From NCBI GenBank assembly GCA_903813345.2, contig CAIIXF020000006.1:25859936-25923935 (forward strand): DNA of 64,000 bases. Reading direction: 5' to 3'. The stretch's first letter is position 1, and every line of letters begins with the position of its first letter. Of the stretch, positions 1 to 64,000 are shown one piece after another. The notes beneath the pieces were generated by a model. It was not told the DNA's origin. It was given only the letters and a program-made list of their open reading frames with translations, and did no database searches. The translations under genes were made by a program, and so were the position numbers. Origin of the DNA: Owenia fusiformis (Eukaryota > Annelida > Polychaeta > Sabellida > Oweniidae).

Positions 1-2331
1 CAACTTGTATTTGAGTTATCAACGATTACATTTTTTACAATAAATGGCGGCCATTTTGAATTGAGCGGCCATATTGAAAATTCCTTCTCATGCAGAGGTC
101 CTACACTCATAAGGCATAAGCTTATAAAATTTGAACCAAATCCGTCAACTGGTATTGGAGTTATCGCCTGGACACACGGACAAACGAACGAACGGACGGA
201 TGACTTCTCTATATCCCCATCGAACTTCGTTCGTTGGGACAATTAGGTATAATTCAGTTGAAACCAAGATCTAAATGTTCTTATAATTTCTGTACAATAT
301 CTATACAGCTTATAAATAGGAGAACAACAAATAGCTATCTCGGCAACCTCCGATCACAGGGCTTCAAAATCCAGAATATATTCTTTCTTTTTAACCTGCG
401 ATAAGCAGTTAGCATTTCCCCGATTAAGAACTCGCAATCTGATTGGCTGTCACAAAACTGTGACAGAAATCATGTTTTAGTCATTGCGCATAATAAGATC
501 ACATGATTCAGTTTAATCAAGCGCTTCCAAATTGGCTATAGCAGGGGGGAAGAAGGAGGTATGGATTCTGGACACCTGCTCAGGAGGATGCTATCTAGGT
601 ATTGTTTGTAATTTCATTGCCATAAATCAGAGTTGGTACATAAAATGGGATGGATGATCAATTGTATTACACAAGATTACAATGACAAACAAGGCATTAA
701 CATGGAATATGACACTACCTGACATTTGTTACAGACACCAACCACCAATGTCAAGTACATTTACATGCAAGGGGTTTCATTAGCAGCAGACAACAGGCGA
801 TTTCACCAGTTGTTTTCCCAAATCGCCTGTTGTTTTAAGGTACTTTTCAACTTTTCCATGTTAAATTTATGATTTTTATTAATTTTGCCATTTGTTTTCA
901 TTTTTTAGCCTGTTGTGAAAAATTCTAGTGAAACCCCTGACGATGCTAACTAATTTGAAAGCTTTACTTTTTAGAACTGACATTGACACATCAAACCCTA
1001 CAAAATAGCTTTTAGCCAGACAGAGTGGCTCATATAAAAGTGAATTTAAAAAATAAAAGGTTCATCCCCATACTCTCATGTTACTTTGGAACTACATGTA
1101 TGTATTTATTTAATATTTACAAACTACATAATAGTTAAAATAATGTGACTTGTGAATATTTATGAGCTGTCTTATGGACACCACTGGATTCTACACATAA
1201 TCGCATTTGTTCAAAGGACAGTGGATAATGGGATCTTTAGGGAACCTTTGAACAAAAAAATTTAAACTCTGAAAAAGTTTATTTTTGCTCAAAGAGAAGA
1301 TTATATGTAGAATTTTATGCAAAATGTTTGATGCGACCCCTTAAAACACTCTGATCTCCCTCTGAACGTTTTAAACTTAGACCATCATGAAAAATTCTGC
1401 ACCACTATACTGAAGCAGGGCGCTCGCTAGCACCACAGTCTATTGGCCAATGATGATTGTTTCCACTGTCTAAACTTGACTGAATACACAATAATAGCAT
1501 TTCAAAAGGATAAATATAACATAAATACAATTTATCATGATTAAACGATTGATTATGCCGAAATCTTTCTACCACACCTTAAATATTTCCCACAGACTGG
1601 TGAGAGCCCTGCTTGGTATCAAACTTCCTACATTTTACCCATTCTGAATGTTTTGAACTTTTATCTTCAGAATGAAAATTCCGTAAAGTACATGTACAGA
1701 GTTTTCATCCAAGTTTCTCAATTATCAATTGCCTGGTTTCTGAGTTGTCATCTGGGTTTCAAAATTGTCGGTATCGTGTTAGGAAGATCAGGGATGTCAA
1801 TGGATCATAACACGTTGGTTTTAACGATTTACAAATTAGGCTAACATTTCTAATCATAATATGTACAGAATACAAAGAGTACATGAACACATGTACATAC
1901 AATATTTACCATATACTATACAGTGGATGTATACGCTGTATATATACAAAATTAGTGTAATTGTCTCGAATATTTACACAACTTATTAGGAGGTAACAAA
2001 GAATAGGCCAGTTCTGCTATCAAAAAATATTTCCTCATATATATATCATGAGTAAAAACTTGGGGGAGATAGCTGACCACTTTAGCAGCTTCAAATAAAA
2101 AATATCTCCAATGATCAATATGACTGAAGAAACAAGGAGAGAATGACTTCTAATTGCTAAATTAGTTTCGTATATATTAGTTGAACCCAGCCCCCCCACC
2201 TCAGTCTCAGGATATTCCTTTTCAGCCCCATAATTATCTTTCTGTAAGAGGTCAGATCCCCCCCTAGTATTATCTGTAGGTGCGTAATTAAATCTGAAGA
2301 CTAATTTACACATATTATGATTCTAAGTGAC
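1..2331. other. Non-coding flank, 3' side of zinc-finger gene
   Basis: No convincing coding region is visible. The sequence is AT-rich, with one recognisable mobile fragment (770-939). Part of it probably holds the 3' untranslated region of the minus-strand zinc-finger gene that ends at 2332. The first 240 bases contain a run of ACGGACAAACGAACGAACGG-type sequence, which looks like a degraded interspersed repeat end. I could not assign it to a family. Confidence 0.5.
770..939. repeat. Short inverted-repeat element, GGGGTTTCA family, copy 1
   Basis: The fragment opens with GGGGTTTCATTAGCAGCA and closes with TTCTAGTGAAACCCC, so the outer ends are inverted. Inside it carries an inverted ACAACAGGCGATTT / AAATCGCCTGTTGT pair. 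Two more copies with the same ends lie at 4633-4964 and 37861-38036, the last in the opposite orientation. No protein is encoded. It fits a non-autonomous DNA transposon (MITE), but no target duplication is clear. Confidence 0.7.
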
Positions 2332-4117
2332 TTATTTCTTATTGTGGCTATTGATGAAATGTGATGTAAATGAATATACATCCGAATAGCGTGTTGCACA
2401 GAGATTGCACTGCCAAGGGTCATATGGTGAATGCATACCCTTGTGCATGAGATAAATAGCCTGGTCAAAGAACATTATCTTACAGTGGTCACACATCCAA
2501 GAGTTGTCTGCTCCACCGTGTGGTATTGTCCCCTGTCCATGACTTTTGATTTGCCCTTTACCGGACATTGTCAGCACCTCCCTGGGCATTTCTTTATACT
2601 CAAATGGTCGGCCTGCACCCCCCTGGTGCATTGGAGCAGCCCCTGGACCCATAGGTCTTCCTGGCCTAGGGCCCATCATTCTGTTGTTATATGGAGATCT
2701 AGGGCCTTGGATACGAGGATTAGAATTAAATAGAACTGTTTGTTTTGGTCTCGGTCCACCCATCATATCTGATCCGGGACGTTTCATCCCAGGTGAAGGC
2801 ATCCGTTGGCCCATTTGTCCGGGGGATCTCATCCGAGGACTGGGACCCCCTAAACCGGGAGACATTTGCCTCATTCCATTAGCCATAGGGCCCTTCTCTG
2901 GGGTCCGCTGCATCATCATATTTGGGGCAGGAACCCTTTGTCTAGGGCTGCCTTGAGTGAGTCCCATTGGTTTGGGGGCAATTTGTCGCATTTGTTTCTT
3001 TCGTGTGTCACTAACAAAACTATCCATTATAATGATCTCGTCATCATCATCATCATTGTCAACACTTGGTTTACTATTTGATGAGTCGTTATTTGATCCT
3101 GGGGGTACACTGGGTGTGGAGCCTGATCCATTTAAAGGGGCGCTACTACTGTTAGTATTCCCACCCTCAATGAGACCAGAAGTTTGTAGAGCATTCTGAC
3201 GATTTTCATTAACAACATTCTGTATGGAAGAATTAACGATGCTCTCAATGTCCTTTAAAGTTGTACACATGTTGGGGGACATTCCCTGCCCTCCTAGAGC
3301 AGGGGCGCTAGTGGTAGTCGGTGTGGCTGCTCCTGAGAGTCTTTCTGTACTAGATGGGGAATTATTACTCTGGGGACTTAAGTCAGGGGGACCTGTAGCA
3401 TTAAAATCCTGTATGATCTTGTTCAAAGCCCCAGGTATAGATGGTTTTATACCAGGTTCAGTCTTAACAGGGTATGATGCATAATCACAATTGCCCAACT
3501 TTTCTGTCCCGACTTCATTTTTAATACTAAATACTGTCGCTTCCCGTTTAATCTCCAAGTAATTGTTCCCAACTGGAGTATGAGGAATCTGTAGACCCTG
3601 AGTGGGTGGGACATTAGGAGGTGGGATAGGGTTTGATGCATCTGTGTCTTTTTGACTCGCTGATGACATCATACTTTCTGGTGTGCTGGGGCGTCTAGAA
3701 CTAACAGAACTTGACTTTTCTGGGGTAGGGGTATGACCCGGAGTGAGTACAGGTGTCTCTGAGGTTTCTGATCCCGAAGCACTAAACACTCCACTGATCC
3801 TTAATCCTGGGGGATTAATAGATGGTAAGTCTTCACTAGTGCAAGGAGATGGTGTTCTTAATGGTTCTGTACTCGAACCGCTCGACTCTCCGCGTGATAC
3901 ACTACCTGGCGTATCAGCGTGGTTTTTCTTGAGATGCTGCATTAAGTCTGCTTTACGTTTTCCCTTGTAATCGCACTGAGTGCATGGGTACTGTGGTTCA
4001 GAATGGATCACGAGATGTGATCGGAGTTTTGCTTTGGTGTTGGTGGAATATGTACAGTTTGCACAGCTGAATGTAGCTTCTGACATGCTATTTAAACGTA
4101 CATCCTTCAATGGTATC
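2332..4117 (-). CDS. C2H2 zinc-finger transcription factor, last coding exon (Ikaros/hunchback-like layout)
   Basis: This is the main coding exon of a nuclear DNA-binding protein. With the upstream exon at 7352-7533 it gives about 655 residues. It is entered through an acceptor (TTGTTGCAG) at 4118-4120. The upstream exon ends in phase 2 (AG) and this one starts with a single G, so the frame joins exactly. Two C2H2 fingers lie near the start (FSCANC...HLVIH and YPCTQC...HLKKNH). Two more lie at the very C-terminus (WMCDHC...HKGMH and WQCNLC...HFINSH). Between them is a long Ser/Pro/Met/Gly-rich linker of low complexity with an acidic run (DDDDDEIIIMD) that looks like a SUMO-interacting motif. 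Four N-terminal plus two C-terminal fingers resembles Ikaros and hunchback proteins, whose last pair mediates dimerisation. The family call is inference; the finger content is seen directly. The first in-frame ATG inside this exon is an internal Met. Confidence 0.85.
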
Positions 4118-4632
4118 CTGCAACAAAATAATCAAAAATTTATAATAGTAAATCCCTTTTATATACTAGATGCAAGAAGAAATAATCTTTTATGTCATTA
4201 AATATTTCCAAATTTAGTCAAAGCGATAACATATTTGAAATCCAAATGTAAAATTACATCTAAAAATATGGTTTTAAAAAGTGTTTAATCAACTTTGAAA
4301 ATGTCCTTGAAAATACCCTTGAAAATATGACTTCTAGGTCAGGGAGATTCCCCATAGACTCTTTGTTATAAAATCACGAAAAATGAATTTTTTTTCTTGC
4401 ATTGGACAGATAATATTTTCTTTTACTGGACATATTTTAATTTGCATAACTATTTGATACACAAGATAAATTGCAAAAGGAACAATGAAAATGTGACCTC
4501 TAGGTCAGGGAGATTCTCCATAGACCCTCACTGTTATAAAATCACAAAAAAATGAAATTTCTTTCTTGTATTGGACAGATAATATTTTCTTTTACTGGAC
4601 ATTTTCTTTTCTCTTGAAAGCCCATGGATAAG

Positions 4633-4964
4633 CAGGGGTTTCATTAGCAGCAAGCAACAGGCAATTTTCACCAGTTGTTTTCAGGGACTTTTTTCAATTC
4701 CATTATCAATTCAATTCATTTCTTTCATAATTCTTATATAATATACACTATAAAAACAAGCGCTAGACACCCTAGTGGGTAATGGGTATATGTTGCGGTT
4801 TAACAGATATTCTTAAAATAACATCTAGACTACATATAAAAGAAAGCACTTACATTATGCTATCAACTTATCAACTGTTCCATGTTTTATTTATGATTTC
4901 CATTAATTTTGCCTGTTGTTTTCATTTATTTAGCCTGTTTTGAGAAATTCTAGTGAAACCCCTG
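4633..4964. repeat. Short inverted-repeat element, GGGGTTTCA family, copy 2
   Basis: Ends are CAGGGGTTTCATTAGCAGCA and TTCTAGTGAAACCCCTG, as in the copy at 770-939. It is about 160 bases longer because extra AT-rich sequence sits in the middle, probably a secondary insertion. It lies in the zinc-finger gene intron. Confidence 0.65.
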
Positions 4965-5084
4965 GATAAGGGTACGGTAACGTGAAAATTGAACCACTAA
5001 AACTGATGAATATACAAGCTTAAGGGAACTTTCTAATACCCTGCCATGTTATCTGGCCAGAATTAGTCACTTGGTGGTGAAACC

Positions 5085-5345
5085 GGTGACTACAGTAGTA
5101 TACTATAGTGACGTGAATCAGTATAGATGGAACTGCCAAGGTCACCGTGGTAGCAAAAAGTGACGTAAAGTGACGTAATACTTGACCTTGGGTGCGGATT
5201 AAGGTTACCAATAGGGGATATGATGTCACTTCTGCTTCCACCTTTGGACCCATAACATCATAAGTAAACACAGGGTGGCATAATTTATTTTAATCCCCAC
5301 CGAGATAAGTGGATGGGCTACTATAAGAGTGGTATTATGATTATG
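5085..5345 (-). repeat. Dispersed inverted repeat, left copy
   Basis: About 250 bases here reappear in the opposite orientation at 8508-8750. Shared blocks include CCACTTATCTCGG, GTGTTTACTTATGATGT, AGCAGAAGTGAC, AACCTTAATCCG and GCTACCACGGTGACCTTGGC. A shorter third copy of the inner part lies at 7968-8085. The pair could be the terminal repeats of a 3.7-kb element or two separate insertions. Because a zinc-finger exon lies between them, separate insertions are at least as likely. Confidence 0.6.
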
Positions 5346-5461
5346 ACCAGTGTAGTCATTAACGGCCTTCATGGCAGACATTCTTACGCAGAGAAGTGCC
5401 TTATAAAATTAGTTACATCAGGGAACTCAGTCAGTTAGTTATTGACAGCCAGTCAGTCAAC

Positions 5462-5692
5462 ATGAAATTGGAGCCCTATATTGATGACCCAGATAAGTGG
5501 TCAAAGTTTCTGAAAGCGTCCGAATACAAGCTGACACCCATGGAAAGTAAAATGTACTCGAAGAATGGGAAACTGATAAGCTACAAACTTGGATTTTTAG
5601 AAGATCTCCCAGACTTAGAAGATAAAACTGCCTGGGAGTCGTTGAGACGAGATGGACCTGGTCAGTTTGGAAATGGGAATAATGTTCACTAA
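5462..5692 (+). CDS. Unidentified small protein, possible mobile-element remnant
   Basis: An ATG at 5462 opens 76 residues beginning MKLEPYIDDPDKWSKFLKAS. The frame stays open upstream without an ATG to about 5396. I do not recognise the family. It starts just inside the dispersed inverted repeat at 5085-5345. It is followed in another frame by a short, very basic stretch (to 5878) ending RFRPYRY, and then by a convergent open frame on the minus strand. The compact convergent layout resembles a decayed virus-like or transposon gene block more than a host gene. It lies antisense within an intron of the zinc-finger gene. Confidence 0.3.
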   Translation: MKLEPYIDDPDKWSKFLKASEYKLTPMESKMYSKNGKLISYKLGFLEDLPDLEDKTAWESLRRDGPGQFGNGNNVH

Positions 5693-5743
5693 GAGAAAAA
5701 GTCCTTACTACTCATAATGGATCAGGTGTACGAAATTTGTCAA

Positions 5744-5878
5744 AAATGAAGGATGCTGGACCAATGATCATGAGAAAGTTGACGAGGATGAAAAAGTTGT
5801 CAAAAAAGCAAATAAACGCTAGAAGGGATAGGCGAATAGAAATGGAAAACTTGAGATTTCGCCCATACAGATACTAAC
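5744..5878 (+). CDS. Short basic peptide frame, unidentified
   Basis: From an ATG at 5744 the frame reads MKDAGPMIMRKLTRMKKL and ends RRDRRIEMENLRFRPYRY at a TAA. It is rich in Lys and Arg. It overlaps no other feature. It may be the frameshifted continuation of the open frame at 5462-5692, because its frame stays open back to the end of that frame. No family is recognised, so this is speculative. Confidence 0.2.
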
Positions 5879-5907
5879 TCTGAATATATATTTCCCTAAG
5901 TTGACCT

Positions 5908-6273
5908 CTAAATGTCCACCAGTTCATCCACTGGAGAGAGATATTGACACATGTTACAAGCCCACATGCCCTCCTGATTCATATGATCATCGTGTAACGT
6001 GGCTAAGCAATTCATGTCCTTTATAGCTAAGGGGGGGGGGATGAGCCTGTGAATGTTGTCCAAAATATCCTCCATCTCCTCAAAATTGACAAACACTGAC
6101 CAGCGTTGGGTATATTTTTGCTTTACTTGGTTGTGATGGTTCGATGTCATTTCAAAAAGGACTATTATCGAATACACTTTGAACTCGTATCCAAGTTCTA
6201 AGTGTTGTGGTACATTCAAAGGTATATCCAATGTCTGATTTTGAACTGGTAAATCATTTAGAATAGTATGCAT
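5908..6273 (-). CDS. Unidentified 121-residue frame, convergent to 5462-5878
   Basis: This is an ATG-started minus-strand frame of 121 residues. It contains aromatic and acidic segments (RWSVFVNFEEMEDILDNI) and a late CxxC (ACNMCQYL). It faces the plus-strand frames head-on with a gap of about 30 bases. No domain is recognised. It may be a host exon, a mobile-element gene piece or chance. Confidence 0.25.
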   Translation of the reverse strand: MHTILNDLPVQNQTLDIPLNVPQHLELGYEFKVYSIIVLFEMTSNHHNQVKQKYTQRWSVFVNFEEMEDILDNIHRLIPPPLAIKDMNCLATLHDDHMNQEGMWACNMCQYLSPVDELVDI

Positions 6274-6279
6274 ATACTC

Positions 6280-7345
6280 ACGAATAACGTTTTGTCATTC
6301 TAAATCAGAGAACACAAAGGACAACACCGTTATCAACGTATTATCAACCTATTTCTATATCTATTTTAGTACTTTTCATGGAATCTTTATTTTTATGAAG
6401 TTCTTATTGTATGACTTTGGTTTTATTATTTTCATCAACCCTGTTTGTTGTACTATCTGTCCTGACAACTGTGGAATATGACGTCAACCTATTCGTAAAT
6501 CTTACTCTAAACAATTGGAAAGTTACGAATGACTAACGAAAGCGTACAAAAATGATCCATTCGCAACTTTACGAATTCGTAACTCATTCGTAACTTTTTA
6601 AATATTTACGAATTTACGAATTGCGAAGGTTCGTTACTAGGAACGGTACAAAAACGGGGCCCAGGTTATCATGTAGTCAAACTCCTGTCGAGGTAGTCAT
6701 GCAAACTGCGAACTGGTGGGTACGCATCCTACTCGCTTCTCCTTGTTTACAACGATAAGTTTAAGTTGAAATGTTTGTATAACGACGTGGTCCCCCTTCA
6801 TGTATCCGTGTATTCTAGTGCGATATTCCTCTCGGATCTCTTTTCACCACTGTTAGATAATACATATAATTCAAACTGACAACATCAAAAATTGACCATA
6901 TCAACAGTTTTTATTCATCAAAGTGTTTATTTGATGCATAACAATAAGTCATCATGAAAACGCTTAAGGTTGCCCCGCCTATCCGTGACAATGGTTACCA
7001 TTGTAACCATAACTTAGTCAATACTATGTTGGGTGTCTGGAGGATAGAATAAGGTCAGATATGTGTTGCTTATGTAGTAAAAGTTTCATGAAGAAAAATG
7101 CAAGATAACAAAAGTTATAACAAAATTAGCAATACTTATTGAACGCCCTGTAGTTCTCTTAAAACGTGTAGCTTAATCTCTCTACTAGTTCTTTCGCTAA
7201 TAATTATTTGGTTCCACTTAATTTTCTACTGCGCATTCGGTTTCAACATTGTACCGATATCGATTTTTTATTTAAGCGTACCCATTTGAAATTAAAGGCC
7301 AGACAATCATATAATATTTTATTTAAAATCATGTAGCCATTCACA
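6280..7345. other. Intronic non-coding sequence of zinc-finger gene
   Basis: No coding signal is seen. A stretch near 6490-6640 repeats TTACGAAT-type words on both strands (ATTCGTAACT, TTACGAATTC), a local imperfect palindrome cluster. Confidence 0.4.
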
Positions 7346-7351
7346 TCTCAC

Positions 7352-7533
7352 CTCTGTTTGCTGCATTTCTTAGAATGCCTGTCCCGAGAATAAGGGTAAT
7401 CAAACTCCTCCAAACAAGTGGGACAGGAGTATGTCTTGTCTGTGTGCTGTGCTCTCCTGTGTCTATTTCGAGAGCTCACATTCGCAAACGACTTGCCACA
7501 AATCGAACACACGAATGTCTTTTCTTTACCCAT
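7352..7533 (-). CDS. C2H2 zinc-finger transcription factor, first coding exon
   Basis: It encodes MGKEKTFVCSICGKSF and two fingers: a C2H2 finger ending HRRAQH, and a C2HC-type finger ending RDRHSKKC. The exon ends CAGAG before a good donor (GTGAGA, 7346-7351) in phase 2, which fits the exon at 2332-4117. If read through instead, a TGA follows at once, giving only 61 residues. The start Met at 7533 lies two bases after a possible acceptor (TTTTATAG), so an untranslated exon probably lies further upstream. The intron to the next exon (4118-7351, 3.2 kb) holds unrelated small open frames and repeats. Confidence 0.75.
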
Positions 7534-7967
7534 TGCTATAAAATGATAAATTGTACAAAACCGGTTGGCAGTTTTTCTTCCATGATAAAGAAATGTAATT
7601 TTTTCAAGAAATCATTAAATATAATTTTCAATAGGTAAAATTAAAATACTCACAGTTATTTTATGATATATAGAAAAAATATCCAATATATTTAGATGTA
7701 TACAGATACAGATCCTTACAAATGTACGATCCAAACGTCTAAGCCAGACAAGTGAATTATACTGAACTGACCAATACAGAATATCCTTTTTTATTAAAGG
7801 ACGCTTTATTTTTGCCAATCATTTGAATATATATAAGTGTGGTAGCAGAATTATTGATTTTTCTTTCAAGGCCAGATGTTTTGAATAGGTACCTATACAA
7901 AGCCAGTTGAGTGTACACGTAAGCTTAAATCTTTGTATTTATGTAGGTATGGTTTATAGGTTTTGGC

Positions 7968-8085
7968 AATCCCATCCACTTATCTCGGCGGGGATTTAAA
8001 TAAATTCTGCCAACTCGTGTTTACATATGATGTAATGGGTCCTAAGGTGGTAGCAGAAGTGACGTCATAATCCCCTTGCCAAAGC
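7968..8085 (+). repeat. Partial third copy of dispersed repeat
   Basis: It matches the inner half of the repeat at 8508-8640 in the same orientation: CCATCCACTTATCTCGG, GTGTTTACATATGATGTAAT, AGCAGAAGTGACGTCATAAT. It diverges after the CCCCTTGCC end. Together with the right copy it forms a direct pair about 550 bases apart. Confidence 0.6.
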
Positions 8086-8507
8086 AGCTGTTCATATTAT
8101 CTTCGGATATAGGATGTCCTGATGTTATCTTCTAGCGCCCGTAACGAATCTACGACCTGCTGATTGCTGATCTAATATTTTTCTACAGCTTGCTTCTTGT
8201 ATTTTGTTCTTGAATATAACTTCTTATTTTAGGGTTCTAGGCTTCTAATTATGATTATTTATTAATTGTTTCATATCTCATCTCAGCTCTGGTTCTCATC
8301 ATACCCTCTCTCTCTAACTCTATCTCTGAGGTCAACTGAACTTCTACTATCTGCCTGTAACTTTTACTCTACTAATTAATATTACTATTTCACACTTACT
8401 TGTAAATTGGCTCATTATCTACACTAACTTCTTATAATTACTCTGTTTACATCACACCCCTATAGCGTGGTAGCTCACCCTGCTACCACATTTTACAGTG
8501 TGGTAGC

Positions 8508-8750
8508 AATTTACTAATACCACTCTTATCGTCGCCCATCCACTTATCTCGGCAGGGATTAAAATAAATTATGCCACCCCGTGTTTACTTATGATGTAAT
8601 GGGTCTTAAGGTGATAGCAGAAGTGACGTCATAATCCCCTATTAGTAACCTTAATCCGTGCCCAAGGTCAAGTATTATGTCACTTTTTGCTACCACGGTG
8701 ACCTTGGCAGCACCATCTATCAGTCGTATGTCATACTGATTCACTATGCT
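8508..8750 (+). repeat. Dispersed inverted repeat, right copy
   Basis: This is the opposite-orientation partner of 5085-5345, from AATACCACTCTTATCG through the CCACGGTGACCTTGGCAG block to TGATTCACTATG. A GTGGTAGC word repeats just inside it (8467-8510). Confidence 0.65.
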
Positions 8751-8821
8751 TGCATATTAGAAGAAGATCTAGATGCTGGGTTATATCATCATCATTCATG
8801 TTATCATCAACAGTCATGTCA

Positions 8822-9096
8822 TAGGCGTAGCCAGGGGGATGCGATGGGTGCACCCCCCCATAACCAATGAAAAAAAAAGCATGAGATAGAAGAAAAGAGC
8901 TTTAAAATATTATTTTTTTATTATATTTTTTTTTAAAGTTTCTAGCTTAATTTTAAAGTAAGTTCCATAATTTTTTGAAAATTCAAAACAAATCTTATTT
9001 TTTGGCTTGTTTATGCCATAATTGCGCTCTTCTGACTGAAAACCAAAATCTCTTTGGCGATCGCACCCCCAAACTGAAAGCTGGCTTCGCCCCTGC
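8822..9096. repeat. MITE with TAGGCGTAGCCAGG ends
   Basis: It starts TAGGCGTAGCCAGGGGGATG and ends AAAGCTGGCTTCGCCCCTGCA, so the ends are inverted repeats, and inside are matching GCACCCCCC / CGCACCCCC blocks. It has no coding content. The ends resemble the element at 21131-21330. Confidence 0.65.
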
Positions 9097-9768
9097 ATGT
9101 TATGTCATTGCAGAACTGTTACAGGCCGGGTTACAGGGCATAACATGCAAAATATTTATTACAGATGCCAAACACCAACCACTGGGTGCCGAACACCAAC
9201 CACATAGCACTGTGCACAAAAAGTTGAAAAGATAATTTATAGGAATGTAATATTTACAGTTTTATTTTGAAGAAGTTTGATCAAATGCTTTTATCTGAAT
9301 TAGGCCTTCCTGATAAGCTGGATTATTCACATATGTTCATAGCTTGCTATTTGTTATTGTTAATTATATTAATTTTGTTGTGAATGTTATGAAAGCTGAA
9401 CAACTCTCAACAAGACAAAATTGAATTTTACTGGTTTTGGCCATTGTTGCATATTACTGCAACTGGGATACAGAATAATTGACAATTTCAAATTTTGCAG
9501 ACAGTCCTTCAAATGTAACCTTTCTTGCCTTTGGCTACATACAATACTAAAAAATAGCCAAGGTCATACAAACCCTGAAAAATCACCATGCACATCTACA
9601 GAATTTAAGTATATGTTAGGTTTTTCAGATTTTCAATTAAACAATTGTGCAAAAGTTGCAAAAACACAACTTTCTCAAACTCACAATTTGTAGGTGTCTG
9701 ATCGCATCAAGATATTATACTGTATTCCTATACCCGCTTCAATAATCTGTTTAATGAGGTACAACATA

Positions 9769-10102
9769 CAGTCAAAACAGAAATGTTTGTGACTACTTTG
9801 AATTTAAAAAATAAGCAATCAAATGACCATATTGAAACAGTTTATGTAAAAATAGAAACATTTATATTTATCCTAACTTTTGTATATTTTAGTTTGTTTT
9901 GTAGTTAAGCTATCATATCTGTGTCCTCTAGTCTTATATTTTGATACTTCTCTGCCATGTTATTTTCGGAAATATTAACATTGCTGAAACTCCCTTAATT
10001 ACAAAAGGCCACAGCTTAAAGTTAGGATAAATATAAATGTTTCCATTTTACATAAACTGTTTCAATATGGTCATTTGATTCACAAACATTACTGTTTTGA
10101 CT
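9769..10102. repeat. Palindromic TA-flanked MITE
   Basis: The left end is CAGTCAAAACAGAAATGTTT and the right end is its complement (ACATTACTGTTTTGACTA). The inverted similarity runs about 130 bases inward, through CAAATGACCATATTGAAACA and its complement to AGGATAAATATAAATG. A TA dinucleotide flanks the left end and probably the right. This suggests a Tc1/mariner-type non-autonomous element. Confidence 0.7.
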
Positions 10103-10104
10103 AT

Positions 10105-11009
10105 AGTTGTTTTGAGACACTGGTTGATTAAGGGGGGAGGCTAAGATGGGCCTAGAAAAAAAATTGTCCCAAATTTTGTCGGCTTTCATTTTGGTTGTGA
10201 CATTGCTTTTGCATCGCCGGTCTGTGGTTTTACAAAAGTTTTGATAATGTAGATTGTTTTACCTTTATTACATGGTAGAAACACTGTATACATGTTCCTC
10301 TAGTAAAAACCATTTTGTGCCTGAATTTGTATAATACTGGCGTCCAAAATGCCTGGAGCTTAGTTGTGTTTCAATGGGTGAGTGTAGGGATTGTGGCGAT
10401 ACATTACGCGAGGGACATTCATACTCATTTCAGATTGGACCAAGTGAGGCTTGAAACATGTATATATCGGGAAGATGGGAATATTTATTTTATATTTATT
10501 TGAGAATGAGGAGTGTAAACATCAACATGCATTTGAAAAATTCAAATAAAATGAAAGAAAATGCTAAGTTTCCTGACCTAGTTTTCAAAATCCCATTTCA
10601 AATGGTATCTAGACAAAAAACGTGCATTATGGCCGTGTCTTGATTTAGCTTAAGAGGAAAAGATTTATATTAATTGTATAATCAGCGTGTAAACATTCGC
10701 TAAAATGAAGGAATAACACAAAAACTTACCAGAATCCACATCTCACATTTCATTTAAATTTGTATTCACCAGGTGGCGCCAAAATTGATGCATTGTGGGT
10801 ACAGATTTACAGTTCTTGCAGGGTTTATTACGTGCAAAGAACTTCAATGTATGCAAAATTTGGCCTTAATTTGCCATAAGAAATTGTTAGTTGTGGCAAT
10901 TTAATTAAAAATTTGATAGATATGAAATTTTGATGACAAAAAATTGTGAAACACAAAGAAAGGAGAGAGCCAACATTGAAATATTCAAACCCCGTTGGAG
11001 GGTTCAACA
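10105..11009. other. CTR9 upstream region and probable 5' UTR
   Basis: This lies between the last repeat and the CTR9 start codon. There is no strong TATA box close to the ATG. The transcription start was not located. The AUG context is ACAATGT. No upstream coding exon is needed, because the N-terminal residues match CTR9 from Met. Confidence 0.4.
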
Positions 11010-11054
11010 ATGTCTGCCGGATCAATCGAAATCCCACTTCGGGATACTGACGAG
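11010..11054 (+). CDS. CTR9: CTR9 exon 1 (residues 1-15)
   Basis: Encodes [15 protein letters not shown] and ends in phase 0 at a GTTTGT donor. An in-frame TTG lies five codons upstream, but the conserved N-terminus begins at this ATG. A 6.3-kb intron follows. Confidence 0.93.
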
Positions 11055-14000
11055 GTTTGTACTGTTTTTATTGAATTTACTCATGATCAAGCTACGATAA
11101 TGAGACTCAATACACGAGGTACACTTGCGAACATTCAGTTCAAATTTCACAGTGAAAATCTTCACGATACCATCATTATTTTAATTTTAGAGGAAGCACA
11201 TGTTTACTTCCGGAAGTTTTTGTTTCAAAAAGTTTGTTTTCAATCTGAAGAATGTGATTGTTCCGTGCTTTTGTTTACAGTACATTTGTAGGTGTGATAT
11301 ATATACACTGTCAGTAATATCATTGCTTTGTTCACATCTTAGAGACTAGATGTAACCTAGGTGCATTCATGCACCCTCTGGGTCTCTGAGGATCGTGTTG
11401 GCCCCAGGGGTGCATAACATGCAATGTAAATTTATCAAATTTAAGAAATGCTGAAAAGTCCGGATCTGATGTTTTTGACTTTTCTCCCAAGATCTTACCT
11501 CAATCTTGAAAATTCTTTCACCACTGGATAGCGGGACCAAAAATCTTCAAAATGAACCCATAAATGCCTCGCTTTATTACAGTAATTATGTGTAATCGTT
11601 GCAGATAAGACGAAATTGCATTTCTGACCGGTCTTCTTGACATTTTCGCTGACCTAATTTCAAGTGCGCATGCGTTGCATAAATCAGTGTGATGATCACG
11701 TGACGTGACGTAATTTGATGATCACGTGTTGTAATGTTTTCCAATAACCAGTTGGTAAACTGCTATAGTGGATTCTTGATTCAATATGTTTGTTATCACG
11801 TCTTGTAACTGTTCTGGCTTCAAATCAAATCCAAACTTTGGTTTTATGTTATGCGAATAGAGATCATTGATTTCTTCCATTGAATACATGATGGTCGAAT
11901 GAATGATATAAACTCTGTATAGTTAAATAGATGGCAGCAATATTCAATGGCTACTCTCGTCAAATCTCGTGAGAATAGAAGCCGCCATAAAGATTTTGTG
12001 AACAGAAGCGACAAACGGCGATTTTGCTACAAAATTAGCACAATTCAACCTTCTACAACCACAAAGCTATGGTAATTTTTTGTATAAATCATCAATGTAT
12101 CCATTTTGTTTATATTTCTCTGTAAATGACGCAGAGATTCTAAGCAGAAGATTAAAATAAAGTGAACCGTCAAAAATAATCAAGAAAAACTTAGATTGGC
12201 ATGAATTTACAAGGATAAACACCGCCTCTAATGCAAGTCCTTACGACAATCCAACGCATTAGAGGCGGTGTTCACCGTCTAGATGTAACCAGACTCAATC
12301 TGTGAATCAGGAGTGCACCATTACTACTTTTTGCAAGGCCTGACTGCGTCGCTAACATGCTAAATATAAGAGTTAGCTGACGTTTGGGAGTCTGACTTAC
12401 CTTCTTAAGGTTAGAACCCGAATCTTAATGAATCCATATCACCTTTGTTGCGTCGATGATGATGCATAAACATAGCATTTGATAGAAATTAGCGTGAATG
12501 CTTTTCCGACTTTTTCATTTTTCATCAATGTTGACTTCCGGGAAGGCGTTGTAGTTATCACGAAATAACGCATTGACCCTTGAACTTTACTTTGTTGACG
12601 TGTCAACCAAGCATGTCTGGTGTGAAAATTAAAAGAATATTAAGCAATGTTCTACATCCGCCAAGCTAAGTGAAGTAGTCAATATTTAAGGACAGGGTGC
12701 ATGTTGGGAAATTTTCTGCATTCCTCAATTGAGTCACATGTTATTTTTCAAACATGAATAACTCTTTCCCCACATTGTCTACATCTTCCAAGTTTTCACA
12801 AAGAGTGCACTTCTGTGCCTAGAAAAGCCTTGTGAGAGGGTTTATTTTGTAAAATGTATAAAAAATGAGAAAATTCAGTGAAAAAATTTTTTGAGAATTT
12901 TCTGATTTTTTTCACTGAATTTTCTTGTTTTTTATACACTCTATCAAAACATTCTTCTCACAAGTCTTTTCTAGGCACATAAGTGTACTCTTTGTGCAAA
13001 ACTGGAAGATATAGACAATGAAGGGAAGGAGTGATTCTTGTTTGAAAAATAACATGTGACTCAATTGAGGAATGCAGAAAATTTCCCATCATGCACCCTG
13101 ACCTTAAAATTACCAATTTCAAGTGAAGTACGCAACGAACGAAACTGCGTGATCTACACTCCCACTATTGGTCTGAATGAAATGCTACGTAGAAATATGA
13201 GCCGTCTGCTGTATTAGTCGATTAATAGAGTAAGACCTGTTGGTGATGCTTTATAATTTAGACCAAAACATTGAAGAACAAACGAACCTGTAAATCGTGA
13301 AAACAACGAACAAATATTCGGTTTTCACATATGTTCGGTAATTTTTCGTATTGAAACTTCCGGAACTTACAAGGAAATCATTCATTTTCTCGATCCATGA
13401 TTTACCTCTTGGATGTTGTGGCAAATGCTCCATGGTTGACGGAACAAAGGTGATATGGTTTCATTAAGATTCGGGTTCTAACCTTTAGAAGGTAAGTCAG
13501 ACTCCCAAACGTCAGCTAACTCTTATATTTAGCATGTTAGCGACGCAGTCAGGCCTTGAAAAAAGTAGTAGTCGACTCTTGAAAGCATACGACTCTCATT
13601 CATTTGTGACTCGAATTACTCTATCGAGCTGGGAAGTTCGATTGGAATTTCTTAAAAATTACGAGCCCATTTTGACTAAACGCTGTGCTGAGTAGCATTA
13701 GGTCAGGGTGCATGTTCGTAATTTCGCTGCAACCCTCAATTGAGTCACATGTTATTTTTCAAACTTGAATCACTCCTTTCCCACAATGTCTACATCTCTC
13801 ACTTTTGCACGAGCATACATGGGCGTAAGGCTATATTTTGAGTTGGCAGCACACTCGGGAATGCCTGATTGCCTAAGGCCGCGCATCGCGTGGGGCCCGG
13901 AAGTATTAGCAGTACTGTCAACCCTTAAAGATTTTCTCGCGGGACAGATTTTTTAGACCCAGTGCCCAAAATTCGCGGGATTTTGCGGGACATCTACTAA

Positions 14001-17000
14001 ATTCGCGGGATTTTGCGGGACATTTAAGGGATTTGCGTGATTGCGCTAATAGGAGATTTTTTTTATCAAATTCGCGGGATTTTGCGGGACCATTCGAGGG
14101 ACAAACACCCTAATTGCGGGACAGTTAACAGGTGTACCACCAAAAACTTCATAGAGGGACAGATTTTTTAGACAAAGTGCCCTAAATTTGCGGGATTTCG
14201 CGGGACATCCACCTAAATTTGCAGGATGTCCCGGGACATTCAAGGGATTTGCGTGATTGGGACTAATGTAAAAGCGTGTAGAAGTACTTAAAGGAATATT
14301 CCTTGCCAAACCATCTCTCTCCTCATATGGTAGCTATAACCATATATATGCTTGCCATGTTTAGCAAAACACGCAAAAATGTTTTGATATGGTCAAATTT
14401 GATCACTTAGAAATGTGATGCTCAATTCCAGTAAGCTGCCATCTTTTAAAATTTTACACAGGAAGTGATGTCATCGACTCTCAACTTTGCATATAGCATT
14501 AGGTGAGGAGCTATTAAGAATTACAAAACCAGCTAAATATTCTTTTTCAACTTTGTATCTTATTTAATCGTTCTGAAAATCTCTTCTTTTATTCTAAGTT
14601 GACAAGCCCTGAAAAAGTTTTTGCACAGAAAGTAATGATCACTTGTCTAGAAGTGATTTTGTGCTGCTTTCCTATACTGTTATGGGCAAGGTTATAGAAG
14701 TTGAGAGTTGATGACATCACTTCCTGCAAGAAATCTTAAAAGATGGCAGCTCACTGGAAATGAGCACTAGATTTTTAAATGATCAATATTGACCATATTA
14801 AAACATTTTCCCATGTTTTGCTAAATATGGAAACTATATATATGATTATAGCTACCATATCAAGAGAGAAAGGGTCTGGCAAGGAATATTCCTTTAAATC
14901 AAACTTTCAGATACTGATTAATCAAATATAATGCACCGTTACATTGTAACTTAAATAAACGTCAACACAATTTCACAAAATACGCATAGGAATATTATTA
15001 AACTTTATTGTAATTTATCAAAAACAAAAACCATGCTTCAGGTGTGATTACCGTAATCTAACACAAAATTCAAAAATTCGGAACAATACTTTGCACTTCT
15101 GGCGTCGTGACCAACTATGAAACGCTTACCCCCATAATGTTATATATTAAAATGTACCTATTCATATACTGTAGGCATGGGCTTTCAATTGAAAGCCCAT
15201 GATATAGGGGTTCGATTAATCTACATCAAATTATAGGGAATGAGGTTAATTTTCTAGATAGGGTTTGTATAAAAAACTGGGTACCGGGTAGTAAATCCTC
15301 CATGCTGGGTTCAAACTTGTACAAAAATGTATGTAACTTCCTTCAAAATTGAGCTAGAAGCTTCAAATAAAAAGCATTTTAAGGCTCTTTTCTTCCTCTA
15401 TCATCTTGGTCATATTTCCATTGGTAATGAAGGGGGGGGGGGGTGCGATCAACCAACAACAGCATGCTAGGTACTTAAAATTAGGTAAACTTTACTCCTC
15501 AAAAGTGCAAAAACTTAGCTTCTTATATAAGATAAGATAATCAAAATATAGGGGATTGCAACAATTTCGGAAATTGGCGGAGGTCAAAGCCACATTTTGC
15601 GGGACTTCGTGGGACAAAGCGGGACACGTGAATTAGCCTAATTTTGATCAAATTCGCGGGATAATCCCGCCATTCGCGGGACACTTGACAGCTCTGTATT
15701 AGTCATATAAATCCGACCATCGTATGCTATATTTCTCGTTATTTTTTGATAGTTTGGATATTTATTTTCTATTATTTTCTTGCATACTAGGGTCGTAAAA
15801 ATTACCTTATTGGAAATTGCGGGAAACGCTTTCCTGGCCTGTTTCGGCAACCAAAATCACACAAATGATGTATTAGAATAAGTTTTTCATCTATAATGTA
15901 TTAAATCCTACCTTACACACGCCAAACACTTGATAATTGAAGAAGTATAAGTATTTTTCTGAAAACAAATTTTTTCCCAACGTGTAGATGCATTCTGGGT
16001 GATGATCGTGTAAAAATAAAAGTCTAGGTGAAACGAAATTACAATAAACTACGGCAGCCATATTGAGATCAAGATTTCCACTCGAAAAAGTTGTACAGGG
16101 GGAGGAAGGCGGCTTCTGGCGATTGAATCTCCAGTCCTGTCCGAACACCAAGGAGGGTGAAGAAACCGAAAACACTAAACAGATATTTTTGTAATAAATA
16201 ATTACGATTTTGTTTTGGTTGCATGGTTTCACATTTAGACTGTATTCAGTGACCCTGAGTGACCTTGAGAGCCATATTGGAAATTGGTTCGAACATATAC
16301 GAAAATGATTACATTTCTTCATTTATCAAGTGTTTCCTGTGTTTAAGGTAAGATTTAATACATTCTAGTTGAAGCATTGGATCCATTATCTTATCTGTGT
16401 AACTTTTGTTGGGCATAGAGGGCAGAAAAGCATTTACCGCAATATACTGGGCTTAATATCCTCGACGCAAATGTTGAAAACAAAAATAAAAAACAAATAT
16501 CCAAATCGTCAAAAAGAAACGTGAAACAACAACATTAAGTCGAGTTCACTTGACTAGGAAGTATGCTCCCCTGTGAATTTTTTTTTCAAGGACGTTATTT
16601 GATGGAATCTAAGCGTTTTTATCAACTTAAATGTTGACAATGTTAAAAATACAGATACGGTAGGAAGCATAAATAAATTCGCAAATAAATTAATGCATTT
16701 TAACACATTTTTAATTTTTTTCAAATTCATTTGGTACGCCTGTGCGTATTTTGCGTAATAGGCGCTACGCCGGAAAAAATTGTTTTGATAAAATGTATAA
16801 AAAACATTTTTTTCATTTTACAAAACAAATCTTCTTACCAGTCTTTTCTAGGCACATAAGTACACTCTTTGTGCAAAACTGGAAGATGTTGACAATGTGG
16901 GGAAGGAGTGATTCCTGTTTGAAAAATAACATGTGACTTAATTGAGGATTGCAGCAAATTCCGAACATGCACCCTGGCCTTAATATTTATCAATACATTA

Positions 17001-20000
17001 ATTTATTTGTGATTACCTTAAAGTTATTTTGTTCCTTCAACAGTCTGTGGTGGCAGTAAATCAACATTCTACTAGACTTCAAAAATTTTGAATTAAGATT
17101 GCAGCCATGTTTAGGTCTTGCGAGATCTCGTGACTTTCGAAAGTAAACATTTACTACAAAATAACTCGCATAAGCTATATAAATATGAATTCTGAAAGAT
17201 GATATTGTAGTTTTAGGATATCAACAACATATTCATGGGAGGTTAAATCTAAGAAATTTACAAAGTTGTAAATGAAATGATATAGTGGGTATTATTTTCT
17301 TTGTTCTAGGTCATAGAGCTTGACCTTGATCAGCTACCTGAAGGGGAAGAGGTCCTTGGCATCTTGAAACAAGAGACTGCACCATTACACATATGGGTCA
17401 CACTCGCTGTAAGTTAACTTTATTGCACATTAAGGTTCAACTGGAAAGTAACATTGCACATATGGGTCACACTCGCTGTAAGTTAACTTTATTGTACATT
17501 AAGGTTCAACTGGAAAGTAACATTGCACATATGGGTTACACTCGCTGTAAGTTTGCTTTATTGTACATTAAGGTTCAACTGGAAAGTAACATTACACATA
17601 TGGGTCACACTTGCTGTAAGTTAACTTTATTGTATATTAAGGTTCAACTGGAAAGTAACATTACACATATGGGTCACACTCGCTGTAAGTTAACTTTATT
17701 GTACATTAAGGTTCAACTGGAAAGTAACATTACACATATGGGTCACACTCACTGTAAATTAACTTTATTGTACATTAAGGTTCAACTGGAAAGTAACATT
17801 GCACATATGGGTCACACTTGCTGTAAGTTAACTTTATTGTATATTAAGGTTCAACTGGAAAGTAACATTACACATATGGGTCACACTTGCTGTAAGTTAA
17901 CTTTGTTGTACATTAAGGTTCAACTAGAAAGTAACATTGCACATATGGGTCACACAACTCGCTGTAAGTTAACTTTATTGTACATTAAGGTTCAACTGGA
18001 AAGTAACATTGCACATATGGGTCACACTCGCTGTAAGTTAACTTAATTGTACATTAAGGTTCAACTGGAAAGTAACATTACACATATGGGTCACACTCGC
18101 TGTAAGTTAACTTTATTGCACATTAAGGTTCAACTGAAAAGTAACATTACACATATGGGTCACACTTGCTGTAAGTTAACTTTGTTGTACATTAAGGTTC
18201 AACTGGAAAGTATCATTACACATATGGGTCACACTTGCTGTAAGTTAACTTTATTGTACAGGGTGTCAAATAAGTCTGTTCTCCCCCCTTAACTTTTTTA
18301 TCTTTGGATTTATCATACTTTCCCATATATCATTTTGAAGGTTATGGAAAATGCTGATCACCCTCAAAAAATCAATCATAAACGCCTCCTAATAAAATTG
18401 CTACAATGTTTCTTCTCAGGTTGTAGTTGACCTTTAATTACATCGAAACAAGTAAAATTACCAGGTAATAGTGATTGAAAATTGAAAATGATACTGCAGT
18501 GACAATGCCAACATTGGGTGATTTCGATGTTTCTCAATATCGTTACAGAGTAAAATGTGTTGCATTCAGGGGAGCTTTTGAAGCAGGGGCATCTTTCATC
18601 ACAAAATAGTTGATAACAGCCATAACATATGGACATAACTAAAAATACTCTAAAAAATTGGAATTTAACCAATCACTCTGAAATTTGGTGTGTGATCAGC
18701 AAATTGAATTCCCTTTAAGATGGTATATACCAACCCTATGTTATTTCTGAATTAAAAAAGTTAAGGGGGGAGAACAGACTTATTTGACGCCCTGTACATT
18801 AAGGTTCAACTGGAAAGTAACATTACACATATGGGTCACACTCGCTGTAAGTTAACTTTATTGTATATTAAGGTTCAACTGGAAAGTAACATTACACATA
18901 TGGGTCACACTCGCTGTAAGTTAACTTTATTGTACATTAAGGTTCAACTGGAAAGTAACATTGCACATATGAGTCACACGACTCGCTGTAAGTTAACTTT
19001 ATTGTACATTAAGGTTCAACTGGAAGTGGAAAGTAACATTACACATATGAGTCACACTCGCTGTAAGTTTACTTTATTGTACATTAAGGTTCAACTGGAA
19101 AGTAACATTACACATATGGGTTACACGATTCGCTGTAAGTTAACTTTATTGTACATTAAGGTTCAACTGGAAAGTAACATTACACATATGGGTCACACTC
19201 GTTGTAAGTTTACTTTATTGTACACTAAAGTTCAACTGGAAAGTAACATTACACATATGGGTCACACGATTCGCTGTAAGTTAACTTTATTGTACATTAA
19301 GGTTCAACTGGAAAGTAACATTACACATATGGGTCACACTTGCTGTAAGTTAACTTTATTGTACATTAAGGTTCAACTGGAAAGTAACATTACACATATG
19401 GGTCACACTTGCTGTAAGTTTACTTTATTGTACATTAAGGTTCAACTGGAAAGTAACATTACACATATGGGTCACACTTGCTGTAAGTTAACTTTATTGT
19501 ACATTAAGGTTCAACAGGAAAGTAACATTGCACATATGGGTCACACTCGCTGTAAGTTAACTTTATTGTACATTAAGGTTCAACTGGAAAGTAACATTGC
19601 ACATATGGGTCACACTCGCTGTAAGTTTACTTTATTGTATATTAAGGTTCAACTGGAAAGTAACATTACACATATGGGTCACACTTGCTGTAAGTTAACT
19701 TTATTGTACATTAAGGTTCAACTGGAAAGTAACATTACACATATGGGTCACACTCGCTGTAAGTTAACTTTATTGTACATTAAGGTTCAAGTGGAAGTGG
19801 AAAGTAACATTACACATATGAGTCACACTCGCTGTAAGTTTACTTTATTGTACATTAAGGTTCAAGTAGAAGTGGAAAGTAACATTACACATATGAGTCA
19901 CACTCGCTGTAAGTTTACTTTATTGTACATTAAGGTTCAACTGGAAAGTAACATTACACATATGGGTCACACTTGCTGTAAGTTAACTTTATTGTACATT

Positions 20001-23000
20001 AAGTTTAAACTGGAAAGTAACATTGCACATATGGGTCACATTGCTGTAAGTTAACTTTATTGTACATTAAGGAAACTTGTTTGATGTATCAGTTCATTGT
20101 TGACTCTTTATTGTACATAAAACATGTGTGACACGCCAGTAGTTATCAAATACCATTCATTATTGTAATTCATGACTTATTAACAACAAAATGAACTATA
20201 TGTAAAAATTCCAAAAGTCTACAAAGCCATGTACATTTCTATTAGAGCTGTTCCTTTTTCATGTATAGTATTACATACCCAGCGAAGCATTTGTATTGAA
20301 GTCAGTGGAGCTGAAGGTCGGCTATATATTCCTGTATAGCCGCCAAACCTTTTACCATGACAATCTTATGACGTCATCGGGACGTCATGTTTCATTTCTT
20401 CCTAATTTCACTCGCACACAGACACGTGGCGTCATTGATATAACGTAGCCATGATATAAAAGTATGTAATATAACAGTTATGTCCGTATCATTGAATATA
20501 TGCCTTCGGTCTGTCATAATACAACCCTCGCAAGCTCGGGCTATATTGGTGACAGACCTTAGGCATATATTCAATGATAGGGACATAACTGCTAATTATT
20601 GACCATTAGTTAATCTGACGAAACATTTAATTTTTCATCGCACTTTGAAAAAGTGCCATATTGTCGTTATCTTGTGCTGCTGGTTGGGTAGGTACTAGAA
20701 GGTGGCGTCAAAAATATCTTGTCATCAAAATGTGCCCTTAGATCTAATTAGGTTTTGAGCATGCTGCGTAAATTACATGTACGCCATTTTGCTCTTCAAA
20801 GTGCAATATTCATCACTGTATGTCTTGTTTCGATTTCAGCTTGAATATTACAAACAAGGCTTCACAGATGACTTCGCTAAGATCCTCGAGGCCTCAAGGT
20901 CAGAGTCGGAAATCTCGTACCAGGGATCGGAAAAAGATCAGATGCGAGCTATCGACACTCTGGCAGCGTACTATGTACAATGGGCCCATAGAGAGAAGAA
21001 TAAAGACAAAAAGAGGGACTTGTACACACAGGCCACTCAGCTCTATACCACAGCTGATAAGATCATCATGTACGACCAGGTAATGCAACACTAATTTATT
21101 CTCTTTATTTGAATTAACTGTCATATATGCAGGCCCGTAGCCAGGGGGGTCGCAGGGTTCGGACGAACCCCCCCTGGCCAAAAATTCTTTCAAAATCATG
21201 CAGTTTTTCACCATTTTGAGCACTTCTCAAGTGATTTTAGCCATATTTGGGCCAAAATTGTCAAATGTGAACCCCCCCTTGAAATTTTTGAAAAATGAAC
21301 CCCCCCTTGGCAAATCCTGGCTACGGGCCTGTATATGTAAAACATTTTGAAGTTTTGGCAGACTGTAGTTAAGAATAACCGGTCGAAGTAGAAAAGTAAA
21401 ACACCTGCAAAGTCCCATAATTTGTTGAGTCCTATGAGTTACATTTCCAATTTTAGAATTTGATTAACTGTAGAAGTTTCACAACATAAAATGTTTAGTT
21501 ATATGCATTTTTCAATTTTGTATCATGTTTATATTGTTGAATGTTATTTCAGAATCATTTACTTGGTCGTGCCTACTTCTGCCTCCTGGAAGGAGATAAG
21601 ATGGACCAGGCAGATGCCCAGTTCAACTTTGTCTTGAATCAGGTAATGAAAAAAACATGTCTTTATCCTCTATGCTTTGTCCCCTCTCATTGATTACTAG
21701 CCTGTGTTGGAGCAGGAGTCCATGAATATCAGTCCATTTGAACGATCATGTCAGTAACATTCATTTCATGACATAATAATTATACTGTCTGTATTTCTCA
21801 TGTTGCCTATTTCATCAAACCAGAGGGAGATATAGTCTTTATAAAGTAAATGGAGGACTTCAGTATGTTTAAAAATGAAGTGTTGGTTGAAATTGTATAA
21901 AGTTGATACTTAAAGTTAAACTTAAACTGCCACTAGACCTGAGTTTATATGAACTGTGGCAACATTCTCTTTCCATATTTAATTTCATAATGTGTAAGAT
22001 TCTAAAAATGTTGTTTAACGTAAATGTTATGTTATATAAAAGTAACTGACCATGCATACATTTTCTATTTAAATCTATATTTTTGTTTATTATAGACAAG
22101 CAGTAGTATACCTGCTTTGTTGGGTAAAGCCTGTATTGCGTTCAACAAGAAAGACTACAGAGGGGCACTTGCATACTATAAGAAAGCATTGAGAACCAAC
22201 CCCAAGTGTCCGGCTAATGTTCGTCTAGGGATGGGACATTGTTTTGTCAAGCTTGGAAAACCAGAAAAAGCAAGGTATGTCTTAGCCTGTATCAAATATG
22301 GTTGAATACTTGATAAGAGGAACTCTGCATCTTCCACTCGAAGTGGTGACATATTGTTATAGTCTCCAATTTTTATGGATCGTGTTCAGCAGTTGGTGTT
22401 TGGCGGTTGGCATCTGTAACGAATTGCAGGTCACATTTTGCATGTTAATGACTTGTACTTTCCTTTCTATTGTGAAGCTTTTGCCATCTATGCCTGATAT
22501 ACTAGCAAAAAGCTCCCCTAGGTAGTGTTAAACTAATGCTGTACCTGTATACATATTGTTCCAGGCTAGCATTTGAGCGAGCCCTAACCTTGGATCCCCA
22601 GTGTGTCGGAGCTCTGGTTGGGATGTCAATCCTTGAACTGAATGAGAAGAACCCTGAGAGTATTAAGAATGGTGTCCAACTACTGTCCAAAGCATATACG
22701 ATAGACTCTGGCAACCCTATGGTGTTAAACCATCTTGCTAATCATTTCTTCTATAAGAAGGTAAGACAATGTAGGCTTAAACATCAGGTCTGCATCCTCA
22801 TAAACTCACCTTCCATGTAAGCTCTCTTGCCTCTTAAACTCTCCTTCCTCATATACTCTCTTTCCTTATAGGTTTCCTTCCTCCTATTATGATATAAAGC
22901 CCTCTTCCTTCATAAAGTCTTCTTGCTCATAAACCTCTTTCCTCATAAATTCTCCTTCTTAACAATAATGTTTTAGGGGATTGTAAGGATTTAAGTACAA

Positions 23001-26000
23001 GTGCAAAAAGGGAAGATCAATACAAAGAGTATGATAAAACACAGTTAGAAAAAACTAAGAGCACAATGTGTGGAGAAGGCTAGCCAATTTTAAAGTTAGA
23101 TTTTATACACTTTTCTAAAGAGGGCTTTTTACAGGCACTTAATTAATATATGACTTTACATACTAGCCCATGCCTAAAATCCAAAATCTGGAAAAACCTT
23201 CAGTTATATAATTTCTGTTGGAATGTTTTAGGATTATCAAAAAGTGCAGCATTTGGCGCTACATGCCTTTCATAATACAGAGAATGAAGGAATGAGAGCA
23301 GAGAGTTGTTATCAGCTTGCTCGGGCGTTCCATGTCCAGGAGGATTACGACCAAGCTTTCCAGTATTATTACCAAGCCACTCAATTTGCCTCTTCCAACT
23401 TTATCCTTCCTCATTTTGGACTGGGGCAGATGTATGTGCACAGAGGTGATACAGAAAATGTAAGTTTAGACAAATTCAATTTAATTATCTGATTTTTTTT
23501 CAAATTTGCAAATAGTAATATGTACATATAAAGAAAGAACTGTACGTCCTCTATAACATCCCCCTGCCTCATGTTGGCCTTATGTACACAAATGTGATAC
23601 AATCTCAGACTTGTCAATTCATTTACCAACAATTTTCCAATCTCCCAATTTAGAGAATATGCGCTCGTCACATGTTTGGAGGAATGAGTTTTGTTAGACC
23701 TGCATTTGGAGGATGTATTTCTGAAGCTTTGCACCTTATTTTATTGTTCACCATTTGCCAAGAAATAAATAAAATTCTGGTTGAAAATTCAGTCTTCAGG
23801 TTAAAATCACCACATCTTAGACCAACTCAAAGTGTTCTTATAAACTGGTGTTCATATCTAGAACATAAAATAACAAAGGACTTGATAAGATCACCAGGCC
23901 ATGTTCTCATTGGTGATTTTTGCTACATTTATTAATTTACAAAACCATCATTACATTACATTACCATCATTGTTTGTAATTGTTCAATTGTTTTATTACA
24001 GGCATCTATGTGTTTTGAGAAAGTGATTAAAGCTCAACCCAACAATTATGAGACCATGAAGATATTAGGCTCGCTGTACTCCAACTCCCCTGACTTGGCC
24101 AAGAGAGAAATTGCAAAGGTATGTAGATATTTGAATATACAAATAAGTTTACAAATCAACATCAGTTTAACTATTTTATTTAAATGTACAGTAGAACCTG
24201 TGTTGGTTGAACACTTATGGGGTCACAAAAATGTGTTGACTGCATGTTGGGAATTTTATACAGAAGTCTGTGGAATCTGTGCTGAGAAGGGGTGTTCATC
24301 AGATATTGGTGTTCACTGAAGAGGTGTTCACTAAAACATGTTTAACTGTACTGTACTCATAAACAGTAATTATCTATCAGTTTCCAATTTCTGTATAGTC
24401 ACTAGGCACCTGTTGACACCTGTTGTTACACTAAAACTATGATTTTTGTATTTTCTGAGTTTTCCATGTATTTTATGAAGTTAAGATCTCCTTCCTTGGT
24501 ACTTACAAGTAGGTCACCATTGTGATCAATTGTAACCACATTGGGTGACTTAACATTGTCTTCTGGAGTCAGGAGGTATTTAATAAACTTCCCTGTTGGA
24601 TCCAACTTGTGGACCCTGTTGTTACCACAGTCAGCTATAATGATGTTATCAAGTGAGTCTGTACAGATCCCTTGTGGGCTGTCGAGTTCATTATCACCAC
24701 ATCCCATTGTGCCATAGCTAAATGCAAGCTCACCATATTTGCTGAATCCTTTGACGCTGTTGAGATCGAGATCAGATATGATCACCACGTCTTTGCTATT
24801 TGTTGTTACAAAACATGGATCTTGTATTATATCCGTACCAATCGTTGCTAGGATGGATCCATCTTTGTAGTCAATAATATACACACATTTTGCACCTCGA
24901 TCAATGACCACAAGCTCTCCTGCAGAGTTCATGCATACGTCCCATGGATCTTGAAATTTACCAATGTTTTTCAATAGTCCAAACGCTTGATTGTAAATAG
25001 CTACATAGTCTTGTTTAGAGTCGATGACCGCATAGCAATCATCTTTCAGAGTACACACTCTATCATTATCATGAAAAAATCTTGTGAATGTTTTTATTAA
25101 TGTTTTCCCGTCATTTTTATATAATGCTAATATACATTCTTCACCAAAGGAGCTTTCTAGCACTAAAATATTTTTATTATTGTTTGTTATACATATGTCT
25201 CTTATTGCAGTATATGAACTCTTTTTGTCAACTAAATGTACGGTTTTGTATATTTTAGGTGAATGTGGTATTTTGTTTTGTAAAGATGGCACTGATAGCA
25301 CCCTCACTTGCGGTTTATTGTAGCGTAAGATCGATTCTTGAGAGGTATCCAAGTACCCTGGTTCAAATATGCTCGTGTTATGAGGTTCAAAGTCATCTTC
25401 TAAATTCGAGGAACTCCAATCATGAAGTGTTTGTTTTATCTCCGTACTTGAGTTTACAATCTCAACTGGATGCCCATACTTTTTCAAGGAGGTCAGGTTC
25501 AGTAATGTAGATTCAGTGACGCTCTTTTTACATTCTATAGTATATCTTTGAGATTCTATCTGATTTATGGTTTTGTTGTGCAAACTAAACACAGCCTTTT
25601 CCAGTTTCTGAAACCAAAGAGCTATCTCAATTCTGATAGCATGATGGTCAGATCTCATACTCATTAAAAGTTTTTGAAATTTTTCTTTCTCAGTTGCGAT
25701 AACATCAGTTGAAGATTTAATCTGTTGGTCGAGAAATTCTTTTTGTGTGAAGCCCAGCTTGATTGTTGCAGAGATATTTTGCATCTCAGTGTTAGCAACT
25801 TGTTCAATTTTCACGCATTGGTGTCCAGAATGTCTGGCTATACAACATTCTCTACAAACAGGAATCTTGTCTGCCTTACAGTATAACTGAAGAGACTGGT
25901 CAGGATGCTTTGGGCAATCAATATTCCTTTTAGAGAGGCCTTCTATTATAATGCTCAGATCATTTTCAGGATTTCCAGTCAGTTCAACGAGCTCATGCGA

Positions 26001-29000
26001 TTTTGTGGATTTAATTCTGCGGTGGTATTTTTCGCATATTTTGCATAGGTTTTCAGCACATTCAATACATCTGACTACAGCATGTTCTTGTTGGTCTTCT
26101 TCCATACAGCTATCACAGTCAATCTCCTTCTGTATACGTTTTTTGGTTCTCTCAACTGTATCAACTATTGAATTCATGGGTGAGTTTGTTAAACTGTGAT
26201 ATAAACAGGCGCCTTCAACAGGAATATCCGTTTCAGTTCGTGGATTTGTCCCTTTCTTGTAATCCATTTGAGACATGGATCTTCACATTAAGTTTATACT
26301 GTATGTTCTACTGTATGACATAATACAGTATAAGTTGTTCAAAACTGTATATTCCTCATGTTAGAAATAGTTGCGTCATATTGGTTATGGCTTTTTTATT
26401 TAACCTGTTTTAATTTTTAAGAACTTAAGATTAGATTGTTGGAATGACTCATTTATAAGCCCCCTTGCCCCTTTACTTAATATCTTATCAGAGCTATACT
26501 TCAGGTTATGTAGAGGTATAATAAATTATTTGATAAATTGATTCTTGGTTGCTTTTTAACACAAAGCAAACAATTTGCATATTAAAAACAAACTTATCAT
26601 ATTTGTACTTTAAAAGTTAAAATTTAAGATAGAAAAAAGTTTAAATGGGTATCGTTTCAACTATATGGACAATCCATACATGTTATAAATATTTGGGAGT
26701 GTGACACCTAGTTGATAATACGAGGGACTACAGAACCCAGTTGTCAATTTGAGCGGATGCAGTTTTCACATGCCAATATGAGGGGCACTCAGTTTTTAAT
26801 AGAGTTGTTAAATAAAGTCTTTAAATATTTGACTACAGTGATTATTGATTTTCTTGTAGGGTCACATGAAGAAAGTTACAGAGCAGTTCCCCGATGACGT
26901 AGAAGCATGGATAGAGCTAGCTCAGATATTGGAGCAGTCTGATATACAGGGGGCACTAGGGGCATATGGTACGGCAACACGCATCCTCAAAGATAAGGTA
27001 CACGCAGATGTTCCGCCAGAGATTCTCAATAATGTGGCAGCTTTACACTTCAGGATGGGCAACTTTAAAGAAGCGAAGGTATGTGTTGTTTTCTTTAATG
27101 TGAATATTATGTCCAATGATACTTTGATCGTGCTGTGGAAAGCCAAATACAAAAGCCGCTCAGTTGAATACATGATGAAATTTTACTCTTTTCTTTGGAA
27201 CCCTCATTGAAATCATATTACTATCACTGAGATTGCACATGTAGCAGGGAAAGTACTTATCATTTATGGCGCCTAAGAAAGTGAATATGTTTGTTTCTTG
27301 CAAATGTATTTTTAAGGCGGGGGTGGAGTCCACTGTTTGTTTAAGTAAAAACATTCAAATTAACATGGATGACATAAATAGTCCTGTATGAAACGAGTCG
27401 ATGACCTAATACGTTAGTGAGTCAACACAATTAAGAGTAGAATCGTCCATTTAATTAGAGTCCATTAGCTAACAAAGGGAGGCAGATGGGATCTATTCTT
27501 CATTATATGGCTTTTTCAATAGAAATCACATCACCCATTGCCATGTATACACATTGCACAAGTTCTTTTCATTTTAAGAAATATTACGAGCAGTCATTAG
27601 AGAGAGCACGCAACGAGGCAGACCATGACGAGACCTACTACAGTGCCATCTCAGTGACGATGACGTACAATCTAGGACGTCTTTACGAGGCCCTCAATGA
27701 GTATGACAAGGCAGAGAAGCTCTACAAGAATATACTCAGAGAACATCCCAATTATGTCGACTGTAAGTTTATCTTTATTTATTTTTACTTAACACAGTCT
27801 CAGGGTATGATAAAAGAGTTCAGACCAAATGGCTCAAATTGAATTTCAAACTGGTTGCAATTTAATTTTGTCACCACCACAATTGTTACAGTCTCCAAAT
27901 TTCGGCTGTGTTTGGTGGGCAATGTTTGGCATCTGTAACAAATGGCAGGTAGTGACATTTTGCATGTCAATACATTGTTTTCTAAACTGTGTATGCCAAA
28001 ATATCAGCTTAAGTGGTCCAGATTTAAAGTTAATCTTGGTTAGCCCTTATGTCAGACCCTGCAGTCTTTTGTGTAGTTGGTTTATTCATCCATTTGTGTC
28101 TGGAAGATTGTATACTTATGCTTCATTTATCTTGTAACATACAGGATTAAATATGACTGGTATAGGTCTAAAAGGACAGCTATGTGTCAATGCAAACCTT
28201 TTATGTTTTATTTATTGATTTGATAGTCTGTATTGGAATTTCTTTAACATTATGGGTCAACTTGTTCAACCTATGGTTGAAAGCTTGTAGTCCAAGGAGT
28301 TGGGACTTTGGAAAACAATATTTGGACTCGGGTATATGGGTTGGGGATAAAAAAAATTCAATTTATTCCTAATGAATCTAGGAAAGTTGTAACATTTTTT
28401 TATGTACATTTATTTACAACTACATGTATTTACATACAAATATAAAACATTGTCACCGAGTCCTTTCTAAATTAACATGCTAAAGTAAAAATAAAAGTAA
28501 AAGTCTTCTCCAAAAATTGATTCAGTGTACAGTGAGGTTTTGAAAAAATCATGATGACAATAAAGCATGATGGCATGATGGCGTTACTGCACTGTCCTAC
28601 TACTTCAAATCTGTTTCGTTCTCAATAGCTTCATCATCAGGGTATGTCCTTCCCTTGACATGGAATTTGTCTGATTCACTGTCCTGCGGTTGTTTAATTA
28701 TGGGAGTAGTTTTTGTGTCAATTTCTTTGAGTTCAAATATAGCTGTATTGTTCATTGGTTGGTCCTGATTATTTACATGTTTGTAGGCTTTGCCTCGTTT
28801 CCTCTTGGAGCACCTCTTGTATCTAGCAATCAGAATTATGATTAGTGTCAGTATAATGGCAGACAGTACTGCAATGATAATGTACAGCTTTGTGAATCCT
28901 GAATGGCTTGAATCAGTATTTAGTTTTCCAACAGCTGGCTGAAAGGTAGTGTCAATTTCTAGCGTACTAGTCGTCGGGAGGCCTTTATGATCACTTGGTT

Positions 29001-32000
29001 GTATAGGTTTGGATACCTGGCGACATTCAAGATAGTCTGAAAACACACAAGTCGCATTATTTTGGGATTCATACTACATAGATTCATAAGAATCAAATAC
29101 ATTTATATTAAATGCAGCATTTACCTTATCCACCAACCTGACAGTTTTGAACAGGTAGATTTTGAATATGACTGGAAGATTTTGAAAAAAACTACCTAAC
29201 TTAATCTTCTGTCATAGTACCCCAGTGTGAGGTAAAATTTTACAATTAAACGAAAACTAATCATCACTGATTTCACTGATTAAATGGTGAAATGGAGGAT
29301 TGAATTTCAAGTTTGAGATTCAGAATTCACATATCACTTACATCTGACCCGTGACACCTTTACTGCTTAGATAATATAGGAATATCCTATGGCTTTGAAA
29401 AAATATCACTTATATCCATGAGTGAAGATACTGATATCCATGAGTGGATATAAGTGATATTTTTGAAAAACCATAGGATTGTCCGTTTATCCCATTGGGA
29501 ATTATTATCCAGCGAACATTGAATAGTCAGATAAATTGCAATGGAAATTCCATTTCGTCTGACATTTTGATTGCGATAATTCAACGAACGTCATATACGT
29601 GACGTAACAGAGTGGTTTGTATTTAATGCGAACGCCGTACAAACAAGATCCAAAAAAATAAAAAATATATAAACAATCGTTTTGCTGAATTAATAAAAAA
29701 TTGAAAAAATCAAAACCATCGAATATCACTTTTGAAACCATCGAATATCACTTTTGAAACCATCGAATATCACCTTTCAAAAAGTGATATTCGATGGTTT
29801 CAAAAGTGATATTCGATGATTTGGGAATTGTTTGCTAAAATATGATATCTTCATCCATGTATCAATTATATCTTCACATGATATTCGATCTATATCCTTG
29901 TAACCATGGGATAATGATATTTACCTGAACACAAGGTTCTCACATCGCCAATTTCCGGGTCGTCTTTGCATACTTTGTGGATAATGTTTTCATCTCTTTC
30001 CTCAGAAGGGACACAAAGGGCAGCGCATTTGTTGGTAAATTTCCGTCCGTCAACTGTACGTATGACTTTAACATCATACCTAGCACAAGGGTCAGGGGCA
30101 GCTAGTCCTTCTCTAAGTGAAAGGGCCAACACCCCAAAGATTTTGAAAAATATCTGAAAAAAATTAAATACATGTACTTATTTTTTATCTGAAAATGTTT
30201 TGTATTTTTTTCTCAGAATTGAAATCAGTTTAACATTGTTCGAAAGATGTTTACTCACATGCATTCCTTTTCGCTTGACTAATGACTAAAACATCTGAGA
30301 GACAATAAAAGATATAGTATAGTACAAAAGGTCAGGTAGTTTCTAATGAGAGTGAAACTACTGGTTTCAGTTGAAACTTTTCACTATTCAGATCTGAAGA
30401 TTTTGCATACTTAATTATCCTATTGAACAAAGTTCAAAGGGGATATAGAGAATGGCTTGGTCCATCCATTCCTTAGCCAATTTTATGTGTTTTTTACATT
30501 GTTGCTATAATTTTAAAGTTGTGGAGCAATTTTGTTCAAATTATATTAAAACATAGTACACTTTCCAATGACACTTTAGCTAGAAAGCAGCTATTTTGAA
30601 AAATGTATGCCCTTTCAATGTGCGTTATTTCACATTTTTTTGCTATGACTAAAAACCTAATGCTACGATTTTTGTTGAAATTTTATGTATGAATACTAAA
30701 AGGAATGTTACACCTTTTAATGACAATTTGGCAAATTGATGGGCATTTCCAAAAAGAGTAGCTATGGCCATTTGATTAGCTACACCTTAGCATTGCTGTT
30801 ATCTAGTTTCATATGAGACAACCATGTCAAAATGTCACTCTCTGTCAAAACCAAACATATTGCTTGTGTCCCCAGACTACATTTAAAAATGTACTATAGT
30901 TTACAAACTCCATCATTTTCCAACGATAAATCAATTTAAAAATCAAAAATTTTGTTCTATACAAAATAAGTCAACATTTTAATTAGAGACAAAATCATTT
31001 ATTTTGACCCACTGACTCAGAGTTTTAGTATTGTTCTTAGGAGAGAATAAGCATGTATACTATAGTAGTTTTGGTTTCAGTTTCGGATATCTATGATATA
31101 GATTTTTGATACCTTGTCTCTTTATATGGCTAATACGAATTTAGTGAGATAAGATATGTATACTGTACAGCTCTCCCCCAAATCTAATTGACCTCATATG
31201 ACTTCCCTATCCACCCCATTCTCACATCCGTGTTTCTACTCTTTGGTTTTTGATACAGTATAAACACCTCAAGCAATTTAAGTTAATGTCTAGAAGCTAC
31301 CTTTCTTTTTGTTTATACTTGCTACTGATATGTTGTATCACATGACCTCTTCTTGTAGTCTTCATTACGCAACTGAATTTCCAGATTGGTATTCTTATGA
31401 TCCCTGATCATGTTTCTTGGTTTCGTTTTAGTTTCATATTAGTTTCATATTAGTTTCATACTGGTACAATATATGAAATGAAATACTTCTAATCAAGTAA
31501 ACAAACACACACCCAGAGAGGTGGCGTATAGAACTTCTCTCGTGTTCCATTGCTTTGGTACCATTTGTATCTTTCATCATATGTAATTTATGATTTTAAC
31601 ATACTAATTAAATGTGTTGAATATATCTAAATGATAGAGAAACTGTTCGTTTATATTTATAAGTGTACATTTAAATTGTGTATGTATGACGGTGCCTGTG
31701 TGATATCAAAGTCCTGTATATTAAACTGTTTACTTAACCTGTTATTTGAAGTCTATGTGCATTCTTATCACTCGACATTTTATATTTATTCTACTGTAGG
31801 TGAGAAAAGTTGTTGATATCACTCACTCTGCTGTTCTCTCAAAAAACACATTAAAATACTGATCATTGAAAGCAGTTATTTGGTACCCCATTTAATTTAT
31901 ATAGCACCAGGCTACTACACTGACTTTTGCAGTGTCTAAAACTTGGTCCCGAGCTGACTTTGGCCCATTGTGCAATAGAAATGATTATTCAGCCAGCGCC

Positions 32001-35000
32001 AACCATGACCACATGTGAATAAATGACATGTTATTGAAAAAAGAAACATGGCTTCATTAAACATTGAATGAAAGCAATGCAGTCATCACTGCTTTTGTGG
32101 TTCTGCCATTTATTTGTTTGTTGTGGTTTTTTGATTGGCATATGTATTTATTTGTAGGTTACCTAAGGCTTGGGTGTATGGCCAGGGATCGTGGTCAGAT
32201 TTATGAGGCTTCTGATTGGTTCAAAGAAGTGTTACAGATTAACCAAGTAAGTGTTACCTTTTTGAGTTGAAATATTACTTTACATTTATATTTTTTCTAC
32301 CCTTTATGGACCATATCAATGCATCGGTTTTGTCTCAAAATAGAATTTTACAGTTATATGTAAAATTGATTTTTCTAACCTCTCTCAATACATCTATTGA
32401 TTTTTAACTTTAGAGCTGCTTAAGAATTTATGTATACTTTCAAAATGTAATAGACTTCTTTTGTTGATGTACGTCAAGCTTTGTACACCTTGTACATCAA
32501 GCTTTTAATATTTTGTTTCATTAAGGACCACCCTGATGCCTGGTCATTGATTGGAAACTTGCATCTTGCAAAGCACGAGTGGGGGCCTGGCCAGAAAAAG
32601 TTTGAACGCATCTTGCAGCAACCAAAGACTAAGGACGATGCCTATTCTATGATCGCATTGGGAAATGTCTGGCTACAGACACTTCATCAGCCAATGAGAG
32701 ATAAAGACAAGGTGAAATAGTTTTTCAACAAAGATGGAAAAATATTTTTCTATTTACATTACATTTCAAATATAAAAAAGTATTATAGTTATTAAGTTCT
32801 AAATATCAGTGGAACATTTTGCAGGATGAAAAGTGTTTAATGTTCATCAGTCAAACTTCACAATTCTGAAACGCTGAGAAGGTGTTGATTCATATATGGC
32901 TATTTTAAGATTGCCTCCATAGAAATATCTGTTTGTAAGGCCAAATTCTCATTCTGTTTCAGGAAAAGCGCCATCAAGATCGAGCCCTAGCCATGTATAA
33001 ACAGGTCCTTCGTAAAGACCCCAGAAACATCTGGGCGGCAAATGGCATCGGCTGCGTCCTCGCCCACAAGAACTGTATCAATGAGGCACGTGATGTCTTC
33101 GCACAGGTGCGTGAAGTGACGGCAGATTTCTGTGACGTTTGGCTGAATATTGCGCATATCTACGTAGAACAGAGACAATTTGTAGCTGCAGTACAGATGG
33201 TAAGTGAGAAGATTTTCAAAAGTGTTGTTTTGTCATCATCTTGTGGTGATGAGTGTGCACCTATTTGTGTGTGCTGCGTCTGTGTGGGTTGGCGCCACTC
33301 AAATCTTTTCATCAAAATCCCCAAAAAACTGTTAACCAGGGGGTCATTAACAGAAAATTCGTAAATCAATTGTTGTTACCATGGATATAATGACTTCACA
33401 GTTAGAGAACAATGGGTTTTGCGAATTCTTTATGAAGCTTCTGTTAATGGCCCCCTGGTCAACTTGAAATTTTTACAGAAACAAAATCAAACTATTTCCA
33501 AGATCTGATAAGATCTTGGGCATGTTGGGTAAATTATATGCATCCATTTTCCTCTTCAAAGTGAGATATGACTGTGTCTTGTTTAAATAAGTTCTGGCAC
33601 TGTGTCTTGAATTCACTTTGTTAATTGAGTCAAATTATCATGTTGGCAAGAAAAACATGGTTTTACAGTATCATAAGTTATGATGAAACAATAGAACCAT
33701 ATTTTTCCTAAATGAATGGCTGTAACCATATAATGACATCATAGTAAGAGTTAATGGTTTTACTTCCTGGATGAACGTTTCTTTTAATGACCCCTTGGAC
33801 AGTACCCTTATTAATACCATACAATGCTCATCTCTTACAGTATGAGAATTGTCTGAAGAAGTTCTTCAAGTTCCACAACACTGAGGTGATGATGTACTTA
33901 GCCAGGGCCTATTATAAATGTGGCAAGTTGAAGGAATGCAAGCAGACTCTTATGAAGGTATGTACATTTTTCATATACAAAGGATGTGCCAAAAAGATTT
34001 CAGAGCTATCACTAAATTAAAGACCAGTTTTTGTGTTATTTTCCATTGTATGCAGATTAATATTATCTGAATATAGTATATGAATTACTGGAAATTAAAC
34101 AGGGCACTTTGCTTAATAATGTTACATCCTGCATGTTCTGTGTTAAATAGAAAAATAATAAAATAATTTTTAGACTCGCAACAAGCCACCTCCATCACCA
34201 TTCCCATTCCTCATCGATCCTCTTACACACAAGAACTGGCCGGAAAAATTCAGTGGATAGTTTTTTGAATAACCAGAGAATTGCATTTCTTCAGGGATTG
34301 CATGCTTTAAGATGAAATAACAAGGATCTGAATCGAGTAATTTTTACTCTAAATGAAGTGAAATACGCTCATGGGAGCATTTTAGATAAAGGTGATTGTT
34401 TCTGACAAACAAAAAGCCTACCCTTAGTTCTATTTTATATTCTAGGCTCGTCACGTGTCTCCTGCGGATACTGTACTGTTGTATAACTTCTCCTTGGTGA
34501 TGCAGAAACTAGCGACATCTATACTTAAGGATGAAAAGAGCAACTTGAAGACTGTGTTGTCAGCTGTACATGATCTGGAGCTGGCTCATAGGTAAAGAAA
34601 ATAAAAATCTCATGTTTGTTACATTTTAAGCTGATCTTTATATACAGAATATCAGATTATTTTGAGTAATATCATTTTATCGATGAGTTGATATCAAATA
34701 TCAACTTAAGTGAGTGAAATGAATCAGTGTTGATAATTGATATCGTCCAGATAATAAAATATCATTAGAAATGATCTGACATTGGGTCTGTCCCATAATT
34801 ACAATCAAAAAATTTAAAAAATAAATCAAATGAAATGTGGCTGATAAACAATATCAGCTGCCTTGAGATAAATTGCATATCCTACCCCTTATATGTACAT
34901 TTGATAATCTCTATATTTCAGATATTTCACCTACCTGAGTCAAAATGGAGATCGTATGAAGTTTGACCTGAATCAAGCATCTATTGAAGCCAGGTATGGA

Positions 35001-38000
35001 TGCTACTGTAAAGAATATTAGAATATACTTTTGCTTCAATTAACGCTTTAAAATGACATATACTATGAAATATGGTAAAAAGGTGAGAGTTGAAATAAAA
35101 CAAACAATGTAACAATGTCCAGCCAAGGAGGTTCACTTTTCAAAAGATTCAAGGGGTGTTCCCATTTAATAACTATGGCCTAAAATCACCTTAAAAGTGC
35201 TCAGAATTGTACAAAACTGCATGGTTTTGAAAGAATTTTTGTGAATGGTGTTTGGCCATTAGTGTTTGGCGTCTGTAACAGCGTTTGGTGTCTGTAACAG
35301 TATTCAGTTGATTGTGTCTGTAACTTAATGACAGTGGTGACATTTTGCATGTTAACTTCTTGTTATTGTCCTTTCAGACAATGCTCTGACTTGTTGAGTC
35401 AGGCGCAATACCATGTAGCGCGGGCACGCAAGATAGACGAAGAGGAACAAGAGATCAAAAGACGTCAAGAGAAAGACAGGGAAGCTTTGCGAGCCAAACA
35501 AGAGGAGCAATATGTAAGTCAATATTCTATGCAATCTCTTATGAAATGTAATTTTATGTGTGAGGCAGTAGATATCATATAGGGATTTCATTACATTAAA
35601 TATTCTAGTGAGCTCAATAGTCTCATTCTTCTGATATGGTAATTTAGTCTTTATTATACAAATAGTAACTGCCATTGAGGGAAATAGTGCAAAATATTTT
35701 TCCCGAGGGAATATCCTGTCCACTGACATGTTCCCGAGGCTGCAGGCCTATTAGGGAAGATAAAACATACTTATGACTGGTCACATGACCTATCTGGTGA
35801 TTAGTACATTTCATCTTCCCTGATAGTAGGGATTTAGAACTGTTCAGGGAATTAGTTCATCTATTTCATATCAATATAATATGAATAAGCCAATGAGCAC
35901 CTAGAATACATATAGGGTATATAATAAATAGAAATATCACACCTATAGATATAGAAATTTGTTTTATTTTCTGCCCTTAGGCTGAGAAGAAGCTACAGAA
36001 AGAGGAACAAGACAAGAGACTACTGGAAGCGAGAGCGGAGTATATCTTGAAGACGACAAAGATGAGGGAGCTTATATCTGAACCAATGGCAGAGGATAAA
36101 CCTTCAAGGAAGTCAGGCGGCAGGGTGAGTTTACAAGGCTTTTGGCCTTTGTTAATGTCACCACTAGAAATGGTGACATATCACCAGAAATGGTGACATA
36201 TCACCAGAAATGGTGACATATTGTTACTGTCTCTTTTGTGAATGGCAGTTTGTGTTCGGCATTGTAACAAAGTCTTAGGGCATCTTTTACAAATTCTTAC
36301 ATTGTCTGTAACAAATGGCAGGTGGTGACATTTTGCATATTAATGCCTTGTTTTCCTTTATTAAATGATTCTCAGCGATGGAAGCGTAGGACTTAGATAT
36401 TCCATCAATGGTTACCCTGATTTAAACCCATCTCTATAGACTGTTTGCTTAATTGCTTTGAAATCTCTTCTAAGTCTCATTTTTAATGAGATTTTAGTAG
36501 ACCCTCATTTTCAATCATTAAAGACTAACATTTCTATTTAATGGCATATTTGAATTTTGTGTGTGATTTTCTGTTAAAAAAAATTTACACAGTGATTTAC
36601 CCATATTCAATTTTCCATGAAAGCTATCTTCATCTGGAATGACTGTATTCCATAGAACACATAAATAAAACCCCGAACGTTTGAAAATTATGAAATTATA
36701 CTTTCTATAGAAATTCTTTGACAAAATATACCTCTAAAATACTGCAAAAACATCCTTCCAAATGAATTTAATTATCATTAAAACTTCTCAGATCAACTGA
36801 TATTAGGTTACTCAGAATGGTTTGAAAGGTGAATTTTTCTGAAAATATGCTGGAGCTGAAAATTTTAAAGATAGAATATACTAATTTCAGTCAAAAGTCC
36901 ATTTCTAAATTGTCTTAGAGAGTGACCAGATCAACTTGACCTTGGAGTTTTAACACAGGCCATCAATTTCACTTCCAAATATGGAAGGTCCAGAAATAGA
37001 GCTGTCAATCAAATCTGGAAGAAAAAACTATTCTTAGATTGATTTGTCATGTGTTGATTGTGATTTTCCTCAGACCCACAGTTTTAAAAATAATTGGAGT
37101 TTTAAAACAATGTTTAAATTTTTATTTGCATGCACTTAAAAACAATTTGATAAATATACAGGTCAGTGTGACCTATTTGAAACTAAATATTGAAATTCAT
37201 AGCTTAAACTCCTTCATAAATTGAACTAATGTCAAAGTTAGTAGCTTTATTGGTGGAAGCTTCAGAAAGATTATAAATATTAATTAATGTCTGTTTGGGT
37301 AATAAATAAATTACTATAATTAAGGTTTGTTTTGTGGGATATAATATAATTTTTTTTATTTTACATCCAATCTGTCCACAATCAGAAATGTCCAAGAGAA
37401 ATATCAATTTTTTTGAATTTTTCCAAATTCTCATCTGGTTGCAATTAACATCTTGACTACCTGGGGTGACAAGATTTCTCGTCACCTCAGAAATGACCTT
37501 GAGACCCCACAGTGACGAGAAAATCTGCCACAAAATTTTTCAATAAAATTGCTCTATTTGAACAATTTTCATCTAGTTTACACAAAAATTGTTTTAAAAC
37601 CTGTAGAAATGATCTGTGTCATCTAATTATACTAAATTGAGCATGTTGTTTAATCAAAAGGTGGGAAAAATAAAAAAGTCTCTGGTTTCAACCGATATTA
37701 CAGCCTGGGATTCTCATTAAAAATGAGACTTTAACGAGATTTCAAAGCTATATAGAAAAAGGACCATTAGGTGATCCTGATAATGTCTCAAGTAGGTGGT
37801 GCTGTACCATAGCATGTGTTGTAATGGTTACAATGGTAGTTTACTAACTCAATTTACATGCAGGGGTTTCACTAGAATTTCTCACAACAGGCTAAACGAA
37901 TGAAAACAACAGGCAAAATTAATGGAAATCATAAATTTAACATGGAAAAGTTGCACTTAGTCTCTAAAAACAACAGGCGATTTTGTGAAAACAACCGGTG

Positions 38001-41000
38001 AAAATCGCCTGTTGCCTGCTGTTAATGAAACCCCTGACATGTAATGGTTTCTCTACAAGGATTTTAGTGTGACAGTCCTTCTACTGATATTGGGTGTTGG
38101 TGGCAAAGACCCCATTATAGCGGGTCGATAATATTTAATTACGGTGAAAACATACACAAAAAATATGTATTATTTGTTGAGAATAGATCATGATTGATCA
38201 AATTTGTGACTCGCAACCTTCAAATGAAATGGCTGTGTTGCATAGAATTCTGAGAAGTCATGGCATTTACTATTGACCTCAAGGCTAATGAGAATATGTC
38301 AAGGGTGTTTATTTGACTTTCACCATTCCCTTTAAAAAGGCCCCATACAAAGATTGAAAATAATGTTTACCCAAATTTTTGTCAGAGATTTTTTTGAAAA
38401 ACCGTTGTTTTAAATGTTTACCAATCATTTTAGCAACAAAATTTAAGATTTTTAGATCATCAAATATATCGTATACATTGTATGGATGTACATGTAACAT
38501 GTTATTTTCTCCTCTCTTATTGACAAAAATTGTAGATTTGCTATATTGTAAGGATACCCCGTGACACTCATTAATTTGAATTGTATTTTTCAGAAGAAAA
38601 AATATGATTCTGACTCCTTCTCTGGTAGTTCAAGTGGTAGCGATGCTGCACCACGCAAGAAGAAAAGACGTGATGCTAGTGGGTCTGGCGGAGAAAATGA
38701 TGAAAACCGACCAAGAAAGAAATCTAAGAAAAAGAGAAGGTTCGTTAAGTAGAGGTCTTTCATATCACGATCTTTGTTAACGGGTGACGCATATCGTTTA
38801 GCAAATCGAACGCTCGTTTCTGGTGTTGCTCACCATTCAGTATAAAAGGCTCGATCCCGGAATAATACTCAAGGGTTCAAAGGCTTGAGGTTGTTGTGTC
38901 AACACCTCTAACTTTTATATAACATTGGTACAGTTTAGATCGTCACACATTTATAAAAGGGAGATTTTCATTTTAACAAATATATGGGAAGCTTATTATA
39001 TCGGAACCCTTTAATATCAATACTCCAACGTGTTTCTGGATGTGTAAACCATTTATTTCTTTAATTTGACTCCCTGTGTCCTACTAATGAAAACCTGTGT
39101 ATGTAAATCAATAGTTCATTTTACAGTATTTGTTACAATAGAAAAGTGTCACCTTCAATATAGTTTACAGCATTTTTCAACAGGATATAGCGGGGGCTTC
39201 ATTTTTCATTGAAAAATGATTTCAATAAAAATAACAATTGGGCCAGTTTTTCATTAGTGGCATTTAACAATGAGATAACGCAAATTGAAGCAAATGTTGT
39301 CATAGCGAAGCAGATTAGTTTTTCAGATTATTCAGATTAGTGATGAAGATAAATGAGTAGAGATATATCTTTGTATTCAAATGTGTCAATGTTCTAAACC
39401 GAGGGAATCCCTGTTTTATTGGGAATGTACTTAAAACCCTTCGACCCTTCGACCCTGCAACCTACGACTTACAGCGTGTCAAGAATTTTTGAAATATATT
39501 TTTATAAAAACCCTTCGACCTTCTAGATATTTCTCAGTCCATATGAAGTTGCTGGAAATATTACTTTGTGTATAGAACTTAAGAATCTGTCCCAAGAGAG
39601 TTAAAGATATTTAAAGCTGGACTTTGATCGGAGCCGGCGATATGATTTTGGAAAGGTATCTAAATGAAGAACGTGACGTCACTTCCGAATCATAGCATTC
39701 AAAATAAGTAGCGTTTAATTACTTACACCATTCATAACATCACGGTGGTGTAGCGGTAGAATGCTCGCTTAGCACGCGGGAGGCCCGGGTTCGAATCCCG
39801 CAGTCGCCTTTTTTTTTTTTTTAACTAAATGATTGTTTTTTGACATTACGCGAAAAATTTTTTTTATTTACATAAACTTTATATTAGAGCTTGAAAATGT
39901 AAAAACAACATATGTCAACATATTGCGTTTTGGAGCGATGTGCAGGTTTAATGTATTCAAGCACATTACCTCCTCAGTAAAAATATTTGTGCTTTTCCCA
40001 TCACATTGTAACAGTGGCGCATCGTGCATATTTTCAGGAGGTCAAATTTTTTATATAGTTTAAAGAGAACCGTCTTTTGATTTTGTCAACTTTGATTCAA
40101 TTTGGATTTGTATAGTTAAGAATCCAATGCCAACTAAATAAGTAGATTCTTTGTTTTGCATCCTACAAAATCCAAAGCATGCAAGGGTACAAGGAAAATA
40201 AACACAAACTCAAGAAAAAGCTTGCAAGCTAGGTCATATCAGGTTCGTATAACCAGCTTTTGCCAATTTAAGTTTTTCAAAAGGATCAAGGGGTGAACAT
40301 TTGACACTTTTCAAGTGGCCCAGAAATCTTGAAAATGGTCAGAATCGTGAAAAATTGTACTGATTTTGAGAGAATATTTGGCCAATGGAGTGGTCCACTT
40401 GAACCCACGAATGTCCCCCCTGGGCCCTGAATTTATACATTTTAAGGGCATAAAGGTTATTACAAACATCTATACAACTATATTTATTAGACATAGATAT
40501 GATACATTTCAGAACTAGATAACAGCAATGCGAGATGGAGCAAATCCCATCGAACTTTTGATCTCAAAATCGTTCAACTACTTTTCAAGTTTTAGTAAAA
40601 AAGTAGGTAAAAAAGGTTTTTCGGCGTTCGTATTTTTGCTGTGTAGACGAACTTTTTTAGAAATTTTTCTACTGAAACATTTTTGCTTGACAATTACCAG
40701 GTAAAATGCGTATTTGCGTGCACAGGGAGCTCAAGTTGGAACTATACGTAATCATTTAGTAAACTGGACTGGGAAATCAGAGGTCGAAGGGTTTTTCAAT
40801 AAAATATATTCCAAAAATTCTTGACACCCAGTAAGTCGTAGGGTCGAAGGGTCGTAGGTCGAAGGGTTTTTAGTACATTCCGTTTTATTGTTATTTTTAT
40901 TGTTATTTTTTAATTTGTTTATCAATATATGAATCCAGAAATCATTTGGCTGTTTCACCACTTTCAACAAGAGAAAATATAGTGCTCCCTGCTACAGATG

Positions 41001-44000
41001 TGACAATAAATTGATGTTATTTCAGGCCTCGTCGTGACCATAGTGGCGGGGACAGTGATGATGAAGGTGGTAGAGGACGAGACCGCAAGAGGAAACAGCG
41101 CAAAAAGAAGGAAGGTAAGACATGTTGAAAATCTTTTTTGAAATATAACATTGCAAGTTATTTTACGTGACCACCACCACCACATATTGTTATAGTCTCC
41201 ATTGTTTATTTGTTGATTCCTAATGCTTGTTTGTTGTTACGCAAAATGTTTGTTGGTTGATTTAAAATACTTATCTCTTCTTTATTTTATTATCAACTTT
41301 TATCAATTTTCATTCCAAATACTTCTTTGTTTATTTTATTCGGTTGTTGATTTTAGGAAAAGAGGGAAAAAAGAAGAAACTGAAAGAGAAATTTGTGGAG
41401 GACGATGGCCTGAGTGCTAAGCAACGTCGTAAGATTGTCTCTAAGGCCATGATCTCTAGCAGCGAGGGCTCAGACTCAGAGGGTGGCAGTAAGCTGAAGA
41501 TAGCATCAGGGTATGTATAACAATATATGGAAATCATTAAAGACACCTAACTAACAAATATGGAAATCTTTAATGACACCCAACTACCAAATATGGCAAT
41601 CTTTAATGACACCTTACTCCCAAATATTGAAATCGTCAATGACACCCAACTACCAAATATGGAAATCATTAAAGACACCTAACTAACAAATATGGAAATC
41701 TTTAATGACACCCAACTACCAAATATGGCAATCTTTAATGACACCTTAATCCCAAATATTGAAATCGTCAATGACACCCAACTACCAAATATGGTAATCA
41801 TTAATGACACCCAACTACCAAATATGGAAATTTTTAATGACACCCAACTACCAAATATGGAAATCATTAATGACACCCAACTACCAAATATGGAAATCTT
41901 TAATGACACCTAACTAACAAATATGGAAATCGTCAATGACACCCAACTACCAAATATGGAAATCATTAATGACACCCAACTACCAAATATGGAAATCTTT
42001 AATGACACCCAACTACCAAATATGGAAATCATTAATGACACCCAACTACCAAATATGGAAATCTTTAATGACACCCAACTACCAAATATTGAAATCGTCA
42101 ATGGCACCCAACTACCAAATATGGAAATCATTAATGACACACAACTACCAAATATGGAAATCTTTAATGACACCTAACTAACAAATATGGAAATCGTCAA
42201 TGACACCCAACTACCAAATATGGAAATCATTAATGACACCCAACTACCAAATATGGAAATCTTTAATGACACCCAACTACCAAATATGGAAATCATTAAT
42301 GACACCCAACTACCAAATATGGAAATCTTTAATGACACCCAACTACCAAATATGGAAATCTTTAATGACACCCAACTGCCAAATATTGAAATCGTCAATG
42401 GCACCAACTACCAAATATGGAAATCTTTAATGACACACAACTTTTCTGATGATCAAAGAGATGTTAAAAATCCCACTGATCAGGTTATTGAAAACACAGA
42501 ATTAAATCCTTTTTTGTAGACCAGAGGCCTAATTCATGAAAGCTCCCCAAGCCTGCGCAATTCCACAACTCACTGCGGTACTGCTATTTCCAATTCACAA
42601 AGGGACCGCAAAGTCGGCATCACCGCAGATGCGGTACCGCGAGAATTGCGTCATTATCGTGCGGTACCTCTGTACTTACCGCAAGTCACTCTCTGAAAAT
42701 TCAGTGTAATGAATCCTCTTGAAAAAACACTTAACATTACCTTTCAGTGATGGTAATATGTGCACGTGTAAACCTAGTATTGTCCTTTTATCAGGTTAAG
42801 TTTCCCAATAAAAAATTAAAAAAGGGAATGTGATATAGACGTTCAAATATGGATGTAAAAGCAACCTGTTCAGAGTATGTTTTTAAGATTTTTAAGGTTG
42901 CGGAACACCGCAACTTTAAGGTTAGTTTGAATGTTCGGAATTTTGCTGCAATCCTCAATAAAGTCACATGTTATTTTTCAATTAGGAATCACTCCTTCAT
43001 CACATTCATTGTCTATATTTTCAGTTTTGCACGAAAAGTGCACTAATGTAACTAGAAAAGACTGGTGAGTGCATTTGCTTCGTAAAATGCATAAAAACAA
43101 GAAAATTCAGTGACAGAAGGTTAATTACGAACATACACGACAACCTTAATATAATTATCGTCATTTTGAATATCAATAATAAGTACTCTCTGGAAGCAAT
43201 TGGAGAAACGTGAGACGTAAACATGTCTTTAGAGATCCGCCAGAGATTTTTGATGAACACGAATTACTGGAAAGATATCGTATGCATTAAATTATTATAT
43301 ATCAAAATGCATATTGATAGAATCTGCAAGAATGAAGCATCAAATAAAACGATCGCAAGCGCTTCCCTTTAATGCAGGGATATTGTTGTAATTATATTCT
43401 CGAAAATGTGAACCAACTCCCTTTAATTTCTAGAGGATACTAGATCAATTTTGCCTTTGCCTGGCTCTTCTATACTAATGCAAGGCGCTACTAAATGTTG
43501 ATGTAAAAATCGGTAAAACCCCGAGGTAAAACCATGACTTAGAAGTAAAAATTCCGGTATTATGGCCATTGTTGATAAAAAATGTGACTCCGAGGTCATG
43601 ATTTACAAGGGACACTAGAGCTAAAATGGGTCAAACTGACATTCCTGCCCTAATGAATGACACGGTCGTCATGGACACAGATTGCGGACACGGAGATTAC
43701 ATGCGGACACCTAATGGATTTGCGGATAGCTTCATGAATACCACGCAACGCAATAAAATGCGGACACACAATGGGTCCGCAAATACATTACGGACACGCA
43801 AGCTTGCGGATCTTTCATGAATTAGGCCTCTGATGTGAAAAAATCAATCAACACCAGTGGGGAGGAGACCCACGACTTCTCACTAAATACTGACTCATTA
43901 AAATTAAATTTTCTGAATCAGGCAGTTTTAGCTGAAATACACGAGGATGTGATTTTAAATGACTCCATTAGTAAATATAAAATTATGAAATTAAGATTTG

Positions 44001-47000
44001 GAGTTTAAATCACCCAAAATTTGTGTGTCAAGTTCACTGCTAATGAGTCAGAATATCAATATTTTCTTTAACAAAATTAATCGAAAGAAGGGTCCTTCCC
44101 ACTGTTGGCTTTGCTCTATAAATTATTGCGTTGGATTATTTCCTGCTAAAATGACATTTACCCTCTTTTCTTAATGGAATTAGTTTTTGGAAAATTAGGA
44201 ATTGGGTTTTTACTACTTATGGTAATGGCTAGAGATTAGATGTCATGATGGATTAACATGGCAATTAAAGAATGCCATTTTCTGTCCCGACCAATCAGAG
44301 CCTTATATGAATTTGATAAATCATGAAGAATACTGAGACACTTCAAGAGTCTTTGACAACACATCTTCAAAACACAAGGGTAAGCAAAATCAGGATCGTG
44401 TTATGAAATGAGAAAGAGTGAGGAGACTGCAAAGTCAATTCCTATTTGGTGTCATGCTCATAGGCATTTGATTTGATTTGAAAAATTTGTTCTGGGTTAA
44501 CATCAGTAATAAGACTGGTCTTATAACAATAATGATAATTCAGGCTAAAACCAGTTAAAGCTGGACTGCGCTCCGAAACGCAATCTTGGGTTGTTTCGGG
44601 GGTGAACTTTATCATTTTGAGCTTAATGAAAGATTATAGAATGATGAACAAATGGGGCAAATCTTGTGTAGAAATACTTACGATAAAGGTGTCATTTCAA
44701 ACATTTTTCATTGAATTTGCTTCGATCGGAGCCGGCGATATGATTTTGGAAAGGTTTCTAAATGAAGAACATGACGTCACTTCCGAATCATAGCATTCAA
44801 ATTAAGTAGCGTTTAATTACTTCCAATATCCATAAGTACACGGTGGTGTAGCGGTAGAATCTTCGCTTAGCACGCGGGAGGCCCGGGTTCGAATCCCGCG
44901 ATCGCCTTTTTATTTTTTTAACTAAATGATTCTTCTTTGATATTACGCAGAAAAAACAATTTTTATTTACATAAACTTTATATTAGAGCTTGAAAATGTA
45001 AAAACAATATATGTCAACATATTGCGTTTTGGAGCGATGTGCAGGTTTAATGATGAATATATAGGAATGTTTTTTCAGACTGCTTATCTATTTTTTGAGA
45101 GTTAACACAACTGATAATGGAGGGCACATTTTTGAAAACAAAATATTGTTATTTGCTTTAAGAAACCATTATTGATATTCAATAAATAGAAAAAGGGTGT
45201 TTTTATGTAGATTTTGATTTTCTAGTCAATATATTGCGATTAAGACGGATAGCCATTCATTTACAAGTTTGTGATCAGATATCGTGATTTCTGATTTTTA
45301 TGTCACCACCAAAAGTGGTGACATATTGTTATGGTCTCCGTTTTTTTGCGACGGCGTCCGGCGGTTGGTGGTTGGTGGTTGGCGTCCGGCGGTTGGCGTC
45401 TGTAACAATTTCTTACAACTTCCTATAACTTAACAAATACTGTTTAGACTGACTTCAATTTTTTTCTAAATCATCTACATGTTCTCAGAAGTTCAAATCT
45501 GACTTTAGATTTGACATTTGACCTTCAATGACCTTCTCAAGGTCAAAAAGGTCTTTTTTCAACTTGCTTCACATTGACTAAATTTTTTTTCAAAATCATC
45601 TACATGTTCTCAGAAATTCAAATCTGACTTTAGATTTGACATTTGACCTTCAAATCTGACTTTAGATTTGACATTTGACCTTCAATGACCTTCTCAAGGT
45701 CAAAAAAGGTCAAAAAGGTCTGTTTTCAACTTGCTTCAAATTGACTAAATTTTTTTTTCAAAATCATCTACGTGTTCTCAGAAATTCAAATCTGACTTAA
45801 GATTTGACATTTGACCTTCAATGACCTTCTCAAGGTCAAAAAAGGTCAAAAAGGTCTGTTTTCAACTTGCTTCAAATTGACTAAAAAAAATTTTCAAAAT
45901 CATCTACGTGTTCTCAGAAATTCAAATCTGACTTTAGATTTGACTTAAGATTTGACATTTGACCTTCAATGACCTTCTCAAAGTCAAAAAAGGTCAAAAA
46001 GGTCTTTTTTCAACTTGCTTCAAATTGACTAAATTTTTTTTTCAAAATCATCTACATGTTCTCAGAAATTCAAATCTGACTTTAGATTTGACATTTGACC
46101 TTCAATGACCTTCTCAAGGTCAAAAAGGTCTTTTTTCAACTTGCTTCACATTGACTAAAATTTTTTTCAAAATCATCTACATGTTCTCAGAAATTCAAAT
46201 TTGACTTAAGATTTGACATTTGACCTTCAAATCTGACTTTAGATTTGACATTTGACCTTCAATGACCTTCTCAAGGTCAAAAAAGGTCTGTTTTCAACTT
46301 GCTTCAAATTGACTAAATTTTTTTTTCAAAATCATCTAAGTGTTCTCAGAAATTCAAATCTGAGTTAAGATTTGACTTAAGATTTGACATTTGACCTTCA
46401 ATGACCTTCTCAAGGTCAAAAAAGGTCAAAAATGTCTGTTTTCAACTTGCTTCAAATTGACTAAATTTTTTTTTCAAAATCATCTACGTGTTCTCAGAAA
46501 TTCAAATCTGACTTAAGATTTGACATTTGACCTTCAATGACCTTCTCAAGGTCAAAAAAGGTCAAAAAGGTCTGTTTTCAACTTGCTTCAAATTGACTAA
46601 AAAAAAATTTCAAAATCATCTACATGTTCTCAGAAATTCAAATCTGACTTTAGATTTGACTTAAGATTTGACATTTGACCTTCAATGACCTTCTCAAAGT
46701 CAAAAAAGGTCAAAAAGGTCTTTTTTCAACTTGCTTCAAATTGACTAAATTTTTTTTTCACAATCATCTACATGTTCTCAGAAATTCAAATCTGACTTTA
46801 GATTTGACATTTGACCTTCAATGACCTTCTCAAGGTCAAAAAAGGTCAAAAAGGTCTGTTTTCAACTTGCTTCAAATTGACTAAATTTTTTTTTCAAAAT
46901 CATCTACGTGTTCTCAGAAATTCAAATCTGACTTAAGATTTGACATTTGACCTTCAATGACCTTCTCAAGGTCAAAAAAGGTCAAAAAGGTCTGTTTTCA

Positions 47001-50000
47001 ACTTGCTTCAAATTGACTAAATTTTTTTTTCAAAATCATCTACGTGTTCTCAGAAATTCAAATCTGACTTTAGATTTGACTTAAGATTTGACCTTCAATG
47101 ACCTTCTCAAGGTCAAAAAAGGTCAAAAAGGTCTGTTTTCAACTTGCTTCAAATTGACTAATTTTTTTTTTCAAAATCATCTACATGTTCTCAGAAATTC
47201 AAATCTGACTTTAGATTTGACATTTGACCTTTAATGACCTTCTCAAGGTCAAAAAAGGTCAAAAAGGTCTGTTTTCAACTTGCTTCAAATTGACTAAAAA
47301 ATATTTCAAAATCATCTACGTGTTCTCAGAAATTCAAATCTGACTTTAGATTTGACTTTTGACCTTCAATGACCTTCTCAAAGTCAAAAAAGGTCAAAAA
47401 GGTCTTTTTTCAACTTGCTTCAAATTGACTAATTTTTTTTTTCAAAATCATCTACATGTTCTCAGAAATTCAAATCTGACTTTAGATTTGACATTTGACC
47501 TTTAATGACCTTCTCAAGGTCAAAAAGGTCAAAAAGATTTTTTTCAAAATCATCTACATGTTCTCAGAAATTCAAATCTGACTTTAGATTTGACATTTGA
47601 CCTTTAATGACCTTCTCAAGGTCAAAAAGGTCAAAAAGATCTGTTTTCAACTTGCTTCAAATTGACCAAATTTTTTTTTCAAAATCATCTACATCTTTTC
47701 AGAAGTTCTAATTTGACTTTACAAGTTCTCAGAAATTCAAATCTGACTTAAGTTTGAACTCATAATATTGTGAGCAACTAGGTGGTGACATTTTGTCATG
47801 TTAATGCCTTGTTTTATTTAGATAACTCCTATAATGGTTGATGGATTTAGCAATTTTATAGGCTAAAAAAATAATCTTTGATAACTGTAATAACTTTGGA
47901 TGGAATTGGTTCTTATGCTGAGGCTTTAAGGTCTCAACATCTCTGCCCAAAAAGAAATGTCTCTAATGTTGAAATAACCGCCATATTTTGTAGATTTTGC
48001 CAAAAAGAGACAATACTTCTGCCTGGTCATTTTTGCAATGTAATGTACAAAATGACAAGTAATTTGGGGGAATACATTTTTGTCAATGAGATCTGCTTGT
48101 CTAGGGAATTACTGGGTTGAAATACCTTTCACAATTGACATTTCTGTTTTATAGTCAGTTAATCAACTCAGAAAGCAACATCATGATGCAATCAGTATTC
48201 TCCATACTGTGAACTCTAAATGCCTAAATCTAATGTTACAATTTAACGCCAACTCGTGTCAACAAAGAGAAAGCGATTAAGAATTAATTGAAGTCCTTTT
48301 GAGGTCATGTTACAAATGTTTCATACATGTGTTGCAAAAAAGGTTTCAGTGTTATGGCGGAAATGTGATGTAATCTCCGATTTCAATTTTCAAGTCATTG
48401 ACTGTATTGCTTTTTTGTCATATAGTATTTTGAAATATGGGATTTAAACTTTGTAGAAAGTGATGCAGGAGTGATTATTCAGCACTTAAAGGTTGTGGGA
48501 TAATTATTTGTTCACTGTTGCCTTGGAGATGTGTTAACTGCATCGAGTTAGCTAGGGACATGACAAATTGATGCCTTGGAGAAAAATAAGTGAATTCTTC
48601 CACCCGCTTCTGTGTTTATGTCTGCTGTTGAGGATTTTCTATCTGTTGAATTTGTTTTTCACACTTATCACAAATTGACTTAGATTTTGGAGAACCCATA
48701 TACAGGATGGGTTTTTCAATTGGATGGTGTCATTTTGTTTTGAAATGGTTTATCTTTAAAATGATACATAATACATGACATGGTTTAACATATTATCATA
48801 TGAATCATTCATCTTTAAACTTGGGTATTGTTTTTTGGCCCACCCTGTAGATTCAAAAATTTTGAAATTTTTAATTCACAATTTCATATACATGTATACC
48901 ATTGGTCTTCAGGCAATGTTTATTTCACAATCGTCCTAGTTGTCATGTAATTTCTCACTTAATTTTGGTTTTGTGAGTCTAATACACAAAAAGGCTAGTA
49001 TATAAGTTGTTACTGTCTTCTGTTACTAGATTGGCGAGCCATTAATGGAAAACCACCAAGGAAAATGCAAAGAGTCTACATTTAGAATATGAAATTATTC
49101 GACTAAAATTGTATGATTTGACTTTCTCCCAAATTATCACACGTTTGTGGATATGTGACTATAATAATGTCTTTGTGACCATTGATGTTGAGCTACAGTA
49201 ATAACGGTGATAACAATCTTCAATATCATGCAAAAGAGTCTAAGTTTAGAACATGGATGGGCAGTAATAGTGAATAGGGAGATATAAACACTGTAATTAA
49301 CAACAGATTATAGCTCCATGGCAATAACAAAAGTTGATGAGGTCATTCAATGAGATTATAACCCAGGGTTGCCATGGTCACCGAAAAAAAAGAAAACGAA
49401 AATTTCAGAATTTCCTTTAAATGGCTTATTTGGCAAGGTAATTTTAAGTGGTTAAAATTTTGAAAGGTGGACATTTGGACCACAAATTAATAAGGAATTT
49501 TAACCTAAATGAAAAGTTCTTCAATCCAATCCATCAGTGAATATTTGATATTATGTTGTTAAAAAAATCATTTGGCCAGAAAATTTCTAGTTTTTGTCAA
49601 CTTTTAAAATGTGTAATAATCAAAAATACATAGCTCAGACCTCGAAATTATAACAGAGAAAATGAATTTTAGTTTGATACTAGCATGATTTCACTCTTCC
49701 AATGGTTGGATGGTTCAATTAAGCTAGTAGAAATATTGGGTCATGAATAATTACTGTTGATGAAAAATTTTTTAATATATCTACTACTGAGGAATGAAAT
49801 ATTCACATTAAAAAGTTTTCGTGGCCTCACAGGAGAAGACTCATAGGCAGGTTGAAAGCACTTAAGTTCATTAAATTCTTGTTTTCATTGACACTTGCGC
49901 ATCATACTATACCATTATATTATATCATAATCAGTTTAGTAGGCGAGTTGATGTCCCAAATTCTTGTCATCACATGATTGATGTAAAATTTTTAGGAATG

Positions 50001-53000
50001 CTTTCTGGTATGTATATCTTGATTGAATTTTGGTCGTTAATGAATTCCATAAGGATGGTATATTTTACACTTTGGTTTTTGTTATTGAAGCAATAATTCC
50101 ATTATTCTTAAAATGCGCTTCAGTGCACACTCATTCAATTCTCTTATGGTAAGACCCAAGAGAGCAAAATAAATGCTCGTACATGACTTTTATCCTTTTA
50201 GTATCAAGTTAATTGTCGAGGGAATTAAGATCGAGGGTGTGATATGTCCTGTTATTTAGTGATTTCCTACGTAGTTCAGTCATAAACCCGCACAACAATA
50301 ATGCCATATTTAACTTTATTTCCGTTTCATAACCCGATTATCTCCGTTTATCACTTAATGGAGAAGTTTATCTTTCTTTAAGAGGGCCATGAATCAGATA
50401 TCAAATGTTTATATTATCAATCTTTCATAATGATTTGCAGTGTTGTGTTTGGATTATATTGGATCACAGAGTTTTGTTTTGTAAATTGATTTGAGATCTT
50501 ACCTTGGGAGAAGGATGTAGGATGGGGTACTTGGTTGGATGGTTTCTCATTAAGGGAGGCAATGGGATATTGTTGATGTAACTTTATTGTGGTGTCACAC
50601 AATGTCGAGAACAATCAAGTTGCTACAGTTTATAGCACGTGGTGACATTTTGCATGTTACTGCCTTGTATAGTTTTCTTGTCATCTGAGACAATCTATTC
50701 TATTGTTCAACTGACACCAGACATGTTTCAAAGAAAAAATTCTGACAAATAAATTGTCATTATTTGCCACGTGAGTTGGCGACCTGACGGAGTGTGAACC
50801 TCAAGATTCCCACCACTTAGAATAAGACGGGTGGCCCCCATGCTCTCGTCTACATTATTTGACACCATAGCATAATTGAATGAACAAAATCTACGAGTCT
50901 CCAGTGACAAAAATGTGCCATAATCAGTGGTAAAACTTAGGTGAAATAAACAAAAAATTCATGACATACTGGGCAGATAATCATTGGTGTTTGGAGGAAG
51001 ACTGAAGAAATACCGGATATGCAAACACTGCATATGTTGGAGTGCCAAGAAATACTGAATCAATTCTGACCATTGTTTTTTATATTTCAATCCATTCAAC
51101 ATTATCACGAGGATTTGTTTCCTCGAGCGAGGGGCAAACTCAATTTCATATTTTTTTAAGTGGGCACTCACAAGTTGATGTATGCCTTTTAAAAATCGTA
51201 AGAAGACACAACGCCTACTTGCCACAATGCCGGGGAGATCACTGCACAAAAAAAAAACATGTTTGACTTATGGTAGATCTCAATGATATACCCAGAAGGC
51301 GAGATAGTTGATAGTTGATCACTGTATTTAACACACGTTTAAGTTATATGTAGCAAGTCTTGATTTCCTGTAATCTGAGGAAAACAGGAATCATCTACTA
51401 TTGTTATTTGATTGTGTTGGAAAATCAGAATGGAAAAATATTAGAAACTGTATGTCCTCTGTATTGAGTGGTTATTATACCTTTGTAATTGGAAAGAGGT
51501 GGTGGCATTCTATCATGTTAATACCTCAATTAGATATCCCAAAATATTCTATAAAATGTCTTGTATCTTATTCAAGGAAATTTAATTCAAGGACATTTTG
51601 CCCTTATAAGATTAAAATTAAATACTTTTATCAGTGCTATTGTCCTTACGGCAGCTTGTCCACGAATTACATTTTAAATCTTCAATAATTTCACTATTTT
51701 TGATAAAATGTCATGGTTTTTATTATGGAAATTGTAATTGACATTTGATTGGAAATCATACATGTTTCTTCTAATTTTGTCACCCCTCCCCCTACCAATA
51801 GCTCTGATTCTAGATTTAAAGATATAATTATAGAGGTGAGAGAATCAAGAGAGAATACTCATTATAAGATATTAATCCAATGAATGAACCCTGTATTAAA
51901 TAAGAGTCTGACAGTGGGATTTCTAGCTATTATTACAGCATATCCTTAGTAGACCAGGGTAATGATCACTTTGTATATATAACAGGTTATAATATACAGG
52001 GTGTCAAAAAAACAACGGCACCCCCCTCTACAGCAAAAAGTCCTTAATGTTACATATCTTGGCATACCTCATTTGAAAGATAATTTCGTTCTGGAGTTAC
52101 TCATCAGATTTCATTTGATAAAACTTTATATTAAAAAAGCTACATTGTTTCAAAGTTTGCTACTTCAGTACTTTGTTTGCTGCACTGTTACTCGTTAAAG
52201 GTCAAATCTTAAGAAAGTGGAATATGAAAGAATTAGCCCAGATTTCAACTGCACTGGACATATGGGTTCAGTTCTGAAAAACAGGGTATAGGAATTGATG
52301 GACAAAGAGCCTCTTGAAAAAAGATACAGTAAGGATGTAATTCTGAAGAATGTAAGGAAAGTGTTAAGAGGATTATGCAATGCTACACCTTTATCTGAAT
52401 TTTTATTGAAATCATATCCATCCAGAGAAGCTGTTGTTCGAGCAGCAACTGGTGGTCATACCAACTACTGTAAATCTGTAAAATTATAAGATATAAAACT
52501 GAAATTTCTCAGGTAACTCCAGAATTAAATTGTCTTTAAAATGAACACAACATGTAACATTTAGTACTTTTTACTGTAGAGGGGGGGTGCCGTTGTTTTT
52601 TGACACCCTGTACAGAAGCATATAGCATGCATAATTAATTAATAACAATATTTAAAGTTCCAAATTTTATCCAATATCCTGTTTACACATTTCCAGGCAA
52701 ACCATTTCAGGTATTGATTGGAAATTTTCAGGGATGATTTTTTAAAAAATTTAGGTGTCTAAGGATAAAATCAAGATTATTAAAAATCCAAGATTTTCAC
52801 TCATAAATATTGATCAAGATTTTTATCTGAAAGTTCAATATGAATGTGTTTCTATTCTTTCAGTGATGAGAGTGGCTCTGAAGAAGGTATGGGAAAACGA
52901 AGACGTATCCTGTCCTCTGGGAGTGAAAGCGGCTCCAATAGATCACGATCAAGATCTGGCTCACGATCTGGATCTGGGTCAAGGTCACGATCAAGGTCAA

Positions 53001-53299
53001 AATCTGGTTCTCGCTCTAGGTCTCGCTCCAGGTCAAATTCTGGGTCTCGCTCTCGCTCCAGATCAAATTCTGGCTCAAGGTCAAGATCGAGGTCAAAATC
53101 TGGATCTCGGTCAAGATCTGGGTCACAATCACGGTCGAGATCTGGGTCAAGGAAATCTCGATCACGCAGTAGAAGTAGATCAAGGGGATCTGGCTCTGGA
53201 TCTGAACATTCAAGGTCACGATCAAGGTCACGTTCACCATCAGGGTCAGAAGGTCAACAGTCTGGGGGCGAGGCATCTGGCAAGGCATCTGACGGTTGA
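11010..53299 (+). CDS. CTR9: RNA polymerase-associated protein CTR9, 22 coding exons
   Basis: CTR9 is the TPR scaffold of the nuclear PAF1 complex, which travels with RNA polymerase II and supports H2B ubiquitination and H3K4/K36 methylation. Coding exons: 11010-11054, 17310-17408, 20840-21079, 21553-21642, 22096-22274, 22565-22760, 23232-23459, 24002-24118, 26860-27078, 27579-27762, 32158-32246, 32526-32711, 32963-33199, 33841-33957, 34446-34591, 34922-34993, 35378-35513, 35981-36124, 38594-38739, 41026-41114, 41357-41510, 52864-53299. All phases join, giving about 1,182 residues (vertebrate CTR9 is about 1,173). Family hallmarks include [11 protein letters not shown] at the start, [41 protein letters not shown] and [13 protein letters not shown]. 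TPRs fill roughly residues 45-830. A charged coiled segment follows (about 830-910), then a Lys/Ser/Asp tail. The last exon is an Arg-Ser repeat domain, more RS-like than the vertebrate Ser/Asp tail. Two minus-strand genes sit in introns 8 and 10. Small extra tail exons in the 11-kb intron 21 cannot be excluded. Confidence 0.97.
12324..13570. mobile_element. 1.25-kb inverted-repeat element enclosing a TTAA MITE
   Basis: The arms of about 126 bases are at 12324-12449 and 13442-13570. They match in inverted orientation through GCAAGGCCTGACTGCGTCGC, TAACATGCTAAATATAAGAG, CGTTTGGGAGTCTGACTTAC and GATTCGGGTTCTAACCTT. The interior has no transposase frame and contains the complete element at 12690-13103. 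Confidence 0.75.
12690..13103. repeat. TTAA-flanked palindromic MITE (piggyBac-like), complete copy
   Basis: TTAA on both sides (12686-12689, 13104-13107). Ends are GGACAGGGTGCATG and CATGCACCCTGACC. Almost the entire 414 bases are one imperfect palindrome: TTGAGTCACATGTTATTTTT, TGCCTAGAAAAG, AAATTCAGTGAAAAAA and complements. TTAA target duplication is characteristic of piggyBac-type transposition. Confidence 0.85.
13935..14275 (+). repeat. GCGGGATTTTGCGGGACAT repeat block
   Basis: ATTCGCGGGATTTTGCGGGA occurs several times. A block of about 215 bases is duplicated (GACAGATTTTTTAGAC near 13942 and 14158; GGGATTTGCGTGATTG near 14028 and 14244). Related words return at 15590-15680. Confidence 0.75.
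14292..14893. repeat. Second TTAA-flanked palindromic MITE family
   Basis: TTAA at 14288-14291 and 14894-14897. Ends AGGAATATTCCTTGCCA and TGGCAAGGAATATTCCT. Inverted similarity continues inward through GATGGCAGCT/AGCTGCCATC and GAAGTGATGTCATCGACTCT with its complement. About 602 bases, no frame. Confidence 0.85.
17310..17408 (+). CDS. CTR9: CTR9 exon 2 (residues 16-48)
   Basis: Encodes [15 protein letters not shown] and then HIWVTLA, 33 codons, phase 0 to phase 0, between TTCTAG and GTAAGT. Its last 20 or so bases and the donor are the first unit of the 69-bp tandem array that fills the next intron. Confidence 0.95.
17393..18258 (+). repeat. 69-bp minisatellite of a 5' splice site, part 1 (13 copies)
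   Basis: The unit includes CATATGGGTCACACTCGCT, GTAAGTTAACTTTATTG, TACATTAAGGTTCAACTGGA and AAGTAACATTA. The first copy overlaps the end of CTR9 exon 2, and every unit reproduces the exon 2 end plus its GTAAGT donor. The 69-bp period is a multiple of three, and length variants differ by 3 bases (one extra codon-sized block). The array is therefore open in one frame for hundreds of codons, but that frame is not the CTR9 frame. In the CTR9 frame each donor copy is followed at once by TAA. Confidence 0.97.
18259..18794. mobile_element. TA-flanked inverted-repeat element inside the array
   Basis: Ends are CAGGGTGTCAAATAAGTCTG and, inverted, CAGACTTATTTGACGCCCTG. The inverted repeats run about 45 bases, including GTTCTCCCCCCTTAACTTTT. 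TA flanks both sides (18257-18258 and 18795-18796). Removing the element and one TA restores a perfect 69-bp unit across the site, so the insertion is clean. The TA duplication suggests a Tc1/mariner-type element. It is about 536 bases with no transposase frame. A related-ended element lies at 51997-52610. Confidence 0.88.
18795..20078 (+). repeat. 69-bp minisatellite of a 5' splice site, part 2 (18 copies)
   Basis: This continues the array at 17393-18258 after the inserted element. It contains variants with +3 bases (CACACGATTCGC) and +6 bases (CTGGAAGTGGAAAGT). The last unit is truncated (CACATTGCTGTAAGTT). All length changes seen are multiples of three. Confidence 0.97.
20475..20591. repeat. 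Short foldback repeat
   Basis: CAGTTATGTCCGTATCATTG at the left is mirrored by CAATGATAGGGACATAACTG at the right. ATATATGCC and GGTCTGTCA blocks are also inverted. This is a hairpin of about 117 bases in CTR9 intron 2, likely a small MITE. Confidence 0.7.
20840..21079 (+). CDS. CTR9: CTR9 exon 3 (residues 49-128)
   Basis: Encodes [19 protein letters not shown] through [13 protein letters not shown], 80 codons, phase 0 both ends. It carries the first TPR helices. Confidence 0.96.
21131..21330. repeat. MITE with AGGCCCGTAGCCAGG ends
   Basis: Starts AGGCCCGTAGCCAGGGGGG and ends CTGGCTACGGGCCT, a perfect inverted terminal core. GAACCCCCCC blocks repeat inside. It lies in CTR9 intron 3. No coding content. 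Confidence 0.8.
21553..21642 (+). CDS. CTR9: CTR9 exon 4 (residues 129-158)
   Basis: Encodes [20 protein letters not shown] to FVLNQ, 30 codons, phase 0 both ends. Confidence 0.96.
22096..22274 (+). CDS. CTR9: CTR9 exon 5 (residues 159-218)
   Basis: Encodes the highly conserved [20 protein letters not shown] segment and [18 protein letters not shown]. It ends in phase 2 (AG|G, Arg). Confidence 0.97.
22334..22456 (+). repeat. GTGGTGACAT repeat fragment in CTR9 intron 5
   Basis: The left end is AAGTGGTGACATATTGTTAT and the right end is CACATTTTGCATGTTAATG, with TTGGCATCTGTAAC between. The same ends recur at 27869-27981, 35250-35366, 36157-36354 and 45301-47815, as fragments at 41168-41230 and 50638-50668, and around 55865-55945. 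This marks a common dispersed family. Confidence 0.7.
22565..22760 (+). CDS. CTR9: CTR9 exon 6 (residues 219-283)
   Basis: Completes the split Arg and encodes [20 protein letters not shown] to [16 protein letters not shown]. Ends in phase 0. Confidence 0.97.
23232..23459 (+). CDS. CTR9: CTR9 exon 7 (residues 284-359)
   Basis: Encodes [38 protein letters not shown] and [14 protein letters not shown], 76 codons, phase 0 both ends. Confidence 0.97.
24002..24118 (+). CDS. CTR9: CTR9 exon 8 (residues 360-398)
   Basis: Encodes [20 protein letters not shown] to AKREIAK, 39 codons. The 2.7-kb intron after it holds the nested B-box/NHL gene. Confidence 0.96.
24426..26276 (-). CDS. B-box/coiled-coil/NHL-repeat protein (TRIM-like, no RING), nested in CTR9 intron 8
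   Basis: A single-exon gene of 616 residues. Two B-box zinc fingers are visible. The first is at about 54-94 (CDSC...CIEC...CKIC...H...H). The second is at about 121-152 ([13 protein letters not shown]...CREC...HSGH). A helical, Glu/Lys/Gln-rich coiled coil follows (about 160-270). From about 400 to the end are NHL/beta-propeller-type repeats ([51 protein letters not shown]). This is the TRIM2/3/71-like layout, but no RING finger precedes the B-boxes, so direct E3 ligase activity is doubtful. Intronless B-box/NHL genes are abundantly expanded in bivalves, so this is probably one retro- or tandem-derived family member. It starts at ATG 26276 and lies antisense to CTR9, wholly within the intron. 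Confidence 0.92.
   Translation of the reverse strand: MSQMDYKKGTNPRTETDIPVEGACLYHSLTNSPMNSIVDTVERTKKRIQKEIDCDSCMEEDQQEHAVVRCIECAENLCKICEKYHRRIKSTKSHELVELTGNPENDLSIIIEGLSKRNIDCPKHPDQSLQLYCKADKIPVCRECCIARHSGHQCVKIEQVANTEMQNISATIKLGFTQKEFLDQQIKSSTDVIATEKEKFQKLLMSMRSDHHAIRIEIALWFQKLEKAVFSLHNKTINQIESQRYTIECKKSVTESTLLNLTSLKKYGHPVEIVNSSTEIKQTLHDWSSSNLEDDFEPHNTSIFEPGYLDTSQESILRYNKPQVRVLSVPSLQNKIPHSPKIYKTVHLVDKKSSYTAIRDICITNNNKNILVLESSFGEECILALYKNDGKTLIKTFTRFFHDNDRVCTLKDDCYAVIDSKQDYVAIYNQAFGLLKNIGKFQDPWDVCMNSAGELVVIDRGAKCVYIIDYKDGSILATIGTDIIQDPCFVTTNSKDVVIISDLDLNSVKGFSKYGELAFSYGTMGCGDNELDSPQGICTDSLDNIIIADCGNNRVHKLDPTGKFIKYLLTPEDNVKSPNVVTIDHNGDLLVSTKEGDLNFIKYMENSENTKIIVLV
26860..27078 (+). CDS. CTR9: CTR9 exon 9 (residues 399-471)
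   Basis: Encodes [20 protein letters not shown] to [12 protein letters not shown], 73 codons, phase 0 both ends. Confidence 0.97.
27579..27762 (+). CDS. CTR9: CTR9 exon 10 (residues 472-533)
   Basis: Encodes [18 protein letters not shown] to [10 protein letters not shown] plus the first base of a Cys codon (phase 1). The acceptor TTTTAAG is weak. A 4.4-kb intron with a nested minus-strand gene follows. Confidence 0.95.
27869..27981 (+). repeat. GTGGTGACAT repeat fragment in CTR9 intron 10
   Basis: Contains GTCACCACCAC, TTACAGTCTCCAAAT, TTGGCATCTGTAACAAATGG and GTAGTGACATTTTGCATGT. It has the same order of blocks as the copy at 22334-22456. Confidence 0.65.
28600..29036 (-). CDS. Single-pass membrane protein, exon 3 (transmembrane and cytoplasmic tail)
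   Basis: The final coding exon of a 223-residue protein with exons at 30259-30264 and 29925-30153. It begins by completing an Asp codon (G|AC) and reads [14 protein letters not shown] short Ser/Thr-rich stalk follows, then a clear transmembrane helix ([21 protein letters not shown]) with a stop-transfer cluster ([12 protein letters not shown]). The cytoplasmic tail is about 60 residues, charged and acidic at the end ([12 protein letters not shown]). A TTTATT (minus AATAAA) near 28409 could end the transcript. The gene is antisense in CTR9 intron 10. Confidence 0.85.
29386..29477. repeat. Foldback hairpin repeat
   Basis: CCTATGG ... AAATATCACTTATATCCA at the left is mirrored by TGGATATAAGTGATATTT ... 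CCATAGG at the right. It lies in the intron between exons 2 and 3 of the nested membrane-protein gene. Confidence 0.75.
29714..29819. repeat. Foldback array of CCATCGAATATCAC words
   Basis: Three direct copies of CCATCGAATATCAC(C/T)TTT are followed at once by two inverted copies (AAAAGTGATATTCGATGGTT). The whole can fold into a long stem. It is intronic to the nested membrane-protein gene. The GATATTCGAT word recurs at 29880. Confidence 0.8.
29925..30153 (-). CDS. Single-pass membrane protein, exon 2 (signal peptide and Cys-rich ectodomain)
   Basis: Joins in phase 0 to the exon at 30259-30264 (Met-His) to give a signal-like start, [20 protein letters not shown]. The mature ectodomain has about six Cys, with [25 protein letters not shown] and later VCKDDPE...LC. 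The [11 protein letters not shown] core resembles the VCGxDGxTYxNxC centre of Kazal-type protease inhibitor domains, though the first Cys of that core is missing. The family call is tentative. The donor is GTAAAT. Role unknown: a cell-surface receptor or adhesion-type protein is possible. Confidence 0.8.
30259..30264 (-). CDS. Single-pass membrane protein, exon 1 (Met-His)
   Basis: ATGCAT followed by a consensus GTGAGT donor. The next exon continues ATA TTT TTC in phase 0, completing a hydrophobic signal peptide. No other in-frame Met precedes the signal segment, which supports this start. Confidence 0.7.
30265..32157. other. Rest of CTR9 intron 10, promoter side of nested gene
   Basis: AT-rich, with no further coding signal. 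It should contain the promoter of the nested minus-strand gene upstream of 30264. A TAGTTTCATAT word repeats three times near 31430-31462. Confidence 0.4.
32158..32246 (+). CDS. CTR9: CTR9 exon 11 (residues 534-562)
   Basis: Completes the split Cys and encodes [20 protein letters not shown] to LQINQ. Ends in phase 0. Confidence 0.96.
32526..32711 (+). CDS. CTR9: CTR9 exon 12 (residues 563-624)
   Basis: Encodes [20 protein letters not shown] to [10 protein letters not shown], 62 codons. The donor GTGAAA and acceptor CATTAAG are both weak, but the phase and conservation are clear. Confidence 0.95.
32963..33199 (+). CDS. CTR9: CTR9 exon 13 (residues 625-703)
   Basis: Encodes [29 protein letters not shown] and [16 protein letters not shown], 79 codons, phase 0 both ends. 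Confidence 0.97.
33841..33957 (+). CDS. CTR9: CTR9 exon 14 (residues 704-742)
   Basis: Encodes [20 protein letters not shown] to CKQTLMK, 39 codons, phase 0 both ends. Confidence 0.96.
34446..34591 (+). CDS. CTR9: CTR9 exon 15 (residues 743-791)
   Basis: Encodes [20 protein letters not shown], then [15 protein letters not shown] and LELAHR. Ends in phase 2. Confidence 0.96.
34922..34993 (+). CDS. CTR9: CTR9 exon 16 (residues 792-815)
   Basis: A small exon encoding [20 protein letters not shown] and IEA plus a split Arg (phase 1 in, phase 2 out). Confidence 0.95.
35250..35366 (+). repeat. GTGGTGACAT repeat fragment abutting the exon 17 acceptor
   Basis: Contains TTGGCGTCTGTAACAG, a second TTGGTGTCTGTAACAG, and GTGGTGACATTTTGCATGTT. 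It stops about 11 bases before the exon 17 splice site, so the exon's pyrimidine tract directly follows repeat sequence. Confidence 0.65.
35378..35513 (+). CDS. CTR9: CTR9 exon 17 (residues 816-860)
   Basis: Encodes [18 protein letters not shown] and then a Glu/Arg/Lys-rich helix ([20 protein letters not shown]). This is the end of the TPR body and the start of the charged coiled segment. Confidence 0.96.
35981..36124 (+). CDS. CTR9: CTR9 exon 18 (residues 861-908)
   Basis: Encodes [20 protein letters not shown] to PSRKSGGR, 48 codons, phase 0 both ends. Charged helical segment. Confidence 0.94.
36157..36354 (+). repeat. GTGGTGACAT repeat with local 19-bp triplication
   Basis: It starts GTCACCACTAGAAATGGTGA. 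ATGGTGACATATCACCAGA is then repeated, giving three ATGGTGACATAT words. It ends GGTGGTGACATTTTGCATAT. It is the same family as 22334-22456, in CTR9 intron 18. Confidence 0.7.
37861..38036. repeat. Short inverted-repeat element, GGGGTTTCA family, copy 3
   Basis: Reversed relative to the copies at 770 and 4633. It starts CAGGGGTTTCACTAGAATTT and ends GCTGTTAATGAAACCCCTG. It keeps the AACAGGCGATTT / AAAATCGCCTGTTG inner palindrome. In CTR9 intron 18. Confidence 0.75.
38594..38739 (+). CDS. CTR9: CTR9 exon 19 (residues 909-957)
   Basis: Encodes [19 protein letters not shown] and a Lys/Arg-rich end. The phase 2 end (AG|G) joins exon 20 exactly, but the donor GTTCGT is poor. Reading through instead reaches TAG at 38750-38752 after RFVK, so a shortened isoform lacking the last three exons is possible. 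Confidence 0.85.
39612..39952 (+). repeat. tRNA-headed repeat, copy 1
   Basis: Shares GATCGGAGCCGGCGATATGA, GTGACGTCACTTCCGAATCA, a tRNA-like segment and GAGCGATGTGCAGGTTTAAT with the copy at 44553-45052. It is shorter at the 5' side because of an internal deletion. It resembles a tRNA-derived SINE or a tRNA-containing DNA element. Confidence 0.8.
39744..39808 (+). tRNA. tRNA-Ala(AGC)-like sequence, D-arm truncated, probably a pseudogene
   Basis: Good pol III internal boxes are present: A box TGGTGTAGCGG and B box GGTTCGAATCC. The anticodon stem CTCGC/GCGGG encloses the loop TTAGCAC, anticodon AGC (Ala). GGTGGTG can pair with AGTCGCC as a wobble-rich acceptor. About five bases of the D arm are missing compared with a normal tRNA-Ala. 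A run of T follows at once, a pol III terminator. It is inside a repeat, so it is probably not a working tRNA gene. Confidence 0.55.
41026..41114 (+). CDS. CTR9: CTR9 exon 20 (residues 958-987)
   Basis: Completes the split Arg and encodes [15 protein letters not shown] and a Lys/Arg-rich end. Ends in phase 1 (G|GA, Gly). Confidence 0.88.
41168..41230 (+). repeat. GTGGTGACAT repeat end fragment
   Basis: GTGACCACCACCACCACATA then TTGTTATAGTCTCCATTG: the left end of the family seen at 22334 and 45301, truncated. In CTR9 intron 20. Confidence 0.5.
41357..41510 (+). CDS. CTR9: CTR9 exon 21 (residues 988-1038)
   Basis: Encodes [18 protein letters not shown] and [15 protein letters not shown], ending KLKIASG. 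The SKAMISSS and KLKIA segments match the vertebrate tail (SKAIISSS, KLKIA). Phase 2 at the end joins exon 22 (GG|T). The donor is GTATGT. Confidence 0.93.
41520..42442 (+). repeat. 33-bp minisatellite with higher-order structure (about 28 copies)
   Basis: The unit contains AAATATGGAAATCATTAATG and ACACCCAACTACC. It begins about 10 bases after the CTR9 exon 21 donor. Marked variants (CCTAACTAAC) recur 132 bases apart (41546 and 41678, four units) and 264 bases apart (41909 and 42173, eight units). This shows that blocks of units were copied together. It is open in several frames on both strands because 33 is a multiple of three; these frames are not genes. Confidence 0.95.
42522..43832. mobile_element. 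1.3-kb inverted-repeat element with CAGAGGCCTAATTCATGAAA ends
   Basis: Left end CAGAGGCCTAATTCATGAAA, right end TTTCATGAATTAGGCCTCTG: an exact 20-base terminal inverted repeat. GC-rich subterminal words (GCGGTACCGC, TGCGGACAC) are repeated inside. No transposase frame is seen. A TTAA-flanked element is nested at 42920-43145. The CAGAGG end suggests a hAT-like element, but no clear 8-bp duplication is seen. Confidence 0.75.
42920..43145. repeat. TTAA-flanked MITE, degraded copy (nested)
   Basis: Flanked by TTAA at 42916-42919 and 43146-43149. Internal blocks match the full copy at 12690-13103: AGTCACATGTTATTTTTCAA, AATCACTCCTTC, TTTTGCACGAAAAGTGCACT and AACTAGAAAAGACTGGTGAG. It is shorter and more diverged. 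Confidence 0.7.
44553..45052 (+). repeat. tRNA-headed repeat, copy 2 (longer)
   Basis: Begins near GTTAAAGCTGGACTGCGCTC and carries a GAAACGC...GGGTTGTTTCGG hairpin. It then shares GATCGGAGCCGGCGATATGA, the tRNA-like unit and the tail to GTGCAGGTTTAATG with copy 1. Flanking sequence diverges on both sides, so it is a true dispersed repeat. Confidence 0.8.
44842..44906 (+). tRNA. tRNA-Ala(AGC)-like sequence, second copy, probably a pseudogene
   Basis: The same 65-base unit as 39744-39808, with intact A and B boxes and the AGC anticodon loop (TTAGCAC). It carries a CTTCGC change in the anticodon stem and GATCGCC at the 3' acceptor side, and is followed by TTTT. The D arm is short by about five bases. 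Confidence 0.5.
45301..47815 (+). repeat. Full GTGGTGACAT-family element enclosing an AGGTCA-rich satellite
   Basis: Starts GTCACCACCAAAAGTGGTGA, CATATTGTTATGGTCTCC, and ends GGTGGTGACATTTTGTCATG, TTAATGCC. These are the same ends found in the short copies. Between them lie a G/T-rich GGCGTCCGGCGGTTGGCGTC stretch and a long tandem array. It appears to be the least deleted member in the window. Confidence 0.75.
45470..47750 (+). repeat. Tandem array of about 17 units (about 100-170 bp) rich in AAGGTCA/TGACCTT
   Basis: Each unit has CAAAATCATCTACGTGTTCT, CAGAAATTCAAATCTGACTT, GATTTGACATTTGACCTTCA, ATGACCTTCTCAAGGTCAAA and AAAGGTCAAAAAGGTCTGTT. Units vary in length by loss or gain of the AGATTTGACTTA block and of single AAGGTCA words. 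The AGGTCA words fall in regular spacings: TGACCT-5-AGGTCA everted pairs, AGGTCA-4-AGGTCA direct repeats, and a 3-base direct spacing. No coding potential. Confidence 0.95.
47816..51994. other. CTR9 intron 21, unannotated AT-rich stretch
   Basis: No coding exon is recognised. One end fragment of the GTGGTGACAT family lies at 50638-50668 (GTGGTGACATTTTGCATGTT). I cannot exclude a small CTR9 tail exon. Confidence 0.35.
51997..52610. mobile_element. TA-flanked inverted-repeat element, CAGGGTGTCA ends
   Basis: Inverted ends of about 55 bases include CAGGGTGTCAAAAAA, CAACGGCACCCCCCTCTACA and AAAAAGT. TA flanks both ends (51995-51996, 52611-52612). The first ten bases equal those of the element in the exon 2 array (18259-18794), so the two probably share a transposase source. 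A 64-codon frame inside (52295-52489) is not recognisable as transposase. Confidence 0.85.
52864..53299 (+). CDS. CTR9: CTR9 exon 22 (residues 1039-1182), Arg-Ser repeat tail
   Basis: Begins [20 protein letters not shown] and then becomes a long run of Ser-Arg and Ser-Gly dipeptides. It ends [12 protein letters not shown] at a TGA. It is enriched in TCACGATC / TCAAGGTC-type codon repeats. The family tail is normally Ser/Asp/Glu-rich; here it is positively charged and looks like the RS domains of splicing factors. Confidence 0.93.
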
Positions 53300-53382
53300 G
53301 AAATGTAACATGAATCAGGATTTAAGAACTCTGATTCTTGACTGACACTTGAGATATGGTTAACCATCAAACGTTTATGCAT

Positions 53383-53437
53383 GTCACCTTCATGCATGGT
53401 GTCACCTACATGCATGGTGTCACCTACATGCATGGAG
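53383..53437 (+). repeat. 18-bp tandem repeat in the CTR9 3' UTR
   Basis: Three near-identical CATGCATGGTGTCACCTA units (the first is CTTCATGCATGGTGTCACCTA-like) lie about 85 bases after the stop codon. CATGCATG is itself palindromic. Confidence 0.75.
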
Positions 53438-53772
53438 TGAACAAACTCTTTGCTGCAACTCATAAGACTTTAGACACAACATAACATTTGTGATATCACA
53501 CTTTATTGAAATCTTTGATGATATCTTATGACTTATATTATGATTTTCGAGAGTAAAATTATAAAAAATTTCCCCTCCAAAATATTGGAGAAAGTTCGGG
53601 AAGATCTTAGATATAATATTTGAACCTGCTTTAAGATTATGAAAAAGGAGTACTTCTCTGCACTATTGAAGATATCTTAATTGTGCAACTGATATTTTGA
53701 AGCCTTGATTATACAAGTATGTGTTGAATTTCAATATTTTTGTAGATTTTGTAACAACTTGCTTGAAAACAA

Positions 53773-53778
53773 AATAAA
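53773..53778 (+). terminator. Candidate CTR9 polyadenylation signal
   Basis: AATAAA in the context AAAACAAAATAAATATG, about 475 bases after the stop. Another AATAAA-type word follows near 54033. Which is used cannot be decided from sequence. Confidence 0.4.
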
Positions 53779-54334
53779 TATGTACATATAAATATTTATT
53801 ATCTTGGTTTATAAATGGAGGCCGACAAGTTGAAAGAAGTTTAGAAAAATGCCTCAATTTTACCGTTTTTGTTGCTTTTATGTTCTCTCTTATTTTGAAA
53901 AAGTCCAACAATTTTGACTAAAAAAATTCTGGTGAAAAATGCAAAATTGAAAAAATTGAATGGGGACATTGCTGTATTTTACATCTCTCCAATAGCTTCT
54001 CTATTTCATCAGACAACTAGTACATTTTAGAAAAATAAAATTAAGATTATGAAGAAACCTTTGGTATTTTTAAGATTTCTTCCAACCTTTTACATATCCT
54101 GTATTTTCACGCCTTGTAATGGATACAAAATTAGTATCACACTGCGACTGACATCACTGTGTCACACTTCATTTTCTGATTAAAAATCATTTGAACATTC
54201 ATCTCTCAAATATGAATAAATATTTTCTGTATTTTGCTCCAAACTTATAATGTACTGTAGAACAATTCTATTTCATTCTATTGAGTTGAATACCCTTTCA
54301 CAAGTAAAAATATCCTAAAGCCCAAAAGGTAAGC

Positions 54335-54520
54335 ACTGTAAAACCTGTGGAACACCTGTACCTTTAAAGAGTGTTCCACTTGGGAGGTATTCCACTTGTA
54401 GAGGTTCATTTAACATGAAGTCAGTCGGTTTTGGGACTGAAAAGTTTTCCAATAACAAAGGTGTTCTACTTCTAGAGGTGTTCCACTTCTAGAGGTGTTC
54501 CACTTAACTGGTTTTACTGT
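54335..54520. repeat. MITE-like element with ACTGTAAAACC ends
   Basis: Left ACTGTAAAACCTGTGGAACA, right inverted (AACTGGTTTTACTGT). Inside, GGTGTTCCACTTCTAGA words repeat two to three times in direct orientation. Confidence 0.65.
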
Positions 54521-54612
54521 ACAATATCAACTTGTGAAGTGCAATGGTTGTTCACGTCCCTTGACCCAGCTTTAAACCGATTATGCAATTTCAAACTATA
54601 TAGTGATATAAT

Positions 54613-55237
54613 GGTAACTGGTCAACTCGTACCCAAGACAACTCGTACCCAAGACAACTCATACCCAAGTATATATTTTGTTTTGAATCAAGCGTTGGAC
54701 TGGGAATGTGAATAGATATACATATTATAATTGTAACATACTGTTCAGAATAGTTTAAAGTTTGAAGAAGAATTTTCGGAAGAAATTGATTTAATTTTGT
54801 GACATTTTGAGCTGAGAGTCAATTTATATTGACTATTATTTTATATTGGTCACAGATTCAGGATGTTCGAGTGAAGAGTAATATTTTTATCACACATATA
54901 ATCATTTTTCAAAATATTGTATGTTTATGAGTGTTTGGAACAATTAGTGTCAGATCTAATGTTGTAATTATATATATTTATAATATGTTTGACAAAAAAT
55001 GTTGAGAACAAGTGCTTCAAGCACTTCTTTTATTTAATAGAAAAATGCTTTACTGATCCAGTGAGAAAAAATGTCTTCTAAATTCAAAAAAATATTGAGG
55101 CTTATTTGATTCACATTATAACATGAAAGCATTACAAATTCAATTTTTCCCTAATATGCACCCATAATACTGAAAATAATCTTGGGTACGAGTTGTCTTG
55201 GGTACGAGTTGTCTTGGGTACGAGTTGACTAGGAAGC
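54613..55237. mobile_element. hAT-like non-autonomous element with triple 18-bp ends and 8-bp target duplication
   Basis: An exact 8-base duplication GATATAAT flanks it (54605-54612 and 55238-55245). The left end carries three tandem AACTCGTACCCAAGAC-type units. The right end carries the same three inverted (CTTGGGTACGAGTTGTCT). The interior (about 500 bases) is AT-rich with no frame. An 8-base duplication is the hallmark of hAT elements. Confidence 0.85.
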
Positions 55238-55730
55238 GATATAATTATGTGTGATATTAAAATACTCATGTGTCAATAAGATCACAGGATCTCAAGTTTT
55301 GTAAGTCATATACATTTAGAAATGTAGGATGAAACGAGTGAGTGATCAATTTACACCGCAATCTGGGAATTTATTCATGAAAAACTTGGGTGTTAGGAAT
55401 TAGTCGCCTTATTATTTGTACCGATTGGTTGTCGTAGTTGTCTTGGCGACATATATGTGTTTATCAAAAATCCATTATTCAGGAAACGTGGGTTTAAATT
55501 GCTAAAAGATGAAATAAATCTAGAACAGTCTAAAGCTTACATCATCAACAGATCTTTTGTTACATAAATAGTTCAAAAATGAATTTGTCACTTTTAAAAA
55601 CTGTAGAGATTTTATCAATTTAATTTGTAATGTGACTTATTTGGCAAACAATTGTTAAAGCTTCAATATTTTGCAGAAAGAAGGTTTGAATTAGTCCATT
55701 AATAATGCAAATGGCAGCCTTTTATGCATC

Positions 55731-55821
55731 CTCCGTATCGCAGGGTTACAGAAACATACTTAAAGTTCCTTGGAAGAAGGAAGGAACTTTGTGTATGATT
55801 CTGTAACCCTGCGATACGGAG
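55731..55821. repeat. Near-perfect 91-bp hairpin
   Basis: CTCCGTATCGCAGGGTTACA(GAA) at the left and its exact complement at the right (TTCTGTAACCCTGCGATACG(GAG)). The middle (GTTCCTT...AAGGAAC) is also palindromic. It is followed by TTTTTTT. It could be a tiny MITE or a transcribed hairpin. Confidence 0.8.
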
Positions 55822-55864
55822 TTTTTTTATTTTGGGTTTCAGGGTCAGGATAAGAGATCAGAAA

Positions 55865-55945
55865 AGTTGGCATCCGGTGTTCGGAGTTTGGCATCTGTAA
55901 CAAATAGCAGGTGATGACATTTTGCATGTTAATGCCTGGTCTAAT
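55865..55945 (+). repeat. GTGGTGACAT repeat fragment in the intergenic region
   Basis: TTTGGCATCTGTAACAAATA, GCAGGTGATGACATTTTGCA, TGTTAATGCC: the right half of the family seen in the CTR9 introns. Confidence 0.6.
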
Positions 55946-56082
55946 TTTGGGGTATTCTGTTTTCGGGATAAGAGATCCGAAAAGCACACTAAATTCCTCC
56001 TTTAATTTTGCTTCTTTAAAATATCATCACCTACATAGTTAACATTAGTTCCAACAAAATGTTCTAAAAAGCAAGCCCAACG

Positions 56083-56249
56083 TCCTGTTTAAGAACCTCT
56101 ATTCTTACTATTGAAAATGGATTCTAGCAATACTGTCCAGCTTGAACCTACTCAAGTTGATGGAATCTCAACAAGTACAGTCATGTGGAATAGTATTGCT
56201 ATTTGCTAGAATCCATTTTCCATAGTAAGAATAGGGGTTCTTAAACAGG
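56083..56249. repeat. 167-bp foldback repeat
   Basis: CCTGTTTAAGAACCTCTATT, CTTACTAT..GAAAATGGATTC at the left, with the inverted partner at the right (GAATCCATTTTC, ATAGTAAGAATAGGGGTTC, TTAAACAGG). Loop of about 60 bases. MITE-like. Confidence 0.75.
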
Positions 56250-56633
56250 AAATTAAAGCCTTAATGCCTTTTTGAAATTTTTGGTTAGTACTACATTTAG
56301 GCTCTACACTTTAAGGTTTCACAAGACAGATCTAATCACAGATGAAACGCAAAATGAGTGTGTTGCAATTATAAATTATTTACTCAGAGAGATTTAAATA
56401 AATACTCAGTACAATTTTTTTCTTTTACCCCTCAGGTTCTTACTGTTTATTGTTCTGCATTGGATATGCTTTATATCCTGATTTTTGTCATGTGTAAAAT
56501 AAAGTGATTTACTGAAGTATATATGTATACATGAGGATTTTTAGGCTTTCGAGACTTCTTTACAGTCATAGACAATTAGAAAATTAAGGCAAAATGTGGT
56601 GTTAATCAATTTTTGTAAGCCCAAAAATTGTAT

Positions 56634-56639
56634 TTTATT
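56634..56639 (-). terminator. Candidate polyadenylation signal of the prohormone gene
   Basis: TTTATT on the plus strand is AATAAA on the minus strand. It lies about 170 bases after the stop codon of the gene ending at 56811. Confidence 0.4.
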
Positions 56640-56810
56640 CACTATTAATTTTAGCGCTTTGTTAATTAGAATCGAGTCATATATCAGATCAAATTAATGA
56701 AAGTTGGTATGAGTGTTCAAAAAGTTTTAAGAAAAATATGTCGTTTTTTGTTATGGATACCACATCCAGCAAACGTATCTGCTGATCGTCCTACCAGGTT
56801 TAAATTAATG

Positions 56811-57695
56811 TCAAGTCTGGTAACCCTCACTGGAAAGCGCAGATAGAACCGCTTTTACCAAAAGTTTGAAATTAGGTTCACTTTCAGTGTTGTTAATATC
56901 AATGTGCCTGTTTCTCTTACCAATCATCCCTCCCATATGAAGTATTGGTGGCGTGAATTGTTTTTGCTTTTGGAACCTCGACTGAATAGCGGGAAGATAG
57001 TGAAGGATAGGCATAATGGAGTTACGTTTTAGCTCGTGTTGTTGGAATGCAGAACTCAGTAGATCCTTTAAAAGTATTCGTTTTAAGTGTTCATCATTCC
57101 CCATTGGTGGTTCTGTGTTAATGGTGTCGATGCTCCCTTCTACTCTTTTCATTTGATTCGGGAACTCGACAGGTAGCCCCCAGTTGTTATCATTTTGTTT
57201 TTTATACAGACGTTCTTCCGATTCAGAGTCCATAAAATCATCAGAATACATGGAGGAATCCAGAGGATTAACCTCATTCTGTTTATTTTCAATGGTTGGT
57301 TGCATCTGGGTACGCTTGCCCATGAAGCCTGACATCTGCAACATTGGCATTCCATCGTTGCTAACGATAGACTTCGTGATCCCCTTTCGAGGACGAACTT
57401 TATGCCCGATCATGTCAATCCAAGATCGTGTAAAACGTTTCTCAATCGATCTTGCATTCATGTCTCTTTCAAAAGGATCTCCTTCATCGTTGATATCATT
57501 AGCATGTATTGAACGTGAATGTTGCTGTGTTTTCAGGTCAATTCCAATAGATTCTAATATGTTGTTGATTATTTTTAGATCATCTAGATGGTTGGTATTT
57601 CTTGTGATAGAGTGCCCTGGGGTGTCTGCACTGATGACAGTTCCAACTATACAAGCCAACCTGGCCATTGCTAGCATCAGCATTAAGCGTGGCAT
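56811..57695 (-). CDS. Neuropeptide/prohormone precursor, unassigned family
   Basis: Encodes 294 residues beginning with a hydrophobic leader (MPRLMLMLAMARLACIVGTV) typical of a signal peptide. Dibasic cleavage sites occur at about 86-87, 127-128, 165-166, 183-184, 205-206, 223-224 and 260-261. Two are preceded by Gly, the amidation donor: PMLQMSGFM-GKR (117-128) and PILHMGGMI-GKR (250-261). These align without gaps as P(M/I)L(Q/H)M(S/G)G(F/M)(M/I)-GKR, so the precursor probably yields two related amidated peptides. A further MPILHYL segment (228-234) resembles them. The start has a good CACCATG context, and the coding exon begins four bases upstream at a TTTCAG acceptor. It does not match a peptide family I can name. 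The xGxM-amide end is only loosely tachykinin-like and lacks the key Phe. Expected role: a secreted signal released by neurons or endocrine cells. Confidence 0.8.
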   Translation of the reverse strand: MPRLMLMLAMARLACIVGTVISADTPGHSITRNTNHLDDLKIINNILESIGIDLKTQQHSRSIHANDINDEGDPFERDMNARSIEKRFTRSWIDMIGHKVRPRKGITKSIVSNDGMPMLQMSGFMGKRTQMQPTIENKQNEVNPLDSSMYSDDFMDSESEERLYKKQNDNNWGLPVEFPNQMKRVEGSIDTINTEPPMGNDEHLKRILLKDLLSSAFQQHELKRNSIMPILHYLPAIQSRFQKQKQFTPPILHMGGMIGKRNRHIDINNTESEPNFKLLVKAVLSALSSEGYQT

Positions 57696-57702
57696 GGTGC
57701 TG

Positions 57703-58452
57703 AAACATAATGGTACACTATTTAACCAAGAAAAGATATAATTCTGACTCAGATTATATGGTTGGTAGTTATTTTAAAGTACATCAAGATAATCGTTGAT
57801 ATTTTTTATCGCGCTGTAAGGATCACGCTTAATTGTTGACTCTATCATGTCATTAATTAATTCAGTGAAGTCCTTTAACCGACTCAAAATGTGTGGAGGA
57901 TTCCACTATTTAAAGGATCATCTCAATTGAAATTATCATAACACAACAAATAATTAGAAAGAGATTAAAATTTGACAATTAAAGGATGAACCATTCAGAT
58001 GACAGTCAGTCTAAAATAAGTAAAAAAAGCCCAGTACAACAAATCAAAAACTTATCGAGGATCATGGTTAGAAAATACAAATTAAATTGTTTATTCCCTC
58101 CTCTCTTTTAGCCTTGATTAATATCTGGTCTCTTTATATTATACTGCAAAATGCCGCGAAATCGAATCATTGCTGTATGTAGTGAAGACCTACCAACAGT
58201 GAACATTTTTTCTCGGCAAAAAATATTCACTATACACAGGTTTTACTGTAGAAAATTTTATCAATTTTATTATTTTGTTTTTCTAATAACTAAAGTTTTA
58301 TTAATTCAGTGTTAAATTTCTGAATGTGAAAAGCCTTAAACATATTAAAAAACATGAATTTAAATTTTTTATCATTTTAAAGATTGGAATAAATCTAAAA
58401 ATTATATTTGTCATACATATAATACACTTTCTCTAAACTTAATAAAATAACT
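57703..58452 (-). other. First intron of the prohormone gene
   Basis: Non-coding AT-rich sequence between the putative 5' exon and the coding exon. No repeats or frames of note are seen. Confidence 0.45.
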
Positions 58453-58458
58453 GCTTAC

Positions 58459-58508
58459 CTCGGAAACTGGAAAACGCCAATGTGTTGTTAATGCTCCTAA
58501 ATCTGCTC
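58459..58508 (-). other. Probable 5' non-coding exon of the prohormone gene
   Basis: A consensus donor (CCGAG|GTAAGC, donor at 58453-58458) faces the acceptor at 57700-57702, across an intron of about 760 bases. The exon lies about 25-75 bases downstream of a TATA box. The exact 5' end is estimated. Confidence 0.55.
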
Positions 58509-58533
58509 TTAATAATGTAATATTCCCTTTCAC

Positions 58534-58539
58534 TTTATA
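58534..58539 (-). promoter_or_regulatory. TATA box of the prohormone gene
   Basis: Minus-strand GGGGTATAAAGTG. It is placed so that transcription would start near 58505, just before the putative non-coding exon and its splice donor. Confidence 0.5.
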
Positions 58540-59266
58540 CCCCTTAATAACTCCCACATTAAGTGTTTCTCTGTCTGGTTGGTCATTTTATTAAAAGCAC
58601 GATCGCGAGTACATTGTTCTCTGTGACTACACTGGAATTATTTAGGAGGTATGCTAGACAGTTGTATTGTTTCGATGATGTCAGAGTTAATGTCTGTTTC
58701 TTTGTGCATTTTGTTTTGGCAAATAAGGCAGGTGTGAATACCTAGGTTTTTCAAGAATCACACCACTGGGGGGATATTGTCATCATGTTGGTTGAGATAT
58801 CATGGTAGCTTCCTCTCTTGCCATTATTATTCATGGATAACTGCAGAACGGATTAATTTTAAATGTGTACATACGTTTTTAAATGGTATTAATTCTGGGT
58901 CTTTTGGGCGGCAGTCCTCCATTCTTGTGGCCATTTCTTATGCTAATGTCATCAATATTTCAAACAACAACAACAAGGCATAAACATGACAAAATATCAA
59001 CTCCTGGTAAATTATTGTAAAGGGTTACATAAACGTTCAATATGTTACAGATTCCAAATTCCAACAACTGAATACCAATTACAAAACTATATTTCTCCTT
59101 GTGATATTAAACCATTGAATTGATTAAAATTTTGTTGGTCATTTTTTAGTTCTCCTGGCATGTTGGATTATTCTTTTCATTCCTCATGTATAGAAGGTTT
59201 TACCCATGCACATCCAGTGTCAGCTCTTCTATTGACCAATTTTGTTGTCATGTCAAATCTAAGGGG

Positions 59267-59375
59267 GGTTGTCTAAGGGGTGAAATGTCCAGGGGTGAAA
59301 CGTCAAGGGGGTGAAACGTCTAAGAGGTGAACAGTCTAGGGGTGAAGCGTCCAGGGGGTGAAACGTCTTGATACC
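59267..59375 (+). repeat. G-rich short tandem repeat GGGGTGAAACGTCTA
   Basis: Seven to eight imperfect units of 13-16 bases (GGGGTGAAATGTCCA, GGGGTGAAACGTCAA, GGGGGTGAAACGTCTAAG and so on). The plus strand is G-run rich and could form quadruplex structures. Intergenic. Confidence 0.8.
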
Positions 59376-60232
59376 GTCATAATATCCAATGTGTGTCCTA
59401 TATTCTTGTAGGTAATTTTCAGATTGACCATCAGTTGAATGAATTGGCTAATATTACATCACAGGAATACAAAAGCTTTCTGTAAACTGTAAACTTCAAA
59501 ATGTTTGCAGGAATATTATTATTTGTTTTACAATATAGTAAGCTATGGCGAATCTTGTGATCTAAAAAGTTCATTCCCCTGAAAAATAATTTTCAAAGTT
59601 GACAAACAATTTTAAAACGCATTTCATTCATTTTGAAATATTCTTGAAAAACTATTATTTGAAAAATCTAAGATAATTTGGACTGAATATCGATGAAAAT
59701 CAAAATTATTTATACTGGCATCGAGTTTTTAACTCGATCTCCTATGTAACTATCCTTTTGGGTACTATGTTGTCCACTCTGTGGCTTATTGAAATAACTA
59801 CTTTATATTGCCTTACATCCCCGGGCTTACATCATACTCTCAAAGTAAAGGGTTCCCAGTAAATTGTCTCATTTTCCATTTCCCGAAGTCTCCAGACATT
59901 TCCCACAATTTCTATTCAAGCTAAAAAATCCCACAATATCTAATATGACAATTTGAGTAGTGTTATATCAAATGCCAATCAAATCTTCTTTTGTTTCTAG
60001 GACCATCATCTCATCTGAACAAATTAGATTCTATGTACCATTGTTTTGTGCTATTGTTCTGAACATTTTACGTCGATTTTGCAGATTATGCTATTACAAA
60101 TAAATTACAAATCACAATACCCCTTTGTTTATGTCATATATAGGCCTGGTAGGTCTACGTATAAATATGTAATAATAAGGACATATTGAATTCATAATTT
60201 GTATTCATTAACTGTTAAATGCTGATATAGAT

Positions 60233-60327
60233 CTGAGGCATCATCATCCGCTCGTCGCAATGCAGATTCGCAAGCGCACCGCAGACGCAAACGCAAATCT
60301 TGCGACGAGCGCGTGATAAGGCCTCTG
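60233..60327. repeat. GC-rich foldback repeat
   Basis: CTGAGGCATCATCATCCGCT, CGTCGCAA at the left is mirrored by TTGCGACGAGCGCGTGATAA, GGCCTC at the right. It is markedly richer in GC than its surroundings. Probably a small MITE. Confidence 0.65.
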
Positions 60328-63300
60328 GTTGATTGCTCTTCTGGCATCGATTACATCAGGTGTAGCATACGGGGTGTAGCAGATTGCGTTTCTGGACTTA
60401 TCACATCACATCATATCTCGATATGTTGAAACAAACGTTAAGAGGTTCTTGCGATAGTCATTTATATTTGAGACTTCAAATATACTGACGTAATGTTTTA
60501 ATTAACCAATCAGAGTCAATGTTGACATGCTTATTATAATTGTTTTTTTTTAAAAAGTTATAGCATAAAATATAGGAATACGCTACACGGTCAAGACAAG
60601 TAACTTAGTCAACATTCGATATTCGTATGTTCATCAATATTTACTAAGAATGGTGCCACAATTGAAGTAAACCTCTGGTTAATTATTTTCAATAAACCTA
60701 TCAGCAAACGTGTAAATGATAATTTTGATGTTCTGTTACATATTGGTGAAGCAATCTTTGGGATATGACCTAAATTTCTGATTTTCCACTGTGTCCCTGT
60801 ATACCCCTACTTCAAAAGATATTTGTTATTCGTCATTTTTCATTATGAACCAACCATAAATGTATTTTTTCTTGTTTACATACAGAATGAACTTTTGGTT
60901 TTTAAATATTGCAAGACGGTACTGCATTTATTTGTTCAGGATATCGGGCAAACAAATGCGTGTCAATTTACACTGTAATATCCTACATACTTATATTTCA
61001 AGGGTAGTTTTGAAGAATAATCAAGAAAATCCATGTTTTCAAATGGATTCATCTTTGTCAAAGAACGTGAATGAGGATATGCCGTTTGAAAAACACACAA
61101 CATGTTTCAAGTTCTTACAATTCTTGGTTAAAAAAAATAATTTGAAAGTTGTGATGTCGAATGTAATATCCTACTCAATGAAATTTGTTGAGATTTGTGA
61201 ATTTTTTCTTTCGAAATGCACATTGCTGGATAACAGAACCTTGCCATGTTCGAGATGCTCGAAAAGTGTTTTGTTAATACTTGACGTCGTACGGATATTT
61301 GGATGTGATTGACGTTTTCGATAATCTCCTACCACTGTAATTTCCAACTTGATTTTTGGAAGCCAAATGTGATAGTCACGAATTGATATTTAAGTCACAC
61401 GTTGATGCATACATCATGTGTGTACATTAACTGTCGAATACATGCCAACTAACATTTATATAAATATCCACAATTAACTCAAAGAAATCAATTCTCGAAA
61501 CGGTTTATTATTTAACCTGGTGAATTGAATGTTTCATTTTGATTCATAATTATGGTATCGGATTTGAGTATAATATAAGTCGAGGCTTAAACAAAGCAAT
61601 AAAATTACGTGAAACCTTTTGTGAAAATTCGAACGATTTTTCAAGAATCCTCCTTCAAAGTGATACCAAAGTGCTCCCCGGGAGTGGAAATTTCGTCTTG
61701 TGTAATCAAAATAATAGAGCGGGTGGTTTGAATTTTTGTTTGAGTTTATAGTTTACATCTATAAATTGAAAAACATATCGCCTAATTGAGAGGTACATGC
61801 ATATTTTGGCGATCTATCATTATAAAGGGCTAAATATTGTGCAAAAACAGGAGTTGACACGCTTACATTTGAAAATGAAATTTCCTACATAATCATCGAC
61901 TCATGTTTAAAAGTCATGAAAACAAGGTTGAACACAAAACATCGACCCAGTTACTGTCTATTCAGCATGGGTTCACTAAGGGAAATATTATTAATGACTT
62001 AAATCGTTTACAGTTAAGTTGTATTCCAAGAAACTTATCAATTTAGAAATGCAAATTGTTCAATTTTGTTTTTCACTTATAAAAAATGCCACCTGTAGAG
62101 AACAACGTTTTCAAAAATTTTTAAAAAGGAGATATTTACTTATGCAACATTCATTGGCATGTGTCAGGGAATAAATAGGAAGAATATGCATTTGATTCTA
62201 TATCTTGTTCCTGGAGGAGTTTGTTAAGGAGCGGTATATCTTAACGTACTTTTATCATCCCGAACTCAAACATTTCGAATACTTATTTCGAGAACGCTTT
62301 GTTGAGAATGGATTCGAGATGTACTCAGAATTAGTGCGTTAAAATGTGTATTATCATCTAAATAACCACCTCACAAATTATTTTGGAAATCAAACATGTA
62401 CGATTTTTGAGATTTTTATTTTCGAATGTTGACTTACTTACTTGGCTTGACTGTACAGTGTACGTACCAAATCAAGCGTGACCGTTGAACGCGCGGTTTA
62501 CAGTACAACACGAGAGTGATAAAATTTGAGCAAACTGTTGTCACGCTTAATTTAGCATGTACCCTGTGAGTACGATGTAGATGTTCCATATCGATTTTGT
62601 GGCGCTACAGCCGCCGTACGCCCGCTGTAGAGCAAATGTCACTGGGGCCTAACTGATAGGATAGAATAGATTATAGATTTTTACTCAACCATAAAATTCA
62701 TCAGTTTATCGGTTACATTAGTTATAGAATCTTAAACAAAAAACAAAAAATCCTATATACACGTCGCACGAAACTGGGGACAATTAGCGTAACATTATGG
62801 CGTCAAAAAACCAAAACAAAACAATGAGCAGTATAGGGCGCAAACAGCCTTACAACGTCAAAAACGACAAGCGTCACATTTTTTACAAGTTTACTCAACC
62901 TAAAAATAAAATACTTTATCCTTATCTAATCTTTACAAAATTCACAGGGTAGCAAGATCTCGAGGACAATATTTCTAAAATGTTTTTGAATTTTGAAAAA
63001 CGGTCAAGAAATCCATTTGGGGCGTTAGTAAAAATTGATATGTATGGAATTCATGGCGTAGAATAATGGAAATAGCGTCATGAATCCCGGGACAATGAAT
63101 CTCGGATCGCCAAGTACGTCATTAATGGTCGAAAATCAAAATATTGACAAATTTATAACCTAAAAGGCCGAAAGATTATGCGGCAAATGCTGAAACGGGG
63201 GTTGTCAACATATTGTATTAGCCTTGATCTCTTAGAATCCGTTGAATCCTAAGCGATTGGAGTTGTTTAGATCACTTAACGAATGATATGAAATGATGAG

Positions 63301-64000
63301 AATTTGAGTTTTTTCAAAGTTTATAATGGCGGCCAATGGGGGATTTTAGCAAAATATCCCGAAAATTAAATCATTAAAAGGCCGAAAGATCTATGGATGG
63401 ATTTTACTGATTTATATATCAAAACGAACACTTCGTTGGGTGTAACAAGGATCCGTTGAATCCTAAGAAAATAAATGATTTGCTAAAAAGTTATTAAGAT
63501 TTTAAATTTTGATGAAGACTGCTCTCCATTGAAATCTTTGGACCATGAAATGTCGATTTACGCGCATGCGTTGTGACGTTATTTCCATTATTCTACGCCA
63601 TGTGTGGTACAAAATCGATGCGTCACATTTTTTCAAGTCTCGAAAACCAGCTCTTATTTTAATATTATTTGCAAAATAGACAAACTGGTTATTGTTTTGT
63701 AAATTTCGCCATGACAATATTGTGCAGTTAATTTTTCTTTCAAATCAGACCTAAATTAGAAGGTTAAATGAAGGTAAACTTATTGCTCGTCCCATTCGCC
63801 TTCAAAACCTTACACAATTTTTAAATTTTTAAAAGCGTTCGTTTTAAGATAATTTGAACTGTAGCCGTCAAGCAATTGTGACGTCATAAATGCACATGTT
63901 CGATTGAATAAAATGTGAAATTTTAGTGCGATTTTGATCATTATTTCAAAAGTTATCCCAATTTCAACGAGCCCCGTAAGCGCAAAGTGTTACGTCTTAC

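Follow-up and report, generated by a model that had tools for sequence, protein, structure and literature searches.

A tandem array of exon 2 splice donors and MITE tips in the CTR9 gene of Owenia fusiformis

The window analysed here is a stretch of 64,000 nucleotides from the annelid Owenia fusiformis (assembly GCA_903813345.2, contig CAIIXF020000006.1, positions 25,859,936 to 25,923,935), and its forward strand carries CTR9. The coding part of exon 1 (positions 11010 to 11054), recognized from its open reading frame translation and closed by the donor GAG/GTTTGT, encodes a product that we take to resemble the N-terminus of human CTR9. Exon 2 (17310 to 17408; 99 nucleotides, 33 codons) was placed by translation and alignment to human CTR9 and is followed by the authentic donor GTAAGT at 17409 to 17414, which is also the donor of the first array unit described below. 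Exon 3 (20840 to 21079) is preceded by the acceptor TTTCAG at 20834 to 20839. When exons 2 and 3 are joined through the first donor, the product aligns without gaps to residues 16 to 128 of human CTR9 (113 residues, E = 2.2e-46), bearing out both the gene identity and the exon 2/intron boundary given in the initial annotation. No processed copy of CTR9, from which the choice of donor could be read, was found in a search of the genome assembly, which matched only the two genomic exons.

A tandem array of 69-bp units extends over this boundary on the forward strand, from 17383 to 20070. It comprises 31 units, 30 with GTAAGT, and is interrupted by a TA-flanked MITE. Units were located by the anchor CACATATG (n = 31). 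The array begins 26 nucleotides inside exon 2, at 17383, and ends with the TTAA at 20067 to 20070; the unit count of 31 and the start within exon 2 proposed initially both stand, whereas the bounds of 17393 and 20078 do not. Twenty-four of the 31 units measure 69 nucleotides (unit 13 being measured without its MITE), six (units 9, 16, 18, 20, 27 and 28) measure 72 to 78, and unit 31 has a one-nucleotide deletion and is shortened at its TTAA. Mean pairwise divergence among the 24 units of 69 nucleotides is 4.7%, and variants are common to neighbouring units. A two-unit query of the genome assembly returned 18 matches, 17 in the array and one a 33-bp piece on C9 that pointed to the MITE tip described below; this query found the array only at CTR9, which argues against a dispersed satellite lying here by chance. 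Another source for the exon-like part of the unit is ruled out by the conserved CTR9 residues encoded in unit 1. An open frame runs through much of the array because the 69-nucleotide unit contains no stop codon in one frame.

Each complete unit consists of 26 nucleotides from the end of exon 2, 21 nucleotides of intron, TTAA and 18 nucleotides from the tip of a MITE that is flanked by TTAA and dispersed in the genome, with four nucleotides, CATT, common to MITE and exon at the unit junction. In unit 1 the TTAA plus 22 nucleotides of the MITE end occupy positions 17430 to 17455 of the forward strand. The same segment recurs with a few substitutions in units 2 to 30, with six extra nucleotides in units 16, 27 and 28, and unit 31 ends at TTAA without the tip. 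The MITE sequence beyond the tip (TTGGTAAAAAATTGC...) is absent from the units. Both the tip in each complete unit and the MITE in unit 13 are additions to the initial account of the array.

The tip, GGTTCAACTGGAAAGTAACATT, has 1,165 genome matches (598 + 567) at up to two mismatches, compared with 0 + 0 for a reversed control; the array's own copies are included, as may be the other MITE end, which differs at two positions, so that elements are fewer than matches. A version of the tip that carries G is the commoner one and is matched exactly at 486 places (229 + 257). We fetched 21 MITE copies, which represent about 13 distinct contexts because nine of them have one host flank in common. On the left, 19 of the 20 readable copies are flanked by TTAA and one by TCTA, the remaining copy having been cut at the match; on the right, TTAA flanks all 19 copies whose right end was recognised. 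The elements measure 401 to 404 bp (∼400), with one exception at 370. The array's 21 nucleotides before TTAA resemble none of 19 MITE flanks (at most 9 of 21 matches) and are therefore local intron. A second array of the same tip was not seen, since, outside the CTR9 array, no two same-strand places lay within 600 bp among the matches listed in two partly overlapping searches of about 100 each.

Both ends of this MITE start with GG when read inward (GGTTCA... and GGTACA...). It shows the TTAA target-site duplication and the terminal purine-purine (RR) dinucleotide that serves as a criterion for Kolobok-type elements (PMC6004289), although it begins with GG and not with the narrower AG of the listed Xenopus elements. 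In 12 of 12 piggyBac loci, drawn from 113 PF13843 matches and each examined for ∼1.5 kb beyond the match, no tip was present at up to 6 of 26 mismatches. The GG ends appear, short of proof, to suit the Kolobok rule better than piggyBac.

The second MITE lies within unit 13, at 18259 to 18794 of the forward strand. It is 536 bp long, with inverted ends and a TA duplication, a target site of the Tc1/mariner type. At least 157 genome pieces match it (40 of 226 candidates were scored); among those scored, the best other copy matches at 91% over the full 538-nucleotide query and others at 92 to 95% over about 367 nucleotides. Within it are AATAAA (18391) and ATTAAA (18751), neither of which occurs in the units themselves.

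These features suggest a series of events by which the array may have arisen. The ∼400-bp TTAA-targeting MITE would first have entered the TTAA at positions 22 to 25 of CTR9 intron 2. As the CATT overlap indicates, a tandem duplication probably followed that ran from exon 2 (CATTACAC...) to 22 nucleotides into the MITE, and the 69-bp unit, which joins the end of the exon and its donor to the first part of the intron and the tip of the MITE, is now present in 31 copies. The full MITE after the last unit would then have been lost down to one TTAA, so that the array ends in a clean target site. Indeed, the last unit from donor through TTAA (20046 to 20070, forward strand) has the form of an 'empty' site continued by GGAAACTTG and not by MITE, with only 9 of 37 positions 3′ of the last TTAA matching the element. 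The TA-flanked MITE is seated within one of the resulting units.

The first duplicate could instead have been made by a template switch, wherein the MITE never inserted and a repair polymerase left the intron at TTAAGG, took 18 nucleotides of a MITE at another site and rejoined exon 2 at CATT. Such an event is conceivable without insertion because the empty site, TTAAGG, resembles the MITE border TTAAGG (a six-nucleotide match), and CATT is common on the other side; it would also explain the clean array end without excision. However, the polymerase could have copied from anywhere in the 400-bp MITE or in its flanking DNA, making the exact TTAA border a coincidence for a template switch but the expected outcome of insertion. 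Moreover, the many exact matches to the G form of the tip (486) and the TTAA flanks of nearly all fetched copies imply that insertion into TTAA sites is common in this genome. We therefore regard a template switch as unlikely, though worth keeping in view, and insertion followed by loss as clearly the better-favoured order.

Thirty of the 31 units retain GTAAGT; unit 6 reads GTAAAT (17754 to 17759, forward strand) and is the sole damaged donor hexamer. Composition alone predicts 1.2 occurrences of GTAAGT for an intron of this size, and the window outside the array has 10 in 61,310 nucleotides. The true donor and the 29 intact decoys all have a U1 pairing energy of −5.4 kcal/mol, compared with −1.6 for unit 6, so that the proposed 30 decoys of near-identical strength become 29 of equal pairing and one weakened. 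Two points speak against preferential use of the true donor: at −5.4 it is the joint weakest of the predicted CTR9 donors, and the intron contains ten further GTs with stronger U1 pairing, of which five reach −6.1 or lower. The six donor columns hold 1 of 58 substitutions, equally few occurring in 10 of 64 six-column windows, and variable columns are as few as in the donor hexamer in 19 of 64. Substitutions across the array units thus reveal neither clear conservation nor clear decay of the donor hexamers. Likewise, local RNA folding does not separate the true donor from the decoys (probability of being unpaired 0.05 for the true donor and 0.001 to 0.33 for the others).

All 30 simulated decoy splices give the same early stop codon (after VIELD...TLAVS), which agrees in silico with the prediction that any decoy use would retain a TAA. 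Any leaked use of a decoy would therefore yield early-stop mRNA that is expected to be degraded. The first donor should be favoured on two grounds: its use leaves exon 2 at a normal length of 99 nucleotides, and it is the first to be met. Reed and Maniatis, and Eperon and others, reportedly found in vitro that, where equal donors lie close together, the acceptor-proximal one can prevail, an outcome that would benefit the decoys. By analogy with human factor VII (F7) intron 7, splicing would normally take the furthest upstream of the equal donors, and we expect first-donor use in CTR9, with the decoys, 29 of them intact, as mostly silent passengers.

The array was initially proposed to act as a length-dependent dial, with decoys competing with the true donor and the share of stop-bearing mRNA rising with copy number to set CTR9 output. 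The equal U1 pairing of true site and 29 decoys is compatible with such competition, as is the common stop, which by arithmetic lies at least 60 nucleotides upstream of the new junction for all 30 downstream donors. There is also a precedent in ABCA7, where the length of an intronic VNTR is reported to correlate with splicing and expression (PMC5954066). However, the donor columns give no sign of being kept or removed by selection, and F7 intron 7, which has a similar layout, normally uses the most upstream donor only, according to a review (PMC6627357). Furthermore, one array in one assembly displays no length variation, and use of the last decoy would require an exon of about 2.7 kb. The dial is thus unsupported and, in our judgement, improbable. 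We place slightly less credence still in its full form, in which a copy-number-dependent share of transcripts is decoy-spliced and destroyed, making a transposon-seeded minisatellite the regulator of CTR9 dosage.

The row of U1 sites might alternatively serve not as splice donors but as a platform that protects the intron against premature cleavage and polyadenylation (telescripting). Such protection could act, for instance, on the AATAAA at 18391. This signal and the ATTAAA at 18751 are indeed flanked by 30 GTAAGT sites. However, both belong to the TA-flanked MITE and not to the units, which argues against protection of its own units as the driver of array growth, and nothing indicates U1 occupancy or selection; we consider this role very improbable. 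Least probable is an assembly artefact in copy number, since, although the count is that of the assembly sequence, the units differ, neighbours have variants in common, a MITE is embedded, and the array occupies less than 3 kb of a 40.8 Mb contig, within the span of long reads.

On balance, it is probable that the array is an intronic minisatellite of MITE-tip units, born at an exon-intron boundary, and that the first donor is the one used. The locus amounts to a splicing construct of 31 donors, made by nature in a conserved gene and apparently with more copies than the F7 repeat, and it offers, outside mammals, a contest between 'first donor wins' and 'donor nearest the acceptor wins'. It also holds a readable record of the birth of a minisatellite, in which a transposon tip was caught beside a splice site and duplicated together with coding sequence. 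If the dial were true, a minisatellite would determine the level of CTR9, one of the core subunits of the Paf1 transcription complex.

An earlier report of the CTR9 array, or of an equally large row of donors, was not found in the literature searched, which is no proof of absence, but several known systems are related in part. In Xenopus, T2-MITE/Kolobok elements likewise have a TTAA target, purine-purine termini and a MITE-derived repeat family, Xstir; however, Xstir derives from a segment in the interior of the MITE Xmix, whereas the CTR9 array repeats a terminal tip joined to a host exon, and the full-length Xenopus elements listed begin with AG and not with GG (PMC6004289). Internal tandem repeats at exon-intron boundaries, averaging four 30-bp units, are described in human segmental-duplication genes (PMC2812944). 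These boundary minisatellites can yield alternative splicing and new introns and are kept in or spliced from exons (PMC2812944), whereas that of CTR9 is a long intronic row of donors. The ABCA7 VNTR is intronic like the CTR9 array, and its length tracks splicing and expression; its abstract describes skipping of exon 19 and makes no mention of copied donors (PMC5954066).

The array most closely follows the pattern of F7 intron 7, starting inside the exon end with units that copy the donor (30 of 31 with GTAAGT). The variable tandem repeat of that intron, HVR4, is presumably the F7 37-bp repeat. HVR4 has the alleles H5 to H7 (PMC3166910). The 37-bp repeats lie at the donor, and of the donors only the most upstream is normally used, according to the review cited above (PMC6627357). 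The F7 unit is 37 bp long compared with 69 bp in 31 copies for CTR9, and the F7 copy number would be small if H5 to H7 count repeats. Donor use in F7 has been put to the test, whereas the CTR9 array is known from its sequence. Unlike F7, each complete CTR9 unit contains TTAA and a transposon tip. The CTR9 array is therefore a bigger relative of the known F7 intron 7 case, with a transposon tip added.

The 69-bp repeat reported in the initial annotation is real and was well described. Tandem Repeats Finder places it in two arrays, at 17383-18260 and 18793-20072, and 31 units can be counted by the anchor CACATATG. The donor had been said to be copied in every unit; GTAAGT is present in 30 of the 31, while unit 6 carries GTAAAT. 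Because composition predicts only 1.2 GTAAGT for the intron, and the window outside the array holds 10 in 61,310 nt, this row of donors is not due to chance. The 24 units that measure exactly 69 nt differ pairwise by 4.7% on average. Also in the window are a 33-bp array of ~28 copies (41525-42442), in one frame partly open as 11-letter peptide repeats, and a higher-order tandem array with periods of 136 and 284 bp (45657-47547).

The window corresponds to G000:C6:25859936-25923935 of the 498-Mb genome, and its gene on the plus strand is CTR9: when exons 2 and 3 are joined, their peptide aligns gap-free to residues 16-128 of human CTR9 (E 2.2e-46, PDB 5zyq_A). Exon 2 occupies 17310-17408 (+), followed by the 3,431-nt intron 2 (17409-20839, +) and, behind TTTCAG, by exon 3 (+), whose first base is 20840. 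An open frame at 52844-53299, rich in serine, arginine and glycine and made of short coding repeats, is probably the C-terminal CTR9 exon. Within the gene, on the opposite strand, an uninterrupted 618-aa ORF (24426-26282, −) resembles by eye a B-box/NHL (TRIM-like) protein and is possibly a nested or retrocopied gene. Judged by eye, a further ORF, of 320 aa (56811-57773, −) with ...FMGKR and ...MIGKR motifs, is like a neuropeptide precursor bearing sites for amidation and for dibasic cleavage.

Between the two arrays lies a 536-bp MITE (18259-18794) with near-identical inverted ends of ~40 bp and a TA target duplication, which we take to be a Tc1/mariner-type target site. The element recurs elsewhere in the genome: scoring of 40 of 226 candidates gave 157 matching pieces. 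Its removal in silico gives back a 69-nt unit 13. The element carried an AATAAA, at 18391, into the intron.

The decoys had been described as 30 sites of near-identical strength. This holds for 29, whose U1-tail duplex energy of -5.4 kcal/mol equals that of the true donor; the unit 6 donor reaches only -1.6 kcal/mol. Ten of the 269 GTs in intron 2 pair more strongly than -5.4, five of them at -6.1 or below (three within the TA-flanked MITE, two downstream of the array), and therefore U1 pairing alone does not decide donor use. ORF tails yielded 16 predicted CTR9 donors (-5.4 to -10.1), none of them weaker than that of exon 2, which is equalled by the donors at 23460, 27763 and 35514; all these exon ends are predictions, the GT fitting a donor being chosen where a tail held two, and a seventeenth tail, RDKDKVK, was excluded for want of a credible donor. 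Splicing from the first donor to exon 3 leaves the frame open. The premature stop anticipated from decoy use is borne out in silico, all 30 downstream donors giving a stop after the same 35 exon 2-frame residues.

Aligned, the 31 units show 58 substitutions over 69 columns, one of them within the donor hexamer. The array donors are neither obviously retained nor obviously eliminated, as passengers should look: substitutions are as few as in the hexamer in 10 of 64 six-column windows, and variable columns are as few in 19 of 64.

Every complete unit includes a transposon tip, an origin that the initial annotation could not see. Such a unit opens with 26 nt of exon, continues with 21 nt of intron and TTAA, and closes with the tip, whose final CATT is also the CATT of the exon. 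Searching the genome with two units recovered the array and, on contig C9, a single 33-bp stretch that is the terminus of a dispersed element. With ≤2 mismatches allowed, the 22-mer GGTTCAACTGGAAAGTAACATT matches 598 times forward and 567 times in reverse (reversed control, 0 and 0). This total is not an element count, because copies within the array contribute to it and the MITE's other end, which differs at two positions, may do so too. The G variant of the tip has 486 exact matches. At G000:C1:57355307-57355370, two tip copies of opposite orientation stand back to back with 20 nt between them.

Flanks were compared in 20 fetched copies plus the C9 copy. TTAA precedes the tip in 19 of 20 readable copies (L028 has TCTA; L026 ended at the tip) and follows all 19 recognised right ends (none was recognised in L019 or L028). 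The element measures 401-404 bp, with L016 at 370. Nine of the 21 copies (L010, L012-L017, L021, L023) share one host flank, so these are not 21 independent insertions, and the MITE is probably nested in another dispersed repeat, by which it has been carried around. Its ends are inverted repeats, GGTTCA(A/G)CTGG... and GGTACAGCTGG..., and fit the TTAA and purine-purine ends described for Kolobok elements, although the Xenopus full-length elements tabulated in that source start with AG (PMC6004289). Twelve piggyBac transposase loci were fetched and all lack the tip; their short flanks make this weak evidence.

The array borders would be accounted for if the MITE had inserted at a TTAA of CTR9 intron 2, a tandem duplication with a 4-nt overlap had then spanned exon and tip, the duplicated unit had expanded, and the full MITE had been lost from the last unit. 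The final unit ends at TTAA (20067-20070), followed by GGAAACTTG; of the 37 nt past this TTAA, 9 agree with the MITE. The 21 intron nucleotides resemble none of 19 MITE flanks (best 9/21) and thus are local. The main rival, a template switch at TTAAGG without MITE insertion, is made possible by the shared GG, but the exact TTAA border renders it less likely; in our judgement insertion is the probable course and switching the less probable one.

By analogy with human F7 intron 7, the nearest studied case, in which the most upstream of the repeated donors is normally used alone (PMC6627357), CTR9 would be expected to splice from donor 1 while tolerating its decoys. Counting against this, the acceptor-proximal site among equal, close donors is reportedly preferred in vitro. 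The intronic VNTR of ABCA7, which can affect splicing by length (PMC5954066), counts against silent decoys. A length-dependent dial on CTR9 output, as initially proposed, is possible but unsupported. With a +5 mutation of the F7 intron 7 donor, exon skipping and use of downstream intronic cryptic sites are described (PMC6627357, section 4.4). A meta-analysis of F7 HVR4 alleles and coronary disease found marginal association only and concluded a lack of association (PMC3166910), which says nothing directly about splicing. The CTR9 array is a large further case of an already known kind of repeat.
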